DNA from: Terriglobia bacterium
GTDB lineage: Bacteria; Acidobacteriota; Terriglobia; Acidiferrales; UBA7541
Reading direction: 5' to 3'
Assembly: GCA_020073585.1 (NCBI GenBank)
Contig: JAIQEV010000003.1
Span: 62,001-126,000 of the forward strand
Length of the DNA: 64,000 nucleotides
Shown here: piece by piece, positions 1 through 64,000 of the stretch
How positions within the stretch are numbered: position 1 is the first letter of the stretch
How the letters are laid out: every line of letters begins with the position of its first letter
Notes under the pieces: generated by a model
The model's database searches: none
What the model saw: only the letters and a program-made list of their open reading frames with translations
What the model was told of the DNA's origin: nothing
Position numbers and translations under genes: made by a program

Positions 1-897
1 AGCTCCGAGGGCGTGACCCGCAGCGCGCGCAAGACGCTGCGCTATTTGCACTTCGAAAAGGACGAACATCCCATCAGCGCGCAGCTCTTCGGGGCCAACC
101 CGCGGGTGATGGCCGCGGCCGCGGCGCTGGTGGAGGAGCTGGGCTTCGACAGCGTGGACATCAATCTGGGCTGCCCGGCGAAGAAGGTGGTGAAGTGCGG
201 CGGGTCGGGATTGCTGCGCGATCTGAAGCTGCTGGAGGAGATTTTGCGGGCGGTGCGGGCGGCGGTGCGCATCCCGCTGACCATCAAGATCCGGGCGGGC
301 TGGGACGAAAGCAATATCGTGGCGGTGGAAGTCGCCAAGATGGCGGAGAACGCGGGAGTGGAGGCCATGGCGGTGCATCCGCGGACGCGCGTGCAGGGGC
401 TGAGCGGGCGCGCGGACTGGCGGATCATCGCGGCGGTCAAGCAGGCGGTGCGCATACCGGTGATCGGGAACGGGGATATCCAGAGCCCGGAAGATGCGGC
501 GCGCATGGCGCGGGAGACGGGCTGCGACGGGGTGATGATCGGTCGGGCGGCGGCCAGCAACCCGTGGATTTTTTCGCAGATGGCGCAATACCAGGCTACG
601 GGGCGCTACGCGCAGCCTACGCAGGGCGACCGCTACCGGTTACTATCCGGCTACTACCGGCAGATTCTGGATAGCGCGGCGCCGGACGCCGCAGGCAAAA
701 TGAAGCAGTTCGCGTGCTGGTTTTCGTTTGGGGTGAAGAACGGCGGCGAGCTGCGGCGCGGAGTGCACCAATCGCGGACACCCGGGGAGATTCTCGAGCG
801 GGTGGAGCGATTTTTCGAGCAACCGGACGCCGCCACGGGGGAGGATGTCCATGGCGTTAACGGCTACTATGGCAGCGAAGCAGCGGGCGGAGCGTAG
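1..897 (+). CDS. dus: tRNA-dihydrouridine synthase (DusB-type), 5' truncated by window edge
   Basis: The gene reduces uridine to dihydrouridine in the tRNA D-loop with FMN and NADPH. The frame is open from base 1, so the N-terminus (including the first FMN-binding strand) lies left of the window. Visible are the family block NLGCPAKKVVKCGGSGLL with the catalytic Cys of the GCPAKK motif, the TIKIRAGWD strand, the HPRTR(V)QG block, and the phosphate-binding IGNGDI and GCDGVMIGRAAASNPW segments, all in the order expected for the TIM barrel. A helical tail follows. The last 47 bp overlap the PilZ gene. Which Dus subfamily it belongs to cannot be fixed from a partial gene; the GCPAKKV spelling favours DusB. 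Confidence 0.93.
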   Translation, partial: SSEGVTRSARKTLRYLHFEKDEHPISAQLFGANPRVMAAAAALVEELGFDSVDINLGCPAKKVVKCGGSGLLRDLKLLEEILRAVRAAVRIPLTIKIRAGWDESNIVAVEVAKMAENAGVEAMAVHPRTRVQGLSGRADWRIIAAVKQAVRIPVIGNGDIQSPEDAARMARETGCDGVMIGRAAASNPWIFSQMAQYQATGRYAQPTQGDRYRLLSGYYRQILDSAAPDAAGKMKQFACWFSFGVKNGGELRRGVHQSRTPGEILERVERFFEQPDAATGEDVHGVNGYYGSEAAGGA

Positions 898-1213
898 AAT
901 CTCGGTGCATCTGCCGATGACCATCCGCGGGCGGGACAGCCGCGGGTTTGCATTCGAAGAAGCAACTTCCAGCGAAAACCTGTGCCGCAGCGGGGCGGCG
1001 TTTCTGGTGCGGCGGGACGTGCCGCCGGGGACGGACATCGAGATCCACATTCCGTTTTCGGCGCAGACGCGGCGGCGCCCGGAGACGGATTTCACCACGC
1101 AGGGGCGGGTGGTGCACGTGAGCGAAGAGCTGGCGTGCGGGGGACGGCTGGTGGGCGTGCAGTTTACCGGGCCGCGGTTTCACCGCGTGTTCCGTCCGGA
1201 ATCAACCAGCTAA
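851..1213 (+). CDS. PilZ-domain protein (putative c-di-GMP effector)
   Basis: This is a 120-residue single-domain protein. The N-terminal RAERR is followed about 25 residues later by ENLCRSGAAF, which fits the two parts of the PilZ signature (RxxxR, then [D/N]xSxxG) used to grip cyclic di-GMP. The rest is the expected beta-barrel (IHIPFS, GRVVHVS, GRLVGVQFTGP). I chose the ATG at 851 because the GGGGGAGG at 837-844 sits about 6 bases before it. The in-frame ATG at 845 directly abuts that sequence. The gene overlaps the 3' end of dus, so the two are probably co-transcribed. Targets are unknown; a pilus locus with an MshEN-type PilB lies 31 kb downstream. The Ser/Gly half of the motif is good, but Leu-Cys replaces the usual spacing residues. 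Confidence 0.75.
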   Translation: MALTATMAAKQRAERRISVHLPMTIRGRDSRGFAFEEATSSENLCRSGAAFLVRRDVPPGTDIEIHIPFSAQTRRRPETDFTTQGRVVHVSEELACGGRLVGVQFTGPRFHRVFRPESTS

Positions 1214-1255
1214 AGACCGCAGATCCGAAGCGTTTTGCAGCGATGAAGAGCCACG

Positions 1256-1374
1256 CACGCGCCGGTGCGAAACCGGCGCGTGAATTGCGCATGGGCGCGT
1301 AAGCGAACCCCACTCCAGCCCGCATTTCCCTATTAGACAAGAAGGAAACAATCTTCGGCGGCGGATGTCCGCCG
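1256..1374 (+). promoter_or_regulatory. Leader of the TonB receptor gene with two hairpins
   Basis: The 219-bp gap before the receptor gene contains an 11-bp perfect stem (1256-1266 with 1272-1282, loop GCGAA) and a smaller GC stem (1359-1364 with 1369-1374). Neither is followed by a T-run, so they do not look like intrinsic terminators. They lie in a position where a leader RNA would fold ahead of the ribosome site (AGAAGGGGTGGAAA before 1433). I could not match the region to a known riboswitch consensus. Confidence 0.35.
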
Positions 1375-1432
1375 ATGAGTGTAGGCTGATAAACAACTTG
1401 GGAAACTCGTCCTTTGACAGAAGGGGTGGAAA

Positions 1433-4400
1433 ATGAAATTCAGCAAAATACTCGCAGGCCTTATTTGCTCTATTTTATTGGCGACCGGCATGGCTTTTGC
1501 CCAGGGCGTGGGAGCTTCGGGGGACCTTACGGGAACGGTCACGGACCCTTCCGGCGCGGCGGTGGCGGGCGCGACGGTGGTGGTGAGCAATGCCGCGCAG
1601 GGCATGCGGCGCACGGCGGTCACCGATAGCGAAGGCGCGTACCGGGTGGCGGGACTTTCGCCGGCGAAGTATGACGTCAGCGTGGAGCATGCCGGCTTTC
1701 AAGCCGAAGTTCAGAGCGGCATAGTGGTCAACGTTGGGCAGGTGCTGATCGTCGATTTTCAATTGCGGCTGGCAGGAGTGGCCGCGAAAGTAGGGGTGAC
1801 CTCGGAGCTGCCGGTGGTGGAGACGGAGAGAGGGCACCTGGCGGACACCATCACCGAACAATACATCACGGATTTGCCGATCAGCCGGCGCGACTATCTG
1901 ACGTTTACGCTGCTGATGCCCGGAGTCTCGGATTCGACGCGGCAGGCCGCGAACCAGGAATTTCGCGTCAAGCAGACGCCGCAAAGCGGACTCTCCTTCT
2001 ACGGAAGCAACGGCCGCGGGAATAGCGTGACGGTGGACGGCGGGGAAGCCAATGACGACTCGGGCGGCGTGCGGCTGACGCTGAGCCAGGACGCGGTGCA
2101 GGAGTTCCAGATCAACCGCAGCAACTATTCGGCGGAGCAGGGATCCTCGAGCGGGGCATCCATCAATATCGTATCGAAGGCCGGGAGCAATCAGGTGCAT
2201 GGAAGCGCCTATGGCTTCTTCCGGAACGACGCGCTGGACGCCGGCAATCCCTTTGCGTACAGCCAGGCGCTGCAGCCGAGCCAGGTGTTCAATCCCGCGC
2301 AGCCGGATAGCCAAGGGCAGCCGGTCAAGAATGCGCTGGATCGCCAGCAATTCGGCGGGACCGTGGGCTTTCCGATCAAGAAGGACAAGACGTTCCTGTT
2401 TGCGGCGTTCGAAGGCTTGCGGCAGGACGCGCAGAACGCCGTGCCGCTGCTGACGAACACCAATATCTTCCGGCCGCAGAGCGACGCGACGAACAATCAA
2501 GCCGCAATTATCAGCGGACTAGCGGGACTGGCGGGCAATCCTCCGGTACCCTGCCTGACCGGGCAGCCAGCCTTGCCGGCGGCGACTTGCGCGGTAATTC
2601 TCACGAATATCCTGACGATCAACCCGGTGACCAGCCAGCGGAATGCCTATCTGGTGAACCAGTTCGAGAACAACGGCGGCGTTTTTCCGTACGGCACGCG
2701 CACGTATCTGGGCTCGGGCCGCCTGGACCACCGTTTCAGCGACCAGGACCAGGTGCACGTGCGTTACAGCTTCGGGCATGGGCGGGAAGAGAACCCCGAC
2801 GTGCAATCGCTGACGGGCTTCTCGCGGGGCAGCGCCGTTCGCACCTACGATCACACGCTGCAGGGCGCGTGGTTCCACCTGTTCAGCGCGAAGACGCAGA
2901 ATGAGCTTCGGCTGCAGGGGAACTACAACGAACTGAACGTGGTGCCCAACGTGACCGGGCAAGTGGGACTGGATATCCCTGGTTATGCGAGCTTGGGGAC
3001 GAACATCTTCCTGCCGAGCCGCACGATCATGCGGCGCACGGAATTCGCGGACAACTTCACCATGATTCGCGGGCACCACACGATGAAGATGGGCCTGTAC
3101 GTGCTGGAACGCGGCAATCATACGGAGTCCGACACGTTCTTCCCGGGGCGCTTCGTATTCGGCGCGCTTCCGGGAGGCATCCTCAGTCCGTGCTTGCAGG
3201 TGCCGGCGGCTTGCGGGCTTACGGGAGTGCAGGCAGCGACGATCAATTCGCTGCAGTCGGTCTCGTTGGGTCTGCCGCAGTTCTACCAGCAGGGCTTCGG
3301 CAATCCGGTGTACAACTTTTCGAGGCCGCTGACCGCGGCCTACTGGCAGGACTCGTGGGCGGTGCGGCCGAATTTCACGCTGAACTTCGGGGTGCGCTAC
3401 GAGCTGGATTCGCAGTCGGGCTCGCTGCATACCGAAAAGGACAATTTCGGGCCGCGCGTTTCGTTCGCGTGGGACCCGTTCAAGAACCACAAGACCGTGG
3501 TGCGCGGGGGGTACGGGATTTTCTACTCTCCGGTTTATGCGCAAATTGCCGATGTGGTGCAAACCCTGGGCAACGTGAACGGGGTTCGACAGATCGCCAA
3601 TTTGCTGGTGCCGCTTACCGGGGCGCCCGGGAATCCGGCGCTGACTTCAGCGGCGATTTTCCAGACGCTGTTTGCGCAGGGAAGAGTGCAGTGCACGGCA
3701 CCGGCACCGGGAGATGTGGCTTGCATCAGGCCCTCGGACCTGACGCAGTTCGGCATCACGGTCAGCAATTCGAGCCCGCTTCCGCCGCTGACCGTGCTTT
3801 TTTCCGGCCAGCCCGGCTACCAGAACCCGTATTCGCAGCAGGCAGAGTTGGGCGTGGAGCGTGAGATTGCGCCGGGCTTGTCCGTTTCCGCGAGCTATGT
3901 ATACGTTCATACGCTGCGGCTTCCGGTGGCGATCGACACCAACCTGTTGCCGGCGCCGACCACTTCGGTCGTGCTGGCCAACGGGGCGACGGCTACCTAC
4001 CGGAACTGGAAAGCGGCGTCTTGCACGGCCACGCCGACCTCGTGCTTCGTGAATCCGCTGATTCTGCAGAACAACGTCTATTCTTCGGCGGCGAAAGCGC
4101 TGTATCAGGGCGGCCTGCTGGAAGTGAAGAAGCGCTTCAGCGATCATTTCACGCTGCTGGTGAATTACACCTACAGCAAAGCCCTGGACAATTCCACGGA
4201 CTTCAACAGCGATTATTCGCCGGTGGACCAGACGAACCTGGCCGCGGAGCGCAGTGTCTCGTCGTTCGACGAGCGGCACAAGCTGGTCTTCGCCGCGGTG
4301 CTGGAATCTCCGTGGAAGGGGGGCTCGGGAGCCAACGTGGGTGAGCGGATCTTTTCCGGATTCCAGCTCTCGCCCGTCTTCCGCTACAACAGCGGCCATC

Positions 4401-4765
4401 CGTTCACGCTGCTGGCCGGGAGTGACGTCAATGGTGACCGGCATTCCACCAACGACCGTCCGATCGGGGCCGGGCGCAATACGGGCCTGGGGCCGGATTT
4501 CTGGACGTTCGACATGCGCGTGTCCCGGCAGTTCCACCTCGGGGAGAAGGTCAACCTGCGGCTGCTGGCCGAAGGGTTCAATCTCCTGAACCGCACGAAC
4601 TACGGAAGCGTAAACAACGTGGTCGGCGCGAATTACGGTCTGCTGGCCGGGTTTACGTCGTTTAACGTGAGTGGAACCAGCGCGGTCTCGCCGAGTCAGC
4701 CGCTGGGGTACACGTCAGCACTGGCCAAGCGGGAGATTCAATTCGGGGTGCGCCTGGATTTCTAG
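1433..4765 (+). CDS. TonB-dependent receptor with carboxypeptidase-regulatory-like N-terminal domain (Oar-like)
   Basis: This is a 1,110-residue outer-membrane protein. Residues 1-23 form a signal peptide ending MAFA. About residues 28-110 form a carboxypeptidase-regulatory-like beta-sandwich (TGTVTDPSGAAVAGATV, EGAYRVAGLSPAKYDVSV). A plug domain follows to about residue 270 (the TVDGG, EFQINRSNYSAEQG and GSAYGFFRNDALDA segments). The remainder is a long TonB-receptor-type barrel (FNLNFGVRYEL-like strands, the FDERHKLV block, and NLLNRTNYG near the end). The chain ends in RLDF, the C-terminal aromatic expected for BAM insertion. This architecture is typical of the expanded acidobacterial OMP family thought to import or process oligosaccharides and peptides; the substrate is unknown. 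No TonB/ExbBD genes are nearby. A terminator follows. Confidence 0.93.
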   Translation: MKFSKILAGLICSILLATGMAFAQGVGASGDLTGTVTDPSGAAVAGATVVVSNAAQGMRRTAVTDSEGAYRVAGLSPAKYDVSVEHAGFQAEVQSGIVVNVGQVLIVDFQLRLAGVAAKVGVTSELPVVETERGHLADTITEQYITDLPISRRDYLTFTLLMPGVSDSTRQAANQEFRVKQTPQSGLSFYGSNGRGNSVTVDGGEANDDSGGVRLTLSQDAVQEFQINRSNYSAEQGSSSGASINIVSKAGSNQVHGSAYGFFRNDALDAGNPFAYSQALQPSQVFNPAQPDSQGQPVKNALDRQQFGGTVGFPIKKDKTFLFAAFEGLRQDAQNAVPLLTNTNIFRPQSDATNNQAAIISGLAGLAGNPPVPCLTGQPALPAATCAVILTNILTINPVTSQRNAYLVNQFENNGGVFPYGTRTYLGSGRLDHRFSDQDQVHVRYSFGHGREENPDVQSLTGFSRGSAVRTYDHTLQGAWFHLFSAKTQNELRLQGNYNELNVVPNVTGQVGLDIPGYASLGTNIFLPSRTIMRRTEFADNFTMIRGHHTMKMGLYVLERGNHTESDTFFPGRFVFGALPGGILSPCLQVPAACGLTGVQAATINSLQSVSLGLPQFYQQGFGNPVYNFSRPLTAAYWQDSWAVRPNFTLNFGVRYELDSQSGSLHTEKDNFGPRVSFAWDPFKNHKTVVRGGYGIFYSPVYAQIADVVQTLGNVNGVRQIANLLVPLTGAPGNPALTSAAIFQTLFAQGRVQCTAPAPGDVACIRPSDLTQFGITVSNSSPLPPLTVLFSGQPGYQNPYSQQAELGVEREIAPGLSVSASYVYVHTLRLPVAIDTNLLPAPTTSVVLANGATATYRNWKAASCTATPTSCFVNPLILQNNVYSSAAKALYQGGLLEVKKRFSDHFTLLVNYTYSKALDNSTDFNSDYSPVDQTNLAAERSVSSFDERHKLVFAAVLESPWKGGSGANVGERIFSGFQLSPVFRYNSGHPFTLLAGSDVNGDRHSTNDRPIGAGRNTGLGPDFWTFDMRVSRQFHLGEKVNLRLLAEGFNLLNRTNYGSVNNVVGANYGLLAGFTSFNVSGTSAVSPSQPLGYTSALAKREIQFGVRLDF

Positions 4766-4802
4766 GCGTTCCTGAGAAGCAGTTCGATTAGTGTTCGGGA
4801 TG

Positions 4803-4837
4803 CGGGGCCGGGAGGAAACTCCCGGCCCCGTGATTTT
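4803..4837 (+). terminator. Intrinsic terminator after the TonB receptor gene
   Basis: A perfect 12-bp GC-rich stem (4803-4814 with 4819-4830) is capped by a GAAA tetraloop and followed by TGATTTTTT. It lies 38 bp after the receptor stop codon and just before the stop of the convergent rsmI gene. Confidence 0.92.
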
Positions 4838-4859
4838 TTGGCGCGGTCCCGGGCGGGGT

Positions 4860-5744
4860 TCAGTCTTCTTCGGTGCGCTCCCGGGCCTCCAGGAGCTGGT
4901 CGTAGGCCGCGCGGCGGGTGAGGCCGCGCTCGCGGGCCGCGAGCTTCAGCGCTTCCTTGCGGTCGAGATGGGCCTGGCGCATCAGCTCTTCGACACGCTG
5001 GGCCAAGGTCTGGGCGGATTCCTGAAGTTTTGCGGCCTGCTGGGCTTCCGGCGGGCCAAGGATCAGGGTGATTTCTCCGCGCGGGGGCTTGCTGCGGGCC
5101 TGCTCGGCGAGCTGGGCCAGCGAGCCGCGCTGAAACTCCTCGTGAATTTTGGTGATTTCGCGGGCCAGGCAGGCCGGGCGGTCGCCGAGGATTTCCAGGG
5201 CGTCGGCCAGGGAGTCGGCAGCGCGGTGCGGGGCTTCGTAGAGCACGATGGTGCGCTCTTCCAGACGCAGGCGTTCGAGGGCGCGGCGGCGTTCGCCGGT
5301 GCGCGAAGGCAGGAAGCCGGCGAAGAGGAACTCGTCGGCGGGCAGGCCGCAAGCGCAGAGCGCGGCCAGCAGCGCGGACGGCCCGGGGACCGGCACGACG
5401 GGAATGGCGTGGCGGACACAGAGGACGACGAGGTGGTAGCCGGGGTCGGAGACCATGGGGGTGCCGGCGTCGGTCACCAGGGCGATTTTGGCGCCGTGCT
5501 GGAGAGCGGCGAGGAGCTCGGGGGCGCGGGAGGTTTCGTTGTGCGCGTGGTAGCTGACGAGGGGGCGGTGGATGTCGTAGTGCTCGAGGAGCTTGCGGGT
5601 GTGGCGGGTGTCCTCGCAGGCGATCTGGTCGGCTTCGCGGAGGACGCGGAGGGCGCGCAGGGAGATGTCTTCGAGGTTGCCGATGGGCGTGCCGACGACG
5701 AACAGGCAGCCGAGCGGCGCGGCGGTGGCGGGCGAGGGAGACAT
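4860..5744 (-). CDS. rsmI: 16S rRNA (cytidine-1402-2'-O)-methyltransferase RsmI
   Basis: The 294-residue SAM-dependent tetrapyrrole-methylase-fold enzyme adds the 2'-O-methyl group to C1402 in the ribosomal P-site. Signatures are LFVVGTPIGNLEDISLRA near the N-terminus, CEDTRHTRKLLEHY, SYHAHNE, LVTDAGTPMVSDPGY (the SAM loop), VPVPGPSALLAAL and FLFAGFLPSR. I chose the ATG at 5744, which gives MSPSPATAAPLG before the conserved core. The longer frame would run through the divergent fmdB promoter and gene start. The C-terminal EALKLAARERGLTRRAAYDQL matches the small helical domain of the full-length family. Confidence 0.95.
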   Translation of the reverse strand: MSPSPATAAPLGCLFVVGTPIGNLEDISLRALRVLREADQIACEDTRHTRKLLEHYDIHRPLVSYHAHNETSRAPELLAALQHGAKIALVTDAGTPMVSDPGYHLVVLCVRHAIPVVPVPGPSALLAALCACGLPADEFLFAGFLPSRTGERRRALERLRLEERTIVLYEAPHRAADSLADALEILGDRPACLAREITKIHEEFQRGSLAQLAEQARSKPPRGEITLILGPPEAQQAAKLQESAQTLAQRVEELMRQAHLDRKEALKLAARERGLTRRAAYDQLLEARERTEED

Positions 5745-5785
5745 GCGTCCCGAGTCTAGCATGCAGCCGGGGGCGCGGAGGTGCG

Positions 5786-5794
5786 TGCTATAAT
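5786..5794 (+). promoter_or_regulatory. Extended -10 promoter of fmdB
   Basis: TGC followed by a perfect TATAAT hexamer (5789-5794). No good -35 hexamer is visible, as is common for extended -10 promoters. The predicted start near 5801 leaves about 40 bases of leader carrying the AGGAGG at 5828-5833. Confidence 0.65.
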
Positions 5795-5840
5795 CGCGCT
5801 TTTGCAAGCGACCGTTGCGGGAGATCGAGGAGGCTGTGCA

Positions 5841-6170
5841 GTGCCGCTCTACGAGTACAAGTGCAAGAAGTGCCGGAAGCAGACGGAAAAGATCGAGAAC
5901 TATTCCGGGCCGCACCTGAAGAAGTGTCCGCATTGCGGCGGGGCGGTGGAGCGCACGATCACGGCGCCGGCCATCCAGTTCAAGGGTTCGGGCTGGTACG
6001 TGACGGATTACGCGGGGAAGTCCGGGAGCCGGGGGGATAGCGGGAAGGCCGAGAAGAGCGGCGGCGGGGAAGCGGCGGAGGCGAAGGGCAAAGAGACGGC
6101 CGCCAAGGAAACGAAAGAGTCCAAAGAGTCGAAAGAGTCGAAGGAAAAGAAGACCGCGAAGAAGAAGTAG
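5841..6170 (+). CDS. FmdB-family zinc ribbon protein
   Basis: This is a 109-residue protein. The first 45 residues are the FmdB/regulatory zinc ribbon: PLYEYKCKKC, then LKKCPHCGG, giving two CxxC knuckles, followed by the family's FKGSGWYVTDY segment. The second half is a low-complexity Lys/Glu/Ser tail with KES repeats, probably disordered. The start is GTG at 5841, seven bases after AGGAGG; it gives the usual start of the family (PxYEYKC). An ATG at 5781 would place translation inside the promoter. The molecular role of the family is not established; regulatory or protein-protein functions have been proposed. Confidence 0.85.
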   Translation: MPLYEYKCKKCRKQTEKIENYSGPHLKKCPHCGGAVERTITAPAIQFKGSGWYVTDYAGKSGSRGDSGKAEKSGGGEAAEAKGKETAAKETKESKESKESKEKKTAKKK

Positions 6171-6177
6171 CCGTTCG

Positions 6178-7098
6178 TTAGAGCTGCAGGGATTTCAGGT
6201 ATTTGCGGAAATCGCCGCCGAGCTCGGCGTTTTGCAGGGCAATCTCCACGGTAGCCTTGAGGAAGCCGAGCTTGTCGCCGGCGTCGTAGGAAACCCCTTC
6301 ATAGATGTAGGCCCACAGTCCGCGCTCCTGGGCGAGGATGCGCAGGGCGTCGGTGAGCTGGATTTCGCCGCCGGCGCCGGGCTTGGTGCGGGCCAGGCAA
6401 TCGAAGATTTCCGGGGGCAGGACGTAGCGCCCGGTGATGGCCAGATTGGAGGGAGCCTTCTCCGGTTTGGGCTTTTCCACGAGATCGCGAATGCGCTGCA
6501 GGCGCGCGCCCCAGGGCGGCTGCGGGGCGGGATCTCCGGCCACGATGCCGTAGAGATGGGTCTTCTCGCGGGGCACTTCCTCGACGGCGATGGCGCCCAC
6601 GCCGGTGGCTTCGTAGACTTCTACGAGCTGCCTGGTGGCGGGGCGCGGGCCGGGAATGATGACGTCGCCGAGGAGCACGGCGAAAGGTTCGTCGCCGACA
6701 AGGTCGCGGGCGACGAGGACGGCGTGGCCCAGGCCCAGGGGCTCCTTCTGCCGGGTATAGCTGACCTGCACCATGTTGGTGATCTTGCGGACCATCTCCG
6801 CCAGGTCCTTTTTGCCGTGGTCCTCGAGGAAGCGCTCGAGGGCGGGCGCGGAGTCGAAGTGGTCTTCGATGGCGTTCTTGCCCTTGCCGGTGACGATGAT
6901 GATGTGTTCGATGCCCGAGGCTACGCACTCTTCGGCGACGTACTGAATCAGCGGCTTGTCCACCACGGACAGCATCTCTTTGGGCTGGGCCTTGGTGGCC
7001 GGCAGGAAGCGCGTGCCGAGACCGGCGGCGGGGAGAACGGCCTTGCGTACTTTGTGCACGGGAGCGGGTACGGGGGTGCTCGGTTTGGGATTGGCCAT
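6178..7098 (-). CDS. galU: UTP-glucose-1-phosphate uridylyltransferase GalU
   Basis: The 306-residue nucleotidyltransferase makes UDP-glucose for LPS, glycogen/trehalose and exopolysaccharide synthesis. The activation loop AVLPAAGLGTRFLPATKA and PKEMLSVVDKPLIQYV lie near the N-terminus. EPLGLGHAVL, LLGDVIIPGP (metal-binding Asp) and VEKPKPEKAPSNLAITGRYVL follow, as does GGEIQLTDAL. The ATG at 7098 starts MANPKPST; the upstream extension adds 23 residues with no family similarity. The stop lies 7 bp from the convergent fmdB stop. Length fits the bacterial GalU family. Confidence 0.95.
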   Translation of the reverse strand: MANPKPSTPVPAPVHKVRKAVLPAAGLGTRFLPATKAQPKEMLSVVDKPLIQYVAEECVASGIEHIIIVTGKGKNAIEDHFDSAPALERFLEDHGKKDLAEMVRKITNMVQVSYTRQKEPLGLGHAVLVARDLVGDEPFAVLLGDVIIPGPRPATRQLVEVYEATGVGAIAVEEVPREKTHLYGIVAGDPAPQPPWGARLQRIRDLVEKPKPEKAPSNLAITGRYVLPPEIFDCLARTKPGAGGEIQLTDALRILAQERGLWAYIYEGVSYDAGDKLGFLKATVEIALQNAELGGDFRKYLKSLQL

Positions 7099-7174
7099 GG
7101 CTCGATCTAAAATCCGTTTCGTAGTGTGTCGAACGTTTCGTTCCAACAACACATCTGAAAAATACAAGAATCGA

Positions 7175-7204
7175 AGAGAGATTCCTCGCTCTGCTCGGAA
7201 TGAC
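7175..7204. repeat. Dispersed intergenic repeat-like sequence
   Basis: GAGATTCCTCGCTCTGCTCG followed by GAATGAC resembles a family of short interspersed repeats (spelled roughly ATTCCTCGCTnCGCTCGGAATGAC) seen between genes in many bacterial genomes. The core is an imperfect palindrome (ATTCC...GGAAT). Only one copy is in this window, so copy number is unverified. Confidence 0.4.
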
Positions 7205-7283
7205 GGTATTGGGTTAGGTTCCCTCCGCCATTTCTGAATTAGCTCCTAGGCACACTAGCCGCCCGCGGAGGGCTTTGTCAATT

Positions 7284-7365
7284 GTAAGTGCGGCCGCGAA
7301 GCGGTCGACTGTATGCGTGACGGCCAAGCGATCAAAAGTATGCGTGAGCGCGAAGCGGTCAACTT
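7284..7365. repeat. Three imperfect 27-bp tandem repeats
   Basis: The units are 7284-7310, 7311-7337 and 7338-7365. Each reads roughly GTATGCGTGA-C/G-(G)C-(G/C)CGAAGCGGTCAA. Units 2 and 3 share GTATGCGTGA at the start, and units 1 and 3 share GCGAAGCGGTC at the end. The array is non-coding and lies between the dispersed repeat and the tsaD promoter. Confidence 0.6.
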
Positions 7366-7413
7366 AAACCGGGAGGGCATATGCGCTGGGAGGGAAAGGA
7401 CCCCGGGGGCGTG

Positions 7414-7422
7414 TGCTAGCAT
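7414..7422 (+). promoter_or_regulatory. Extended -10 promoter of tsaD
   Basis: TGCTAGCAT, i.e. TGn followed by TAGCAT. The predicted start is near 7429, giving a leader of about 27 bases. It belongs to a recurring TGCTAnnnT pattern in this window (fmdB, the DUF465 gene, era, lolA, thrC). Confidence 0.5.
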
Positions 7423-7455
7423 GGGCAGGATCGTGCAAACGGGCGTTTTCGGAAA

Positions 7456-8589
7456 ATGAGCATCCGCATCCTGGGCATCGAATCTTCCTGCGACGAGACG
7501 GCTGCCGCCGTGGTGGCCGACGGCCGCGCAATCCTATCCAACGTGGTGGCTTCGCAGATTGACGTGCACCGCAAGTACGGCGGGGTGGTGCCGGAGCTGG
7601 CTTCGCGGGAGCACGTGCGGCGCATCGTGCCGGTGGTGCGGGAAGCGATGGAGCAGGCCGGGATGCAACTGGCGGAACTGGACGCGATCGGGGTGACGCA
7701 CGGCCCGGGGCTGGTGGGGGCACTGCTGGTGGGCATCACGTATGCCAAGACGCTGGCGGTGGCGCTGGGCAAGCCGCTGGTGGCGGTAAACCACCTCGAA
7801 GGCCACGTGCATGCGGTGTTTCTGGAAGCGGCGCGCGCGGGGCGGCGGCCGGAGCTGCCGGCGGTCTGCCTGATCGTCTCCGGGGGGCACACGGTGCTGT
7901 ACGAGGTGCGGGCGGAAGCGCCGGCGGGGGGCGACGATGTGCCGCTGTTCCGCTACGGCAGGATCGGGCAGACGCGCGACGACGCGGCCGGGGAAGCCTA
8001 CGACAAAGTATCCAAGCTGCTGGGGCTGGGCTATCCCGGGGGGCCGATCCTGGACCGGCTGGCGGCGGCGGAGAATGACGGAAGAAGAGGCGCGGGACCG
8101 CGGTTCACGGTGGCCAAGATGAAGGGCAACGCCCTGGATTTCAGCTTCAGCGGGCTGAAGACCGCGGTGCTCTATTACGTGCGCGAACATCCGGAATTTG
8201 CGCCGGAGATTGCGGCGCGGGAAGCGGCGCTGGCGGAGGGGCGGCGGAAATTCGAGGAGCTGCTGCCGCTGTGCAACGCGGCGACGCTGGCGCTGGTGCG
8301 GGCGTTCCAGGATGCCGTGGTGCGCGAGCTGGCGGAGCGGGCGTTTAACGCGGCGGAAGAGCGCGGAGCGGGGAGCATTCTGGTCTCGGGGGGCGTGGCG
8401 GCGAACAGCCAGTTGCGCGCGGTGTTCGAAGAGCGCGCGAGGCGCTGCGGGGTGCAGGTCTATTTTCCGAGCCGCGCGCTTTCCACCGACAACGCCGCCA
8501 TGATCGCCGCGGCGGCGTATCCGAAGTTTCGTGCCGGCATCCTGGCCGGAGTCGAGCTCAACGCCGATCCCAGCCTGGCGCTGGCGTAG
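7456..8589 (+). CDS. tsaD: tRNA N6-adenosine threonylcarbamoyltransferase TsaD
   Basis: This 377-residue ASKHA-fold enzyme transfers the threonylcarbamoyl group to A37 of ANN-decoding tRNAs, working with TsaB, TsaE and TsaC. It begins SIRILGIESSCDETAAAVV. Metal ligands lie in NHLEGHVHAVF (HxxxH), and SGGHTVLYEV, GRIGQTRDDAAGEAYDKV, LDFSFSGLKTAV, LVSGGVAANSQLR and PSRALSTDNAAMIA follow in standard order. tsaB lies 5.7 kb downstream; no tsaE or tsaC is in view. The start ATG at 7456 is preceded by GGAAA only, a weak ribosome site. Confidence 0.96.
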   Translation: MSIRILGIESSCDETAAAVVADGRAILSNVVASQIDVHRKYGGVVPELASREHVRRIVPVVREAMEQAGMQLAELDAIGVTHGPGLVGALLVGITYAKTLAVALGKPLVAVNHLEGHVHAVFLEAARAGRRPELPAVCLIVSGGHTVLYEVRAEAPAGGDDVPLFRYGRIGQTRDDAAGEAYDKVSKLLGLGYPGGPILDRLAAAENDGRRGAGPRFTVAKMKGNALDFSFSGLKTAVLYYVREHPEFAPEIAAREAALAEGRRKFEELLPLCNAATLALVRAFQDAVVRELAERAFNAAEERGAGSILVSGGVAANSQLRAVFEERARRCGVQVYFPSRALSTDNAAMIAAAAYPKFRAGILAGVELNADPSLALA

Positions 8590-8623
8590 GGGCTGAGCGG
8601 CGCGGCCGCGGGCTGCCCTGGGG

Positions 8624-8629
8624 TACAAT
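8624..8629 (+). promoter_or_regulatory. Probable -10 element of hyuA (near-leaderless)
   Basis: TACAAT with no recognisable -35. Its last T is 10 bases from the hyuA ATG, so the transcript should begin within about three bases of the start codon. There is no Shine-Dalgarno sequence in between. Confidence 0.45.
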
Positions 8630-8638
8630 CCGAAACTT

Positions 8639-10669
8639 ATGCGCATAGCCGTGGACAGCGGAGGGACGTTTACCGATTGCGTGTATCTGCGCGACGGGCG
8701 GCTGGCGATCCGCAAGGTGCCGTCGCAGCCGAAGAATCCGGCAGCGGCCATCGCGGAGGCGCTGGGGCAATGCCGGGCGGAGCGCGCAGTGGCGGGGCGC
8801 GAGGCGCTGGACCTGGTGTGCGGAACGACGGTGGGTACCAATGCGCTGCTGGAGAGGCGCGGGGGCCGGGTCGCGCTGGTCACCACGGCGGGATTCGAGG
8901 ACGTGCTGGAGATTGGGCGGCAGGCGCGGCCGAAGCTGTACGATTTCTTCGTGGTGAAGGCGGAGCCGCTGGTGCCCGCGGCGCGGCGGATTGGCGCGCA
9001 GGAGCGGCTGGCAGCGGACGGGGCGGAGGTGACGCCGCTGACGGCGCGCGAGCTGCGGGGCATCGTGCGCCGGGTGCAGAGAACGGGCGTCGAGGCTGTG
9101 GCCGTCTGTTTTCTATTTTCGTTTCGCAATCCGCGGCATGAGCAGCAGGTGGCGGGGGCGCTGCGCGCGGCGGGGTATCTGGTATCCGTGTCGCACGAAA
9201 TCCTGCCGGAGTTCCGGGAATTCGAGCGCACGTCGACGACGGTGATCAACGCCTATCTGGCGCCGGTGATGAGCCGGTACCTGGGGGAGACGCAGCGGCG
9301 GGCGCAGGAGATGTGGAGCGGCGGGCGGACGCTGGTGCGGGTGATGCAGTCGAACGGGGGGATCATCTCCGCGGGGCGCGCGGCGCACGAGCCGGTGCGC
9401 ACGATTCTGTCCGGGCCGGCGGGCGGGGTGATGGGGGCGCAGTACGCGGCGTCGCTGGCGGGGCTGGCGAAGGTAATCACGTTCGATATGGGCGGAACGT
9501 CGACGGACGTGGCGCTGCTGGGCAGCGGGCTGGGCACGACGACGGAGTCCATCGTGGCGGGGCTGCCGGTGGCCGTGCCGATGCTGGAGATTCACACGGT
9601 GGGGGCGGGCGGAGGCTCGCTGGCGCGAATCGACCAGGGCGGAGCGCTGCGCGTGGGCCCGGAGAGCGCGGGAGCCGATCCCGGGCCGGCGTGCTACGGG
9701 CGGGGCGAGAAGCCGACGGTGACCGACGCGCACGCGGTGCTGGGCCATTTCGGGGGGCGGGGATTGCTGGGCGGCGCGTTTCCGCTGAATACGGAGCGGG
9801 CGCGGCGGCAACTGGAGAAATTTCGCGGGGCGTTCCGGACGACCGAGGAGTTCGCCGAGGGGATTCTGCGGGTGGCCAACGCGGTGATGGAAAAAGCGAT
9901 CCGGGTGATTTCCGTGGAGCGCGGCTACGACCCGTGGGACTACGCGCTAGTGGCGTTCGGGGGCGCGGGCGGGCTGCACGCATGCGACCTGGCGGGAGCG
10001 CTGGAGATGCGCGGGGTGTTGCTGCCGTGTTTTCCCGGGGGGCTTTCCGCGCTGGGGATTCTGCGCGCAGACGTGGTGAAGGACGTTTCGCGGACGGTGC
10101 TGCTGCCGGTTCATTCGCTGGGGAAGGCGCGGGGGGAGTTGCGCGCGAGGTTTCGGCGGCTGGAAGGCGAAGGGATTCGCGCGCTGGCGGGGGAAGGGTT
10201 TCGCCGGGCGCAGATTCGCGTGGAGCGGTGGGTCGATGTGCGCTACATCGGGCAGGCGTATGAGCTGAGCGTGGCGGCGGGGGGCGATTTTGTGGAGGCC
10301 TTCCATCGCGCGCATGAGCAGCGCTACGGGTACGCGGACCGCCTGCGGCGCGTGGAAGTGGTGAACGTGCGCTGCCGGGTGACGGGGGAGGCGGCGAAGC
10401 CGGAAGTGGCGAAGATTCCGCGGGCCGCGCGCGCGGGGCGCCCGCCGCTGGCGGGAGAGCTGCGCTGCGTCTTCGGCGGGCGGGCGCAGGCCACGCGCTG
10501 GATCAATCGCGAGGAACTGCGAGCGGGGCACGTTTTTGCGGGGCCCGCGGTGATCAGCGAATACAGCGCCACGACGCTGGTGCCGCCGGGCTGGCGAGCG
10601 CGGGTGGACGAGTACGGGCAGATCTTTCTGGCCCCGGTGGCGAAGGAGAGGGCGAATGCGCGGCGCTAA
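8639..10669 (+). CDS. Hydantoinase/oxoprolinase subunit A (HyuA family)
   Basis: This 676-residue ATP-dependent amidohydrolase subunit belongs to the N-methylhydantoinase / 5-oxoprolinase / acetone-carboxylase-beta family. The ASKHA phosphate loop MRIAVDSGGTFTDCVYL opens the protein. Further blocks are VCGTTVGTNALLERRG, FRNPRHEQQV, SVSHEILPEFREFERTSTTVINAYL, SGPAGGVMGA, FDMGGTSTDVAL, HTVGAGGGSLARID, GPESAGADPGPACYGRG, PTVTDA and AFGGAGGLHACDLA. It overlaps hyuB by 14 bp, so the two subunits are coupled. Substrate (hydantoins, 5-oxoproline or another cyclic amide) cannot be read from the sequence. No transporter or racemase accompanies the pair. Confidence 0.9.
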   Translation: MRIAVDSGGTFTDCVYLRDGRLAIRKVPSQPKNPAAAIAEALGQCRAERAVAGREALDLVCGTTVGTNALLERRGGRVALVTTAGFEDVLEIGRQARPKLYDFFVVKAEPLVPAARRIGAQERLAADGAEVTPLTARELRGIVRRVQRTGVEAVAVCFLFSFRNPRHEQQVAGALRAAGYLVSVSHEILPEFREFERTSTTVINAYLAPVMSRYLGETQRRAQEMWSGGRTLVRVMQSNGGIISAGRAAHEPVRTILSGPAGGVMGAQYAASLAGLAKVITFDMGGTSTDVALLGSGLGTTTESIVAGLPVAVPMLEIHTVGAGGGSLARIDQGGALRVGPESAGADPGPACYGRGEKPTVTDAHAVLGHFGGRGLLGGAFPLNTERARRQLEKFRGAFRTTEEFAEGILRVANAVMEKAIRVISVERGYDPWDYALVAFGGAGGLHACDLAGALEMRGVLLPCFPGGLSALGILRADVVKDVSRTVLLPVHSLGKARGELRARFRRLEGEGIRALAGEGFRRAQIRVERWVDVRYIGQAYELSVAAGGDFVEAFHRAHEQRYGYADRLRRVEVVNVRCRVTGEAAKPEVAKIPRAARAGRPPLAGELRCVFGGRAQATRWINREELRAGHVFAGPAVISEYSATTLVPPGWRARVDEYGQIFLAPVAKERANARR

Positions 10670-12284
10670 GCAGCTCTCCGGAAAACGCCGGAGCGGCGTG
10701 GACCCGACGCGGCTGGAAATCTTCAAGAACCTGTTCCATTCGGTGGCCGAAGAGATGGGGGCGGGGCTGCGGCGCTCGGCTTTTTCGCCGAACATCAAGG
10801 AGCGGAGGGACTATTCGTGCGCGGTGTATGACGGCGACGGGGAAGTGCTGGCGATGGGCGACCACATGCCGGTGCACCTGGGATCGATGCCGGCTTCTGT
10901 GGCGGCGGCGCGGCGGGCCTTGGCGCTGGGCCCGGGGGAGATCGCGATACTGAACGATCCGTTTGCCGGGGGCACGCATCTTCCGGACGTGACCCTGGTC
11001 ATGCCCGTGTATCTGGGGAGCGAGAAGCGGCCGCAGTTCTATGTGGCCAACCGCGCGCACCATGCGGATATCGGCGGGGCGCTGGCCGGATCCATGGGGC
11101 CGGCGCGGGAGATTTATCAGGAGGGGCTGCGCATTCCGCCGGTGAAGCTGTACGAGGGAGGGCGGCGCAACGACGGGGTGCTGGCGATGTTCCTGGCCAA
11201 CGTGCGCACGCCCGCGGAGCGCGAGGGCGATCTCTCCGCGCAGGTGGCGGCCTGCCGCATCGGGGAGCGGCGGCTGCGGGAGATTGTGGGGCGCTACGGC
11301 GCGGCGGAGACGCAGCGCTATGCGGGGCACCTGCTGGAGTATTCGGCGGAGATGATGCGCGGGGCGCTGGCGGAGCTTCCGGCAGGATCGTATAGCGCGG
11401 AAGATTATCTGGACGGCGACGGGGTGAGCGGGAAGGCGCTGCGGATCGCGGTGCGGGTGCGCATCGGGAAGCGCGCGGCGGAGGTGGATTTCAGCGGGTC
11501 CGCGGCGCAGTGCGCGGGCAACGTGAACGCGGTGGAAGCGATCACGATTTCGGCGGTGTACTACGTGTTCCGCTGTCTGCTGGGAGAAGAGGTGCCGGCC
11601 ACGTCGGGGCTGCTGCGTCCGATCCGCGTGCATGCGCCGACGGGAACGATCGTGAACGCGCGGCCGCCGGCGGCGGTGGCGGGCGGGAACGTGGAGACCT
11701 CGCAGCGCATTGTGGATACGCTGCTGCGGGCGCTGGCGCGGGTGGCGCCGGCGCGGATTCCCGCGGCGAGCCAGGGCACGATGAACAATCTGACGGTGGG
11801 CGGGCTTGATCCGCGCAACGCGAATGCGCCGTTCGCCTACTACGAGACGATTGCCGGGGGGATGGGGGCGCGGCCGGGGCTCGACGGGGCATCGGCCATC
11901 CACACGCACATGACCAATTCGTGGAATACGCCCGTCGAGGTGCTGGAGCAGGTCTATCCCGTGCGGGTGCGCGCCTACCGGATTCGCAGCGGCTCGGGCG
12001 GCGCAGGAGAGTACCGCGGGGGCGACGGGATCGTGCGCGAACTGGAGTTGCTGGCGCCGGCGCAGGCGGGGCTGCTGTGCGACCGGCGAGAGCGCGGGCC
12101 ATACGGGCTGCGGGGCGGGAAAGACGGCGCGCCGGGGAAGAATGCGCAGATTCGAAGCGGAAGAGCGCGCGCGCTGCCGGGAAAGTGCGTGGTGGAAGGC
12201 TTTGCCGGGGACATCCTGCGCATCGAGACGCCGGGGGGCGGAGGCTGGGGCCGGGAGCGGCGCAAAAAGAAAACCGGCGCGTGA
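10656..12284 (+). CDS. Hydantoinase/oxoprolinase subunit B (HyuB family)
   Basis: This 542-residue partner of the preceding subunit opens DPTRLEIFKNLFHSVAEEMG, with SPNIKERRDYSCAVYD, MPVHLGSMPASV, NDPFAGGTHLPDVTLV, NRAHHADIGG and the C-terminal GGDGIVRELE and GGGGWG blocks of the HyuB family. His/Asp residues of the NRAHHADIGG segment are conserved in the catalytic metal region. The start ATG at 10656 lies inside the 3' end of hyuA, a translationally coupled arrangement. The end abuts the convergent carD gene (39 bp) with no obvious terminator between them. Confidence 0.9.
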   Translation: MRGAKQLSGKRRSGVDPTRLEIFKNLFHSVAEEMGAGLRRSAFSPNIKERRDYSCAVYDGDGEVLAMGDHMPVHLGSMPASVAAARRALALGPGEIAILNDPFAGGTHLPDVTLVMPVYLGSEKRPQFYVANRAHHADIGGALAGSMGPAREIYQEGLRIPPVKLYEGGRRNDGVLAMFLANVRTPAEREGDLSAQVAACRIGERRLREIVGRYGAAETQRYAGHLLEYSAEMMRGALAELPAGSYSAEDYLDGDGVSGKALRIAVRVRIGKRAAEVDFSGSAAQCAGNVNAVEAITISAVYYVFRCLLGEEVPATSGLLRPIRVHAPTGTIVNARPPAAVAGGNVETSQRIVDTLLRALARVAPARIPAASQGTMNNLTVGGLDPRNANAPFAYYETIAGGMGARPGLDGASAIHTHMTNSWNTPVEVLEQVYPVRVRAYRIRSGSGGAGEYRGGDGIVRELELLAPAQAGLLCDRRERGPYGLRGGKDGAPGKNAQIRSGRARALPGKCVVEGFAGDILRIETPGGGGWGRERRKKKTGA

Positions 12285-12323
12285 CCCGAGGGGATCGCGC
12301 GCCGGGAAAAATTCAGGACGAAA

Positions 12324-12845
12324 CTAGTCCACTTTTTCCTGCAACACCGGAAACTGCAGCTTGGCCTTCGCCAGCGATTTCACAACGAGTGTTTCCGCCG
12401 ATTCCGCGGAGGTGTTTCTCGCTGTGGCCATTTCGCTGACCAAGAGATACTTGGCGCGCTCGAGCATCTTCTTTTCACGGAACGAGAGCGGCTTGCTGCG
12501 GCTGAGGGAGACCAGGCTCTTGAGGACGACGGCGACTTCCAGGAGAGAACCGGTGCGCATGCGCTCGGAATTCTCCTTGAAGCGGTGTTTCCAGTCGTGG
12601 TGCGAGTTCAGTTTGCCTTTTTCGAGGAAACCAAGGACCTTGCTGGTGTCCACGGGACGAATGACAGGACGCAGACCGACGGCTGGCGCGTTGGAATGCG
12701 GAACCATCACGCGCAAACCGCTGGAAGTTATGCGAATCATCAGATAGCGTTCGGTACGACCGTTCAAAACTCCGTAACTGATCTGTTCTACGAGTCCAAC
12801 GCCGTGGTTCGGATATACAACCTTGTCGCCGATTTTATACTCCAT
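12324..12845 (-). CDS. CarD/CdnL-type transcriptional regulator
   Basis: The 173-residue protein binds the RNA polymerase beta subunit and stabilises open complexes. The N-terminal Tudor-like domain is clear (MEYKIGDKVVYPNHGVGLVEQI, YLMIRITSSGLRVMVP). The C-terminal helical DNA-binding part includes NSHHDWKHRFKENSERM and LSFREKKMLERAKYLLVSEMA. I chose the ATG at 12845 because the candidate upstream TTG (12905) falls in the -35 element of a good promoter, and the transcript predicted from that promoter begins near 12870. GGGGGG lies 9-14 bases before the start. CarD proteins of this type often set rRNA and housekeeping transcription; its targets here are unknown. Confidence 0.92.
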   Translation of the reverse strand: MEYKIGDKVVYPNHGVGLVEQISYGVLNGRTERYLMIRITSSGLRVMVPHSNAPAVGLRPVIRPVDTSKVLGFLEKGKLNSHHDWKHRFKENSERMRTGSLLEVAVVLKSLVSLSRSKPLSFREKKMLERAKYLLVSEMATARNTSAESAETLVVKSLAKAKLQFPVLQEKVD

Positions 12846-12876
12846 AGGTTCGGATGCCCCCCTGGAATTCTGTTGC

Positions 12877-12905
12877 AGTGTAGGGGAATGTATGGAAAGA
12901 GTCAA
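12877..12905 (-). promoter_or_regulatory. Sigma-70 promoter of carD
   Basis: On the minus strand, TTGACT (12905-12900) and TACACT (12882-12877) are separated by exactly 17 bp. The predicted start near 12870 leaves about 25 bases before the carD ATG. Confidence 0.75.
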
Positions 12906-13116
12906 GATATTTCCTCTGGAATCAATTAGATAGAGAAATTGGCCGGGCTCTTTGGCAGTTGAATTGCTCTTGTCTTACGGTATTATTACATCCTGCTGCA
13001 GTTTTCCTGACGAAACCTCCTGTATGGGGCACTTAGTCCGTTAGTATCCAATCCTGGGCGACGGGCCAAGCCTTGAAGAATGTTAGTGTCCGGCATCCGA
13101 CTTAGCGGGCATGGGT

Positions 13117-13122
13117 TAGAAT
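13117..13122 (+). promoter_or_regulatory. Probable -10 element of tsaB (leaderless)
   Basis: TAGAAT ends seven bases before the tsaB ATG, so +1 should coincide with the A of the start codon. A more conventional pair, TTGAAT (12959-12964) and TATTAT (12981-12986) with a 16-bp spacer, lies further upstream and could serve as an alternative promoter with a 140-base leader. Confidence 0.4.
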
Positions 13123-13128
13123 GGGCGG

Positions 13129-13851
13129 ATGATTTTGCTTAGTCTGGATACCTGCGATGCGCGAGGGAGTGTCTGCCTGCTCCGGGACGGGGTGGCCCAG
13201 GCCGTGGTCGTTCATGAGACCGCGGAGGACTATTCCTCCTGGCTGATTCCTGCGATTCAGCGAGTTTTGACCCAGGGCGGAGTGTCCCTTGTGGATGTCG
13301 AGGTGTATGCGGTGAGCGCCGGGCCGGGGTCGTTCACGGGTTTGCGCATAGGCCTGACGACGGTAAAGGCGCTGGCGGAGCTCTATAGCCGGAGAGTTGC
13401 GGCGGTTTCGCGGTTGGAAGCGATTGCCAGCGAGGCGAGCGGGGGAGAGTGGATCGCCGCGCTGGTGAATGGCCGGCGGGGCGAGGTGTACGCGGGAGTC
13501 TATCGACGGGAAGGCGAGCGAGTGGTGCTGCAGGGAGAAGAGAGCGTCGCGCCGGTGGCGGAGTTTGTGAAGTCGGTGCAGCGGGCGATTCCTGGGGGCG
13601 GGGTCTGCTGGGCGACGCCGGATCAGGAATTGGTAGTGGGTACGGCGTGGTGGGCGGAACGGGAAGCGGCTGGAGATCGCGTGGAGGAGGTAACGGCCGT
13701 GCTGGCGCCGCGGATTGGGCAGATCGGCTACGTGCAGGCGCAGGCGGGGAAGCTGGTGGATGTGCTGGCGCTGGATGCGAACTATATCCGGCGATCGGAT
13801 GCGGAGCGCTCGTGGAAGGACGCCCGGGGTGATAGCCAACATGCCGGGTGA
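13129..13851 (+). CDS. tsaB: tRNA threonylcarbamoyladenosine biosynthesis protein TsaB
   Basis: The 240-residue partner of TsaD is an ASKHA-fold protein without its own catalytic site that scaffolds the t6A complex. It begins MILLSLDTCDARGSVCLLRDG. The diagnostic AVSAGPGSFTGLRIGLTTVKALAEL block is present, followed by AVSRLEAIA and VNGRRGEVYAGVYRREGE. The end overlaps rimI by 11 bp. Genes for TsaB and the RimI acetyltransferase are frequently adjacent in bacteria. No Shine-Dalgarno sequence precedes the start. Confidence 0.93.
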   Translation: MILLSLDTCDARGSVCLLRDGVAQAVVVHETAEDYSSWLIPAIQRVLTQGGVSLVDVEVYAVSAGPGSFTGLRIGLTTVKALAELYSRRVAAVSRLEAIASEASGGEWIAALVNGRRGEVYAGVYRREGERVVLQGEESVAPVAEFVKSVQRAIPGGGVCWATPDQELVVGTAWWAEREAAGDRVEEVTAVLAPRIGQIGYVQAQAGKLVDVLALDANYIRRSDAERSWKDARGDSQHAG

Positions 13852-14317
13852 AGCGCAGGCGGGGTCCGTTCCGGAGCTGCGGCTGCGTGCGCTGGAAGCG
13901 GGGGATGCGGCGGAGGCGGTGCGCATCTCGCGGCGGTGCGCGGAAGCCGCGGCGTGGAGCGAAGAGGCCTACGCGCGGCTGCGCGAGGCGGGTTGCCGCG
14001 GTTGGGTCGCCCAGGCGAACGCTGAAACGGTGGGTTTTCTGGTGGCCCGTTGCGCGGCGGACGAAGCGGAGATCCTGAACCTGGCGGTGGTTCCGGAAGT
14101 GCGGCGCCGGGGATACGCCACGGCGCTGGTTCAGGAGGCTTTGCGGGAATTCCGGGGGCAGGGGGTGCGCAGGGTCTTTCTGGAAGTTCGCGCGTCGAAC
14201 CGGGGCGCGATGGCGTTCTACGAGGGGCTGGGCTTTCGAGGGGCAGGGCGGCGCGCCGGGTACTACCAGAACCCGCGGGAAGACGGGGTATGCATGGCGC
14301 TGGAATTCCCGGGCTAG
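13841..14317 (+). CDS. rimI: RimI-type GNAT N-acetyltransferase
   Basis: This is a 158-residue acetyl-CoA-dependent acetyltransferase, classically acting on the N-terminal alanine of ribosomal protein S18. The GNAT motif A is EILNLAVVPEVRRRGYATALV (V-P-x-x-R-R-x-G-x-A); motif B is FLEVRASNRGAMAFYEGLGF, followed by RAGYYQNPREDGVCMAL, the typical RimI ending. The ATG at 13841 gives MPGEAQAGS and overlaps tsaB by 11 bp. The longer open frame upstream is a shadow of tsaB. Substrate specificity beyond S18 cannot be excluded. Confidence 0.88.
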   Translation: MPGEAQAGSVPELRLRALEAGDAAEAVRISRRCAEAAAWSEEAYARLREAGCRGWVAQANAETVGFLVARCAADEAEILNLAVVPEVRRRGYATALVQEALREFRGQGVRRVFLEVRASNRGAMAFYEGLGFRGAGRRAGYYQNPREDGVCMALEFPG

Positions 14318-14364
14318 TTTCCGGAGGACAAACTAAAGAGACACTTGGCTCCCGGCGGCCGCTG

Positions 14365-14373
14365 TGCTAGGTT
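14365..14373 (+). promoter_or_regulatory. Extended -10 promoter upstream of the DUF465 gene
   Basis: TGCTAGGTT, i.e. TGn-TAGGTT, 40 bp before the start codon. The leader carries the strong ribosome site CAGGAGG just ahead of the ATG at 14413. Confidence 0.4.
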
Positions 14374-14412
14374 ACGCGCATGTAGTCACCACCGCACACA
14401 ACAGGAGGACGC

Positions 14413-14643
14413 ATGTCCAGTTTGCAGCGGAATCCGGGTGATCAGAATTTCGATGCGGATGCCGAATATCAGAAGCTGGCCGAACAGCACACGCAATACG
14501 AAGCAGAACTGCACCGCTTGACCCTCTCTCCTTACCTGAATGCGGAAGACCTCCTCGAAGAAGTCCGGCTTAAAAAACTGAAACTGCGCGTGAAAGACGA
14601 GATGCAGGAGCTGCTGAAACGCCAGCGGCACGCGTGCGCGTGA
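14413..14643 (+). CDS. DUF465 (YdcH-like) small coiled-coil protein
   Basis: This is a 76-residue, highly charged helical protein: FDADAEYQKLAEQHTQYEAEL, then LNAEDLLEEVRLKKLKLRVKDEM. The pattern of a long helix, a short turn with a Pro (TLSPYLN) and a second Lys-rich helix ending in a DEMQ segment matches the DUF465 family (E. coli YdcH), whose members are small and of unknown function. A strong AGGAGG precedes the ATG. It is probably transcribed separately from the downstream lipid genes, which have their own -10-like element (TAGAAT at 14676). Confidence 0.75.
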   Translation: MSSLQRNPGDQNFDADAEYQKLAEQHTQYEAELHRLTLSPYLNAEDLLEEVRLKKLKLRVKDEMQELLKRQRHACA

Positions 14644-14731
14644 GGATCGGGCGTTTCGCGGGAGCATTTCTGTCGTAGAATGACGGTGCCGGGGGCGACG
14701 CGGAGTGGCGCGGCGCGGCTGCGGCACACGT

Positions 14732-15373
14732 ATGGTCCGCGAAGGATACAGTTTCGGTGTGCCGGTGCTGGCGCTGGGCGCGGGGGCGCTGCTGCTGCAC
14801 TGGACGGCGGCGGGCGCAGTGCTGGTGGCGCTGGCGCTGTTCGTTTTTTCGTTTTTCCGCGACCCGGAACGGGTGATCCCGGGGGAGCCGGGGGCGGTGG
14901 TCTCGCCGGCGGACGGGCGCGTGGTGGTGGTGACCGAAGAAGAGTTTGCGGGAAAGCCCGGGAAGCGCATCAGCATATTCCTGGCAGTGTGGAACGTGCA
15001 CGTGAACCGCGCGCCGGCCGCGGGCACGATTGCCAAGGTGGAGTACCGCCCGGGGAAGTTCTATGGAGCGATGCGCGCGCGGGCCTCGTTCGAAAACGAG
15101 CAGAACATCATTCACCTGGAGACGGAAAGCGGGGAGATGATGTTCAAGCAGATCGCGGGCTGGATTGCGCGGCGGGTCATCTGCTGGAAGAAGCCGGGAG
15201 AGCAGGTGGCGCGCGGGGAACGCATCGGGCTGGTGCGCTTCGGATCGCGCGTGGACGTGTGGCTGCCGCGGGAGGCGGAGATTGTGGTCCGGCCGGGGCA
15301 GACAGTGCGCGGAGGGTCGAGTGTTGTGGCGCGGTGGCCGGCGGGGAAACCCGGCGGGGGAGAAAGCCGGTAA
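14732..15373 (+). CDS. psd: Phosphatidylserine decarboxylase proenzyme (short form)
   Basis: This 213-residue membrane-associated enzyme decarboxylates phosphatidylserine to phosphatidylethanolamine. Residues 10-42 are hydrophobic (one or two membrane helices). SPADG at 58-62, SIFLAVWNVHVNR at 81-93 and the self-cleavage site FGS (Ser172, which would become the pyruvoyl group) are present. The length and the RFGS cleavage context fit the short Psd-A type rather than the longer LGST type. pssA lies 37 bp downstream, so substrate-producing and substrate-consuming enzymes are adjacent. The start could also be the GTG at 14705; I prefer the ATG at 14732, whose VREGYSFG is the usual family start. 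Confidence 0.92.
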   Translation: MVREGYSFGVPVLALGAGALLLHWTAAGAVLVALALFVFSFFRDPERVIPGEPGAVVSPADGRVVVVTEEEFAGKPGKRISIFLAVWNVHVNRAPAAGTIAKVEYRPGKFYGAMRARASFENEQNIIHLETESGEMMFKQIAGWIARRVICWKKPGEQVARGERIGLVRFGSRVDVWLPREAEIVVRPGQTVRGGSSVVARWPAGKPGGGESR

Positions 15374-15410
15374 GCGGCGATGACAGCGGGTAACGGGAGC
15401 GGGTGCGAGG

Positions 15411-16250
15411 ATGGCCGACTTCGGGGGGAAAAGCGTGGCGGAACAGCCGGCGTTGCCGTTTGATCCGCGGCACCTGCGCGGGGCGCGGTTGCGGCGGGGG
15501 ATCTATCTTCTGCCGAGCATGTTCACGGTGGCCAATCTGCTGTGCGGCTACTACGCGGTGGTGGCCGCGCTGGGGGGCGCGACGCACGACTTCGACCATG
15601 CGGCGAAGGCCATCGGGTACGCGATTCTCTTCGATTCGCTGGACGGGCGCGTGGCGCGCATGACCGGCACGAACACGGAATTCGGGAAGCAGTTCGATTC
15701 GCTGGCGGACGTGGTGAGTTTCGGAATTGCGCCGGCGGTGCTGGCGTATGCGTGGGGGGTGCGCAGCCTGCCGGCGCAGGAGTCCATCTCCGTGCAGCAG
15801 CTTGCGCAACTGGGATGGCTGAGCTGCCTGATCTTTCTGATCTGCTGCGCCTGGCGGCTGGCGCGCTTCAACGTGCAGGGCATGGCTCCCGGGGGCCTGG
15901 GGTATTTCGTGGGGATGCCCACGCCGGCGGCGGCCGGGGCGATTGCGGCGATCGTGCATGCGTTCAAGGCGCCGCTGCAGGACTGGCGCTGGTCGGCGGG
16001 CTGGCTGCTGTTGGCGGCGGTGCTGGGGGCGCTGATGACCAGCACGGTGCGCTACTACAGCTTCAAGGACGTGGCCTGGACGAAGCGCCAGCCGTCGCTG
16101 GCGATCGTCATCATTGCCCTGATAGCAGCGGCCGTCTGGCTGTATTCGGAGATCGCGCTCTTCGTCATTGCCGTGGGGTACGCCAGCATCGGGCTGCTGC
16201 TGCACGTGGTGCGCTGGGTGCGCCACCATGCGGTCACCCGGACCGCCTGA
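15411..16250 (+). CDS. pssA: CDP-diacylglycerol-serine O-phosphatidyltransferase
   Basis: The 279-residue integral membrane enzyme makes phosphatidylserine from CDP-diacylglycerol and serine. The CDP-alcohol phosphotransferase signature D-G-x2-A-R-x8-G-x3-D-x3-D is complete at residues 78-100 (Asp78, Gly79, Ala82, Arg83, Gly92, Asp96, Asp100). About six further hydrophobic segments run to the C-terminus, and PSMFTVANLLCGYYAV opens the first. It forms a unit with the preceding psd, giving the two-step route to phosphatidylethanolamine. The next gene begins 3 bp after its stop. Confidence 0.95.
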   Translation: MADFGGKSVAEQPALPFDPRHLRGARLRRGIYLLPSMFTVANLLCGYYAVVAALGGATHDFDHAAKAIGYAILFDSLDGRVARMTGTNTEFGKQFDSLADVVSFGIAPAVLAYAWGVRSLPAQESISVQQLAQLGWLSCLIFLICCAWRLARFNVQGMAPGGLGYFVGMPTPAAAGAIAAIVHAFKAPLQDWRWSAGWLLLAAVLGALMTSTVRYYSFKDVAWTKRQPSLAIVIIALIAAAVWLYSEIALFVIAVGYASIGLLLHVVRWVRHHAVTRTA

Positions 16251-16253
16251 TCC

Positions 16254-17255
16254 ATGTCTCCCGGCCTCAGTTCTCCCCGGATAGTTATTGCCGGCGCTTC
16301 CTCGCTGCTGGGCGCGGAGCTGCGCCAAGTGCTGGAAGAAGGGCGTTTTGCCGCGGCGGATTTCCGGCTGGTGGACGAGGAGCTGGCCGCGGGACTGCTC
16401 ACCGTAGCGGGGGGCGAACCGGCGGTGATCCAGCCGGTGGAGGAAGACAGTTTTTCCCGGGCGCAATGCGTGTTCTTCACGGGGTCGGCGGCGTTTACGC
16501 GGCGAAACGCGGGAGCGGCGCAGCGTTCCGGCGCGAAGGTGATCGATCTCTCCGGGGGGCTGCTGGAGGAAAAGGGAACGACGGTGTGGTTTCCGCGGCT
16601 GGAAACGCTGCGCGGAGCGGCGGGGCGGCCGGAGGGCAGCGTGTTCTGCGTGCCGTCGGCGCCCGGGGCGATTGCCGCGCTGCTTTCGCTGGCGCTGCAG
16701 CGCGCCGGCTTGCGGCGGCTGATGGCGCTCTTCTTCCGGCCGGTTTCCGAGGCGGGACGCCTGGGCATCGAAGAGCTGGAAAGCCAGACGACGCAGCTTC
16801 TCAGCTTTCAACCCACGGGGCATACGGTCTTCGGAACGCAGGTGGCTTTCAGCCTGCTGGACCGCTACGGAGAAGAGAGCGCGCAGAATCTGGCGGAGGA
16901 GCGCGCGCGGGTGCGCCGGGAAACGGCGGCGTGCCTGGGCGGGACGGGGATCGTGCCGTCGCTGCAGGTGTTGCATGCGCCGGTGTTTTACGGATATACC
17001 TTTGCGGCGTGCGCGGATCTGGCGCCGGAGGCGACGGCGGAGGGCATCGCCGGAGCGTGCCGGGAGGCCGGGTTCGTGCTGGCGGGGCCCGGGGAAGCGG
17101 GACCGAGCAATCTGATTGCGGGCGAGACGGGGGTGCACCTGGCGCAGCCGGAAGGCGATCCGGCGCAGCGGGGAGCGTGGTGGCTGTGGGGCGCCGCGGA
17201 TAACGTGAAGCTGCCGGCAGCGAACGCCGTGCGGCTGGCGGAGAGGCTGCTGTGA
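16254..17255 (+). CDS. Aspartate-semialdehyde dehydrogenase-like protein lacking the catalytic cysteine
   Basis: This 333-residue protein has the fold and order of the Asd family: a Rossmann start RIVIAGASSLLGAELRQVL, GAKVIDLSGG, and a dimerisation domain (FFRPVSEAGRLGIEELESQTTQLL). The active-site block, normally NPxC, reads SAPGA at residues 135-139, so Ala139 replaces the nucleophile. The later GHS-type histidine region reads FYGYTFA. It therefore resembles the E. coli Usg-1 type of ASADH paralogue and is unlikely to be an active dehydrogenase. It sits in a tight run pssA-(this)-lptE-holA, with a 4-bp overlap with lptE. A non-enzymatic role is an inference. Confidence 0.8.
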   Translation: MSPGLSSPRIVIAGASSLLGAELRQVLEEGRFAAADFRLVDEELAAGLLTVAGGEPAVIQPVEEDSFSRAQCVFFTGSAAFTRRNAGAAQRSGAKVIDLSGGLLEEKGTTVWFPRLETLRGAAGRPEGSVFCVPSAPGAIAALLSLALQRAGLRRLMALFFRPVSEAGRLGIEELESQTTQLLSFQPTGHTVFGTQVAFSLLDRYGEESAQNLAEERARVRRETAACLGGTGIVPSLQVLHAPVFYGYTFAACADLAPEATAEGIAGACREAGFVLAGPGEAGPSNLIAGETGVHLAQPEGDPAQRGAWWLWGAADNVKLPAANAVRLAERLL

Positions 17256-17785
17256 GGCATGGAGGAATGCGCGGGCTGCTGGGCGCGGCGCTGCTGGCCG
17301 CGGCGCTGGCGGGGGGGTGCGGCTATCGCGTAGCGGGGCGGACGAATGCGCTGCCCGCGGGCATCCAGAGCATCGCGGTGCCGGCGTTCGAGAACCGCAC
17401 CACGCGCTACCGCATCGAGCAGCGGCTGACCGAGGCCACGGTGCACGAGTTCCTGGCGCGGGCGGCGTACCGGATCGTGCCCGAGGCGGCGAATGCCGAT
17501 GCGGTGATGCGCGGGAAAGTGCTGAGCGTGGAAGTGACGCCGCTGATCTACGACACGACCACCGGGCGGGCCACGACCATGCTGGTGACCCTGCACTGCG
17601 AAGTCTCGCTGGAGGAGACGGCGACGAAGCGCGTCCTCTACCACAACGCCAACTTCCTGTTCCGCAACGAATACGAGATCTCCACGGACGTGAAGAGCTT
17701 TTTCGAGGAGCAGGACCCGGCGGTAGACCGCATGGCGCGGGAGTTCGCCGCGCGGCTGGTGGCGGCCATCACGGAGAGCTACTGA
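17252..17785 (+). CDS. lptE: LPS-assembly lipoprotein LptE
   Basis: The 177-residue outer-membrane lipoprotein forms the plug of the LptD translocon. A signal peptide ends in LAGGC with Cys23, a lipobox-like site, followed at once by the family's GYRVAGR. Further family segments are AGIQSIAVPAFENRTTRYRIEQRLTEA and the C-terminal VDRMAREFAARLVAAITE. The start is GTG 17252 overlapping the previous stop; GAGAGG about 6 bases before supports it. Its coupling to holA (TGATG) mirrors the lptE-holA neighbourhood of E. coli. No lptD is in the window. Confidence 0.85.
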   Translation: MRHGGMRGLLGAALLAAALAGGCGYRVAGRTNALPAGIQSIAVPAFENRTTRYRIEQRLTEATVHEFLARAAYRIVPEAANADAVMRGKVLSVEVTPLIYDTTTGRATTMLVTLHCEVSLEETATKRVLYHNANFLFRNEYEISTDVKSFFEEQDPAVDRMAREFAARLVAAITESY

Positions 17786-18834
17786 TGGCGCGCATAGCCG
17801 CCGCGGAACTGCTGGCGCGGGTGGAGAAGGGCCGGGCCATCCCGGCAGTGCTGCTGCTGGGGGACGAGGCCTTTCTGCGGGATTCCTGCCGGAAGCTGCT
17901 GATCGAAAAATACGTGCCGGAGGCGGCGCGCGCGTGGGCGCTTTCGCGGTTCTCGGCGGCGCGCGGGGAAGGGCCGGCGGCGCTGGACCAGGCGCAGACT
18001 ATGCCCATGCTTTCGCCGCAACAGGTGGTGTTTCTGGAGGAAGCGGAAGCCGTCGAAAAGCTGGGAGAGGCGAAGCGCGAGGATTTCGTGAAGGCCCTGG
18101 AAGCCTACCTGGAAAATCCGGCGCCGTTCACGACGCTGGTGCTCGAAGCGGAGGTGCTGGACCAGCGCATGAAATTCGCCAAGCTGCTGGCGGAGAAGGC
18201 GCTGGTGGTGGCCGTGAGCCTCGGGGAAAAAGAGCTGGAGCGGCGCGCGGCGGCCGTGGCCCAAGCCGGAGCGCTGGCCTCCGAACTGGGCGTGGTGCTG
18301 GAGGCCGGCGCGGCGGAGGATCTGGCCGAATGGGTGGCCGAGGATCTGCAGCTGCTGAAGACGGAGATGGAGAAGCTGGCGACGTATGCGGGAGAGCGGC
18401 GGCGCATCCGGCGCGAGGACGTGGCCGCGCTGGTGGTGTCGCAGAAAAAGAACACCGTATGGCAACTGGCGGAGATGCTCGCGGCGGGGAAGCGCAAGAC
18501 GGCGCTGGAGTTTCTGGAGCGGCTGCTGCGCGACGGCGACGAGCCCGTGGCGCTGGTGGGGGCGATGGCCTGGATGTACCGGAAGCTGATCGAGGCGCAG
18601 GAAATAAAGGGCGCGGTGAACGGGTGGCAGGCGGCGCGGCAACTGGGCATGCGTCCGGAGATGGCGGAGGTGGCGCTGCAGAGCGCGCGGCGGATGTCGC
18701 GCGAGCAGTTGCTGAGCGGACTGCGGGCGCTGCAGGAGTGCGACGACGGGCTGAAAGGCGGGGTGCGGGAGCCGCGCGCGCTGCTGGATTTCCTGATTGC
18801 GCGGCTTACGGGGCAGAGCGCTTCGGCGGCCTGA
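17785..18834 (+). CDS. holA: DNA polymerase III subunit delta
   Basis: This 349-residue clamp-loader subunit opens the beta clamp. The AAA+-like N-terminal domain (AVLLLGDEAFLRDSCRKLL, MLSPQQVVFLEEAEAV, FTTLVLEAEVLDQRMKFAKLL) is followed by LAEWVAEDLQLLKTEMEKLATY, the delta signature, and by VWQLAEMLAAGKRKTALEFLERLL and a C-terminal helical collar. As expected for delta it lacks a functional Walker A. The ATG at 17785 overlaps the lptE stop by one base. The long upstream open frame in the same register is a shadow of lptE. Confidence 0.92.
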   Translation: MARIAAAELLARVEKGRAIPAVLLLGDEAFLRDSCRKLLIEKYVPEAARAWALSRFSAARGEGPAALDQAQTMPMLSPQQVVFLEEAEAVEKLGEAKREDFVKALEAYLENPAPFTTLVLEAEVLDQRMKFAKLLAEKALVVAVSLGEKELERRAAAVAQAGALASELGVVLEAGAAEDLAEWVAEDLQLLKTEMEKLATYAGERRRIRREDVAALVVSQKKNTVWQLAEMLAAGKRKTALEFLERLLRDGDEPVALVGAMAWMYRKLIEAQEIKGAVNGWQAARQLGMRPEMAEVALQSARRMSREQLLSGLRALQECDDGLKGGVREPRALLDFLIARLTGQSASAA

Positions 18835-18889
18835 TCCGGCCCGGAAAAAGTCAGACAGTCGAACGGTTCGCTCGCTGCACCGTGCGACA

Positions 18890-18925
18890 TCCGCAAAAAA
18901 AGAAGGGCGGGTTGAAGCCCGCCCT
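18890..18925 (-). terminator. Intrinsic terminator of rpsT
   Basis: On the minus strand, an 8-bp stem AGGGCGGG/CCCGCCCT (18925-18918 with 18911-18904) is followed by TTCTTTTTTT. It lies 36 bp past the rpsT stop and also faces the end of holA on the other strand. Confidence 0.88.
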
Positions 18926-18960
18926 CCGTCCTACATAAAGCATGTGGAAAGCTGTCGCCG

Positions 18961-19263
18961 CTACTTCTTGGCGGCCTGGATGTGGTGCAAGGCGAGGCTC
19001 AGGCGCGACTTGTAGCGGTTGCCGGTGTTCTCGTGCAGCACGCCCTTGGCGATGGCCTTGTCGATGGCGGACAGGGTAGGCTGCAGGAGATTGGCGGCGG
19101 CGGCCTGATCGCCGGCGGTGATGGCGGTGCGCAGGCGCTTCATCATGGTGCGCACGCGGGTGCGGTTGGCGCGGTTGACTTCCGCCCGTTGTATAGATTG
19201 CTTCGCGCGCTTAAGGACTGATTTCTTCCGCTTCTTAACTTTGGTAGCCTGTCCCTGGGCCAT
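18961..19263 (-). CDS. rpsT: 30S ribosomal protein S20
   Basis: This 100-residue protein binds the bottom of the 16S rRNA body. Its sequence is Lys/Arg/Ala-rich and all-helical: KKRKKSVLKRAKQSIQRAEVNRANRTRVRTMMK, then DKAIAKGVLHENTGNRYKSRLS. NK/NRYKSRL near the C-terminus is the diagnostic S20 ending. AAGGAG six bases before the ATG is a strong ribosome site. It has its own sigma-70 promoter and terminator, so it is monocistronic. Confidence 0.97.
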   Translation of the reverse strand: MAQGQATKVKKRKKSVLKRAKQSIQRAEVNRANRTRVRTMMKRLRTAITAGDQAAAANLLQPTLSAIDKAIAKGVLHENTGNRYKSRLSLALHHIQAAKK

Positions 19264-19297
19264 TCAATGCTCCTTTTTGCGTTTACTCGAATTTCTA

Positions 19298-19326
19298 ACA
19301 GTAGCCGAGGCGTTTCGCTTTGTCAA
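19298..19326 (-). promoter_or_regulatory. Sigma-70 promoter of rpsT
   Basis: On the minus strand, a perfect TTGACA (19326-19321) and TACTGT (19303-19298) are separated by 17 bp. The predicted start near 19291 leaves about 28 bases of leader containing the AAGGAG. Confidence 0.75.
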
Positions 19327-19388
19327 ACCAGAGTCCAATAACTCCGCCGCAAGCGGGGCGGAAGGCAGGCGCACTGGGAGGCGCACGG

Positions 19389-20909
19389 GTGAATGTTCCG
19401 GCGGGGGCCGCGGGGGCGCCCGGCAAGCCGGACAAGAAAGACGAGCTGCGCCTGCTGGTCAATTCCCATCATGCGCTGATCACCATTGAAACGGGGGAAG
19501 AGGAGCGCGTCGAAGAGCTGCTGGGGGAAGTGGCCAGCGAGCTGGGCGTGGGCTTTTATGTGTGGAGCGTGACCAGCGGCCTGGCGCGCAAAGGCGGCCA
19601 GCCGCTGTACAACTCCGAGCAGCCGGAGCAGGCGCTGGCCAACATCGCGCAGGTGCGGGGCGACGCGCTGTTTCTGCTGAAGGATTTTGCGCGCTACTGC
19701 GAGCAGGACCGCATCTGCCGGCGGCTGCGGGAGATGGCCGAGAGCTTCCGCACCGTGCGGCGCTCGATCGTGATTTCCGGGGCGTCGCTGCACCTGCCGG
19801 AAGAGCTGTCGGGAGTTGCCGCGCCGTATCGCCTGGAGCTGCCGGATGCGGAGGAGTTGCTTCCGGCGGTGCGGGAGGAGCTGGCGGAGGCCGCGCAGGA
19901 GCAGCACCTGGCGGTGCTGCTGGATGGCGCGGCGCAGGCGCAACTGGCGCAGAATCTGGTGGGGCTACCGCGCGAGGAGGCGCTGCGCCTGCTGCGCAAG
20001 TGCGTGCTGGCGCGGGGGAAGGCCGATGCGGGGCTGCTGGCGGACGTCGCGGAGGCGAAGCGGGGCGCGCTGCGGCAGGACGGCCTGCTGGAGACGGTGC
20101 GGCGGGATACCTCGTTCAGGGACGTGGCCGGACTGGGGCATCTGCGGGAGTGGGTGCGCAAGCGGCAGAGCGCGCTGACGGCGGAGGGGCGGGCGTTCGG
20201 GCTGGAGCCGCCCAAGGGCGTACTGATTACCGGGGTGCAGGGCTGCGGGAAGAGCCTGGCGGCACGGGCCATTGCCGGGGAGTGGGGCTACGATCTGGCG
20301 CGGTTCGATGCGGGCTCGCTGTACGACAAATACATCGGGGAATCGGAGCGGCGGCTGCATAAGACGCTGGAGCTGGCGCAGAAGCTGGCGCCGCTGGTGC
20401 TGTGGATCGACGAGATCGAAAAGGCTTTTGCGTCGGCCAGCGGCGGCGCGGAGAGCGATGGCGGGCTCTCGCAGCGGCTGCTGGCCACCATGCTCACCTG
20501 GATGCAGGACCGCGAGGGCGGGGTGTTTCTGGCGGCCACCTCGAACAATATTTCGTCGCTGCCGCCGGAGATGCTGCGCAAAGGGCGCTTCGACGAGATT
20601 TTCTTCGTGGATCTGCCGGGCGAGGCGTCGCGCGAAGCGCTGTTTGCCCTGCACCTGAAGAAGCGCGGACGGGATGCCGCGGCGTTTGATCTGGCGAAGC
20701 TGGCGGCAGCCAGCGAAGGCTTTTCCGGCGCGGAAATCGAGCAATCCATCGTGGCCGGGCTGTATACCGCGTTCGGGAAGAAGGAGCAGCTTTGCACGGA
20801 GATTCTGCTCGGCGAGTTGCGCGGGACGCAGCCGCTGAGCGTCACCCGCGCGGAGGAGATTCAGTCGCTGCGCACCTGGGCGCAATCCCGCGCCGTCCCG
20901 GCAGACTAA
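19389..20909 (+). CDS. Ycf46-like AAA+ ATPase
   Basis: This is a 506-residue AAA protein. About 240 N-terminal residues form a non-catalytic region (LLVNSHHALITIETGEEERVEELL at the start). The ATPase core follows: Walker A GVLITGVQGCGKSLAARAIA, pore-loop region SLYDKYIGESERRL, Walker B PLVLWIDEIEKAF, sensor 1 FLAATSNN, and the FtsH-like LPPEMLRKGRFDEIFFVDLP with arginine-finger candidates. This layout matches the chloroplast Ycf46/cyanobacterial family, of poorly known function. I chose GTG 19389 because GGGAGG (19376-19381) is seven bases before it. The longer TTG-started frame at 19320 begins inside the rpsT -35 element. Confidence 0.82.
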   Translation: MNVPAGAAGAPGKPDKKDELRLLVNSHHALITIETGEEERVEELLGEVASELGVGFYVWSVTSGLARKGGQPLYNSEQPEQALANIAQVRGDALFLLKDFARYCEQDRICRRLREMAESFRTVRRSIVISGASLHLPEELSGVAAPYRLELPDAEELLPAVREELAEAAQEQHLAVLLDGAAQAQLAQNLVGLPREEALRLLRKCVLARGKADAGLLADVAEAKRGALRQDGLLETVRRDTSFRDVAGLGHLREWVRKRQSALTAEGRAFGLEPPKGVLITGVQGCGKSLAARAIAGEWGYDLARFDAGSLYDKYIGESERRLHKTLELAQKLAPLVLWIDEIEKAFASASGGAESDGGLSQRLLATMLTWMQDREGGVFLAATSNNISSLPPEMLRKGRFDEIFFVDLPGEASREALFALHLKKRGRDAAAFDLAKLAAASEGFSGAEIEQSIVAGLYTAFGKKEQLCTEILLGELRGTQPLSVTRAEEIQSLRTWAQSRAVPAD

Positions 20910-20958
20910 GAAAATCTTCAGAGAAGACTCGACGTATCCGCAGGGTTCGGAGTTTTAA

Positions 20959-22407
20959 TCAAGGATTCGGGGGAGCGACGAGGTAGTCGTCGCTGGTGCG
21001 GGCGAGGAGCAATTCGCGGCGGCGTTTCAGGAGCTGCAACTGGCGGGAGACCTGGACCAGTTCCTGCTTTTGCGCGGGGGTTAGCTGGGGACCGAGGTGG
21101 TCCAACTCGTCGAAACGGGCCTGGAGCCGGGGAATTTCGCGGTCCATGAGGACCGGGCGGATGAGCAGGGTCTTGTCGTGGCCGGCGCGTGCCAGCAGGT
21201 GATTGTTCTCCGTCCAGACGGGCAGAATGCCCATGTCGCCGAGCTCGAAGCGGATGCCCGCGGGACCGTAATCTTTCTTGATGACGGAAAAGGTGACGAT
21301 CAGGGAGTCGCGCTGCTCGCCGGCCCTTTCGGGAGTCAGGCCCTGGACGTAGTTGCGCGACTGGTTGGAAAGGAAATTTCCCAGGGAATAGAGAATGACG
21401 GTGTGGCGCTGGTCCTGGGTTAGATAGGTTTCGATGGGCTGCAGGACGTGGGGATGATGGCCGAGCACGGCGCCGGCGCCCGCTTCGAGCATCTTGTGGG
21501 CCATCTCGACATCGTCATTGCGCGGCGCGGTGGCGTATTCCACTCCCCAGTGAATCGAAATCAGCAGGAAATCGCATTGCGCGCGCGCCGCTTTGACGGC
21601 TTCCAGAACCTGGGCGTCCGTCAGCCCCGGAGCCCCGTTGGCCTCGCCGGGGTAAGGGAAGAACGCAACGTGCGGATCGCCGTCCTTTTCCGGATTGTGG
21701 CCGCCATTCAGCCAGCGGGTCATTCCCAGCCAGCCGACTTTGATGCCATTTTTTTCGAGGATGACGGGCTTCCAGGCCGCATCCGCCGTGGCCCCGGCGC
21801 CGGTGAAGAGCAGGTCCTGTTCGCGCAGGTGGCCGAGGGATTCGGCAAAGCCGAGATGGCCCTGATCGAAGACGTGATTGTTGGCAAAGGAAACAATCTT
21901 GATGCCGCTGAACTTGAGCGCCTGCAAAAGGGCGATGGGAGCGTCGAATTGGAAGGGCTTCGAGCCGCGGCTATGTTTCGGCGCCACAGGGGTTTCCAGA
22001 TTGACGAAGCCGAAATCGGCTTGGCGGAAGATATCGGCCACCGCGGCGAACAAAACGTCCCAGCCGGCATGATTGCCGGGGGTGGCGGACGGGGCGGCTG
22101 CGCTGTCCTTAGCGACCGGAGCGGGGGCGTCCGAAGCGGCAGCTGGCGGGGCGGGGGTTGCGGGCAGGCTGTGGGCCGCGGCGGATTGCACGACCGGCTG
22201 GTGGGGAATGACGTCGCCGGCGGCGGCAAAGGTGACGCGGCTGAGTTCGCGGGGGTAGGAAACGCGAGCCGCGGCCTGGGCCGCCGCGGGGCTTGGGCAC
22301 CACTTGACGAGGGAAAAAGCGAAAAACAGCGTGAGCAGCGTCACGGCGCTCCCTGCAAGGGATTTCCTTTTGCGGGATAGCAGATCGCGGATAGTGTTCG
22401 GATGCAT
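20959..22407 (-). CDS. CapA-family (poly-gamma-glutamate synthesis-like) metallophosphoesterase-fold protein
   Basis: This 482-residue protein has a signal anchor (residues about 15-45) and an Ala/Pro-rich linker within the early catalytic domain. Motifs of the CapA family are FAAAGDVIPH, FGFVNLETPVAP, IKIVSFANNHVFDQGHLGF, LLISIHWGVEY, GAGAVLGHHPHVLQP and VILYSLGNFLSN. CapA domains are related to calcineurin-like phosphoesterases and take part in gamma-linked polyglutamate export or capsule formation. No capB/capC genes are nearby, so a polyglutamate role is not implied. The ATG at 22407 (MHPNTIRD) places the hydrophobic segment near the N-terminus. Confidence 0.85.
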   Translation of the reverse strand: MHPNTIRDLLSRKRKSLAGSAVTLLTLFFAFSLVKWCPSPAAAQAAARVSYPRELSRVTFAAAGDVIPHQPVVQSAAAHSLPATPAPPAAASDAPAPVAKDSAAAPSATPGNHAGWDVLFAAVADIFRQADFGFVNLETPVAPKHSRGSKPFQFDAPIALLQALKFSGIKIVSFANNHVFDQGHLGFAESLGHLREQDLLFTGAGATADAAWKPVILEKNGIKVGWLGMTRWLNGGHNPEKDGDPHVAFFPYPGEANGAPGLTDAQVLEAVKAARAQCDFLLISIHWGVEYATAPRNDDVEMAHKMLEAGAGAVLGHHPHVLQPIETYLTQDQRHTVILYSLGNFLSNQSRNYVQGLTPERAGEQRDSLIVTFSVIKKDYGPAGIRFELGDMGILPVWTENNHLLARAGHDKTLLIRPVLMDREIPRLQARFDELDHLGPQLTPAQKQELVQVSRQLQLLKRRRELLLARTSDDYLVAPPNP

Positions 22408-22605
22408 AGAACCCTGAAGCGGGATCTCCCTTCCGGCTGCCGGACGAGGAAAGTATACATGCAAGCTCCGCGTTGCATGGCGCGGTGTAACGAGTGCGTA
22501 ACTTGACCCGTGGGCGGGGGTGGGATACGCTCGCAGTAGTTTCTCCTTGCAGAGGAGGAATCACCTATCAGCGCACCAGCCCCCATCGGTAAACCCAGCA
22601 ATTGG

Positions 22606-23622
22606 ATGCGACGCACCGTACACATTTCCGGGAAAATCGAGCCGCTCTTCGGAACGCTGGATGAAAATCTGCGTCTGCTCGAATCCTCGCTGGAAGTGCA
22701 GATCAATCTGCAGGATCGCGACCTGACCATCGAAGGGCAGCGCGCGCAGGTGGAACGCGCGGCGCGCATCCTGGAGGAGTACAACCATCTTTCGCGGGGC
22801 GGGCGCACGCTCACGGCCAGCGAGGTGAAGTCGCTGATCCGCGTGGCCACGGAAGACTTGCACATCGCGCCGCGGACGGCGCTGGAATCGGGCTACGCGC
22901 GGGCCTTCGGCAAGAAGAGCGTGCATCCGAAAGGGGCCAACCAGCGGTTGTACATGGAGGCGATCGAGCGGCACGACATGACCTTCGGCATCGGGCCGGG
23001 GGGCACGGGGAAGACCTATCTGGCCGTGGCCATGGCTGTCTCCGCGCTGCTGACCAAGCAGCTCAACCGCATCATCCTGGCGCGGCCGGCGGTGGAAGCG
23101 GGAGAGCGGCTGGGTTTCCTTCCCGGCACGCTGCAGCAGAAGATCGACCCGTACATGCGGCCGCTGTACGACGCGCTCTACGACATGCTGGACGCGGACA
23201 AGCTGGAGCGCTTCCTGGAGAAGGGGATCATCGAGGTGGCACCGCTGGCGTTCATGCGCGGGCGCACGCTGAACGACTCCTTCGTGATTCTGGACGAGGC
23301 GCAGAACACGACCAGCGAGCAGATGAAGATGTTCCTGACGCGGCTGGGCTTCAATTCCAAAGCGGTGATCACCGGGGACATCACGCAGATCGATTTGCCG
23401 AGCGGGAAACGCTCCGGGCTGGTGGAGGCGATCGAGATCTGCGGCAAGATCGAGGGCATCGCGGTGGTGCAGTTCAATGAAAAGGACGTGGTGCGCCACA
23501 ACCTGGTGCAGCAGATCATCCGCGCCTACGAGGAGTACGAGGTGCCGGCGGGCGCGCGCAGCGACCCCGCGGAAAACGGCAAGGCGGAAGCAGCCGGCAA
23601 AAAAGAAGAATCGCGGGGATGA
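22606..23622 (+). CDS. phoH: PhoH-like ATPase
   Basis: This 338-residue P-loop protein has an N-terminal KH-like part ([34 protein letters not shown]) and the PhoH ATPase domain. The latter holds Walker [35 protein letters not shown], Walker [12 protein letters not shown] and [19 protein letters not shown]. It heads the phoH-ybeY-corC cluster common to most bacteria and overlaps ybeY by 4 bp. The only canonical start that keeps the whole family domain is ATG 22606, but the one strong ribosome site (AGGAGG, 22553-22558) is 47 bases upstream, 8 bases before an in-frame ATC at 22567. The start is therefore uncertain. Confidence 0.93.
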
Positions 23623-24065
23623 TTCTGAACCGCCAGCGGGCGGTGCGCATCGCGCGCCGGCCTCTCGAAGAGTTTCTCCGGCGCGTGGCGAGCGAGCTGG
23701 GCCTGGCGGAGCGCAGCGTGACGGTGTGCTTCGTGAGCGACGCGGAGATGGCCCGCATGAACGAGACCTTCCGCAAGAAACAGGGGCCCACGGACGTGCT
23801 GTCCTTTCCGGCGGAAGCGCGCAAGAAGCCGGCGGCGCGGCGCAAAGCAGCGGCCGGCGCCGCGACGGCGTATCTCGGGGACATCGCGATTTCCGCGGCC
23901 ACGGCGCGGCGCAATGCGGCGCGCTTCGGGCGGACCTTTCCGGCGGAATTGCGCATCCTGATCCTGCACGGGGCGCTGCACCTGCTGGGCTATGACCACG
24001 AGACCGACCGCGGGCAGATGGACCGGGTGGAAGCGAAGCTGCGGCGGCGATTGAGGCTGGCGTGA
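23619..24065 (+). CDS. ybeY: Endoribonuclease YbeY (16S rRNA 3'-end maturation)
   Basis: This 148-residue zinc-dependent RNase carries the complete H-x3-H-x5-H motif [11 protein letters not shown] near the C-terminus, with the conserved TDVLSFP strand before it and GDIAIS between. A short Ala/Lys-rich insert ([15 protein letters not shown]) separates the LSFP strand from GDI. The start overlaps the phoH stop (ATGA), and its own stop overlaps the next gene by 4 bp, so phoH, ybeY and the CorC-like gene are translationally coupled. Confidence 0.95.
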
Positions 24066-25363
24066 TCACGGAATCCTGGCTGTTTGCCCTGGGCTTGGCC
24101 CTGCTGGCCGCGGGGCTGCCCGTTTTTTCCTACCTGGCGATTCTCTACCGCGAGCTCGGGCGCATGACCACGGGCCGCGTCCACGAGCACCTGGAAATCT
24201 TCGAAGCGGAGATCGAGCCGCGGTTGCGCATGGAGCGGCGGCAGGCCGCGCGCACCTTCCGGCTGCTCGGCCATTTCTGGCTGGCGCTGCTGCTGGTGGA
24301 GACGACGCGCGGGCTGGTGTACTTCGTGCCCGGAACCTGGGAGGCCCTGCTGCAGTTCTGCGTTTTTCTGGGGCTGGAAGTGGTGGTGGGCATGCATTTC
24401 CTGCCGGACATGCTCCTGTACCGCACGACGGGGCGCTGGCTCCTTCCGCTGCTGCCGTTTGTGCGCGCCTGCGCCTGGCTGGTGTGGCCGGTGCGCGCCT
24501 TTCTGGACGGAGCGGAATCGCTGGCGCGCATCTCCGAACAGGAGCCGGGAAGCGCGGAAGCCAAGCGCGGAGACAGCGAAGCGATCGAGGCGCTGGTGGA
24601 AGCGGCAGAGGAGGAAGGGATTCTGGAGCGCGGCCAGGCGGAGCTGATCGAGCAGGTGGTGGAGTTCAGCGATAAGCGGGTGCGCGAGGTGATGACGGCG
24701 CGCCCGGACATCCTGGCCATCTCGGCGGGGGCCACGCTCGGCGAGCTGCGGAAGCACTTCGTGGAGACGCGCTTTTCGCGCATGCCGGTCTACGAAACCT
24801 CGCTGGACGACATATTCGGGGTGGTCTTCGCGCAGGACCTGCTGCAGGTGCCGGAGAACGAACTGTCGCGGCGGCGGGTGCGCGAGCTGACGCGGCCGGT
24901 GCTGCTGGTGCCGGAGACCAAGAGCGGCTCCGAGCTGCTCAAGGAGATGCGCCAGAAGGATCAGCAGATGGCGGTGGTGATCGACGAGCACGGCTCGGTG
25001 GCGGGCATTGCCACGGTCGAGGACCTGGTCGAGGAGATCGTCGGGGAGATGGGCGGGGAAGGGCGGCAGCCCCGCGCGGACGTGGTGCGCGAGGCGGACG
25101 GGGCGTTCGTGGTGCGCGGCAGCGTGGCCATCTCGAATATCGAAGAGCTGCTGGGGATTCAGTTCGGCAAGGATACGGATGAGACGGTGACGACCATCGC
25201 CGGGCTGCTCAGCCACCTGCTGGGCCGCGTGCCCGCGCCCAACGACCAGATCGATCTCGAGGGCTACCGCTTCGAAGTGCTGGAGGCCAACCAGCGCAAG
25301 GTGCTGCGCGTGCGCATTCGCAAGCTGGCCGGGGAGCGCACGGCGAAGGTTGTGCAGCGCTGA
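24062..25363 (+). CDS. CorC/HlyC-family CBS-domain membrane protein
   Basis: This is a 433-residue protein. The first 150 residues hold several hydrophobic helices ([47 protein letters not shown]). A CBS pair follows (VREVMTARPDILAISAGATLGEL, FSRMPVYETSLDDIFGVVFAQDLL, then QMAVVIDEHGSVAGIATVEDLVEEIVGE), and the last 90 residues are the CorC_HlyC transporter-associated domain. The order membrane part-CBS-CBS-CorC fits proteins linked to Mg2+/Co2+ efflux or resistance. The N-terminal membrane part is less typical than the canonical CNNM/DUF21 domain. It is the third gene of the coupled phoH-ybeY block. Confidence 0.85.
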   Translation: MITESWLFALGLALLAAGLPVFSYLAILYRELGRMTTGRVHEHLEIFEAEIEPRLRMERRQAARTFRLLGHFWLALLLVETTRGLVYFVPGTWEALLQFCVFLGLEVVVGMHFLPDMLLYRTTGRWLLPLLPFVRACAWLVWPVRAFLDGAESLARISEQEPGSAEAKRGDSEAIEALVEAAEEEGILERGQAELIEQVVEFSDKRVREVMTARPDILAISAGATLGELRKHFVETRFSRMPVYETSLDDIFGVVFAQDLLQVPENELSRRRVRELTRPVLLVPETKSGSELLKEMRQKDQQMAVVIDEHGSVAGIATVEDLVEEIVGEMGGEGRQPRADVVREADGAFVVRGSVAISNIEELLGIQFGKDTDETVTTIAGLLSHLLGRVPAPNDQIDLEGYRFEVLEANQRKVLRVRIRKLAGERTAKVVQR

Positions 25364-25446
25364 GAAGAAGCGGGGCGGAAGCACGCGGCTGCGTGCGTTT
25401 GCGGGCCGCGCGGATTCCTTGCGCCGGCCTGGCGCACGGCAGTTCC

Positions 25447-25455
25447 TGCTACACT
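25447..25455 (+). promoter_or_regulatory. Extended -10 promoter of era
   Basis: TGCTACACT, i.e. TGn-TACACT, 75 bp before the era start. The predicted leader of about 68 bases ends in AGGAGAGCA, a good ribosome site for ATG 25530. The same TGCTACACT string recurs before lolA. Confidence 0.45.
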
Positions 25456-25529
25456 GACAGCGCAGCCGCGGGTGCGTCTCTTCGTTTCCGCGGCGAGTTC
25501 CGGCAGCCGCACATCCACTCAGGAGAGCA

Positions 25530-26495
25530 ATGAAGACAGAGCCGAAGCAGGCGTTCCGTTCGGGATTCGTGGCCATCGTGGGGCGGCCCAATGCGGGGAA
25601 GTCCACGCTGCTGAACCGCTACGTGGGGCAGAAGATCGCCATTGTGACGTCCAAGCCGCAGACCACGCGCAACCGCATCCAGGGCATCGTGAACCGTCCC
25701 GGCGGGCAGATCGTGTTCATTGACACGCCGGGGCTGCACAAGGCGGAGAGCGCACTGGGCCGGCAGATGATGCGCGAAGTGGCTGCGGCGCTGGAAGGAA
25801 TTGACGTGTTGCTGCTGATGGTGGACGCCAGCCGGCCGTTTGCCGGACCCGATGTGTACCTGCTGCAGCGCGCGAAGAGTTTCGGGGGCACCACGATCCT
25901 GGCGCTGAACAAGGTGGACCGCCTGCCGAAGACGCAACTGCTGCCGCTGATCGCCGCCTATCAGAAGGAGTACGATTTCGCGGCCATCGTGCCGATTTCC
26001 GCGCTGAAGGGCACGGGCTGCAAGGAGCTGCTCGACGAAATCGTCCGGCACCTGCCGGAAGGCGCGGCGCACTTTCCCGAAGATCAAGTGACGGACCAGC
26101 CGGAGCGCTTCCTGGCGGCGGAGCTCATCCGCGAAAAGGCCATCGAGCAGACGTACCACGAAGTGCCGCACGCGCTGGCGGTGGTGGTGGAGAAATTCGA
26201 GGAGAGCCCGAAGATCTTGCGGATTTACGCCACGCTGTACGTGGAGCGCGACGCCCAGAAGAAGATCCTGATCGGGAGCAAGGGGGCGATGCTCAAGCGC
26301 ATCGGCACGGAAGCGCGCAAGGAGTTGGAGGCGCTGCTGGGCACGAAGATCTTTCTGGAAACACACGTGAAGGTGGCGCCCGGCTGGCGCGATCACCCGC
26401 AACGCGTCCGGGATCTGGACTGGCACGTGCAACTCGAGGCCCTGACCGAAGATCAGAACGAAGCGCAGGACGAAGTAGAGGACGAGAAAGAGTAA
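25530..26495 (+). CDS. era: GTPase Era
   Basis: This 321-residue essential GTPase assists 30S assembly by binding the 3' end of 16S rRNA. G1 is VGRPNAGKSTLLN, the Era-specific G2 region is TSKPQTTRNRIQG, G3 is DTPG, G4 is NKVD and G5 is PISALKGTG. The C-terminal KH domain includes LIGSKGAMLKRIGTEARKELEALLG. The acidic tail (EDQNEAQDEVEDEKE) is an extension. Era follows the YbeY gene cluster, as in many genomes. Confidence 0.97.
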   Translation: MKTEPKQAFRSGFVAIVGRPNAGKSTLLNRYVGQKIAIVTSKPQTTRNRIQGIVNRPGGQIVFIDTPGLHKAESALGRQMMREVAAALEGIDVLLLMVDASRPFAGPDVYLLQRAKSFGGTTILALNKVDRLPKTQLLPLIAAYQKEYDFAAIVPISALKGTGCKELLDEIVRHLPEGAAHFPEDQVTDQPERFLAAELIREKAIEQTYHEVPHALAVVVEKFEESPKILRIYATLYVERDAQKKILIGSKGAMLKRIGTEARKELEALLGTKIFLETHVKVAPGWRDHPQRVRDLDWHVQLEALTEDQNEAQDEVEDEKE

Positions 26496-26542
26496 GAGGC
26501 CGCGACGTCCCGCGGTGGCCTTCCCGCAAGATTCGCAGTGCT

Positions 26543-27154
26543 TCAGTACGCCGGCGGCGCGCCCGCGCGTCCATACCCGCCGAACGACCAGCGCACGTTG
26601 ATGGTGGTGTACAGGCCGTAGGGGCCGTTTTTGCCGAGGTCCGAGGGGCCCACGTAGCGGCGATAGCGGCCCAGGTAATTGACCTGGTGCTGCGTGACGC
26701 GCAGCTCGAAATTTTTCGGCAGCTGGAATCCGATGCCCATGGAGCGGTCATAGGCAATCGGCTCCATGGAAGCGGAGTAGTGGAGCTGCGGGATATTGCG
26801 GCCGAAGGAGAGCTTGGGCTCGAAGAAGAGGAAGAGGTGGCGCGCCGGGGTGCGGGCCAGCGGCTGGAACTCCATGTAGCCGATCAGCATATAGCGCGCG
26901 TAGGCGGTGCAGAGCGTGCGAGTGCCGCCCGAGTTGGGGGCTTGGGGAAACGAGCAGCGGCCGAGGTCCGGTTCGTTGTGGGAGGGCGCAATTCCGAAAT
27001 CCACGAAACCTCGCACCCAGTTTTTTGGGAAAAAGGTGCGGTTCCTGGACTCCGCAAGCATGGGTTTGGCCGTGCTGCTGATCTGAGCCTGTCCGCGCAC
27101 CGGCGGAACCCCCGCGGCCAGGATGGCGAGCAGCGCAAGTAGGATTTTTTTCAA
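26543..27154 (-). CDS. Hypothetical secreted, probably outer-membrane beta-barrel protein
   Basis: This 203-residue protein is not assigned to a family. A signal peptide is clear (KKILLALLAILAAGVPPVRGQA). The mature part has alternating hydrophobic strands with aromatic ends (MLIGYMEFQPLA, HLFLFFEPKLSFG, MGIGFQLPKNFELRVTQHQV, LYTTINVRWSFGGYG), as in small outer-membrane barrels. Only two cysteines (DLGRCSF, TRTLCTA) lie in one early loop and could form a disulfide. I chose TTG at 27154 because GAGGAG sits seven bases before it; the ATG at 27178 upstream would put that site inside the coding region. A PagL-like (lipid A deacylase) fold was considered but not supported. Confidence 0.6.
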   Translation of the reverse strand: MKKILLALLAILAAGVPPVRGQAQISSTAKPMLAESRNRTFFPKNWVRGFVDFGIAPSHNEPDLGRCSFPQAPNSGGTRTLCTAYARYMLIGYMEFQPLARTPARHLFLFFEPKLSFGRNIPQLHYSASMEPIAYDRSMGIGFQLPKNFELRVTQHQVNYLGRYRRYVGPSDLGKNGPYGLYTTINVRWSFGGYGRAGAPPAY

Positions 27155-27465
27155 AGCGGTTCTCCTCGGCTGTGACATGCCGCACCGCACGGGGCGGCGG
27201 GCCGGGCAAGACGGCACAACGTCCCCGGGATGTGGGCCGCGGCAGGACGGGAACACTCCAGGGAGAGCCGCGAGGCCAATCCAAGCTGTCTAGGGTCATG
27301 CACCGAATTGCGGGAAGACTACACCGTTTCGGGAATTTCGGCGACGCCTAATCGCAGTTATCCGGGAAAGCGTTACGGGGGACAGAGAACCAGGTCGGGG
27401 AGAGTGCACTTGCAGGAGCGTTAAATTTACGCAAGTCCTTCGGGCGGGGAAGCGGCCGGGCGCTG
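27155..27465. other. Non-coding spacer before the outer-membrane protein gene
   Basis: This is a 311-bp gap between two minus-strand genes. It contains the ribosome site for the downstream TTG start (revcomp of 27162-27167). I see no convincing promoter, hairpin terminator or small gene in it. Confidence 0.5.
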
Positions 27466-28824
27466 CTACTCCGGAGCGGCGATGCCCAGGGACTTCATTT
27501 TGCGGTAGAGGTGGCTGCGCTCGACGCCGAGGGATGCGGCGGTCTGGGTCATGTTCCAGCGGTTTTCCTGGAGCTTGCGCAGGATGAATTCCCGCTCGTA
27601 GGCGCTGCGCGCTTCCTGCAAAGTGGCGTACGGCTGCTGCGGGCTTTCCGCGGCGCCGCGGAAGAGCTCGGGAGGAAGGTGGTGAGGTTCGATGCGCTGC
27701 TGCGGGCACATGATCACGAGGCGCTCGACGAGATTTTTCAACTCGCGCACGTTGCCGGGCCAGGGATAGCGGAGGAGGACCTCCATGGCGGGGTCGCTGA
27801 TCTCGCGAGTGCGGCGGCCGTAGGCCTCGCAGAACTCGGCGAGGAAATAGCGGGCCAGGATGGGGATATCCTCCTGGCGCTCGCGCAGCGGGGGCACGAA
27901 GAAGGGAATGACGTTCAGGCGGTAGAAGAGATCCTGGCGGAAGGCGCCGCGGGCGATCTCCTGTTCGAGATTCTTGTTGGTGGCGGCGAGGACCCGGACG
28001 TCCACAGTGACGGTCTGGTTGGAGCCGACGGGCTCGAAACGCTGCTGTTCGAGGACGCGCAGGACCTTGGACTGGGTGCGCAGGCTCATGTCGCCGACTT
28101 CGTCGAGGAAGAGTGTGCCGCCGTCGGCCTTCTGGAACTTGCCGATCTTGTCTTCGGTGGCCCCGGTGAAGCTGCCTTTGACGTGGCCGAAGAGCTCGGA
28201 TTCGATGAGTTCCTCGGGAATGGCCGCGCAATTCATCTCCACGAAGGGGCCCTTGCTGCGCAGGCTGGCGGCGTGCAGGGCGCGGGCGACGAGCTCCTTG
28301 CCGGTGCCGCTTTCGCCGTAGATGAGGACGCGGCCGTTGGTGGGGGCGGTGACGGCGATCTGCTGGCGCAGGGCCTTCATGGGCACGCTTTCGCCGATCA
28401 CCTGGTAGCGCTGGCCGAGTTCCGCGCGCAGGAGCTGGTTTTCCTCCGCAAGATGGCGCTGCTGGACGGCGTTGCGCACCAGCACGATGATCTTTTCCAG
28501 GGAAAGGGGCTTTTCGACGAAGTCGAAGGCGCCGAGCTTGGTGGCGCGCACGGCGGTCTCGATGTTGCCGTGGCCGGAGATGATGATCACCAGGGGCGGG
28601 CGGGGCAGGCCCTGCAGGCGGCTGAGAGTCTCCAGGCCGTCCATGCTGGCGAGCCAGATGTCCAGGAGCACGACTTCGACGTCGCCGGCGGTGGCGCGCA
28701 GCAGGGCCTCTTCGCCGGAAGGCAGGGCTTCGACGAGATAGCCTTCGTCGCGCAGGATCGAGGAGAGCGATTCGCGGATGCCGGCTTCGTCGTCCACCAC
28801 CAGAATGCGGGAATGGGTGGTCAT
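27466..28824 (-). CDS. Sigma-54-dependent response regulator, NtrX-like
   Basis: The 452-residue regulator has three domains. The receiver has its acidic pocket at DDE (11-13), phospho-acceptor Asp55 in VVLLDIW and a conserved Lys in FVEKPLSL. The AAA+ domain carries Walker A YGESGTGKELVAR and the sigma-54 contact loop in the variant GSFTGA. The Fis-type helix-turn-helix is MTQTAASLGVERSHLYRKM. The SHLYRKMKSLGI ending is typical of NtrX. The cognate kinase gene lies just upstream in transcription order, 21 bp away. NtrX/NtrY pairs respond to nitrogen, redox or envelope signals; the signal here is unknown. Confidence 0.92.
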   Translation of the reverse strand: MTTHSRILVVDDEAGIRESLSSILRDEGYLVEALPSGEEALLRATAGDVEVVLLDIWLASMDGLETLSRLQGLPRPPLVIIISGHGNIETAVRATKLGAFDFVEKPLSLEKIIVLVRNAVQQRHLAEENQLLRAELGQRYQVIGESVPMKALRQQIAVTAPTNGRVLIYGESGTGKELVARALHAASLRSKGPFVEMNCAAIPEELIESELFGHVKGSFTGATEDKIGKFQKADGGTLFLDEVGDMSLRTQSKVLRVLEQQRFEPVGSNQTVTVDVRVLAATNKNLEQEIARGAFRQDLFYRLNVIPFFVPPLRERQEDIPILARYFLAEFCEAYGRRTREISDPAMEVLLRYPWPGNVRELKNLVERLVIMCPQQRIEPHHLPPELFRGAAESPQQPYATLQEARSAYEREFILRKLQENRWNMTQTAASLGVERSHLYRKMKSLGIAAPE

Positions 28825-28845
28825 GGGTATCGGGCTAGGCCCGCT

Positions 28846-31080
28846 TCAAGCGCTTTCTCCGGGCGGAGCCGGAACGGGCTCGATCACCGGAAGCTCAATG
28901 AAAAAGCGCGAGCCGACCGGACGATTATCCTCCACACGGATTGTACCGCCATGTTCGGCAATGATGCGCGCGACGATGGCCAGACCCAGGCCGGTGCCGC
29001 GTTCCTTGGTCGAAAACGTGGGCAGGAAGAGCTTGTCCTTGTCCTCCGGGGAGATGCCGTGGCCGGTATCTTCGATGCGGATCTCGACCATCTCGGCGTC
29101 GGGGATGGCGCGGGTGGCGATGCGGATCTGCTTGACCCGGGCGTTCTCCAGGGCCTCGGCGGCGTTGTCAATGAGATTGACGAAGACGCTGCGCAACAGG
29201 CCGCCGTCCCCGCGCACGGCCGGAAGACGGCTTTCCAGTTGCGTCTGCACGGAGACGCCGTCGAGGCGCCCGGCGAAGACCTCGAGGGCCTCGCGGATCA
29301 CCTGGTTGGCGTCCGTGGGACCGAGCTTGGCGGTGGGGAAGCGCACAAACTGCGAAAACTCGTTGACCAGGGAAGCCAGGGTGGCGACTTCGCGTTCGAT
29401 GAGCCGCGAGCATTCCTGCACCAGGGTGGCTAGCTCCGGATCGCGCTCGGCTGGCGCGCCGGGCTGGGCTCCGCGGCGCTCCAGGAAGCGGGTCAGACGC
29501 TGGGCGGAGAGATGGATGGGCGTCAGGGGATTCTTGATTTCATGGGCGATGCGCTTGGCTACTTCCTGCCAGGCCGCCGATTTCTGCGCGCGCAGCACTT
29601 CGGTGAGGTCGTCCAGGACCACGACGTAGCCGGTATTGGCGCGGCGCGGCCCCAGCGAGCTCACCGTGACGGCGGCGTGCAGCACGCGGCCCTGCACGAT
29701 CAGCTCGATCTCCCGTGTGACCACGCCCATGCGCTGCGCGCGGCGCATCAGATTGTGCATCAGGCGCGCCGCGTCCGGCCCCAGCAGCTGTTCCAAGGTC
29801 TGCGCGTTTCCCGCAGTCTCTCCGGTGATGCGGGTCATGGCCGGGTTGGTGCGCAGAACGGCGCCGCTGGCGTCCAGGGAGACGACTCCGGTCGGAATGT
29901 TCTCGAGAATCGTCTCCATGAGCTGGCGGCGGCGCTCCAGCTCCTGGACGGCTTGCTGCAGACTGCGCGTGAATTCGTCGATCTGGCGGCGGCTGTCGCG
30001 CAACTGGGTGGTCATGGCGTTGAAGGAGCGCACCAGTACGCCGAGTTCGTCCTGAGCCTGTTCGGGGACCTGGTAATCGAAATTGCCGGAGGAGATTTCG
30101 CGGGTGCCTTCGGCCAGGGCTTGGATGGGGACGGTGACTTGCTTGGCGAGAAACAGGGCCATCCACAACGCGGAGAAGAGCAGAAGCAGGGTGAAGAGCA
30201 GAAGAATCTGCAGCATCTGCGTCTTGAGGGCGCGCAGATGCTGCTTTTCGTAGGCGTAGGCCAGGGACTGCTTGTCCACTTCCGCGTAGCGTTCAAGGAA
30301 ATTCTGGGGGAGGCGGCGGGCCACAACCAGCGCCGTGGCGTGCGGGTAGGGCGTGGGGGTGTTCCCGATGTAGGTTTCCTGGCCCAGGAGCCAGATCTGC
30401 GCGCCGCTGGGCAGCGTGCGGGCGCGCTGCGGGGTAACCGCGAGGGGGATGGCGGTCTGCGCGGAGTTCAGCGAAAAGGCAGCGTGGCGGACGACGTGAG
30501 ACATGCTGCCGTCCTCGTGCAGGAGCCACGCGGCGTCCGCGCCCAGGGCCACGGCCCGTGCGGGCCACTCCTCGGGTTGCGACGCTGCGGCCTTCGGGTC
30601 CGCGGAACCGGAGGGAGCGGTAGCGGCAGCTTCCAGTTGGTTCATGCGCTGCAATTGGACCCTGCCGAAATCGGCGAGCAGCGTCCGGGTCTCCTGGACG
30701 GCAAGCTCCAGCGGGCGAGGGAACCAGCGCGCCAGGGTGCGGTTGAGGAGCGAGTAGCTGACGATGAACATGAAAAAGATGGGCAGCAGGGAGATGACCA
30801 TCGCGCCCAGAACCATCTTGGTCTTGAAGCGGGCGCCGAGCTGCTGTTTATTGCGCTCGGTCCACAAGCGCAACACGGTGCGCATGAGGATCAGGCCGAA
30901 GACGATCAGCGCCGCGGTGATAAAACTCGAGACGGCGTAGAGCGTCAGGATCTGGGGCCAGCTCTTCGGTTCGATGGGCACATCGAGCGAGCCGAGAACG
31001 AATACGGCGGCAAGAAGCAGAGTCAGGAGGATGCCGCCAACCGCCAGGCGCAAGCGCTGCTTGGGATGCGCGGGGCTCAT
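28846..31080 (-). CDS. NtrY-like sensor histidine kinase
   Basis: This is a 744-residue membrane kinase. The N-terminus has membrane helices (AVGGILLTLLLAAVFVLG, TLYAVSSFITAALIVFGLI, TKMVLGAMVISLLPIFFMFIV). A periplasmic sensor region of about 170 residues and a further helix (MLQILLLFTLLLLFSALWMALF) follow. HAMP, PAS (LMETILENIPTGVVSLDASGAVL) and HisKA (phospho-acceptor His in IAHEIKNPLTPIHL) come next, then HATPase_c (NLIDNAAEAL, EDTGHGI, GTGLGLAI). The start is ATG 31080, overlapping the endonuclease-like gene by 4 bp. The longer open frame upstream is a shadow of that gene. It pairs with the NtrX-like regulator downstream. Confidence 0.92.
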   Translation of the reverse strand: MSPAHPKQRLRLAVGGILLTLLLAAVFVLGSLDVPIEPKSWPQILTLYAVSSFITAALIVFGLILMRTVLRLWTERNKQQLGARFKTKMVLGAMVISLLPIFFMFIVSYSLLNRTLARWFPRPLELAVQETRTLLADFGRVQLQRMNQLEAAATAPSGSADPKAAASQPEEWPARAVALGADAAWLLHEDGSMSHVVRHAAFSLNSAQTAIPLAVTPQRARTLPSGAQIWLLGQETYIGNTPTPYPHATALVVARRLPQNFLERYAEVDKQSLAYAYEKQHLRALKTQMLQILLLFTLLLLFSALWMALFLAKQVTVPIQALAEGTREISSGNFDYQVPEQAQDELGVLVRSFNAMTTQLRDSRRQIDEFTRSLQQAVQELERRRQLMETILENIPTGVVSLDASGAVLRTNPAMTRITGETAGNAQTLEQLLGPDAARLMHNLMRRAQRMGVVTREIELIVQGRVLHAAVTVSSLGPRRANTGYVVVLDDLTEVLRAQKSAAWQEVAKRIAHEIKNPLTPIHLSAQRLTRFLERRGAQPGAPAERDPELATLVQECSRLIEREVATLASLVNEFSQFVRFPTAKLGPTDANQVIREALEVFAGRLDGVSVQTQLESRLPAVRGDGGLLRSVFVNLIDNAAEALENARVKQIRIATRAIPDAEMVEIRIEDTGHGISPEDKDKLFLPTFSTKERGTGLGLAIVARIIAEHGGTIRVEDNRPVGSRFFIELPVIEPVPAPPGESA

Positions 31081-31862
31081 GGAGCGGGAACCGCCGTCTT
31101 GCGTGCGCCAGCGGGAGGAAGGACGCGGGCGGCGCGGGGCTGCGGCAGAAAGGAGCGCAGGGGGCAAGCGGCGCAGCGGGGATTGGTCTTGCGGCACCAG
31201 TCCTTGGCAGTACGCACGAGCAGGGCGTGGTATTCGTTGTAGAGCGGCACGCGGCGCGGGAGGTGGCGCTCGAAGTGCGCGCGGATCTGCTCGTAGGGGT
31301 CGCGGGGCAGCGCCTGGCCGTGGCGCTCGAGGATGCGCCGCGTATAGGCGTCCACGACGAAAACGGGATGCGCGCCGGCATAGAGCAGGATGGAGTCGGC
31401 GGTCTCCGGTCCGATGCCGTGGACGCCGAGCAGGAGTTCGCGAAGTTCCGCGGTGGGCGTGCGAAACATGCGCGCCAGCGAGCCGCCGTACTCCTTGCGC
31501 AGAAAACGCACGAAGGCTTTCAGCTTCAGCGCTTTCTGGCGGAAATAACCGGAGGGGCGGATGCAGCGGGCCAGCTTCGCCGTGGAGACGCGCTGGAGCG
31601 CGGCCGGGTGCAGCAGTTTTTCGCGGCGCAGATTGACGATCGCGCGCTCGACGTTGGTCCACGAGGTGTTCTGCGTCAGGATGGCGCCCACGATGACTTC
31701 AAAAGGCGTGCGCCCCGGCCACCAGTGCTGCGGACCGAGCGCGGCGAAAAGCGCATCGTAGTAGGAAAGCAGGGGGTGGTGGAAAAGGGAAGGACGCGCC
31801 GGGGTATGGACAATTTTGGTCAAGCGGGTGTCGAAATCCGGCAGTGACACAGAGTGGGACAT
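31077..31862 (-). CDS. Endonuclease III-like HhH-GPD DNA glycosylase
   Basis: This is a 261-residue base-excision repair-type protein. The helix-hairpin-helix LLLGVHGIGPETADSILLYA is followed by the catalytic Asp in FVVDAYTRRIL. The Lys used by bifunctional endonuclease III is replaced by Glu (GPETA), the form seen in the family of endonuclease III-domain proteins presumed to be monofunctional glycosylases. The iron-sulfur loop is incomplete: Cys223, Cys230 and Cys233 (C-x6-C-x2-C) are present, but the fourth Cys is missing (CPLRSFLPQ). It is the first gene of a coupled unit with the NtrY-like kinase. Confidence 0.85.
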   Translation of the reverse strand: MSHSVSLPDFDTRLTKIVHTPARPSLFHHPLLSYYDALFAALGPQHWWPGRTPFEVIVGAILTQNTSWTNVERAIVNLRREKLLHPAALQRVSTAKLARCIRPSGYFRQKALKLKAFVRFLRKEYGGSLARMFRTPTAELRELLLGVHGIGPETADSILLYAGAHPVFVVDAYTRRILERHGQALPRDPYEQIRAHFERHLPRRVPLYNEYHALLVRTAKDWCRKTNPRCAACPLRSFLPQPRAARVLPPAGARKTAVPAP

Positions 31863-32042
31863 CTCTCCGCACGATAACTGTCAGTGCGAGGCAAGTCAAG
31901 AATGACACTTTCCCGAGCGGACAGGGTGCCTGCTCTTCCGGACAGGTGTTAGCCCTTACAGAACGAGGGCCGAATTTGTCCCTTTGACCCCGTTCCCCCT
32001 CTGCTAAGGTTAAATTTGGGTGCAGAACCCGGGGAGTGCTGG

Positions 32043-33764
32043 ATGTCCGTCCGGCTCGGCGAAATACTGATTAAAGAAAGCCTGATCACCCAGGAACAGC
32101 TGCAGAAAGCCCTGGAGCATCAGCGCACGAACGGTGGCAAGCTCGGCAGCTGTCTGGCCAAGCTGGGCTTCATCACCGACGACGACATCACGGGTGTGTT
32201 GTCCCGGCAATACGGCGTTCCCTCGATCAACCTGAAGTTTTATGAGATCGATCCGGCGGTCATCAAGCTGATCCCGCAGGATACCGCGACGCGCTACCAG
32301 GTGATCCCGCTCTCCCGCGTGGGTTCCGTTCTGACCATCGCGATGACCGACCCCACCAACGTCTTCGCCATGGACGATATCAAGTTCATGACCGGGTTCA
32401 ACGTGGAGCCGGTGGTGGCCTCGGAATCGGCCATCGCGGAGGCCATTACCCGCTTCTATGGGGCGGCCAGTGCGCAGCAGGAAGATCTTAGCAAGATGAT
32501 GAGCGAGCTGGTCGACGAGGAGGAGCAGGACGTCGAGCTGGCCGCGGAAGAAGCGGAGATGGACGCGTCGGCGCTGGAGCGCGTCGCCGAGGAAGCTCCC
32601 ATCATCAAGCTGGTCAACATGATTCTGACCAACGCGGTGAAGATGGGCGCCAGCGATATTCACGTCGAGCCGTACGAGATGGAGATGCGCGTGCGCTACC
32701 GCGTTGACGGCATTCTGCAGACGGTGATGACGCCACCGATGCGGGTGAAGGACGCCATCACCAGCCGCATGAAGATCATGGCCAAGCTGGACATCGCGGA
32801 AAAGCGCCTGCCGCAGGACGGCCGCATCATGATCAAGTACAAGGCAGACGGCAAGAAAAAGGAACTGGACTTCCGCGTTTCCACGGTGCCCACGCTGTAC
32901 GGCGAAAAAATCGTTCTGCGGTTGCTGGACAAAGAGAACCTGCGCCTGGACATGACCAAGCTGGGTTTCGAGCCGGAATCGCTGGCCAAATTCGAGCGCA
33001 ACATTCTGCGGCCTTACGGCATGGTGCTGGTTACCGGTCCGACGGGCTCGGGCAAGACGAACACCCTGTATTCCTCGGTCGCCAAGCTCAATACCGTGGA
33101 AACCAACATTATGACCGCGGAAGACCCGGTCGAGTTCCAATTGCAGGGCGTCAACCAGGTGCAGATGAAGGAGCAGATCGGTCTGAACTTTGCCGCCGCG
33201 CTGCGCGCCTTCCTGCGGCAGGACCCGAACATCATCCTGGTGGGCGAGATTCGCGACTTCGAGACGGCGGAAATCGCGGTCAAGGCCGCTCTGACGGGCC
33301 ACCTGGTGCTCTCCACGCTGCACACCAACGACGCGCCCTCGACCATCAGCCGCATGATGAACATGGGCATCGAGCCGTTCCTGGTGGCCACTTCGGTGAA
33401 CCTGATCTGCGCGCAACGCCTGGTCCGGCGCATCTGCGCGAACTGCAAGGAAGTGCTGGATATTCCGGTGCAGGCGCTGATCGACGCCGGGTATTCGCCG
33501 GAAGAGGCCAAGACCACCAAGGTCTATCACGGCAAGGGCTGTTCGACCTGCAATAAGGGCGGGTACAAGGGACGCGCGGGCCTCTACGAGGTCATGGAGA
33601 TCACCGACGAGCTGAAGGAATTAATTCTCGTGGGCGCTTCGGCACTGGAGTTGAAGAAGAAGGCGATCGAGACGGGAATGATCACCTTGCGGCGCAGCGG
33701 CCTGATCAAGGCCGCCGCCGGCGTCACGACATTGGAAGAAGTGCTGCGCGAAACGGTGCTCTAG
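32043..33764 (+). CDS. pilB: Type IV pilus extension ATPase PilB
   Basis: The 573-residue hexameric motor drives pilin polymerisation. The N-terminus has two 24-residue MshEN-type motifs (Arg4-Gln27 starting RLGEIL, and Lys33-Gln56 starting KLGSCL) separated by exactly five residues, the arrangement that binds cyclic di-GMP in MshE. Then come T2SSE_N, the catalytic domain with Walker A VTGPTGSGKTNTLYS, the Asp box (TAEDPVEF), Walker B ILVGEIRDFETAEIA, the His box HLVLSTLHTND, and the zinc-binding tetracysteine motif (CANC, CSTC). The start ATG 32043 gives MSVRLGE; GGGGAG is about 8 bases before. It opens the pilBTCSR run. Confidence 0.97.
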   Translation: MSVRLGEILIKESLITQEQLQKALEHQRTNGGKLGSCLAKLGFITDDDITGVLSRQYGVPSINLKFYEIDPAVIKLIPQDTATRYQVIPLSRVGSVLTIAMTDPTNVFAMDDIKFMTGFNVEPVVASESAIAEAITRFYGAASAQQEDLSKMMSELVDEEEQDVELAAEEAEMDASALERVAEEAPIIKLVNMILTNAVKMGASDIHVEPYEMEMRVRYRVDGILQTVMTPPMRVKDAITSRMKIMAKLDIAEKRLPQDGRIMIKYKADGKKKELDFRVSTVPTLYGEKIVLRLLDKENLRLDMTKLGFEPESLAKFERNILRPYGMVLVTGPTGSGKTNTLYSSVAKLNTVETNIMTAEDPVEFQLQGVNQVQMKEQIGLNFAAALRAFLRQDPNIILVGEIRDFETAEIAVKAALTGHLVLSTLHTNDAPSTISRMMNMGIEPFLVATSVNLICAQRLVRRICANCKEVLDIPVQALIDAGYSPEEAKTTKVYHGKGCSTCNKGGYKGRAGLYEVMEITDELKELILVGASALELKKKAIETGMITLRRSGLIKAAAGVTTLEEVLRETVL

Positions 33765-33782
33765 AACGGGGGCAAGACCGGT

Positions 33783-34901
33783 ATGGCTGGAATCACGCTG
33801 AGCGAATTGCTGAAGAAGATGATCGAGATGGGCGGGAGCGACCTGCACATCACCACCAACAGCGCGCCGCGCATCCGCGTGCACGGGCATCTGAAGCCGC
33901 TGGACATGCCGCCGCTGACCGCCGCGGATACCAAGTCGCTGGCCTACAGCGTGCTCACCGACGCGCAGAAGCACCGTTTCGAGGAGAACCTGGAGCTCGA
34001 CTTTTCCTTCGGCTTGAAGAATATCGCGCGATTCCGCGGCAACATCTTCAATCAGCGCGGCGCGGTCGCCGCGGTCTTCCGGACCATTCCCTGGGAGATC
34101 AAGAACTTCGAGGCGCTGGGACTGCCGCCGATCATCAAGACCATGTGCGATAAGCCGCGCGGGCTGGTTCTGGTGACTGGGCCGACGGGTTCGGGGAAAT
34201 CCACCACGCTGGCCGCGATGCTCGACAAGATCAACAGCGAGCGCGAAGAGCACATGATCACGGTCGAGGACCCCATCGAGTTCCTGCACAACCACAAGAA
34301 GTGCCTGGTGAACCAGCGTGAAGTCCACTCGGACACGCATTCCTTCGCCAATTCGCTGCGCGCCGCGCTGCGTGAAGATCCCGACGTGGTGCTCATCGGC
34401 GAAATGCGCGATCTGGAAACCATCGAGTCGGCGCTGCGCATCGCGGAAACGGGCCATTTAACCTTTGCGACCCTGCACACGAATTCGGCGGCTTCGACCA
34501 TCAACCGCATCATTGACGTTTTCCCGTCCCACCAGCAGCCGCAGATTCGCGCGCAGCTTTCCATGGTGCTGGAAGGGATTCTCTGTCAAGCCCTGCTGCC
34601 GCGCATGGATGGGCGGGGCCGCTTGATGGTGATGGAAATCCTGGTGCCGACTCCGGCCATCCGCAACCTGATCCGCGAGGACAAGATCCATCAGATCTAT
34701 TCCTCCATGCAGACGGGCACCGGCGTATCGGGCATGCAGACCTTCAACCAGAGCCTGGCGAATGCCTTTTTCCAGAAACAGATTTCCCTGGAAACAGCCC
34801 TCTCACGCTCGTCGAACCAGGACGAACTGCAGGACATGATCAACCGTGGCGTCGCAACGAGTCCGGCCGGCGGCATGAAGGCTCCCACGGGGCGGCGGTA
34901 A
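33783..34901 (+). CDS. pilT: Type IV pilus retraction ATPase PilT
   Basis: This 372-residue motor depolymerises pili. The N-terminal PAS-like part includes MGGSDLHITTNSAPRIRVHG. Walker A is VTGPTGSGKSTTLAA, the Asp box ITVEDPIEF, Walker B VLIGEMRDLETIE and the His box HLTFATLHTNSA. The PilT-specific C-terminal motif AIRNLIRE is intact (TPAIRNLIREDKIHQIYS), which separates it from PilB and from PilU-like proteins. It lies 18 bp after pilB. Twitching motility is therefore expected. Confidence 0.97.
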   Translation: MAGITLSELLKKMIEMGGSDLHITTNSAPRIRVHGHLKPLDMPPLTAADTKSLAYSVLTDAQKHRFEENLELDFSFGLKNIARFRGNIFNQRGAVAAVFRTIPWEIKNFEALGLPPIIKTMCDKPRGLVLVTGPTGSGKSTTLAAMLDKINSEREEHMITVEDPIEFLHNHKKCLVNQREVHSDTHSFANSLRAALREDPDVVLIGEMRDLETIESALRIAETGHLTFATLHTNSAASTINRIIDVFPSHQQPQIRAQLSMVLEGILCQALLPRMDGRGRLMVMEILVPTPAIRNLIREDKIHQIYSSMQTGTGVSGMQTFNQSLANAFFQKQISLETALSRSSNQDELQDMINRGVATSPAGGMKAPTGRR

Positions 34902-34963
34902 ACCGGTTTTCGCCCGGTGCAGGCCGGGCGGGCCGAGAGCAGTGACTGAGGAGGGGTACGAAC

Positions 34964-36172
34964 ATGCCCGTTTTTACCTATCGAGGCACGAATCGCGCGG
35001 GCGCCACCGTGAGCGGTGAAATGGCCGCGCCGAACAAGAACGAACTCAGCATGATGCTGCGGCGCCAGCAGATCACGCCCACCAAGATGTCGGAGAAGGG
35101 CAAGGAGTTCAACCTTCCGACGTTTGGCGGCGGCGTGACAGCCAAGGATCTGGCGATTTTCACGCGCCAGTTTTCGGTAATGATCGACGCCGGACTTCCG
35201 CTGGTGCAGTGTCTGGAAATTCTCGCCAGCCAGCAGGAGAACCCGACGTTTCAGAAGGTCCTGGTCGGCACGCGCGGCGCCGTCGAGGGCGGCTCGACGC
35301 TTTCCGCGGCCATGCGCGGGTATCCCAAGGTGTTCGACCCGCTCTATGTGAACATGGTGGAAGCCGGGGAAACGGGCGGTATTCTGGACACCATTCTGCA
35401 GCGCCTGGCCACGTACATCGAAAAGAACGTGAAACTGCAGCGCGCGGTGAAATCGGCCATGGTCTACCCGATCGGTGTTCTCTCGGTGGCCGGCGGCGTC
35501 ATCGTCTTGCTGTTGTGGAAAGTAGTGCCGATTTTCGCAACGTTGTTCCTGGGCCTGGGTGTCGATCTGCCACTGCCGACCAAGATCGTGATCGCGCTGA
35601 GCAACTTCATCGGCAGCATTTTCGGGTTCATGATCCTGGTGACGGCAGTCGGAGCCTTCTTCGGTGTCAAGGCCTGGTACGGGACGCCGCAGGGGCGCTA
35701 TTTCCTGGATGCTTTGCTGCTCAAGCTTCCGCTCATGGGGGTCCTGCTGCGCAAGATCGGCGTGGCGCGCTTTACGCGCACGTTGGGAACGTTGATCTCC
35801 AGCGGCGTGCCCATCCTGGAGGGATTGGACATCACGGCGCGGACGGCGGGCAACGCGGTCATCGAGAAGGCGCTGCTGAGCGTGCGCAAGTCGCTGGAAG
35901 AAGGCAAGACGCTCACCGAGCCGCTGAAAGAATCGAACGTTTTCCCGGGGATGGTCACGCAGATGATCGGGGTCGGCGAACAGACGGGTGCGATGGACAC
36001 CATGCTGCAGAAGATCGCCGACTTCTATGAAGAAGAAGTGGACGCGGCGGTAAAGGATCTATTGACGGCGCTGGAACCCATCATGATCGTGGTTTTGGGC
36101 GGCGTCGTCGGCGGCGTGGTCATTTCGATGTATCTGCCGCTCTTCTCGCTGATCGGCAAGTTGAGCAAGTAG
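34964..36172 (+). CDS. pilC: Type IV pilus inner-membrane platform protein PilC
   Basis: This is a 402-residue GspF/PilC-family protein with two repeats of the GspF domain. The first is FTRQFSVMIDAGLPLVQCLEIL, the second FTRTLGTLISSGVPILEGLDI. Each is followed by VNMVEAGETGG- or IGVGEQTGA-type blocks, and three membrane helices follow (GVLSVAGGVIVLLLWKVVPIF, IFGFMILVTAVGAFFGV, ALEPIMIVVLGGVVGGVVISMYLPLF). AGGAGGGG before the ATG is a strong ribosome site. It transmits PilB/PilT motion to the pilins. A second, diverged GspF gene sits 8.4 kb downstream. Confidence 0.96.
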   Translation: MPVFTYRGTNRAGATVSGEMAAPNKNELSMMLRRQQITPTKMSEKGKEFNLPTFGGGVTAKDLAIFTRQFSVMIDAGLPLVQCLEILASQQENPTFQKVLVGTRGAVEGGSTLSAAMRGYPKVFDPLYVNMVEAGETGGILDTILQRLATYIEKNVKLQRAVKSAMVYPIGVLSVAGGVIVLLLWKVVPIFATLFLGLGVDLPLPTKIVIALSNFIGSIFGFMILVTAVGAFFGVKAWYGTPQGRYFLDALLLKLPLMGVLLRKIGVARFTRTLGTLISSGVPILEGLDITARTAGNAVIEKALLSVRKSLEEGKTLTEPLKESNVFPGMVTQMIGVGEQTGAMDTMLQKIADFYEEEVDAAVKDLLTALEPIMIVVLGGVVGGVVISMYLPLFSLIGKLSK

Positions 36173-36183
36173 CCGCAATCCCC

Positions 36184-36191
36184 AAAGTGTC
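36184..36191 (+). promoter_or_regulatory. AAAGTGTC half-site upstream of pilS
   Basis: The same octamer occurs inside the inverted repeat upstream of the first pilin gene (40944-40951) and, on the minus strand, upstream of pilB (31911-31904). It contains the GTGTC core described for PilR sites. On its own an octamer is weak evidence. Confidence 0.25.
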
Positions 36192-36311
36192 GCGGCTGCG
36201 CCGGGCAGTCGGCGAAGCCTGAGGGAAATACTTCTCAGGACATGCCTTCTCCGGCTCCATCGCAGCTCCTAAACGGCCGGCGAGGGGCACTTTTTTTCGG
36301 TAGCGGAGCGC

Positions 36312-37928
36312 ATGGAGCATACGCAAGCAACGCGGGACTGGCTGCATTGGCTGACACGCGTCCGGCTGATGATGATCGTGCTCATCCTGGGCGTGGCCGT
36401 GGTCTGGCCGCAGTATGCGCCGCCCTCGGTTTTCTCCCGCTATCTCCTCCCGCTCATCATGATCTTCTGGATTACCCTGGGCATCCTGTACGCCATCCTG
36501 GTGCGCTGGATTCCGCAGGCCCGCTGGCACGCGCCGTTGCAGGTGGGCGGCGATATCTTGCTCATTACCGCGGTGGTCTACGTCACCGGGGTCCAGGAAA
36601 GCTATTTTATCTCCCTCTACTTGCTGGTCATTATTGTGGCCAGCATTCTTTTCAGCCGGCGCATGGCCTTCGTCACCGCCGGGCTGTGCCTGGTGCTCCT
36701 GGCGGCGCTTTCGGTGGTTGCCTATGCGGAAAAGGTTCCCCGGACATATGCCGTGGTACCCGCCGCGGCCGGACTGCGCCTGTGGTTCCTCAGCCATTTC
36801 CTGGCGTTCTTCGCGGTGGCCTATCTTTCCGGATTGCTCGCGCAGTCACTCTATTCCAAGGGCCAGGAGCTTGAGGAAAAGCGCGAAGAGCTTCTCGACC
36901 TGCGGAACTTCACCGAAGACATCATCGATTCGATGCGCGGGGGCCTGATCACCACCGACCTGGAAGGCCGCATCCTGCTCCTGAACCGCACGGGTGAGGA
37001 GATTCTCGGGTACCGCTTCGAGGATCTGCGCGGGGCGAGCCTGGCCGAGAAGTTCCCCGGGTTCTGGCTGCCGGGAAAGACGGATGGGCAAGGCGACATG
37101 GTGGCGCGGCGGGAGATCGATTTTCTGACGGCGGACCAAGAGGAACGCTTCCTGGGGATATCCGTGTCGCCGTTTCGGTCGCGCGATCCGCGGCAAAGCG
37201 GCTTTGTTTTCAATTTTCAGGACCTGACGGAATTGCGGCGCCTGGAACAGGAAGTGGCCACGAAGGAACGCATGGCGGCGCTGGGACGGCTGTCGGCTGC
37301 CATCGCCCACGAAATCCGGCAGCCCCTTACGGCCATGGCTGGGGCCGTAAAGGAACTGGCGCGGCTGGTGCCTCTGGAGGAGGATGAGAAGCACCTGGTG
37401 AATATCGTCAGCCGCGAATCGGAGAGGCTGAACCAGATCATCACCGACTTTCTCAGCTACGCGCATGAGAAGACCTACGAATTCCAGGAAGCGGACGTCA
37501 GCGCGCTGCTCGATGAAGTGCTGACCCTGATCGAAAAGAAACCGGAGTATCAGGCCAAGTATCGGATCGTTCGCGTCTACACCGGGAAGATGCTGCGTGC
37601 CCGGGTGGACGTGAACCGCATGAAACAGGTGTTCTGGAACCTGTGCGACAACGCCTTGCGGGCCATGCCCGGGGGCGGCACGCTCACCGTGCAACTGGAG
37701 CCGCAATTGTCCTGGCTGCGCATTGCCTTTCGCGACACCGGCGTCGGCCTGGATGCCAAGCGCCGAGAAAAAATATTTGAGCCCCTGCAATCGGGGTTCG
37801 AGGGCGGTACCGGGCTCGGGCTTTCCATTGTCTATCAGATCGTGCAGGCGCACAGCGGAAAGATCAGCGTGATTTCGGAAAAGAACCAGGGCGCAGAGTT
37901 TGTCGTGGAATTGCCCCGGGTGGCATAG
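36312..37928 (+). CDS. pilS: Sensor histidine kinase PilS
   Basis: This 538-residue membrane kinase is paired with pilR directly downstream. About six hydrophobic helices fill residues 15-185, the layout by which PilS senses pilin in the inner membrane. A PAS domain follows ([21 protein letters not shown]). HisKA has the phospho-acceptor His333 in [14 protein letters not shown], and HATPase_c has [21 protein letters not shown] and [12 protein letters not shown]. The gene lies 139 bp after pilC. By analogy with Pseudomonas and Myxococcus it controls pilin transcription through PilR. Confidence 0.93.
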
Positions 37929-37972
37929 CCCCGGGCGGGACCGAGGCGGATTTTCGAGGAACGGATACACGT

Positions 37973-39349
37973 ATGGCACTCATTCTCGTGGTGGATGACG
38001 AACGCTCAATCTGTGAACTGTTGGAGATTACCTTTCGCAAGGAAGGCCACAAGGTTGAGGTGGCCCATTCCGTGGAAGAGGCGCAGCGCAAGCTGGCAGC
38101 CAAGATTTTCGACATCGTGATTTCGGATATTCGCATGCCCGGCAGCACGGGTGTGGACCTGCTGAAGTATGTCAAGGAGGTCTCTCCGGACTGCTTTTTC
38201 CTGCTGATTACCGGCGTGCCCACGGTGGAAACGGCCATTGCGGCCGTCAATTCCGGCGCGGACCGCTACGTCATCAAGGATCACGAACTGGTGGACCAGT
38301 TGAGGCGCGCGGTGCGCGCCGCTTCTGAAAACCTGCGCTTGCAGAAGGAGGCCGGCTATCTGCGCCGGGAAGTGCGCCGGCTGACGGGCCTGGACAACAT
38401 CATCGGGCAGAGCCCGAGTATGCGCGCCATCTTCGAGTTGATCCAGACCGTCGCCCCGCAGAGCAGCCGCGTGCTGATCACGGGGGAGAGCGGGACGGGA
38501 AAGGAGCTGGTGGCCCGCGCCATCCACGAGAACAGCGCCCGGGCCGCGGCCCCGTTTATCACCATCAACTGCGGCGCGTTTCCCGAGACCCTGCTGGAAT
38601 CCGAACTTTTCGGATATATGAAGGGCGCCTTTACGGGAGCCAATGAAAACCGCCGCGGGCTTTTCCAGGCGGCGCACGGCGGCACGCTCTTCATGGACGA
38701 GATCGGCAACATGAGCCTGACCATGCAGGTAAAGCTCTACCGCGTGCTGCAGGAAGGGAAGCTGCGTCCGCTGGGCAGCACGGAAGAGACGGACGTGGAT
38801 GTGCGCGTGATTACCGCCACCAACAAGGATTTCGAAAAGGAGATCGCCGAAGGGCGCTTCCGGGAAGACCTCTATTACCGGCTCAGCGTCATCCCCATCC
38901 ATCTCCCGCCGTTGCGCGAACGGCGCGACGACATTCCGCTGCTGGCGCGGCATTTCCTGGAAAAGTTCACGAAGGTGATGAACAAGCCGATCCGGGGGAT
39001 TTCTCCCGAAGCCATGCGCCGCCTGGAAGCCTACGAATGGCCGGGAAATGTGCGCGAGCTCGAGAATACCATGGAGCGCGCGGTGGCTCTCGAAATCGGA
39101 AGCGAGGTTTCCGTCGGCGTTCTGCCGGGCCGCATTGGCGGTTACGAAACGCCGGCGAGTGCGCCGGGCAACGGGTCTTTCCATTTGTCCGTCGACGGGC
39201 TGGATTTTGAAAAGCAGATGGCGGAAATGGAAAGACGTTACCTGCAGGCCGCCTTGGAAGCCGCCGGTGGTGTGCGCACCCGCGCCGCCGAGTTGCTGAA
39301 GATCAGTTACCGTTCCTTCCGGCACTACGCAAAAAAACACAACGTGTAG
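37973..39349 (+). CDS. pilR: Sigma-54-dependent pilin regulator PilR
   Basis: This 458-residue NtrC-class activator has a receiver domain (VDDERS, phospho-acceptor Asp52 in IVISDIRMPG, and Lys in VIKDHEL). The AAA+ domain has Walker A TGESGTGKELVAR, a perfect GAFTGA sigma-54 loop and the GTLFMDEIGNM Walker B. The C-terminus is a Fis-type helix-turn-helix (RTRAAELLKISYRSFRHYAKK). It is the obvious candidate activator for the two sigma-54 promoters found before the pilin genes 1.7 and 2.5 kb downstream, and for the inverted repeats 143 bp above each -24 element. Confidence 0.95.
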   Translation: MALILVVDDERSICELLEITFRKEGHKVEVAHSVEEAQRKLAAKIFDIVISDIRMPGSTGVDLLKYVKEVSPDCFFLLITGVPTVETAIAAVNSGADRYVIKDHELVDQLRRAVRAASENLRLQKEAGYLRREVRRLTGLDNIIGQSPSMRAIFELIQTVAPQSSRVLITGESGTGKELVARAIHENSARAAAPFITINCGAFPETLLESELFGYMKGAFTGANENRRGLFQAAHGGTLFMDEIGNMSLTMQVKLYRVLQEGKLRPLGSTEETDVDVRVITATNKDFEKEIAEGRFREDLYYRLSVIPIHLPPLRERRDDIPLLARHFLEKFTKVMNKPIRGISPEAMRRLEAYEWPGNVRELENTMERAVALEIGSEVSVGVLPGRIGGYETPASAPGNGSFHLSVDGLDFEKQMAEMERRYLQAALEAAGGVRTRAAELLKISYRSFRHYAKKHNV

Positions 39350-39375
39350 CGGCTTGCCGAGTGAGGGGCAAGCCG
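39350..39375. terminator. Bidirectional hairpin between pilR and the glycosyltransferase gene
   Basis: A perfect 9-bp stem CGGCTTGCC/GGCAAGCCG (39350-39358 with 39367-39375) with an 8-base loop occupies the 39-bp gap between two converging genes. There is no T-run on either side, so intrinsic termination is uncertain. Confidence 0.45.
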
Positions 39376-39388
39376 CAGGCGCCGGCCG

Positions 39389-40735
39389 TCAGCGGCGCGG
39401 AGCGAGTTCTGCGAGCGGATCCACCTTGCCCGCCGGCAGCCGCCGTTTGCCGCGCAGCGTCCGCAGCGGATAGGCCACGGCCAGGACCGCCAGCAGTCCC
39501 ATGGCAGGGTCAATCGGATGCCGGTAGCGCGGGGACGTTTGCGTGATGTAGTACACCAGCGGAAAGAGAAGCAGCAGGCAGAGCAGCGGGATGCTTTGCA
39601 ACGGCTGCGCGCGCTGCACCAGGAACAAGCCCAGCAAAGCCAGCAAGGAGAAGAGATAGCCGCCCGCCAGGCTGATCTTCAGCGACAGCGGAATCCCTTT
39701 CCAGATATCGGCCAGGGGCTCCCACGTTCCCGTCCAGTTGTACATGAAACGCCGGAAGACGAAACGTCCGAAATCCGCAGGGTGTGTTTTGATGAATTGC
39801 ATGGCCAAGCTCTGTTTTTCTTGCATATAGGCGATCTCACCCATGCGGACAAACTTTTCGCGTTCCTGCGCATTCTCGGTGGGATGCAGCCACCAGGACC
39901 AGGTATCGGGAACCTCGGGATTGTTCCCCAGCCACAGTACCAAGCCGAACGGGGACCGGAACAGCAGCGCCTTGTGGAAGACAACCTGGTTGCGGATCAG
40001 CCAGGGAGAAACACCCGCTGCAAAGACCACCAGTGCCAGGACCCCAAGCCGCAGCCAGGAGGCGCCGCGTTGCCGCGCCCGATAGGTCGCATATCCGAGC
40101 AAGCCCGGAAATACCGAGAGAACGGCGGCGTTGGTCAGCGCACCGAAAGCCCAGAGCCCGCCATAACCGGTCCAGCGGCTTGGGCGGTCCGTATCGTCCA
40201 GCGCGTAGGTGGCCCACAGCAGAAGGGTCAGGAGCAGTGCCGACAGGCTGGTATCCCAGGTCCAAACGGCGCAAAAGAAGAGCGAAGTGCTATTCAGAGC
40301 CCAGCACCAGGCCGCAGCGGCGCCAACGCCGGGGCTGAACAGCCGCCGGCCAAGCGCATACAGGGGAAAGCAGGCTAGTGCCGCCAGAAGGCAATTCAAG
40401 ATTTTGATGACGATTTCGGTGCTCCGCGCATAAATTCCGAAAACCTTGAAAATGCCCGCCAGGATGTAGGGATAAACCGGCGTGATCCAGGCGGTCGGTC
40501 CGGATTCCACATTCAATGGCGAGCTGAAGCCGCGCCCCTCGGCGAGAGAGCGTGCGATCTGGCCGGTTTCGTAACCGGGGACGATGTGCGTGACGATGCG
40601 TCCAGGCCGGATCCACTGCACGTACGCGAGATAGGCGAGGCGTATCGCAAAGGCCAGGACAAAGATTACAGCAGGCGACGTTAGGTATCGGCGCAGACCC
40701 TGGCCGGGATTTGGTGCAAGCGCTGGGCTATCCAT
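39389..40735 (-). CDS. GT-C (ArnT/PMT-like) membrane glycosyltransferase
   Basis: This 448-residue polytopic protein has about ten hydrophobic segments (AVIFVLAFAIRLAYLAYVQW, LLALLGLFLVQ and others). The first periplasmic loop carries GYETGQIARSLAEGRGFSSPL with an acidic residue, in the position of the catalytic Asp/Glu of GT39/GT83 lipid-linked sugar transferases. SPWLIRNQVVF and the C-terminal PRYRHPIDPAMGLLAVLA also fit ArnT-like proteins. It lies between pilR and the pilin genes on the opposite strand. Modification of pilin is a reasonable guess but not shown. The start is ATG 40735; TTG 40771 is possible. Confidence 0.78.
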   Translation of the reverse strand: MDSPALAPNPGQGLRRYLTSPAVIFVLAFAIRLAYLAYVQWIRPGRIVTHIVPGYETGQIARSLAEGRGFSSPLNVESGPTAWITPVYPYILAGIFKVFGIYARSTEIVIKILNCLLAALACFPLYALGRRLFSPGVGAAAAWCWALNSTSLFFCAVWTWDTSLSALLLTLLLWATYALDDTDRPSRWTGYGGLWAFGALTNAAVLSVFPGLLGYATYRARQRGASWLRLGVLALVVFAAGVSPWLIRNQVVFHKALLFRSPFGLVLWLGNNPEVPDTWSWWLHPTENAQEREKFVRMGEIAYMQEKQSLAMQFIKTHPADFGRFVFRRFMYNWTGTWEPLADIWKGIPLSLKISLAGGYLFSLLALLGLFLVQRAQPLQSIPLLCLLLLFPLVYYITQTSPRYRHPIDPAMGLLAVLAVAYPLRTLRGKRRLPAGKVDPLAELAPRR

Positions 40736-40935
40736 ACGAGGGAGTTTATCGGCGGGCACCCGCAGCTTCAATTATTACGTGCGGAGGCGTTTCCAAGTCC
40801 TGAAAAGGAATTCTTGTGTGCGACAAACCGCTCCACATCCGCGGAGGAGGTTCTGAGCGGCATAGGAGAAAGCCATGCGGCCGATTTATGCTGTCCTTCA
40901 AGTAGGAACTGCGAACGGTTGAAGCGACATTAAGT

Positions 40936-40955
40936 GGTGACGGAAAGTGTCATTT
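40936..40955 (+). promoter_or_regulatory. Inverted repeat, putative PilR enhancer site of pilin gene 1
   Basis: GGTGACGGAAAGTGTCATTT has TGAC and GTCA arms 7 bp apart. Its first base is 143 bp upstream of the -24 GG at 41079. An equivalent element lies at exactly the same distance above the second pilin promoter. It contains GTGTC, the core I recall for PilR sites in Pseudomonas. Confidence 0.7.
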
Positions 40956-41077
40956 CCAGGATGGAATTGGATCGGTCGTACTGGCGATGGTGGAATTTGT
41001 TTCTACGGCAAATTGTAAGCTCTGCATAATGAGTTACTTACCATACTACTGCAGTTTGCAAAATAGAGCAGTGCCTT

Positions 41078-41093
41078 TGGCAGAAGACATGCA
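41078..41093 (+). promoter_or_regulatory. Sigma-54 (-24/-12) promoter of pilin gene 1
   Basis: TGGCAGAAGACATGCA matches the consensus TGGCACN5TTGCW, with the invariant GG (41079-41080) and GC (41091-41092) 10 bp apart and mismatches only at C6 and T12. The predicted start near 41104 leaves 37 bases of leader with AAGGAG. Confidence 0.8.
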
Positions 41094-41140
41094 TCATATG
41101 GGGTCAGTTCGCGGAATGCCAAATTCCAAGGAGATTCTGA

Positions 41141-41620
41141 ATGCGTAAGAACCAAAAGGGTTTTTCGTTGATTGAGCTTCTGATCGTGGTGGCCATCATT
41201 CTGATTATCGCCGCGATCGCCATTCCCAACTTGCTGCGCTCGAAGATGGCCGCCAACGAATCTTCGGCTGTCGGGTCGCTGCGTTCGATCAACACCGCTT
41301 CCGTCACCTATTCCTCCACCTACGGGATCGGTTTTCCGGTGAACCTGAGCAGTCTGCAAGCGGTGGCGGCTGGCACCAATGCCAGCTCGACTGCGGCGGA
41401 CTTGATTGACTCCGTGCTTTCCAGCGGCACGAAGAGCGGCTACAACTTCACGCTTACCGGTCTGCTAAGCGGCACCATCGTGCAGACGTACACGGCCGTA
41501 GCGAACCCGGTCACCCCGGGCCAGACAGGTAACCGGTACTTCTTCACGGATCAGAGTTTCGTGATCCGTCAGAGCACGACCGCACAGGCAACGGTTACCG
41601 ATACCCCGATCGGAAATTAA
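41141..41620 (+). CDS. pilA: Type IV pilin (major pilin candidate 1)
   Basis: This is a 159-residue prepilin. The leader MRKNQKG is cut before Phe8; the mature N-terminus FSLIELLIVVAIILIIAAIA has Glu at mature position 5 and Pro22-type IPN, the class IVa hallmark. The globular part has SINTASVTYSSTYG, SGYNFTLTG, TPGQTGNRYFFTDQSFVIRQ. It is rich in Ser/Thr and has no cysteine pair, so there is no classical disulfide D-region. It is close in sequence to the second pilin downstream. Its own promoter (sigma-54) and terminator make it monocistronic. Confidence 0.95.
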   Translation: MRKNQKGFSLIELLIVVAIILIIAAIAIPNLLRSKMAANESSAVGSLRSINTASVTYSSTYGIGFPVNLSSLQAVAAGTNASSTAADLIDSVLSSGTKSGYNFTLTGLLSGTIVQTYTAVANPVTPGQTGNRYFFTDQSFVIRQSTTAQATVTDTPIGN

Positions 41621-41644
41621 GATCAGTCCAGAAGCAGTACCCGG

Positions 41645-41678
41645 CACGGAGGGAGCATTGCTCCCTCCGTGTTTTTTT
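41645..41678 (+). terminator. Intrinsic terminator of pilin gene 1
   Basis: An 11-bp perfect stem CACGGAGGGAG/CTCCCTCCGTG (41645-41655 with 41661-41671) with loop CATTG is followed by TTTTTTTG. It separates the two pilin transcription units. Confidence 0.93.
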
Positions 41679-41734
41679 GTTTACGGATAGATTCCACTTG
41701 GATATCAAAAATCAGATAATGTCAGGCAAAAAAT

Positions 41735-41754
41735 GGTGACAGATACTGTCACTA
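41735..41754 (+). promoter_or_regulatory. Inverted repeat, putative PilR enhancer site of pilin gene 2
   Basis: GGTGACAGATACTGTCACTA is a 7-bp perfect inverted repeat (GTGACAG/CTGTCAC) around ATA. It aligns without gaps to the element at 40936 and lies the same 143 bp above its -24 GG (41878). It contains CTGTC on both strands. Confidence 0.75.
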
Positions 41755-41876
41755 ACGGAAATAAAGAGAGGGTAGTTGTCTTGTAGGGTGCGATTTAGCT
41801 TCGTGGAGTAAGTCTAACCCCTGTGGTATGTTGGCGTTGAAGGATATTTAAATATCTGTTAAAAGAGATTCTGTTT

Positions 41877-41892
41877 TGGCGCAAAAAGTGCG
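41877..41892 (+). promoter_or_regulatory. Sigma-54 (-24/-12) promoter of pilin gene 2
   Basis: TGGCGCAAAAAGTGCG has the invariant GG (41878-41879) and GC (41890-41891) at the required 10-bp interval and TGGC at the -24 side. The predicted start near 41903 leaves about 38 bases of leader, like pilin gene 1. Confidence 0.75.
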
Positions 41893-41940
41893 TATATAAC
41901 TTTAGAACAATTGAGAACTTTAGGATTCAGGGGATCGCGA

Positions 41941-42408
41941 ATGCGCAAGAAACAACAGGGCTTTTCGCTGATCGAGCTTCTGATCGTCGTGGCCATCATT
42001 CTGATTATCGCGGCGATTGCAGTTCCCAACCTGCTGCGTTCCAGGATAGCGGCGAATGAGGCTTCGGCTGTGGCTTCGCTGCGCACCATCAACACTGCGT
42101 GTGTCACCTATTCGTCTACCTACGGGATTGGCTACCCGACGTCATTGAGCAGTCTGGCGGAGTCGGCTACCGCCAGCTCAACCGCTGCGGATTTGCTCGA
42201 CAGCATGCTCTCCACTGGCACCAAGAGCGGCTACAACTTCACGCTCACCGGGGGTGCTGCGCCAGGAGGCATAGTCCAGACGTATACGGCGACGGCGGCC
42301 CCGGCAAGCCCGGGCCAGACCGGCAACCGGTACTTCTTCAGCGATCAGTCCGGCGTGATCCGGCAAAAGATTGGTGGCCCGGCGACGGTCACGGACACTC
42401 CGATTTGA
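41941..42408 (+). CDS. pilA: Type IV pilin (paralogue 2)
   Basis: This 155-residue prepilin with leader MRKKQQG has a mature N-terminus FSLIELLIVVAIILIIAAIA identical to that of pilin 1 over its first 20 residues. The globular part follows pilin 1 closely (STYGIGYP, SSTAADLLDS, SGTKSGYNFTLTG-type, SPGQTGNRYFFSDQSGVIRQ). Differences cluster in the LSSL-to-SSTAAD loop, in the stretch before IVQTYT, and at the C-terminus. The true start is ATG 41941; an upstream in-frame TTG (41911) would add 10 residues before the leader. No intrinsic terminator is visible before lolA. Confidence 0.94.
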   Translation: MRKKQQGFSLIELLIVVAIILIIAAIAVPNLLRSRIAANEASAVASLRTINTACVTYSSTYGIGYPTSLSSLAESATASSTAADLLDSMLSTGTKSGYNFTLTGGAAPGGIVQTYTATAAPASPGQTGNRYFFSDQSGVIRQKIGGPATVTDTPI

Positions 42409-42463
42409 GTGGTGGAAGACCGCTTCCGGTCGCACTCCCCGGCACCCGGCAATACCCAAAAAT

Positions 42464-42472
42464 TGCTACACT
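42464..42472 (+). promoter_or_regulatory. Extended -10 promoter of lolA (leaderless)
   Basis: TGCTACACT ends 7 bp before the lolA ATG, placing +1 on the A of the start codon. No ribosome site is present between them. Confidence 0.5.
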
Positions 42473-42478
42473 GCTTCC

Positions 42479-43177
42479 ATGCCTTTGCTCGTGGTGTTTC
42501 TCTGGTCTTTCTTAACTCCGGCTCCTCCTGTGGCTGGGCCCGCGGAGGCTGCCAGGGCCGTGCGGCTTCTCGAATCCCGCTATAGTGGCGCCAAGACCCT
42601 TCGCGCGGTCTTCTTCGAACGCTACCTGGAAAATGGCCGCCAGGTCCGGGCCGAGTCCGGCACGGTTCTTTTCCGGCGTCCCGGCAAGATGCGCTGGGAA
42701 TACGAATCTCCGGAAAGCAAGGTATTCGTCAGCGACGGCCGGACCATCTGGTTCTACGTGCCTGCCGACCGCACGGCGTTGCGCAGTACGGTGAAAGAGA
42801 ATGCCGATGAACGCACGCCCTTTGGACTGCTGACCAGAAACCCGCGCGTCTCGCACTTGTGCGCCCGCATCGCTCTCGGCGCGGCCACGGAGGCCGTCAC
42901 GCCGGGGAATCTGGTGTTGCATTGCCGGCCGCACGGGACGAAGGCGCCCGCGCAGGGAGCGGGGGAGATCCTGCTCGAAATCGCGCCGGAGACGGGGGAC
43001 CTGAGCCGTGTGCAAGTAGATGAGGGCGGAGGATCGGCCATCGAATTTCGCTTTTCGCAGTGGGAAAAGAACGGGCCCGTGGAGGACAGCGTATTTCATT
43101 TTACGCCGCCGCTGGGCGTGGCCATCGTGGACGCTCCGGCTGGCGAGGTCAATGCGCGATCCGGCGCGCTGCGCTGA
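42479..43177 (+). CDS. lolA: Outer-membrane lipoprotein carrier LolA-like protein
   Basis: This is a 232-residue periplasmic protein. A short signal peptide (MPLLVVFLWSFLTPAPPVAG) precedes the LolA-type half-barrel: TLRAVFFERYLENGRQVRAESGTVLFRRPGKMRWEYESPESKVFVSDGRTIWFYVP is very close to the family pattern (xGxFxQxR, GxFxxxRPGKFRWxY...). The C-terminal ending SVFHFTPPLGVAIVD also fits. LolA ferries lipoproteins to the outer membrane; here it lies between the pilin genes and the second GspE/F locus. Whether it serves pilus lipoproteins (such as a PilP or PilF homologue) specifically is unknown. No lolB or lolCDE genes are nearby. Confidence 0.85.
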   Translation: MPLLVVFLWSFLTPAPPVAGPAEAARAVRLLESRYSGAKTLRAVFFERYLENGRQVRAESGTVLFRRPGKMRWEYESPESKVFVSDGRTIWFYVPADRTALRSTVKENADERTPFGLLTRNPRVSHLCARIALGAATEAVTPGNLVLHCRPHGTKAPAQGAGEILLEIAPETGDLSRVQVDEGGGSAIEFRFSQWEKNGPVEDSVFHFTPPLGVAIVDAPAGEVNARSGALR

Positions 43178-43374
43178 ACACTTCCCGGCGTGAGCCTATC
43201 GCCCGGTGCGCAAGGTTGTGCGGGTCGTTTCCGGCGTGCTCCGCAACGCGGCGCTGCGGCGCAACGGGAAGGCTGCGCCCAGGAAAGCCCCCTAGTCCGC
43301 GCCACGGGCGGGGCCCATTTGGCAATAGGGTTCGCGAGGGCGGGACAGGGAAGAAGGTGTAGTAAACTTATTAT

Positions 43375-44589
43375 ATGGGGGAATTTGTTTGTCGCGTGGC
43401 CGATGGCAACGGGCGTGTCTTCGCGCTCGTGGAGGCGGCGCAGTCGCTCGCAGACGCCCGGCAGAAACTGCTGGACCGCGGGCTATACGTGTATTCCGTG
43501 CGTGCCCGCAGCGGAATCTTCGAGGGGTTGACGCGTGGAAGCCGGGAGCGCACCATTGGCGGCTCCGAGTTCCTGATCCTCAACCAGCAGTTCAATACGC
43601 TGATCAAGGCGGGCCTCCCGATCCTGCGCGCTCTGGATCTGCTGGCGGAACGCGCGGCCTCCCCGAAGCTGCGCCCGATCGTGGGGCAGGTGCGCGACCG
43701 GGTACGCGAAGGGAAGTCGCTTTCCGAAGCGGTGGCCGAAACCGGTGCATTCTCGAAGGTCTATGCCACGGCGATCGTGGCCGGTGAGAAGAGCGGCGAT
43801 CTTCCCGGAGTGCTGGAGCAGTTCATCATTTACCAGCGCGTCAGCACCAACGTGCGCAAGCGGATTCTGGCCACCCTGGTGTATCCGGCACTTCTGGTTA
43901 CGGTCGCGATTCTGATCGTGAGTTACCTGGTCACCTATGTCATTCCGGAGTTCGCCAAGCTCTACCGTGATCTGAACGTGGAATTGCCGGCGAGCACGCG
44001 GCTGCTTCTCTCCCTGACCGTGGAATACCGGGTGGCTTTTCTCTCGTCAGTCGGAGCGCTGCTCGCCGCGGCCGCCGGCGTTTTCTTCTGGGCGCGCACG
44101 GAGCAGGGAGGAGAGGCCTTGGACCGGCTGAAATTCCGCCTGCCCGTGGTAGGGGACACGCTGCTCAAATTCCAGGTGGCGCAGTTCTCGCGCACCCTGG
44201 GCACGCTGCTCGGCGGCGGAACCCCGCTGGTGCCCGCGCTGCAGACCGCAGCGGACTCGATTCAGAGCAAGCTGGTTAGCGGCGCCGTGCTGCAGGCTGC
44301 GCGGAAAGTGCGCGAAGGGCAGTCGCTGCACGACGCTCTGGCCGAGCGGCGTGTGATGCCGGAGCTGGCGCTGGATATGATCGAGGTCGGGGAATCGAGC
44401 GGAGCTTTGGTGGCCATGCTCAGCAGCGTGGCAGAATTTTACGAGGAAGAAGTGACGGTTCGGCTGGCGGCGCTGATTGCGGTGATCGAGCCGGGCATTT
44501 TGATTTTCATGGCTATCTTCGTGCTCTATATCCTGGTGGCTTTGTATCTTCCGATGTTCTCGCTTTCCATGGCCGGACCGGCAAGGTAA
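43375..44589 (+). CDS. GspF/PilC-family inner-membrane platform protein (second copy)
   Basis: This 404-residue GspF-type protein has two domain repeats (LNQQFNTLIKAGLPILRALDLL and FSRTLGTLLGGGTPLVPALQTA), each followed by a glycine-containing VAGEKSGD or IEVGESSGA block. Three hydrophobic helices are present (LVTVAILIVSYLVTYVIPEF, FLSSVGALLAAAAGVFFW, ILIFMAIFVLYILVALYLPMF). It begins MGEFVCRVADGNGRVF. It is clearly diverged from the pilC product and sits directly before a GspE-type ATPase gene (6 bp). The two probably form the motor pair of a second pilus or type II secretion machine. Confidence 0.92.
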   Translation: MGEFVCRVADGNGRVFALVEAAQSLADARQKLLDRGLYVYSVRARSGIFEGLTRGSRERTIGGSEFLILNQQFNTLIKAGLPILRALDLLAERAASPKLRPIVGQVRDRVREGKSLSEAVAETGAFSKVYATAIVAGEKSGDLPGVLEQFIIYQRVSTNVRKRILATLVYPALLVTVAILIVSYLVTYVIPEFAKLYRDLNVELPASTRLLLSLTVEYRVAFLSSVGALLAAAAGVFFWARTEQGGEALDRLKFRLPVVGDTLLKFQVAQFSRTLGTLLGGGTPLVPALQTAADSIQSKLVSGAVLQAARKVREGQSLHDALAERRVMPELALDMIEVGESSGALVAMLSSVAEFYEEEVTVRLAALIAVIEPGILIFMAIFVLYILVALYLPMFSLSMAGPAR

Positions 44590-44595
44590 GGAGTT

Positions 44596-46245
44596 ATGGC
44601 GACAGCGGATCCCAATCTGACTCCCGGCGGCAACCCCGGCGCTCCTTCCGCCGGAGACGAACGGCACCAGAAGGAGTACGCGCGGCGGCTCGCGGAGCGC
44701 TATCGCTGCGCCCTGGTGGACCTGCGCGAGCAGCGGCCCGATCCGGAACTGTTCCGCAACATTCCCGCGGACCTGATGTTCCGTTACAACTTCGTGCCCC
44801 TGGAAGTGGTGAACAACGCCCTGGTGATCGCCGTGGCGGACCCCAGCCAGGTGCTGCTCAGCGATGAGCTGCCGCTGCTCCTGGGCCGCAAACTGAGCAT
44901 CAAGGTGGCCACCGCGGCGCAGATCAGCGACCTGCTCAAGCGCACCGAACAGTCCCAGCGGGTTCTCGAGCAGGCCACCGAAGCCTTCACCTTGCAGGTC
45001 TCCAAGGACGAGGAGGAGGGCGAAGAGACCATCTCCGCGGACCGCGTGACCCGCGACACCACGGCCAGTCCGGTGGTGCGTCTGGTGGAAACGGTGATCT
45101 TCACGGCCCTCGAGCGGCGCGCCAGCGACATTCACATCGAGGCCCGCGACGCCGAAGTGGTGGTCAAATACCGCATCGACGGCGTGCTGCAGCACGCCAT
45201 GCCCCCCATCTCCAAGGACTGGCACTCCACGATTATCTCGCGCATCAAGGTCCTCAGCGACCTGGACATCGCCGAGCGCCGCGTCCCGCAGGACGGGCGC
45301 TTCCGGGTGCGCTACAAGGGGCGGTTCATCGATCTGCGCGTTTCCATCATGCCCGCCAGCCACGGCGAAGACGCCGTGCTGCGCGTGCTCGACAAGGAGA
45401 CGCTGTCGGAGAAGTTTCAGACGCTGAGCCTCGACGTCGTGGGCTTCTCGGAAGAAGAGCTGCGCCGCTTCCGCCGCTATATCCGCGAGCCTTACGGCAT
45501 GGTCCTGGTTACCGGGCCCACGGGCTCGGGCAAGACCACCACGCTGTATGCCGCGATCAACGAGATCAAGAGCGACGAGGATAAGATCGTCACCATCGAG
45601 GATCCCGTCGAATACCAGGTCCGCGGCATCACCCAGATCCCGGTCAACGAAAAGAAGGGGCTGACCTTCGCGCGTGGCCTGCGCTCCATCCTGCGCCACG
45701 ACCCCGACAAAATCATGGTCGGGGAAATCCGCGACCAGGAGACCGCGCAAATCGCCATTCAATCCGCGCTCACCGGCCATCTGGTGTTCACCACCGTGCA
45801 CGCCAACAACGTCACCGACGTCATCGGGCGCTTCATCAACATGGGCGTCGAGCCCTACAACTTCGTTTCCGCGCTCAACTGCATCATGGCCCAGCGCCTG
45901 GTGCGCATGATCTGCGAGCACTGCAAGCAGGCCAAGCGCTATTCCGCGGAACAGCTGCGGGAGTCGGGGCTGGATCCCGCGGTGTGGGGGCAGGCGGTCT
46001 TCGTGGAAGGCACGGGATGCCTGGAATGCTCGGGCACGGGCTACCACGGGCGCACGGCCATCTGCGAACTGCTGGATCTGACCGACCGCATCCGGGAGAT
46101 GATCGTGGACCGCCGGCCCACGTCGGAGATCAAGCGCGTGGCCATCGAGGAAGGGATGATTACCCTGCGGGAGAGCGGCCTGGCCAAGATCCGCGCGGGC
46201 GTGACCACGCTGCGGGAAATCAACAAGGTGACCTTCGTTGAGTAG
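44596..46245 (+). CDS. GspE/PilB-type assembly ATPase (second copy)
   Basis: This 549-residue secretion ATPase has a T2SSE_N-like part (FRNIPADLMFRYNFVPLEV, LVIAVADPSQV) but lacks the two 24-residue MshEN motifs of the pilB product. The core has Walker A VTGPTGSGKTTTLYAAI, Asp box VTIEDPVEY, Walker B IMVGEIRDQETAQIA, His box HLVFTTVHANN and a zinc site (CEHC, CLEC). The preference for GTGHLVFTTVHANN and NVTDVIGRF resembles GspE/MshE rather than PilT. It is in a tight run with the GspF gene upstream and the PilM-like gene downstream (8-bp overlap). Confidence 0.93.
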   Translation: MATADPNLTPGGNPGAPSAGDERHQKEYARRLAERYRCALVDLREQRPDPELFRNIPADLMFRYNFVPLEVVNNALVIAVADPSQVLLSDELPLLLGRKLSIKVATAAQISDLLKRTEQSQRVLEQATEAFTLQVSKDEEEGEETISADRVTRDTTASPVVRLVETVIFTALERRASDIHIEARDAEVVVKYRIDGVLQHAMPPISKDWHSTIISRIKVLSDLDIAERRVPQDGRFRVRYKGRFIDLRVSIMPASHGEDAVLRVLDKETLSEKFQTLSLDVVGFSEEELRRFRRYIREPYGMVLVTGPTGSGKTTTLYAAINEIKSDEDKIVTIEDPVEYQVRGITQIPVNEKKGLTFARGLRSILRHDPDKIMVGEIRDQETAQIAIQSALTGHLVFTTVHANNVTDVIGRFINMGVEPYNFVSALNCIMAQRLVRMICEHCKQAKRYSAEQLRESGLDPAVWGQAVFVEGTGCLECSGTGYHGRTAICELLDLTDRIREMIVDRRPTSEIKRVAIEEGMITLRESGLAKIRAGVTTLREINKVTFVE

Positions 46246-47215
46246 CGCCGCGGATTTCCGGAAGGGCATCTTCGCGAGCGGCTTGGTGCGCGGCTTCGTG
46301 CGCTGGCTGGACGCCAGCCCGCACCCGCCGCTGGCCTGCGAGATCATGCCGGGACAGATTGCCGCGGCGCGCTTCACGCGCACAGGTGGCGTGGACGGCT
46401 TCGCGGTCGAGGCCCTCCCCCCGGGAGCCATCGTGCCCTCCGCCGTCGAGCCCAATATCATCAATACCAGCGCGGTGCGCACGGCCATGGGCAGCGTCTT
46501 CAGCCGCCTCGGCGCCCGGGATACGGATGTGGCGCTGCTGCTGCCGGACCCCGTGATCCGCGTTTTTGTCCAGCATTTCGAAGAGTTTCCGCGCAAGCCC
46601 CAGGAAGCGCTCCCCATCCTGCGCTGGAAACTGAAGAAGAGCGTGCCCTTCGAAACCGAGGAGACGCAGATCTCCTACATGCGCCAGCAACCCCGGGAAG
46701 AAGGCGTGGACGTGGTGACGGCGCTGGCGCGCCAGCGCATCGTGCGCGAGTACGAAGCCCTTGCGGAGGCCGCGGGTCTCCATCCCGGCGTGGTGCTGAG
46801 CTCCTCGCTGGCGGCCGTCTCCCTGCTCGAGGACCGTGGGCCGACGCTCCTGGCGCGGGTCTCCGGGACTTCGCTGACCACGGCCATCGTGCGCCAGGGA
46901 ATTCTCTGCGGGTATCGCTGCACCGAGCTTCCCCAGGAATCCAGCATGGTCACCCCGGCCGTGCTGCTGGAAGAGGTCTTTCCCGTGGCCGCCTATTATC
47001 AGGACACCTGGCAGGAAGAGATTCGCTCCGTGCGTGTAGCGGGGCTGGGGCGCCGCCTGAACGAATTTACCGGGCCGTTCGAGGCGGAGTTTCATTGTCC
47101 GGTCCGCGGCCTGCTCAGCGCGGCCGCCGTCGACGGCACTCTCCGCGGCGACGCGCGGTCCCTGGCGGAGCGCGAGCTCGACGGGCTGGCCGGCTGGATG
47201 CTGCATCATGGATAA
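46238..47215 (+). CDS. PilM-like (actin-fold) assembly protein
   Basis: This 325-residue protein starts at TTG 46238, 8 bp inside the end of the ATPase gene. The N-terminal half has PilM-like features: PPLACEIMPGQIAAARF, VALLLPDPVIRVFVQHFEEFP, and the conserved basic/hydrophobic segment LPILRWKLKKSVPFETEETQISY. The latter half (AEAAGLHPGVVLSSSLAAVSLL, VSGTSLTTAIVRQGILCGYRC) fits an actin-like ATPase fold of the PilM/GspL cytoplasmic type. No membrane helix is present, as expected for PilM and unlike GspL. It would anchor the PilN/PilO-like proteins that follow to the ATPase. Confidence 0.75.
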   Translation: MSSAADFRKGIFASGLVRGFVRWLDASPHPPLACEIMPGQIAAARFTRTGGVDGFAVEALPPGAIVPSAVEPNIINTSAVRTAMGSVFSRLGARDTDVALLLPDPVIRVFVQHFEEFPRKPQEALPILRWKLKKSVPFETEETQISYMRQQPREEGVDVVTALARQRIVREYEALAEAAGLHPGVVLSSSLAAVSLLEDRGPTLLARVSGTSLTTAIVRQGILCGYRCTELPQESSMVTPAVLLEEVFPVAAYYQDTWQEEIRSVRVAGLGRRLNEFTGPFEAEFHCPVRGLLSAAAVDGTLRGDARSLAERELDGLAGWMLHHG

Positions 47216-47224
47216 GGGAAGAGC

Positions 47225-47791
47225 ATGAAGGTCCGGCTCAATCTGGCGACCAAGCCGTTGGAAACGCACCGCCGGTTTCTGGCGGGCGCGGGCTTTCTCG
47301 GCGCCGTGGCCGGCATCGCGTTTCTGTTGCTGGGCGGCCACGTCTATCAGGAGCGCCGCGCGGAACAGGCGCTGCGTGCAAAGACTGCGGAGATCGAGCG
47401 GCAGATCGAAGTGTTGCGCCGGGAGCGCCAGGAACTGGAGGAGTTTTTTAACCGCCCGGAAAATGCCCAGTTGCATGACCGCGCCGTGTATCTGAATACC
47501 CTGCTGGATGCGCGCAGCTTCAACTGGACCCAGATGTTCATGGATCTCGAGCAGCTTCTGCCGGGCGGCGTGCGCGTGGTGAGCATCGCCCCGAAGCTGG
47601 AGAACAACCGCGTCGAGGTGCGGCTGGTGGTGGGAGCCGCGAGCGACGAAGCCAAGCTCAAATTCCTGCGGGCCCTGGAGGGCTCGAAGTTGTTTTCGAA
47701 TGTGCAGTTGCTCTCCGAGCACGCCCCGCCGGGAAGCGAAGGCGGGGATCAGTCCGTGCTGGAGCTGACGGCTACCTATACGAGGATGTAA
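47225..47791 (+). CDS. PilN-like inner-membrane assembly protein
   Basis: This 188-residue bitopic protein starts VRLNLATKPLETHRRF, the equivalent of the INLLP motif by which PilN binds PilM. A single helix (AGAGFLGAVAGIAFLLLGG) and a coiled coil (RAEQALRAKTAEIERQIEVLRRERQELEEFF) follow. The periplasmic ferredoxin-like domain includes SFNWTQMFMDLEQLLPGGVRVVSIAP and VVGAASDEAKLKFLRALE. The next gene starts directly after its stop. By position and fold it is the PilN partner of the PilO-like protein. Confidence 0.82.
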   Translation: MKVRLNLATKPLETHRRFLAGAGFLGAVAGIAFLLLGGHVYQERRAEQALRAKTAEIERQIEVLRRERQELEEFFNRPENAQLHDRAVYLNTLLDARSFNWTQMFMDLEQLLPGGVRVVSIAPKLENNRVEVRLVVGAASDEAKLKFLRALEGSKLFSNVQLLSEHAPPGSEGGDQSVLELTATYTRM

Positions 47792-48346
47792 ATGCGGCGG
47801 GACTTCAAATTTCGCAAAATCATGATCCTCAGCGGCCTGGGACTTCTCCTCGCCGCGGACATCGCCCTGGCCGCGTACAACTGGCGTTCCGGCGCGGGGG
47901 CCCGCACCCCGCAGCAGATGCTGACGCTGGAAAGCCAGCAGCTCAAGCTGCTCAAGGCCGACGTGGAGCGGGCCCGCGGCATCCGCAAGCAGATGCCGGC
48001 TATTCAGCAGGATTGCGAGCGCTTCGAGAAGTCGCTGCCGCCCGCCTCCAGCGGGTACTCTTCGCTGGTCAGCGAACTGGGAGGCGTCGCCAGGAACGCC
48101 GGGGTGAAGGTCGCCAGCCTGAATTTTAAGAGCCAGGAAGTGGCCAAGAAACCGTTTGTGCAGGTGGAGATGGAAGCCGCCATCGAAGGCGATTACAGCA
48201 GCGTGGTGCGCTTTCTCAACGGCCTGCAGAAATCCGACGGCCTGTTCATCGTGAATGCCCTGACGCTGGCCTCTTCGCCGCAGACTGCGGGCGGGGCTTT
48301 GCGCGTGAATTTGCACCTGCAAACGTATTTCCGGACGACGGCATAG
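47792..48346 (+). CDS. PilO-like inner-membrane assembly protein
   Basis: This 184-residue bitopic protein has an N-terminal helix (IMILSGLGLLLAADIALAAY), a short coiled coil (LESQQLKLLKADVERARGIRKQM) and a PilO-type periplasmic ferredoxin-like domain (FEKSLPPASSGYSSLVSELGGVARNAGVKVASLNF, VQVEMEAAIEGDYSSVVRFLNGLQKS). The pattern ofsegments matches PilO: helix, coil, then two beta-alpha units. It sits head-to-tail with the PilN-like gene (stop and start adjoin). Confidence 0.82.
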   Translation: MRRDFKFRKIMILSGLGLLLAADIALAAYNWRSGAGARTPQQMLTLESQQLKLLKADVERARGIRKQMPAIQQDCERFEKSLPPASSGYSSLVSELGGVARNAGVKVASLNFKSQEVAKKPFVQVEMEAAIEGDYSSVVRFLNGLQKSDGLFIVNALTLASSPQTAGGALRVNLHLQTYFRTTA

Positions 48347-48352
48347 GGACGC

Positions 48353-48883
48353 ATGACGCAGAAAAAACAGATCATCCTGCTCCTGGCTCTCGTGGCCATC
48401 GCCGCGGCGGTCTGGTACGCGGGCACGCGGCCCCCCGCCAAGCAGGCCGCCACCGGCGCCTGGAACCTGAATTTTCCGCCGCTTGCGGTGGACAATCCGC
48501 AGTTGCACTGGTGGAAGGCCGAGGCCGCGCGCAAGACCGATTACGCCCGCAGCCGCCGCAATATTTTCAGCGCCATCGCCCCGCCGCCTCCCGCGGAAGA
48601 GAAGAAGATCGAGATGGCCAAGCAGCCGGCGCTGCCCGTAATCCCCCCGCGGCCGACGGTCGCTCCGCTGCCCGTCAAGTTCTTCGGCTACGCCACGCTT
48701 CCCGCCAGCGGTACCAAGCGCGCCTTTTTCACCGACGGCGATGACGTGTTCATTGTCGGCGAGGGGGAGGCGCTATTCGGGCGCTTCCGCGTCGTGCGCA
48801 TCGGCAACAACAGCCTGGAGTATGAAGAGATCGCTTCCGGCCTGCGCGGCACGCTGGCCCTCGAGGAAGCCCCCCAGGCATGA
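48353..48883 (+). CDS. PilP/GspC-like periplasmic protein
   Basis: This is a 176-residue protein. An N-terminal hydrophobic segment (IILLLALVAIAAAVWYAG) is followed by a disordered Ala/Pro/Lys region (PPPPAEEKKIEMAKQPALPVIPP) and a small beta-rich domain (LPVKFFGYATLPASGTKRAFFTDGDDVFIVGEGEALFGRFRVVRIGNNSLEYEE). The G(D/E)xL-x-G-x-F/Y-x-V-x-x-I pattern matches the PilP/GspC homology-region domain that docks to the secretin. There is no lipobox, so it is membrane-anchored like GspC rather than a lipoprotein like PilP. It overlaps the next gene by 4 bp. Confidence 0.65.
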   Translation: MTQKKQIILLLALVAIAAAVWYAGTRPPAKQAATGAWNLNFPPLAVDNPQLHWWKAEAARKTDYARSRRNIFSAIAPPPPAEEKKIEMAKQPALPVIPPRPTVAPLPVKFFGYATLPASGTKRAFFTDGDDVFIVGEGEALFGRFRVVRIGNNSLEYEEIASGLRGTLALEEAPQA

Positions 48884-49656
48884 GCGCGCGCCACAATGCG
48901 TGGCGAACGCGGCGTGCGCAGCGCGGCTACGCTCTGCTGCTGGTGCTCTTCGCCGTCACGCTGCTGCTCATTGCCGCGGTTACCATCGGTCCCAACCTGC
49001 TGACGCAGGACCGCCGCGAGAAGGAAGAAGAAATGATCTGGCGCGGCCAGCAATATGTCCGTGGCATCAAGCTCTTCTACCGCAAGAACGGGCGCTTCCC
49101 ATCCTCTCTCGAGGATCTCACCAAGCCGAAGACCGGCGTGCGCTTCCTGCGCGCAGCCTACAAAGATCCCATGAATACGCAGGATGGCAGTTGGCGCTTG
49201 ATCTATGTGGGGCCGGGTGGGCAGCTCATTGGCAGCTCGAAGCAGCGGCCCGCTGCCCTGCAAATCCCGGGCGCCACGCCAGCCGCGCCGCCTGCTTCGG
49301 GAGCGCCGAGCGGCCAGACGGGTGCGCCGCTTCCGGGGACGGCGGGAGGAGATGCGTCCGGCGCGCAGACCGGCCAGGCGGGTTTCGCCTCCTCCGAGCC
49401 GGCGATCTTCGGCGGCAACATCATCGGCGTCGGCAGCAAGGTGCGGCGCCGCTCGATCAAGGTGTACGAAAAAGGCGTACGCTACAGCGAGTGGGAATTT
49501 ATCTGGGATCCAGCGAAGGATGTCCTTGCCGTGGGCCAGCCGGGGATGCAGACCGGAGCCCCCATTGGCCAGCCGATCGGCCAACCTGTTGCCGCCCCGC
49601 CGGGGACGCCGCCGCCCGGCGCGCCGCCGAATCCTCCACTTTTCAATCCCCAATAG
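48880..49656 (+). CDS. Pseudopilin-like protein with Gly/Pro/Gln-rich tail
   Basis: This is a 258-residue protein. The N-terminus (RRAQRGYALLLVLFAVTLLL) has the basic-Gly-hydrophobic layout of a type III-leader pseudopilin, with cleavage expected between Gly16 and Tyr17, but Glu at mature position 5 is replaced by Leu. A conserved pseudopilin-like region follows (RREKEEEMIWRGQQYVRGIKLFYRKNGRFPSSLEDL, similar to GspG-type proteins), then SKVRRRSIKVYEKGVRYSEWEFIWDP. Two low-complexity stretches rich in Gly, Ala, Gln and Pro interrupt and end it. It closes the operon-like GspF-GspE-PilMNOP run. Confidence 0.7.
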   Translation: MSARHNAWRTRRAQRGYALLLVLFAVTLLLIAAVTIGPNLLTQDRREKEEEMIWRGQQYVRGIKLFYRKNGRFPSSLEDLTKPKTGVRFLRAAYKDPMNTQDGSWRLIYVGPGGQLIGSSKQRPAALQIPGATPAAPPASGAPSGQTGAPLPGTAGGDASGAQTGQAGFASSEPAIFGGNIIGVGSKVRRRSIKVYEKGVRYSEWEFIWDPAKDVLAVGQPGMQTGAPIGQPIGQPVAAPPGTPPPGAPPNPPLFNPQ

Positions 49657-49679
49657 CCATAGGGCTGGTGACAGATCGC

Positions 49680-50369
49680 TTAGAGCGCGGCGCCGCGGGT
49701 CAGGCCCTGTTCCGCCGGGACGCCCCCACCGGCGCGCTGCGGGCGTCGCTGGGCCTTCTGCTGCTGGTAGTTGCGTTTGACCCGCTGGACGTAGGACTGG
49801 GTCTCGGCATAGGGCGGCACGCGCCCGAACTGCCGCACGCGCTCGGGCCCCGCATTGTACGCCGCCAGCGCCAGAACCACGTCCTGGTGGTAGCGTTCCA
49901 GCAGCTCGCGCAGGTAGCGCGTCCCGCCTTCGATATTTTCCCGGGGATCGAAAATGTCCTTGACCCCCAGGCGTTGCGCGGTTTCCGGGAGCAGTTGCAT
50001 CAGGCCGCGGGCGTTGCGCCGGGAGACAGCGCGGGCATCGAAGCCCGATTCCGCGGCGATGACGCTGGTGACCAGATCGGGGTCCACGCCGTTGCGCAGG
50101 GCGGCCGCCTGGATCAGGTCGTGGTAGGGCGCTTTCTCGTCGTCGGCCGCGGGAGCCGGCCGGAACACTTCTTCCGGCTCGATGGCCACCACGTCCGCCG
50201 CGGCGACCTCCACCGCGCCTCCGGAAATCTGCAAGCGGTATGAGCTGCCGAGCCGCTCGTAAGCGCTCACGGCCAGGCGCTGCCCGTTGCGCAGCAGCAC
50301 GTATTCCGCACGCAGCGGCGGCGCCGCCGCGAAGAGCAGCAGAAACGCCAGAAGGCCCCTCAGGCGCAT
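49680..50369 (-). CDS. Lytic transglycosylase (SLT domain)
   Basis: This is a 229-residue secreted peptidoglycan lyase. The signal peptide MRLRGLLAFLLLFAAAPPLRA is followed by a small beta domain (EYVLLRNGQRLAVSAYERLG). The SLT fold then has the catalytic Glu in VIAAESGFDARAVSRRNARGLMQLLPETAQRLGV, and NIEGGTRYLRELLERY, LALAAYNAGPERVRQFG complete the motif set. The start ATG 50369 overlaps the HAD gene by 10 bp. A role in opening the wall for pilus assembly is plausible, given its position next to the pilus locus, but transcription is convergent with it. Confidence 0.9.
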   Translation of the reverse strand: MRLRGLLAFLLLFAAAPPLRAEYVLLRNGQRLAVSAYERLGSSYRLQISGGAVEVAAADVVAIEPEEVFRPAPAADDEKAPYHDLIQAAALRNGVDPDLVTSVIAAESGFDARAVSRRNARGLMQLLPETAQRLGVKDIFDPRENIEGGTRYLRELLERYHQDVVLALAAYNAGPERVRQFGRVPPYAETQSYVQRVKRNYQQQKAQRRPQRAGGGVPAEQGLTRGAAL

Positions 50370-51211
50370 CCGGCCGCCTCCCCGAGAGCGAAGCGGGAGA
50401 TGGCCGCGGCCACCCCGGCTTCGTCGTTCGAAAGCGTCTGGTGCCAGCCGAAGCTCTTCAGCTCCGGCACGCTGTTGCCCATGACCACCGCGATGCCGGC
50501 AAAGCGCAGCATCTCCAGGTCGTTGTGGTTGTCGCCGATGGCCAGGATCTCTTCCCGGGCGTAGCCGCGCACCCCCGCCCATTCCGCCAGCGCGTTGCCC
50601 TTGGAGCAGGCCGGGTTGATGACGTCAAGCATCGAGAAATTCTTGTCCTCGTAGACGGTCACGGCCAGGGAAAACTCTCGCGCCAAGGGCAGCCCGCGCA
50701 GCACCGCCTCGGCATCGCGCATCGGTGCCAAGCCGCCGGCGAGCATCACCTGCAGGGGATCCTCGACCAGGCAGCTTTCCAGGGGCACGGCCCGGCCGAG
50801 GAATTCGCGGTTGCGGGCGTAGTAGGCGCGGCGGTAGGGATCGTCCTCGTCCAAGCCTTCGGTGAGGATTTGGTTGGCCCGCGGGCGGTCGAAGACCACG
50901 GAAGTTGCCGCGCGCCAGGCCTGCGTGGCCTGCAGCACCTTGTGCGCGGTGTCCCGCGCCAGCAAGTGGCGTAGGTGCGTCTGGCCGTCGTGCGTCCGGA
51001 TAAGCGCGCCGTTGTTCACGATCATGGTCAGCGGCGCATCCACCAGGCGCGCCACGGGCAAGGCGAAGTCGTAGCGGCGCCCGGTGACCAGCGCTACCTC
51101 GATGCCGCGCCGCGCGGCTTCGGCGATGGCCGCGCAGTTGGCGGCCGGCACACCCCAGCGGCTGTCGAGCAGCGTGCCGTCAATATCCAGCGCAATGAGC
51201 CGCACGGGCAT
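50360..51211 (-). CDS. HAD-superfamily Cof-type phosphatase
   Basis: This is a 283-residue HAD IIB hydrolase. Motif I is LIALDIDGTLLDS (both Asp present), motif II is LVTGRR, Lys of motif III is in CSKGNALAEW, and motif IV is ILAIGDNHNDLEML. The C2B-type cap fills the middle. The family dephosphorylates sugar phosphates, FMN/PLP and related compounds; the substrate is not readable. It overlaps the lytic transglycosylase gene, suggesting one transcript. Confidence 0.88.
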   Translation of the reverse strand: MPVRLIALDIDGTLLDSRWGVPAANCAAIAEAARRGIEVALVTGRRYDFALPVARLVDAPLTMIVNNGALIRTHDGQTHLRHLLARDTAHKVLQATQAWRAATSVVFDRPRANQILTEGLDEDDPYRRAYYARNREFLGRAVPLESCLVEDPLQVMLAGGLAPMRDAEAVLRGLPLAREFSLAVTVYEDKNFSMLDVINPACSKGNALAEWAGVRGYAREEILAIGDNHNDLEMLRFAGIAVVMGNSVPELKSFGWHQTLSNDEAGVAAAISRFALGEAAGCA

Positions 51212-51299
51212 GCCCCATTGTAACGTGAATGGCCGCTAATTCCGGGGCCTCTGTAGCGCCCCGCCGGCTCACCCCTCCGGCAATAGCCGCGCGCGGCTG

Positions 51300-51308
51300 T
51301 GCTAGACT
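51300..51308 (+). promoter_or_regulatory. Extended -10 promoter of thrC (near-leaderless)
   Basis: TGCTAGACT ends 10 bp before the thrC ATG, so transcription should start within about three bases of it. There is no ribosome site. Confidence 0.45.
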
Positions 51309-51317
51309 TCCCGGTTT

Positions 51318-52496
51318 ATGAGCGCCCCATCCACGCTCCTCCATCTCCAATGCTCGCAATGCGGCCAGCAGATCTCGGCCGCCTCCATCCAGAACCTCTG
51401 CCCCTGCGGCAAACCCCTCTATGCCCGGTATGACCTGAAGCGCGCCGCGGCCACGCTGAATCCGCAGAGCCTGCTCATGCGCGCCAAGAGCCTCTGGCGC
51501 TACGCCGAAGTCCTCCCCGGCTGCCAACCGGTCACTCTGGGCGAGGGCTTTACTCCGGTGCTGCCCGCCGAGCGCCTGGGCGCCAGCATGGGCCTGAAGA
51601 GCCTCTACGTGAAGGACGAGGCGCTCAATCCCACCGGCTCGTTCAAGGCCCGCGGCATGGCTGTGGCGGTCTCCCAGGCCCGGCACCTCGGCGCCAAGGT
51701 TCTCGCCGCGCCCACCGCCGGGAATGCCGGCGGGGCCCTCGCCGCCTATGCCGCGGCGGCGGGCCTCAAGTCCGTCATCGTCATGCCCGCGGATACCCCG
51801 CAGGCCAACCAGATGGAATGCCGGGCCTTCGGCGCCACGGTGGTGGCTTTGCCGGGGCTGATCTCCGATTGCGGACGCTACGTGGCCGAGCGCAAGGCCA
51901 GGGAAGGCTGGTACGACGTTTCCACGCTGAAAGAGCCCTACCGCGTCGAAGGCAAGAAAACCATGGGCTACGAGCTCTGGGAGCAGTTTGGCAGGAAACT
52001 CCCGGACGTGATCCTGTACCCGACGGGCGGGGGCGTGGGTCTGATCGGCATGTGCAAGGCCTTCGACGAGATGCAGGAGATGGGCTGGATAGGAGCCGCG
52101 CGGCCGCGCATGGTGGCCGTGCAGGCCAGCGGCTGCGCGCCCATCGTGCGCGCCTGGGAACAACACCGCGCGACCGCCGAGCCTATTCAGAATGCCGCGA
52201 CCACCGCGTCCGGTCTGCGCGTCCCTAGCCCGCTCGGTGACTTTCTGATCCTGCGCATGCTGCGCGAGACCCGCGGCACGGCTTTGGCCGTCAGCGACGC
52301 CGAAATGCTCGCCGCCGGCCGCGAGCTGGCTGCTGCCGAAGGCATCTACGCCGCCCCGGAGGGCGCCGCCACCGTCGCCGCCATCCGCAAGCTGGCCGCC
52401 GCCGGCTGGGTCCAGCCCGACGAATCCATCGTCCTCTTCAACACCGGTACCGGTTACAAATATGCCGAGGCCTGGCAGCAGGCGCTCCAGGACTGA
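51318..52496 (+). CDS. thrC: Threonine synthase
   Basis: The 392-residue PLP enzyme converts O-phosphohomoserine to threonine. An N-terminal zinc-ribbon-like part (LQCSQCGQQ, LCPCGKPL) as in the archaeal/short-type enzymes precedes the fold II core. The PLP lysine lies in NPTGSFKARGMAVAVS, the phosphate-binding Gly loop in APTAGNAGGALAAYAAAAGL and PTGGGVGLIGM, and NTGTGYKY ends the chain. It is followed 8 bp later by the AlaX-like gene. No other threonine or lysine pathway gene is adjacent; the ASADH-like gene at 16.2 kb is probably inactive. Confidence 0.93.
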   Translation: MSAPSTLLHLQCSQCGQQISAASIQNLCPCGKPLYARYDLKRAAATLNPQSLLMRAKSLWRYAEVLPGCQPVTLGEGFTPVLPAERLGASMGLKSLYVKDEALNPTGSFKARGMAVAVSQARHLGAKVLAAPTAGNAGGALAAYAAAAGLKSVIVMPADTPQANQMECRAFGATVVALPGLISDCGRYVAERKAREGWYDVSTLKEPYRVEGKKTMGYELWEQFGRKLPDVILYPTGGGVGLIGMCKAFDEMQEMGWIGAARPRMVAVQASGCAPIVRAWEQHRATAEPIQNAATTASGLRVPSPLGDFLILRMLRETRGTALAVSDAEMLAAGRELAAAEGIYAAPEGAATVAAIRKLAAAGWVQPDESIVLFNTGTGYKYAEAWQQALQD

Positions 52497-52504
52497 GTGC
52501 CCCC

Positions 52505-53581
52505 ATGCCCACCCGCCGCCTCTACTACGACGATGCCTTCCTCCGCGAATTCTCCGCGGAGGCTCTGCGCTGCGAACCCGCGCGCCACGACGACGCGGCA
52601 ACCTGGCGCGTGGTCCTTGACCAGACCGCGTTCTATCCCGATTCCGGTGGCCAGCCCTCGGACACGGGGCTGCTCGGCGAGGCCCGCGTCTTGGAGGTGA
52701 GCGACGCCGGGGACGAGGTCGTGCACCTGCTCGACCGTCCGGTGCCGCTGGGGCCCATCCGCGGGCAGGTTGACTGGCCGCGCCGCTTCGACCACATGCA
52801 GCAGCACACCGGCCAGCACCTGCTCTCCGCCATCTTCCACGAGCGCTACAGCCTGCCGACGGTCTCCTTCCATCTCGGCGGCGAGCTGAGCACCATCGAT
52901 CTGCGCGGGCAGGAGCCCACCGAAGCTCTCCTGGAAGAGGCCGAACGCGCCGCCAACGCCATTATTTTCGAAAGCCGCCCCGTGCGCGTCCGCTACGGCA
53001 CCGCCGAAGAGTTGGACAAGCTCGGCGTGCGCAAAAAGGTCGAGCGGGAAGGGAAGCTGCGCGCACTGGAGATCGAAGGCGTGGACCTGCAGCCCTGCGG
53101 CGGCACGCACGTCGCCAGCACCGGGCAGATCGGCCTTCTGCTCCTCCGCCGTGTCGCGAAGATTCGCCAGGACTGGCGCGTCGAGTTCGTCTGCGGCGAG
53201 CGCGCCCGCCGCGCCGCCCGCGCCCTCTCCGAGCGCCTCGCCGAAGCCGAAGCGCGGCTCCTCGCCGAAGACACGCCGCCGCGCCCCGGCGGTCTGCGCA
53301 TCGTCTCCCGCGTCCTGCCCGACGCCAGCGCCGACTACCTCGGCCTCCTGGCCACCGCCCTCGCCAAACATGACAAAACCATCGCGCTCCTGGCCTCCGG
53401 CGGATACCTCGTCTACGCCCAGCACGAATCCGCCGCGCAGGACATGAATCAGCTCCTGCGCGACACCCTGCAAACTCTCGGCGGCAAAGGCGGCGGGCAG
53501 CGCAACTTCGCCCGCGGCCGCCTCCACGACCCGGGACATTCCGAGCAAGCCGTCACCTTTGCAAAAGAACGCTGTTCCTGA
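52505..53581 (+). CDS. AlaX-like alanyl-tRNA editing protein with DHHA1 domain
   Basis: This is a 358-residue stand-alone editing protein that hydrolyses mischarged tRNA-Ala (Ser or Gly on tRNA-Ala). The N-terminal beta domain has LDQTAFYPDSGGQPSDTG, then the zinc site HTGQHLLSA (HxxxH) and CGGTHVASTG (Cys, His). The C-terminal DHHA1 domain ends in the GGKGGGQRNFARGRL glycine-rich motif. This is the long, class II AlaX layout (AlaRS editing domain plus DHHA1). It overlaps nothing and is probably co-transcribed with thrC. tRNA-Ala(CGC) lies 1.8 kb downstream on the other strand. Confidence 0.92.
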   Translation: MPTRRLYYDDAFLREFSAEALRCEPARHDDAATWRVVLDQTAFYPDSGGQPSDTGLLGEARVLEVSDAGDEVVHLLDRPVPLGPIRGQVDWPRRFDHMQQHTGQHLLSAIFHERYSLPTVSFHLGGELSTIDLRGQEPTEALLEEAERAANAIIFESRPVRVRYGTAEELDKLGVRKKVEREGKLRALEIEGVDLQPCGGTHVASTGQIGLLLLRRVAKIRQDWRVEFVCGERARRAARALSERLAEAEARLLAEDTPPRPGGLRIVSRVLPDASADYLGLLATALAKHDKTIALLASGGYLVYAQHESAAQDMNQLLRDTLQTLGGKGGGQRNFARGRLHDPGHSEQAVTFAKERCS

Positions 53582-53595
53582 CCCGCTCGTTTTAA

Positions 53596-53630
53596 TAAAA
53601 AAAATAGAAAAGCACGCCGCGGCGTCGAAC
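53596..53630 (-). terminator. Possible terminator between the AlaX-like gene and the M48 protease gene
   Basis: The minus strand has an interrupted palindrome ACGCCGCGGCGT followed by GCTTTTCTATTTTTTTT, downstream of the M48 stop codon. The stem is short. The adjoining CATCCTGAGGGTTCGA resembles a second family of dispersed repeats. Confidence 0.4.
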
Positions 53631-53656
53631 CCTCAGGATGGCAGTTGTGCGTAATC

Positions 53657-55219
53657 TTACGGCGAAGGCTGACAGCTGGGTGAGCCGCTCGCGGATGGCG
53701 GGGGCTCCGGTGGGGCAGGTGCGGTTGGCGCAGACGCCGGCGGTGGCGTGGCCGGTGTGCCCGGTGTTTCCGCCTGCGTATCGAAGCAGATGCTCTCGAT
53801 CGGCTGGCCCGGCGTGTATTCGAGCTTTTTCGGGGCGGGGCAGCCCTTCTCCTTGGCAAACAGCGTGGGCCGGTTCTTCTCGTCCTTGTCGGCCTGTGCG
53901 CGCACCTTGTGCAGCGACTTCTTCATCTCTTCGAACGCCGAGGTCTGCTCGATCATCTCCTCCTTCGCCGGGAGAAAGAGAATCTCGCGCTCGCTGTCCA
54001 CCATCCTCTGGTAGAACGGCGGGTGCGTGCGGAACCAGCTCACTCCGTTGACGTAGCCTTCCCGGGTGGCGATCTTGTCGAAAAATTGGATGTACCCCCG
54101 GGGATCGTAGCCGCTGCTCCACGCGTACTGGATGCCCAACTGGTCGGCTTCCAGTTCGTATTCGCGGCTCACTCCCAGTAGCTTCAGGTTCAGCACCAGC
54201 CCCAGCCCGAAAAAGCCGTACTGTAGCGCGTAATACAGGCCGATGCCCACGATGCCGCCGGTCAGAATGACCGCGGCGACCTGCGCCGCCTGGTAGAAGA
54301 TCGAGGCGATCGTGGCCCGGGTTATCAGCTTGTGTGCGTGCCGCGCCGTGACGTGCGCCAGTTCGTGCGCGATCACTCCCGCCAACTGCGACTCGTTCTC
54401 CGCCGCTTCCAGCAGCCCGCGCTCGATGAACAGGTAGCCGCCCGGCAGCGCAAAAGCATTGATCTCTTTGGTATTGAGCACGGTGACGTGCAGCGGCACG
54501 CGCAAGTCGGAATGCGCCGCCACGCGTTCCGCTACCGCCGTCACATAGTCCACGATGGCTTTGTCCTCGACTTCTTTGGGCATCATCCCCTGGCGCTTCA
54601 GTTGCTCCACCGCCTCCTGCCCGGCCTTGATGTCCTTTTCCTGATCCGCGGCGATCACCCGGAAGCCGATGTCTTTTACGTTGGCCCAGCGCCGCCCGTG
54701 GTACGCCCCGCTGGCTATTTCCTGCTGAATCCGCAGCCGCTCGGCTGGCCACTTTTCGATCAATTCCAGTTTCGCCGCGCGGTTGTCGTACGCCGTGGGA
54801 ATGGCGTGCCCCCCGAGCATTTCCGACTGGCTCTGAAGTGTCTGCAGGTCCTGAATCTTGCAGTGCATCTCATGGCGCTGCTTGTCGTTCAGAGTGTGCG
54901 TGCGGCGCTCCAGCTCGTCCTCCGTCTGCTTCAACTGCCCGCCGTACTCGGAAGCGCGCTCCTTGTAGCGCGCCACGCAGTACTCCCGGGACTGCTGCAT
55001 CCTCCCGCGCTCCGCCTGAATCTGCTCGGCCGTGAAGTGCAGTTCCGGCGACAACTCGAAAAGGTCCAGATAGGATTTCTGCAGGTAGGCCGCCAGCGAC
55101 CCCGGCGGGGGAGTGGGTGTCACGCCGTGCGGGCGCACCGCGGGGCCTCGGCAGCCCGTGGCCATCAGCAAAAGTTCGCAGAGCAGCAGAGCGAGGAGGG
55201 AGCGGAAGTTCAGTCTCAT
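53657..55219 (-). CDS. M48-family zinc metalloprotease lipoprotein
   Basis: This is a 520-residue envelope protease. The signal peptide ends LLLMATGC with Cys23, a lipobox-like site. About 210 residues form a mostly helical N-terminal region with heptad-like segments (RMQQSREYCVARYKERASEYGGQLKQTEDELERRT). The M48 domain has the zinc motif HELAH in AGVIAHELAHVTARHAHKL and the downstream Glu ligand in SREYELEADQLGIQYAW, with two hydrophobic stretches between. The C-terminal Pro-rich tail (PATPPPASAPTAPAPPEPPP) is low complexity. It resembles BepA-type OMP-quality-control proteases, but without TPRs. The start is ATG 55219; the frame opens 45 bases earlier. Confidence 0.88.
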   Translation of the reverse strand: MRLNFRSLLALLLCELLLMATGCRGPAVRPHGVTPTPPPGSLAAYLQKSYLDLFELSPELHFTAEQIQAERGRMQQSREYCVARYKERASEYGGQLKQTEDELERRTHTLNDKQRHEMHCKIQDLQTLQSQSEMLGGHAIPTAYDNRAAKLELIEKWPAERLRIQQEIASGAYHGRRWANVKDIGFRVIAADQEKDIKAGQEAVEQLKRQGMMPKEVEDKAIVDYVTAVAERVAAHSDLRVPLHVTVLNTKEINAFALPGGYLFIERGLLEAAENESQLAGVIAHELAHVTARHAHKLITRATIASIFYQAAQVAAVILTGGIVGIGLYYALQYGFFGLGLVLNLKLLGVSREYELEADQLGIQYAWSSGYDPRGYIQFFDKIATREGYVNGVSWFRTHPPFYQRMVDSEREILFLPAKEEMIEQTSAFEEMKKSLHKVRAQADKDEKNRPTLFAKEKGCPAPKKLEYTPGQPIESICFDTQAETPGTPATPPPASAPTAPAPPEPPPSASGSPSCQPSP

Positions 55220-55372
55220 GAAGGCCCCCATCCAGGAACAGGAATCCAGTGTGGCGCACTGCACGTAGCGGCGCTACAGCTTCAAACTAGCCCAGCGGTA
55301 TGCCGTGGTATGTGACCCGCGTCACCTGGTCTGCAAGGGGGGCGGAGCGGGAGGCGATTGGGGAGAGAAGAA

Positions 55373-55448
55373 TGGTGGACGGCATGGGGCTCGAACCCAC
55401 GGCCTCCTCGTTGCGAACGAGGCGCTCTCCCAGCTGAGCTAGCCGCCC
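55373..55448 (-). tRNA. tRNA-Ala (anticodon CGC)
   Basis: This 76-nt cloverleaf encodes its own CCA. The acceptor stem GGGCGGC/GCCGTCC has one G-U pair. The D-arm carries GCTC...GAGC and the anticodon stem CCTCG/CGAGG. The loop is TTCGCAA with anticodon CGC, so it reads GCG. The T-arm GTGGG/CCCAT holds the loop TTCGAGC. Discriminator base is A. It decodes Ala and lies between the M48 protease and ctpA genes. Confidence 0.97.
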
Positions 55449-55538
55449 ACTGACTGCAGCCTACTACCCACTGCGTGAATTTAATATTAGCAAACGGCAG
55501 CGAAGCTTGCCAACAGCGTGGAACAAATTGGTTGCGCC

Positions 55539-57152
55539 TCAGGGCTGTTCGGCGGGGAGTCCGTTGCGCTGCGCGATCACTTTGCGCGCGTTCTCATACA
55601 GCGCCCGCGCCTGCGGCACGGCCTCCACGGCCTTCAGCACCTGGGGGTCGGACTCCAGTTGCACCTTCAGGCTTTCCTGCAAGCCAAACGTGGAGAGGAA
55701 CACTTCCTGTTTGATCTTGCGCTGAGTCCAGGCCAGGTTCTCGGCCATCTCCGGCTCGGTGTAGCGGATGTTTTTCCGGCTCAGATAGCCGCGGAACTCT
55801 TCCATCACGGCGGCATTGACCTCGAACTGCTTGGTGATTTCCGGCTTGGTCCCCAGGTAATAGCGCGTGAAGCCGCCGACGCCCGCCTCGTAGGCAAACA
55901 GCACGTCGTTGCGCAGCAGCGTCTCCTGGAACTTGGTGAACTTGGGGGCGACCACCAGAAGGTCCGGGGTGATGCCGCCGCCCCCGGTCACCTGGCGGCC
56001 GCTGTCGGTCAGCTTGATCTCCGTCGGATGCTCGGGGCCCTTGCGGTTGTAATGATATTCGTAGAGCGAGACCGACTTGTAGTCGCGCTGGATGAGCCGC
56101 CCGCTCGGCGTGTAATAGCGCGCGGTGGTCAGCGCCAGCCCGGTATTCTCGCTGAGCGGCGTCACCGTCTGCACCAGTCCCTTGCCGAAGCTCTGCTCGC
56201 CCACGATCAGCCCGCGGTCGTGGTCCTGCACCGCGCCGGAAACGATCTCCGTGGCCGAGGCCGAATTGCTGTTGATCAGGATCACCAGCGGCACCGTGAC
56301 CCCCTGGTTGCCGCGGATCGCGTAGTAGCGGCGCTCCTGCGAGCTGCGCCCGTGATGCGAGACGATCAGCTGGTTCTTCTCCAGGAACATGTCGCTGACG
56401 GCCACCGCTTCGTTCAGCAGCCCCCCGGGATTCCCGCGCATGTCGAAGATCAGCCCGTCGAGACTCGCGGCGTTCAATTGCTTCAGGGCCTCCGCCACTT
56501 CGCGGTCGGTCGTTTCGTTGAAGCTCGAGAGGCGGATATACCCGATGCCGGGACGCAGCAGAAAGGAGCTGTCCACGGAGTGCCGCGGAATCTCGTCGCG
56601 CACCACGTTGAAGATCAGCGGTTCGGAATAGCCCTCGCGGAGGATGGTGATTTTGACCGGCGTGCCCTTGGGGCCTTTCAGCAGGTCCGCCACTTCGCTG
56701 GTGGACAGGCCATCGGTGGATTTTTCGTCCACCTTGCTGATGAGGTCGCCGGGGCGGATGCCCGCCTTGTACGCCGGGGCGCCCACGTAAGGTGTGATCA
56801 CCACGGTATGGTTTTCGCGCGGCGCCACGACCATGCCCACGCCGTAATACTTCCCGCGCTGGTCTTCGCGCAGCAGCGCAAACTGCCGCGCGTCGAAGAA
56901 ATTCGAGTGCGGGTCGAGCATCCGCAGCATCCCGGGGATGGCGCCCTGGTAGATGGCCTTGTCGGTGTCCACCGGCTGGGCGTAGTTGGTCTGCACCACA
57001 TCCAGCACCCGCGTAAAGTTGCGCACTGCCGTCTGGTAATCGTCCGCGGAAGCCGTGGTGGCCTTCACCGACGGTCCATAGACCGCGCCCAGCGCCGCCG
57101 AAAAGGCCAGCACCGCCACTACCAGAATCAGCCCGCGACGCTCTGCATTCAT
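55539..57152 (-). CDS. ctpA: Carboxy-terminal processing protease CtpA (S41)
   Basis: This is a 537-residue periplasmic serine protease. A signal anchor (LILVVAVLAFSAALGAVYG) precedes a PDZ domain (GVGMVV, GAPAYKAGIRPGDLISKVD). The S41 core is VRDEIPRHSVDSSFLL, IGYIRLSSFNETTDREV, DMRGNPGGLLNEAV, then the catalytic Ser in INSNSASATEIVSGA and the Lys in GEQSFGKGLVQT. A long C-terminal extension (about 150 residues) is typical of this subfamily. The start ATG 57152 has GAGGA five bases before it. Its promoter (TATACT) faces away from tatA. Confidence 0.94.
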   Translation of the reverse strand: MNAERRGLILVVAVLAFSAALGAVYGPSVKATTASADDYQTAVRNFTRVLDVVQTNYAQPVDTDKAIYQGAIPGMLRMLDPHSNFFDARQFALLREDQRGKYYGVGMVVAPRENHTVVITPYVGAPAYKAGIRPGDLISKVDEKSTDGLSTSEVADLLKGPKGTPVKITILREGYSEPLIFNVVRDEIPRHSVDSSFLLRPGIGYIRLSSFNETTDREVAEALKQLNAASLDGLIFDMRGNPGGLLNEAVAVSDMFLEKNQLIVSHHGRSSQERRYYAIRGNQGVTVPLVILINSNSASATEIVSGAVQDHDRGLIVGEQSFGKGLVQTVTPLSENTGLALTTARYYTPSGRLIQRDYKSVSLYEYHYNRKGPEHPTEIKLTDSGRQVTGGGGITPDLLVVAPKFTKFQETLLRNDVLFAYEAGVGGFTRYYLGTKPEITKQFEVNAAVMEEFRGYLSRKNIRYTEPEMAENLAWTQRKIKQEVFLSTFGLQESLKVQLESDPQVLKAVEAVPQARALYENARKVIAQRNGLPAEQP

Positions 57153-57180
57153 GAAATCCTCGCGCAACCCTTACGGCCTC

Positions 57181-57189
57181 AGTATAGCA
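57181..57189 (-). promoter_or_regulatory. Extended -10 promoter of ctpA
   Basis: On the minus strand TGCTATACT (57189-57181). The predicted start near 57174 leaves about 22 bases of leader including the GAGGA ribosome site. Confidence 0.6.
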
Positions 57190-57205
57190 TAGCGGAAATG
57201 CGGGT

Positions 57206-57235
57206 TTGACAGCGTGGAAGAGCGTTCTCTATGAT
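57206..57235 (+). promoter_or_regulatory. Sigma-70 promoter of tatA
   Basis: A perfect TTGACA (57206-57211) and TATGAT (57230-57235) with 18 bp between. The predicted start near 57242 is only about six bases before the ATG at 57248, so the mRNA would be nearly leaderless. It is back to back with the ctpA promoter. Confidence 0.65.
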
Positions 57236-57247
57236 GCAAGATGAGAC

Positions 57248-57724
57248 ATGCTTAGCATCCCGCATATGGTCGTCATTTTCCTGGTGGCGCTGGTCGTCTT
57301 CGGCCCGCAGAAGCTGCCGGAGCTGGCCCGCAGCCTGGGCAAGCTGATGGCCGAATTCCGCAAGGCCTCCACCGATTTCCGCAGCGCCTTCGAAGAGGAG
57401 ATGCGCGACCTCGAACGCCAGGCCCGCGAGGCCGAGCGCAAGAAGGCTGAGGCCGCGCTGGCTGCGGCTGCGCCGGCCCCAGCGGGCGCTCTGCCGCCTT
57501 CCGAAGCGGCGGGCAGCGCGCCTCCTGCGCTGGAATCCGCAGCGGAGCCGTCCGCCGCCGAACCACCCCAAGCCGAGACCTCCCCAGCCATCCCGGAAAC
57601 CGTGGCCCGCTCGGCCGAGCCTTCGCTCGCCCCCACGGCCGGGGAAGCTCCGGAGCCTGAAACCTCCACTGCGGCCATCGGGCGCGTCGAACCAACCAAC
57701 CATGACGACTACTACCCCGCCTGA
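57248..57724 (+). CDS. Twin-arginine translocase TatA/TatB-family protein
   Basis: This 158-residue bitopic protein follows the family layout: one N-terminal helix (MVVIFLVALVVF), the FGPQKLPELARSLGKLMAEFRK amphipathic helix with the FGP motif, then a charged helix (EEEMRDLERQAREAERKKAEAAL). The tail after residue 75 is long and rich in Ala, Pro and Glu, more like TatB than TatA. TatA and TatB cannot be separated confidently from sequence alone, since only one such gene is next to tatC. It overlaps tatC by 23 bp. Confidence 0.85.
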   Translation: MLSIPHMVVIFLVALVVFGPQKLPELARSLGKLMAEFRKASTDFRSAFEEEMRDLERQAREAERKKAEAALAAAAPAPAGALPPSEAAGSAPPALESAAEPSAAEPPQAETSPAIPETVARSAEPSLAPTAGEAPEPETSTAAIGRVEPTNHDDYYPA

Positions 57725-58511
57725 GTCCGCCACCCGCCCGCCCGCGGAAGAGAGCGGCGCCCCCATGACTTTCTTCGAGCACCTTGTCGAGCTGCGCACG
57801 CGCATCATCAACTCGCTCATCGCCATCGTCATCGGCGCCTTCGTGGGCGTGGCCGTCTCCGAGCGCGTGATCGGCTGGATTACCCGTCCGATGCTCAAGG
57901 CCCTGGCCGACGCGCATCTCGAACAGAAGCTCGTCTATACCAATCCCACCGGCTACCTGAACCTGATCATCACCCTGGGCGTCTACCTGGGCGTGGTCCT
58001 GGCCTCGCCGGTAGTCCTCTACCAGATCTGGCTCTTCGTCGCCCCTGCGTTGTACAAGCACGAACAGAAAGCCGTCACCGGCTTCCTGTTTTCCACGGTC
58101 TTTCTGTTCCTCTCCGGGATCGCCTTTGGCTATTTCATCATGCTGCCGTACATGCTGCGCTTTCTGATCAGCTTCAAGGGGCCGGTGACGCCGCTGATCA
58201 GCATCAACGAATACTTCGACCTGATCCTGATGGTCCTGCTGGGCCTGGGGCTGGTCTTCGAGCTGCCCATTCTGATCTTCTTCCTCTCGCTCTTTGGCAT
58301 TGTTACCCCGAAATTTCTCTGGGCCAACTTCCGCTACGCCATTCTGGTCATCGCCGTCGTCGCGGCCATCGTGACCCCCACGCCGGATGCGATGACTATG
58401 CTGATCTTCATGGCTCCCATGGTCGGGCTCTATTTTGTGGGCATGGCGGTCTCCGCGGTGGTCACGCGACGCCGCACCCGGCGGCTCGCGGCTGCGGCCG
58501 AGGCCCGCTAG
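57702..58511 (+). CDS. tatC: Sec-independent translocase TatC
   Basis: This is a 269-residue six-helix receptor for twin-arginine signal peptides. The family signature MTFFEHLVELRTRIINSLIA is at the N-terminus after a short extension. VLYQIWLFVAPALYKHEQKA, FGYFIMLPYMLRFL, FELPILIFFLSLFGIV and ILVIAVVAAIVTPTPDAMTML follow in order; the Glu of FFEHL and the later Glu of LVFELP are both present. It is followed directly by the M28 peptidase gene (next codon after the stop). Confidence 0.96.
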   Translation: MTTTTPPESATRPPAEESGAPMTFFEHLVELRTRIINSLIAIVIGAFVGVAVSERVIGWITRPMLKALADAHLEQKLVYTNPTGYLNLIITLGVYLGVVLASPVVLYQIWLFVAPALYKHEQKAVTGFLFSTVFLFLSGIAFGYFIMLPYMLRFLISFKGPVTPLISINEYFDLILMVLLGLGLVFELPILIFFLSLFGIVTPKFLWANFRYAILVIAVVAAIVTPTPDAMTMLIFMAPMVGLYFVGMAVSAVVTRRRTRRLAAAAEAR

Positions 58512-59501
58512 ATGAAGTGTCCCCGCATCGGCCCTTTTGCGCTTTCCGTATGCATTGTTTTCCTCCTCGGCGGGGGTTGCGGCGCAAGCTCCGGCAGTGG
58601 TGACGTCCGCACGAACGCCCCCGCAGCGATCCCGGCGGCTGCTCCTGTGGACCAGGCCGCCAATGCGCCTTCCCCGGAGGCCACCGGCGGATTTGACGGC
58701 CGCAGGGCCCTGGCCCACGTCGCGCGGCTCACGCAGATCGGCCCCCGCCAGTCCGGCACACCCGGCATCGCGCAAGCCCAGCAGTACATCCTCGCCGAAT
58801 TGAAATCCTACGGCTGCACGGCCGAAACCGACGACTTCCACGCGGACACCCCCGCGGGCAGCCTGGCCATGAAAAACATCCTGGTGAAGATTCCCGGCGA
58901 GCGCCAGGACATCGTCCTGCTGACCACGCACTACGATACGAAACGCCTGGAAAACTTCGTCGGCGCCGACGATGGCGGCTCCTCCACCGGAGTGATGCTG
59001 GAACTGGCGCGTCTGCTTTGTGGCCGGCGTGGCCGCGATACCGTCTGGATCGCTTTCTTTGACGGGGAAGAGGCAGTCAACTTGCAGTGGGCGGATCCCG
59101 ACAATTGCTACGGTAGCCGCCAGATGGCCGCGCGCCTGGCCGCGAGCGGCGACCTGAAGCGCATTAAAGCCTTGCTCCTCGCCGATATCGTCGGAAGCCG
59201 CAACCTGCGCATTCGCCGCGAGAGCGCCTCGACCAGGTGGCTGACCGACCTGGTCTGGTCCGTCGCCGCCCGGCTCGGCTACGGCTCAGTCTTCGTCCGC
59301 GAGCAAACTTCCATCGAAGACGACCACATCTCGTTCCTGCGCCGGGGCGTCCCCGCCGTGGACGTCATCGATCTGGAGACCAGCGCGTCGTACTGGCACA
59401 CGCCGCAAGACACCCTGGACAAGCTTAGCGCCCGCAGCCTCGCCGTCGTCGGCCACGTCTTCCTGGAAACTGTAAAGGAACTCGAACGCCAGCCCCGTTG
59501 A
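58512..59501 (+). CDS. M28-family peptidase / glutaminyl cyclase-like lipoprotein
   Basis: This is a 329-residue zinc-dependent peptidase-fold protein. The signal peptide ends LLGGGC with Cys23, a possible lipobox. Zinc ligands are as expected for M28: HYDTK (His, Asp), VGADDGGSSTGV (Asp), FFDGEEAV (Glu-Glu), and the later Asp and His in LLADIVGSR and YWHTPQDT. The family covers aminopeptidases and animal/bacterial glutaminyl-peptide cyclotransferases; DGGSSTGVMLELARLL and DGEEA fit the latter. The start codon adjoins the tatC stop, so it is in the tat operon. Whether it is itself Tat-dependent is unlikely, since its signal lacks twin arginines. Confidence 0.85.
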   Translation: MKCPRIGPFALSVCIVFLLGGGCGASSGSGDVRTNAPAAIPAAAPVDQAANAPSPEATGGFDGRRALAHVARLTQIGPRQSGTPGIAQAQQYILAELKSYGCTAETDDFHADTPAGSLAMKNILVKIPGERQDIVLLTTHYDTKRLENFVGADDGGSSTGVMLELARLLCGRRGRDTVWIAFFDGEEAVNLQWADPDNCYGSRQMAARLAASGDLKRIKALLLADIVGSRNLRIRRESASTRWLTDLVWSVAARLGYGSVFVREQTSIEDDHISFLRRGVPAVDVIDLETSASYWHTPQDTLDKLSARSLAVVGHVFLETVKELERQPR

Positions 59502-59507
59502 CGCCGG

Positions 59508-61154
59508 CTACTCCTCGAAGCGGATCTCCTGCCCCCGCACCACCGCCGAGTGTTTCGAGAAGACCTCATCATTGCGGAAGGGGAAATCCGAGCGGTAGTG
59601 GCTGCCGCGGCTCTCTTCGCGGGCCAGCGCGGACCGCGCGATCAGCTCCGCGAGGGCATGCAGATTGCGCAATTCCTGCTCCGTGCGGTTCGATTTTTTG
59701 GGCTCGGGCAGCGCAATGACCCGGAGTTGTTCCAGCGCGGCGGTCAGCGCCGGACCGCTGCGCATGATCCCCACGTGCTTCCACATGACGTCGCGGATCT
59801 TCACCAGCGCCGGGCAAGGCGCGGGGGCCGCCGCGCGGTTCGGCGCCGCGGATGGCGCCGCTCCCGACGCATGTTTGGCGGCCGTTTTCGCAGGCTCGCC
59901 CGGCCGCGGTGCGGGAATCCCCGGCAGGGCGGCTGCGCCATGCTTGGCGGCGGGCGCGTCCTGGCTCATCGCCTGTCCGGCGCGCGCGCCGAAGACCAGG
60001 CCTTCGAGAAGGGAATTGCTCGCCAGGCGGTTGGCCCCGTGCACCCCGGTCGCCGCGGTCTCTCCCGCGGCGTACAGGCCCGCCAGCGACGTCCGCCCCC
60101 ACAGGTCGGTCTTCACCCCGCCCATCATGTAGTGCGCCGCGGGGCACACCGGAGCGAGGTCGCTCGCGAGGTCCAGGCCGTAGCTGAGGCAGGTCGCATA
60201 GATGCGGGGAAAGCGCTTCTTCAGAAACTCTTCGCTCTTCGAGGTCATGTCCAGGTAGACGTGCTCGCTGCTGGTGCGGTGCATTTCGGAGACGATGGCC
60301 CGGGCCACCACGTCGCGCGGCGCCAGTTCCTGCGCTTCCGCATAGCGCTTCATGAACCGTTCGAGGTTGATGTTGCGCAGCACCCCGCCCTCGCCGCGCA
60401 ACGCCTCCGAGAGCAGAAACCGCGGCGCGCCCTTCACCGCCAGCGCCGTGGGATGAAACTGCACGAACTCCATGTCGGAAAGCACTGCCCCGGCGTGGTA
60501 GGCGATGGCCATGCCGTCGCCGGTGGCCACTTCCGGATTGGTCGTTTCCCGGTAGATCTGTCCCAGCCCGCCGGTGGCCAGCAGCACCGCGCCGGCGCGC
60601 ACTTCGTGCACGCTGCCGTCGCTTTCGTCCAGAAAACGCAGCCCTGTCACCCGCCCGGCTTCCACCAGCAGTTCGGTGGTAAAGGCGTGCGGCCAGAGGT
60701 GCAGCCGGGGTAGGGTATGCGCGCGGGCCAGCAGGGCGCGGCTGATCTCCCGCCCCGTCGAGTCGCCGTGGGCATGCAGGATGCGTGAGCGGCTGTGCGC
60801 CGCCTCGCGCGTGAACGCCAGCTTGGTCCCCGCGCGGTCAAATTCCGTGCCCCATTCGATCAGCTGCTGGATGTACTTGGGGCCTTCCTCCACCAGCAGG
60901 CGCACCGCTTCGGGGCGGCACAGCCCGTCCCCGGCCAGCAGGGTGTCCTGCTCGTGCAGCCCGACTTCGTCCTCGTCGCTCAGGGAGACGGCGATCCCAC
61001 CCTGCGCGTAGGCCGTCGCCGAATCGCTCAGCTCGGACTTGGCCAGCACCAGCACGCTGCCCGCCGTACTCAGCTCGATGGCCGCGCGCAGCCCGGCGAT
61101 GCCGCAACCGATGACCGCGTAATCTACGTCGTATCTTTTCGCTGCTTGTGGCAT
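59508..61154 (-). CDS. nadB: L-aspartate oxidase
   Basis: This 548-residue flavoprotein makes iminoaspartate for NAD synthesis. The FAD Rossmann start VDYAVIGCGIAGLRAAIEL is followed by SATAYAQGGIAVSL, HSRSRILHAHGDSTGREI, MEFVQFHPTAL, RGEGGVL, CPAAHYMMGGVKTDLWGRTSLAGLYAAGETAATGVHGANRLASNSLLEGLVFGARAG and the C-terminal helical domain (GIMRSGPALTAALEQL). A low-complexity Ala/Pro insert of about 45 residues (around residues 400-445) separates the flavin and helical domains. nadA and nadC are not in the window. The stop lies 6 bp from the M28 gene end (convergent). Confidence 0.95.
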   Translation of the reverse strand: MPQAAKRYDVDYAVIGCGIAGLRAAIELSTAGSVLVLAKSELSDSATAYAQGGIAVSLSDEDEVGLHEQDTLLAGDGLCRPEAVRLLVEEGPKYIQQLIEWGTEFDRAGTKLAFTREAAHSRSRILHAHGDSTGREISRALLARAHTLPRLHLWPHAFTTELLVEAGRVTGLRFLDESDGSVHEVRAGAVLLATGGLGQIYRETTNPEVATGDGMAIAYHAGAVLSDMEFVQFHPTALAVKGAPRFLLSEALRGEGGVLRNINLERFMKRYAEAQELAPRDVVARAIVSEMHRTSSEHVYLDMTSKSEEFLKKRFPRIYATCLSYGLDLASDLAPVCPAAHYMMGGVKTDLWGRTSLAGLYAAGETAATGVHGANRLASNSLLEGLVFGARAGQAMSQDAPAAKHGAAALPGIPAPRPGEPAKTAAKHASGAAPSAAPNRAAAPAPCPALVKIRDVMWKHVGIMRSGPALTAALEQLRVIALPEPKKSNRTEQELRNLHALAELIARSALAREESRGSHYRSDFPFRNDEVFSKHSAVVRGQEIRFEE

Positions 61155-61274
61155 GGGGCGGTCGGCTCGAATGGGCTATGGTAGCACGAAGTTTTTCCCG
61201 GATTCACTCCGCGCACGAGTGTGGACGCGCGGAGGCCGGAGCGCAAGCTCCTGTGTTACATTCGAGGAGCACTC

Positions 61275-62396
61275 ATGAGCAAGCCGAAACAAATTTCCGT
61301 GCGCGCCGCGGGCTGCCGCTACACCCTTGTCTGTGGCGCCGGCGTTTCCGGCCAGGCGCACCGCTGGCTGCAAGAGCTTGGCCCGGCCACCGGCCGCTTT
61401 ATCCTCACCTCGCCGCGCGTATGGCGCGCCGTGGGCCCCGCACTCTCTCGCGGCCTGCGCCTGCGGAAGGGCCAGCCGGTGATTTTCATGAAAGACGGCG
61501 AGGTGGCCAAGACCTTGCAGACCGTCGAGTCCCTGTGCCGCGCGCTGAGCCGCGCCGGAGCCGACCGCCAGGCCCTGCTGGTGGCCGTGGGAGGCGGCGT
61601 GGTGGGCGATGTGGCCGGCTTCGTCGCCGCCAGCTACCTGCGCGGCGTCAAACTCGTGCACGTGCCCACGACCCTGGTGGCCCAGGTAGACAGCTCCATC
61701 GGCGGCAAAACCGGGGTCAATCTTCCCGAGGGCAAGAACCTGGTCGGGGCTTTTTATCCCCCTCGCCAGGTGCTCATCGACCCGCTCCTGCTGCGCACCC
61801 TGCCGCCGCGCGAGTTTCGCGGTGGCCTGGCCGAAGTCATTAAGTACGGCGTCATCGCCGACAAGGCTCTCTTCGCCTATCTGGAAGCCAACATCGAGCG
61901 CATTCTGGCCCGCGATGCTCGCGCCCTCAGCCATGTCATCACCCGCTCCGCGGCGATCAAGGCCCGCGTCGTCAGCCGGGATGAGCGCGAGTCCGGCCTG
62001 CGCGAAATTCTCAACTACGGCCATACCTTCGGCCACGCTCTCGAGAGCGCCACCGCATACCGCCGCTTCCAGCATGGCGAGGCCGTGGCCTGGGGCATGA
62101 TGGCCGCCGCTCTGCTCGGCCACGAGGCCAGAATCACCCCGGCCCAGGATGCCGCGCGCATCATCGCCCTCGTGCGCCGCCTGCATCCGCTCCCCGCTTG
62201 GCCCGCCGTGCACCCGGCCCATCTGCTCCGCGCCATGGGCCGCGACAAGAAGACCCGCGGCGGAAATCTGCGCTTTGTTCTCAGTCCGGCCCTGGGCCAG
62301 GCGCGCACCTACGACGCCATCCCGCTCCCCCTCGTCGAGCGCGTCCTGCGCCATGCGCCGCACCTCATGGAGCCTCCTGCGAAGATCCATGCCTGA
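61275..62396 (+). CDS. aroB: 3-dehydroquinate synthase
   Basis: This 373-residue NAD-dependent enzyme performs the second step of the shikimate pathway. VAVGGGVVGDVAGFVAASYLRGV is the NAD-binding segment, followed by HVPTTLVAQVDSSIGGKTGVNLPEGKNLVGAFY, FRGGLAEVIKYGVI, RDERESGLREILNYGHTFGHALE and HGEAVAWGMMAAA. Zinc ligands are Glu in LAEVIKY, His in NYGHTFGH and His in FQHGEAVAWG. The start ATG 61275 has GAGGAG five bases upstream; the longer frame beginning 61221 is ignored for lack of a ribosome site. It overlaps ubiE by 8 bp. Confidence 0.95.
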   Translation: MSKPKQISVRAAGCRYTLVCGAGVSGQAHRWLQELGPATGRFILTSPRVWRAVGPALSRGLRLRKGQPVIFMKDGEVAKTLQTVESLCRALSRAGADRQALLVAVGGGVVGDVAGFVAASYLRGVKLVHVPTTLVAQVDSSIGGKTGVNLPEGKNLVGAFYPPRQVLIDPLLLRTLPPREFRGGLAEVIKYGVIADKALFAYLEANIERILARDARALSHVITRSAAIKARVVSRDERESGLREILNYGHTFGHALESATAYRRFQHGEAVAWGMMAAALLGHEARITPAQDAARIIALVRRLHPLPAWPAVHPAHLLRAMGRDKKTRGGNLRFVLSPALGQARTYDAIPLPLVERVLRHAPHLMEPPAKIHA

Positions 62397-63171
62397 TCCG
62401 CAGACCACTCCCAGGGGCACGACTCCGCCCGGCGCGCGCACCGAAGAAGAAGCCTCGCGCCTGGTGCGCGAGATGTTCGGGCGCATCGCCCCGCGCTACG
62501 ATCTGCTCAACCACGTGCTCTCCCTGCAGCTCGACCGCGTCTGGCGCTGGCGCGCCACGCGCCGCCTGCGCGGCATTCTCGCCCGCTCGGACGCCCGCGT
62601 CCTCGATCTCTGCTGCGGCACGGGCGACCTGGCTCTGGCCCTGGCCCGGGCCGGGAAGGCGCAAATTCTTGGCGCGGACTTCGCGCACGGCATGCTGGTG
62701 CGCGCCAGGGAAAAAGCCGCCGGCGCAGCCGCCGCGCCGCGGCCTGGCGCACCCCCGGCTCCCGAGTTTCTCGAAGCCGATGCCCTGCGCCTGCCTTTTC
62801 CCGACGCCTCGTTCGATCTGGTCGCCTCCGCCTTTGGCTTTCGCAACCTCGCCAATTACCAGGGCGGCCTGCGCGAAATCCTCCGCGTGCTGAAGCCCGG
62901 CGGCACCCTGGCCATTCTCGATTTCACCGAACCGCGCCGCGGTTTCTTCGGCGCTCTCTACCGCTGGTATTTTCGCAACGTCCTGCCGCGCCTCGGCGGC
63001 ATCATCTCCGGTGACCGCCCCGCGTACTCCTACCTTCCCGCTTCCGTGGCGCGCTTTTTCCTGCCCGAGGAGCTGGCCGGGTTGATGCAACAGGCGGGCT
63101 ATGTGGAGACGCGCTTCGAGGCCTGGACCGGCGCGACGGTGGCCCTGCATCTGGGGAAGCGCCCGCGCTGA
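62389..63171 (+). CDS. Ubiquinone/menaquinone C-methyltransferase (UbiE/MenG)
   Basis: This is a 260-residue SAM-dependent methyltransferase. The UbiE/MenG pattern is present: MFGRIAPRYDLLNHVLSLQLDRVWRW, VLDLCCGTGDLAL (SAM motif I), LPFPDASFDLVASAFGFRNLANY and GGTLAILDFTEP, then the C-terminal GGIISGDRPAYSYLPASVARF block. The family methylates demethylmenaquinone or the ubiquinone precursor; in this lineage menaquinone is the likelier quinone. The ATG 62389 gives MPDPQTTPRG and overlaps aroB by 8 bp. Confidence 0.92.
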   Translation: MPDPQTTPRGTTPPGARTEEEASRLVREMFGRIAPRYDLLNHVLSLQLDRVWRWRATRRLRGILARSDARVLDLCCGTGDLALALARAGKAQILGADFAHGMLVRAREKAAGAAAAPRPGAPPAPEFLEADALRLPFPDASFDLVASAFGFRNLANYQGGLREILRVLKPGGTLAILDFTEPRRGFFGALYRWYFRNVLPRLGGIISGDRPAYSYLPASVARFFLPEELAGLMQQAGYVETRFEAWTGATVALHLGKRPR

Positions 63172-63192
63172 CCGCGCGGGCAGGGAAGAAGC

Positions 63193-64000
63193 TTACTTCT
63201 CGAGTCCGGCGCTGCGCAGTTTCGCCAGCAGTGTTTTTGCCGATACCCCGAGCTTTTCCGCGGCCCGCGTCTTGTTCCACTGGCAGTCCCGCATGGTGTT
63301 TTCCAGCAGCACGCGTTCCACATGCGCCAGCGCCCGCTGGCTGACCTCTTCCAGCGTCCCGTTCCAAGTGAACTCTTCGGGCAGCAGCCCGCCGGGAATG
63401 CTCCCCGCGGCGGGCCGCGACTCGGGCAGTTGCAGGGCCTGCGCAGTGATCACCGGGCCGTCGGCCAGAATCACGGCGCGCTCGATGGCGTTCTGCAGTT
63501 CGCGGATGTTGCCCGGCCAGGCATATTGCAGCATGCGCTCGCGCGCTTCCGATGAAAACTGCAGCTCCTGCTTGGAGAATTCCAGCCGGAAATGATCGAG
63601 GAAGTGCTCCGAAAGCAGCAGGACATCCTCGCCGCGTTCGCGCAGCGGCGGAATGGTGATGGGTACCGCGGAGATGCGGAAGTACAGATCCTCGCGGAAG
63701 GTCTTGGCTTGCACGGCATGGCGCAGGTCGCGGTTGGTGGCCACCACGATGCGCACGTCCACTTCGATGGTCTGCGTTCCCCCGACGCGGTCGAAGCACC
63801 GCTCCTCGATCACGCGCAACAGCTTGGCCTGCGTGGCCAGCGGCAGTTCGCCGATTTCGTCCAGGAACAGCGTGCCGCGGTGCGCCAGGTCCAGCTTGCC
63901 CACCTTGCGCGCTCCCGCTCCGGTGAAGGCCCCGCGCTCGTGCCCGAACAATTCGTTTTCCACCAGGCCGTCGGGGATGGCCGCGCAATTCAGGGCCACG
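63193..64000 (-). CDS. Sigma-54-dependent transcriptional activator, N-terminus beyond the window
   Basis: About 269 C-terminal residues are visible. The AAA+ part enters just after Walker A, with [28 protein letters not shown] (perfect GAFTGA sigma-54 loop), [47 protein letters not shown] and [16 protein letters not shown]. The C-terminus is a Fis-type helix-turn-helix ([22 protein letters not shown]). The input domain (receiver, GAF or other) is off the right edge, so it cannot be named further. It is the third sigma-54 activator of the window, after the NtrX-like and PilR genes. Confidence 0.93.

Follow-up and report, generated by a model that had tools for sequence, protein, structure and literature searches.

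Organization of the pilin locus

The window, that is, the whole 64-kb stretch of DNA that was analysed, contains a pil locus in which two pilin genes lie downstream of a gene pair for a PilS-like kinase and a PilR-like activator. The features in and around the pilin genes are as follows:

36312-37928, plus strand: PilS-like membrane histidine kinase (6TM_PilS, PAS, HisKA and HATPase domains)
37973-39349, plus strand: PilR-like sigma-54 activator (receiver, AAA+ domain with GAFTGA, Fis-type HTH)
39389-40771, minus strand: glycosyltransferase gene (PMT_2)
40938-40952: TGACGGAAAGTGTCA, a dyad resembling an enhancer, 140 nt ahead of the pilin 1 -24 element
41078-41093, plus strand: putative sigma-54 -24/-12 element of pilin 1, TGGCAGAAGACATGCA (top matrix score; offset conserved in relatives)
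41128-41133, plus strand: ribosome-binding site AAGGAG of pilin 1, read from the sequence
41141-41620, plus strand: pilin 1 of 159 aa with a methylation motif at the N-terminus (PF07963, TIGR02532)
41643-41673, plus strand: intrinsic terminator of the pilin 1 unit, with a stem of 14 pairs and a T run
41737-41751: TGACAGATACTGTCA, a dyad resembling an enhancer, 140 nt ahead of the pilin 2 -24 element
41877-41892, plus strand: weaker putative sigma-54 -24/-12 element of pilin 2, TGGCGCAAAAAGTGCG (matrix score 9.3)
41941-42408, plus strand: pilin 2 of 155 aa, sharing 78% identity with pilin 1

The type IV pilin assignment by PF07963 and TIGR02532 agrees with the surroundings, in which the pilB and pilT models were matched and a PilC-like neighbour is present; pilB, pilT and the pilC-like gene are located upstream of PilS-PilR at 32016-36172. 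After the pilins, at 43375-48883, a second PilC/GspF-like and PilB/GspE-like pair was recognized by eye, followed by PilM/N/O-like genes, and it is possible that the pil locus encodes two machineries for pili or secretion. Pilin 1 is parted from the minus-strand glycosyltransferase gene by the intergenic region 40772-41140. The initial annotation had placed a sigma-54 promoter in this gap and had named a pilin as the sole downstream gene, and the latter was borne out by the strong terminator closing the unit. Taken together, the sequence is laid out in two separate modules, each consisting of a dyad, a 125-nt spacer, a -24/-12 element, a short leader and a pilin gene, with the terminator between them. 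Neither the upstream dyad nor the matching module of pilin 2 was part of the initial annotation.

The candidate sigma-54 elements of the pilins

The 16-mer on the plus strand was found as claimed, with the invariant GG (41079-41080) and GC (41091-41092) exactly 10 bp apart in a TGGCAC-N5-TTGC-like context. Counted from the ATG of pilin 1 (41141), the T of TGG is at -63. TGGCAGAAGACATGCA deviates from the consensus by a G at the sixth position and by an A as the first base of the -12 half (ATGC). When a degenerate consensus with up to two mismatches was applied, the window gave 18 matches, TGGCAGAAGACATGCA among them, where 25 were expected, and the string by itself is therefore not significant. 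With a weighted matrix run over both strands of the 64 kb, TGGCAGAAGACATGCA was the single best site at 12.9 bits, followed by a runner-up of 12.7 distant from the pilin locus, and 20 window sites reached 9.2; the matrix frequencies were approximate ones after the published consensus, so that these absolute scores are rough. The score of TGGCAGAAGACATGCA was attained in 0.4% of shuffled 200-nt upstream regions. The element of pilin 2 has most of its bases departing from the consensus and lies at -64 from its ATG and 140 nt from its own dyad, offsets which match those of the pilin 1 module.

Compared with the nearest relative (G009, PilR 95% identical), the intergenic DNA of pilin 1 was otherwise diverged, and the element (TTTGGCAGAAGAYATGC) formed an island of identity in it; these islands comprised TTTGGCAGAAGA-ATGC as well as the region of the dyad. 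Pilin homologues were also drawn from 40 related genomes, and 77 distinct upstream regions were read. A -24/-12 score of at least 8 was found in 52% of these upstreams versus 7% of shuffles, and a score of at least 12 in 21% versus 0.7%, the 52% and 21% being descriptive figures because related upstreams are not independent. Relative to the start codon, the high-scoring sites lay mostly between about -62 and -88, and a perfect TGGCACG-N4-TTGCA was present in three of the upstreams, at -63, -64 and -77. Thus TGGCAGAAGACATGCA is more than a chance match because of its position and conservation. The sigma-54 switch upstream of pilin 1 is very probably real, and on the comparative evidence the case for assigning the pilin promoters to sigma-54 is strong. 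By convention, a transcript start is predicted near 41104, 12 nt beyond the -12 GC.

A conserved dyad upstream of the -24/-12 elements

A repeat search across both pilin upstreams returned a 21-nt pair, AAGTGGTGACGGAAAGTGTCA and AAATGGTGACAGATACTGTCA, at a spacing of 799 nt. Both dyads have the form TGAC-N7-GTCA and start exactly 140 nt ahead of the T in the TGG of their -24 element (41078 and 41877), and they are the only perfect copies of this pattern in the window. The pilin 2 dyad is contained in a perfect inverted repeat, GTGACAG-ATA-CTGTCAC, at 41736-41752. In both window dyads, the right arm would be compatible with (C/G)TGTC, the older half-site of Pseudomonas. No IHF site was obvious by eye between dyad and promoter.

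In the pilin upstreams of relatives, inverted half-sites occurred 13 times with N7 and 0-2 times at any other spacing from 0 to 20, and the N7 dyads clustered about -200 to -260 from the pilin ATG. The motif derived from 60 sites in 130 distinct upstreams was TGAC(A/G)-n-(A/T)3-n-T-GTCA, and the distance from the dyad to the -24 element in the same set peaked at 140-142 nt, within the roughly 80-200 nt upstream where an activator-binding dyad is expected at a sigma-54 promoter. Many pilins of relatives are without a recognisable dyad. At many of the relatives' sites a second, degenerate dyad was found 23 bp upstream of the main one. Counted from the start of the main dyad, it shows G at -22 and -12 and C at -20 and -10, and its preservation in the window is poor. 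This second dyad suggests paired enhancer sites. The conserved main dyad is probably bound by a protein, most likely the neighbouring PilR.

The combination of dyad and -24/-12 element was then searched for without regard to pilins. The pattern used for the genus consisted of the dyad, 115-145 nt and TGG-N9-TGC, and in 36 genomes 17 of 80 distinct matches were located before pilins, nearly all of them with A/T-rich dyad centres. In 16 of the 17 cases the pilin starts no more than 260 nt downstream; the pilin of the remaining match (L154) was identified from the ORF. When the spacing within the -24/-12 element was lengthened by one base as a control, pilins followed none of the 41 matches examined (Fisher p=5e-4). 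A stricter pilin-blind pattern applied to 297 genomes spread over the phylum gave 44 matches, two of which were the window's own, and 15 of the 42 others precede pilins. The -24/-12 element is conserved before pilins across genus and class, and its layout with the dyad recurs in Acidobacteriota. The looser pattern GTGAC...GTCA plus GG-N10-GC gave 13 matches in the window's own genome, and the 11 outside the locus were judged from the sequence to be chance and were rejected. In four genomes (G231, G223, G300 and G199; matches L366-L369) the dyad and a strong -24/-12 element, TGGCACTGTAATTGC (TGGCATTAGAGTTGC in G300), stand about 90-100 nt before the gene of a TPR-like protein of ~467 aa and not before a pilin. 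This gene may be another target of the switch.

RpoN and the candidate activators

The genome encodes one copy of RpoN (TIGR02395, E 1.8e-121, with the RRTVAKYR box). The PilS-PilR pair which the initial annotation had noted in the locus is indeed encoded there, 1.7-4.8 kb upstream, where the PilS-type kinase with its 6TM_PilS domain adjoins the regulator carrying the sigma-54 AAA+ domain, GAFTGA and the Fis-type HTH. NCBIfam returned no PilR model for this activator, and the best models (AtoC, NtrC) were below cut-off. An orthologue 76-95% identical is present in most genus members, the recognition helix being nearly constant (SYRSFRHYAKKH), and the nearest relatives of the protein mark the host as an acidobacterium, since they come from MAGs that for the most part bear the labels Acidobacteria gp2, Candidatus Acidiferrum and Candidatus Acidiferrales. 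In G006, G008, G072, G315 and G339 the distance from the module to pilR is 33-92 bp. Of 30 genomes sampled from a family of the same class (f11), 6 have a PilR orthologue at E below 1e-118; counted by hand, pilin modules were present in 3 of these 6 versus 0 of the 24 without it (p about 0.005). G242 has a pilin module and no PilR match at E<=1e-118. Because of the conservation of PilR, the adjacency of module and pilR, and their co-occurrence, we infer that PilR is the binder of the dyad.

The genome has about 20 sigma-54 activators. One of them in the window is another response regulator with a GSFTGA loop (27466-28824, minus strand), which adjoins a large membrane histidine kinase (28846-31662, minus strand); judged by eye, the pair looks NtrY/NtrX-like.

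Proposed regulation of the pilins and alternatives

The elements, their geometry, their conservation and their tie to pilins were read from the DNA, together with the presence of rpoN, pilS and pilR. With rpoN in the genome, a PilR that has the sigma-54 interaction domain with GAFTGA, and -24/-12 elements conserved before pilins, a sigma-54 promoter under PilR, as initially proposed, is the best-supported explanation. We consider it highly probable that each pilin has its own PilR-activated sigma-54 promoter with an enhancer at about -165. The individual steps can be drawn by analogy with the known families. RpoN-RNA polymerase would occupy the -24/-12 elements (41078-41093 and 41877-41892) as a silent closed complex. 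PilS, the membrane kinase of the locus, would phosphorylate PilR, and PilR dimers would bind the dyad TGAC-N7-GTCA, which is 140 nt ahead of the -24 element and at about -165 from the predicted start. PilR would then assemble into an AAA+ ring, and DNA looping and use of ATP via the GAFTGA loop would lead to promoter opening. The transcript of pilin 1 would extend from its start near 41104 to the terminator, giving a single-gene pilin mRNA.

Sigma-54-dependent promoters could also be served by another of the roughly 20 activators, while PilR acts at other sites or plays no part. The sheer number of these proteins, two others of which are partly inside the window, speaks for such a possibility, as does the pilin module of G242, where PilR was missing at the threshold used. 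Since the module adjoins pilR in several genomes and is confined to PilR-bearing genomes in family f11, we regard this explanation as unlikely. A palindrome alone cannot separate an activator from a repressor, and the dyad might be the operator of an ordinary repressor or a site of some other DNA-binding protein unrelated to sigma-54 activation. However, a site some 165 nt ahead of the predicted start is far for simple repression, and the distance peak together with the second degenerate dyad is as expected of enhancer sites, which makes an operator very improbable.

It could be argued, finally, that ordinary sigma-70-type promoters drive the pilins and that the -24/-12 match is fortuitous, given that matches to the loose consensus are common by chance. 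No sigma-70-like site was found on the plus strand in 40700-42000, the sole one in this region being on the opposite strand at chance level, and the -24/-12 elements are conserved in both position and sequence. A sigma-70 promoter was accordingly rejected for the pilins, and hardly any credence can be given to it. PilR-activated sigma-54 promoters remain our preferred explanation.

Relation to known systems

A search of the open-access literature found no report of PilSR/RpoN pilin control or of its enhancer motif in Acidobacteriota. This kind of control is known, but it has apparently not been described in Acidobacteriota, where it now comes with an explicit enhancer motif. PilSR/RpoN control of pilins, as in Pseudomonas, Geobacter and Myxococcus, would thereby be extended to a phylum of poorly studied soil bacteria. 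We further lean towards a phylum-wide PilR enhancer code, which differs from the quoted Pseudomonas sites and would control several pilins as well as, in certain lineages, genes of other kinds such as that of the TPR protein. In the proposed code, a TGAC-N7-GTCA dyad whose centre is A/T precedes the -24/-12 element by ~140 nt, and in many cases it is accompanied by a second degenerate dyad 23 bp further upstream. If this is true, the motif predicts PilR targets in these mostly uncultured bacteria, and PilR regulons could therefore be read directly from the genomes of uncultured species.

The appeal of the initial annotation to PilR/RpoN control of pilin as established in Pseudomonas (PMC6058289) and Myxococcus (PMC6211767) was justified, and Geobacter can be added (PMC2725144). 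In Desulfovibrio vulgaris, pilin genes likewise have a conserved upstream site for a response regulator that depends on sigma-54, DVU2114, but the pili are of the Flp/Tad type and the regulator is a different one (PMC3333781). In Myxococcus xanthus, PilR uses a sigma-54 site before pilA (PMC6211767), and the N-terminus of the window pilin resembles the PilA_Myxo model with a score below the model cut-off; there is a single pilA there and two pilins here. The PilS-PilR/pilA system of Pseudomonas aeruginosa, as outlined in PMC6058289, shares the two-component control, the RpoN-dependent pilin and the upstream activator sites. The hallmarks quoted there, in a second-hand description, are TGT-N11-AGA and GTCT elements, whereas the single strong dyad found here is TGAC-N7-GTCA and has a centre rich in A/T. 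In Geobacter sulfurreducens, a PilR-type activator also acts on a sigma-54 pilin promoter, the start of the RpoN promoter of pilA has been mapped by 5'-RACE (as cited in PMC2725144), and pilR is near the pilin. Geobacter belongs to another phylum, however, and the locus described here differs in having two pilins, each with a module of its own, and in the glycosyltransferase gene that separates pilR from them.
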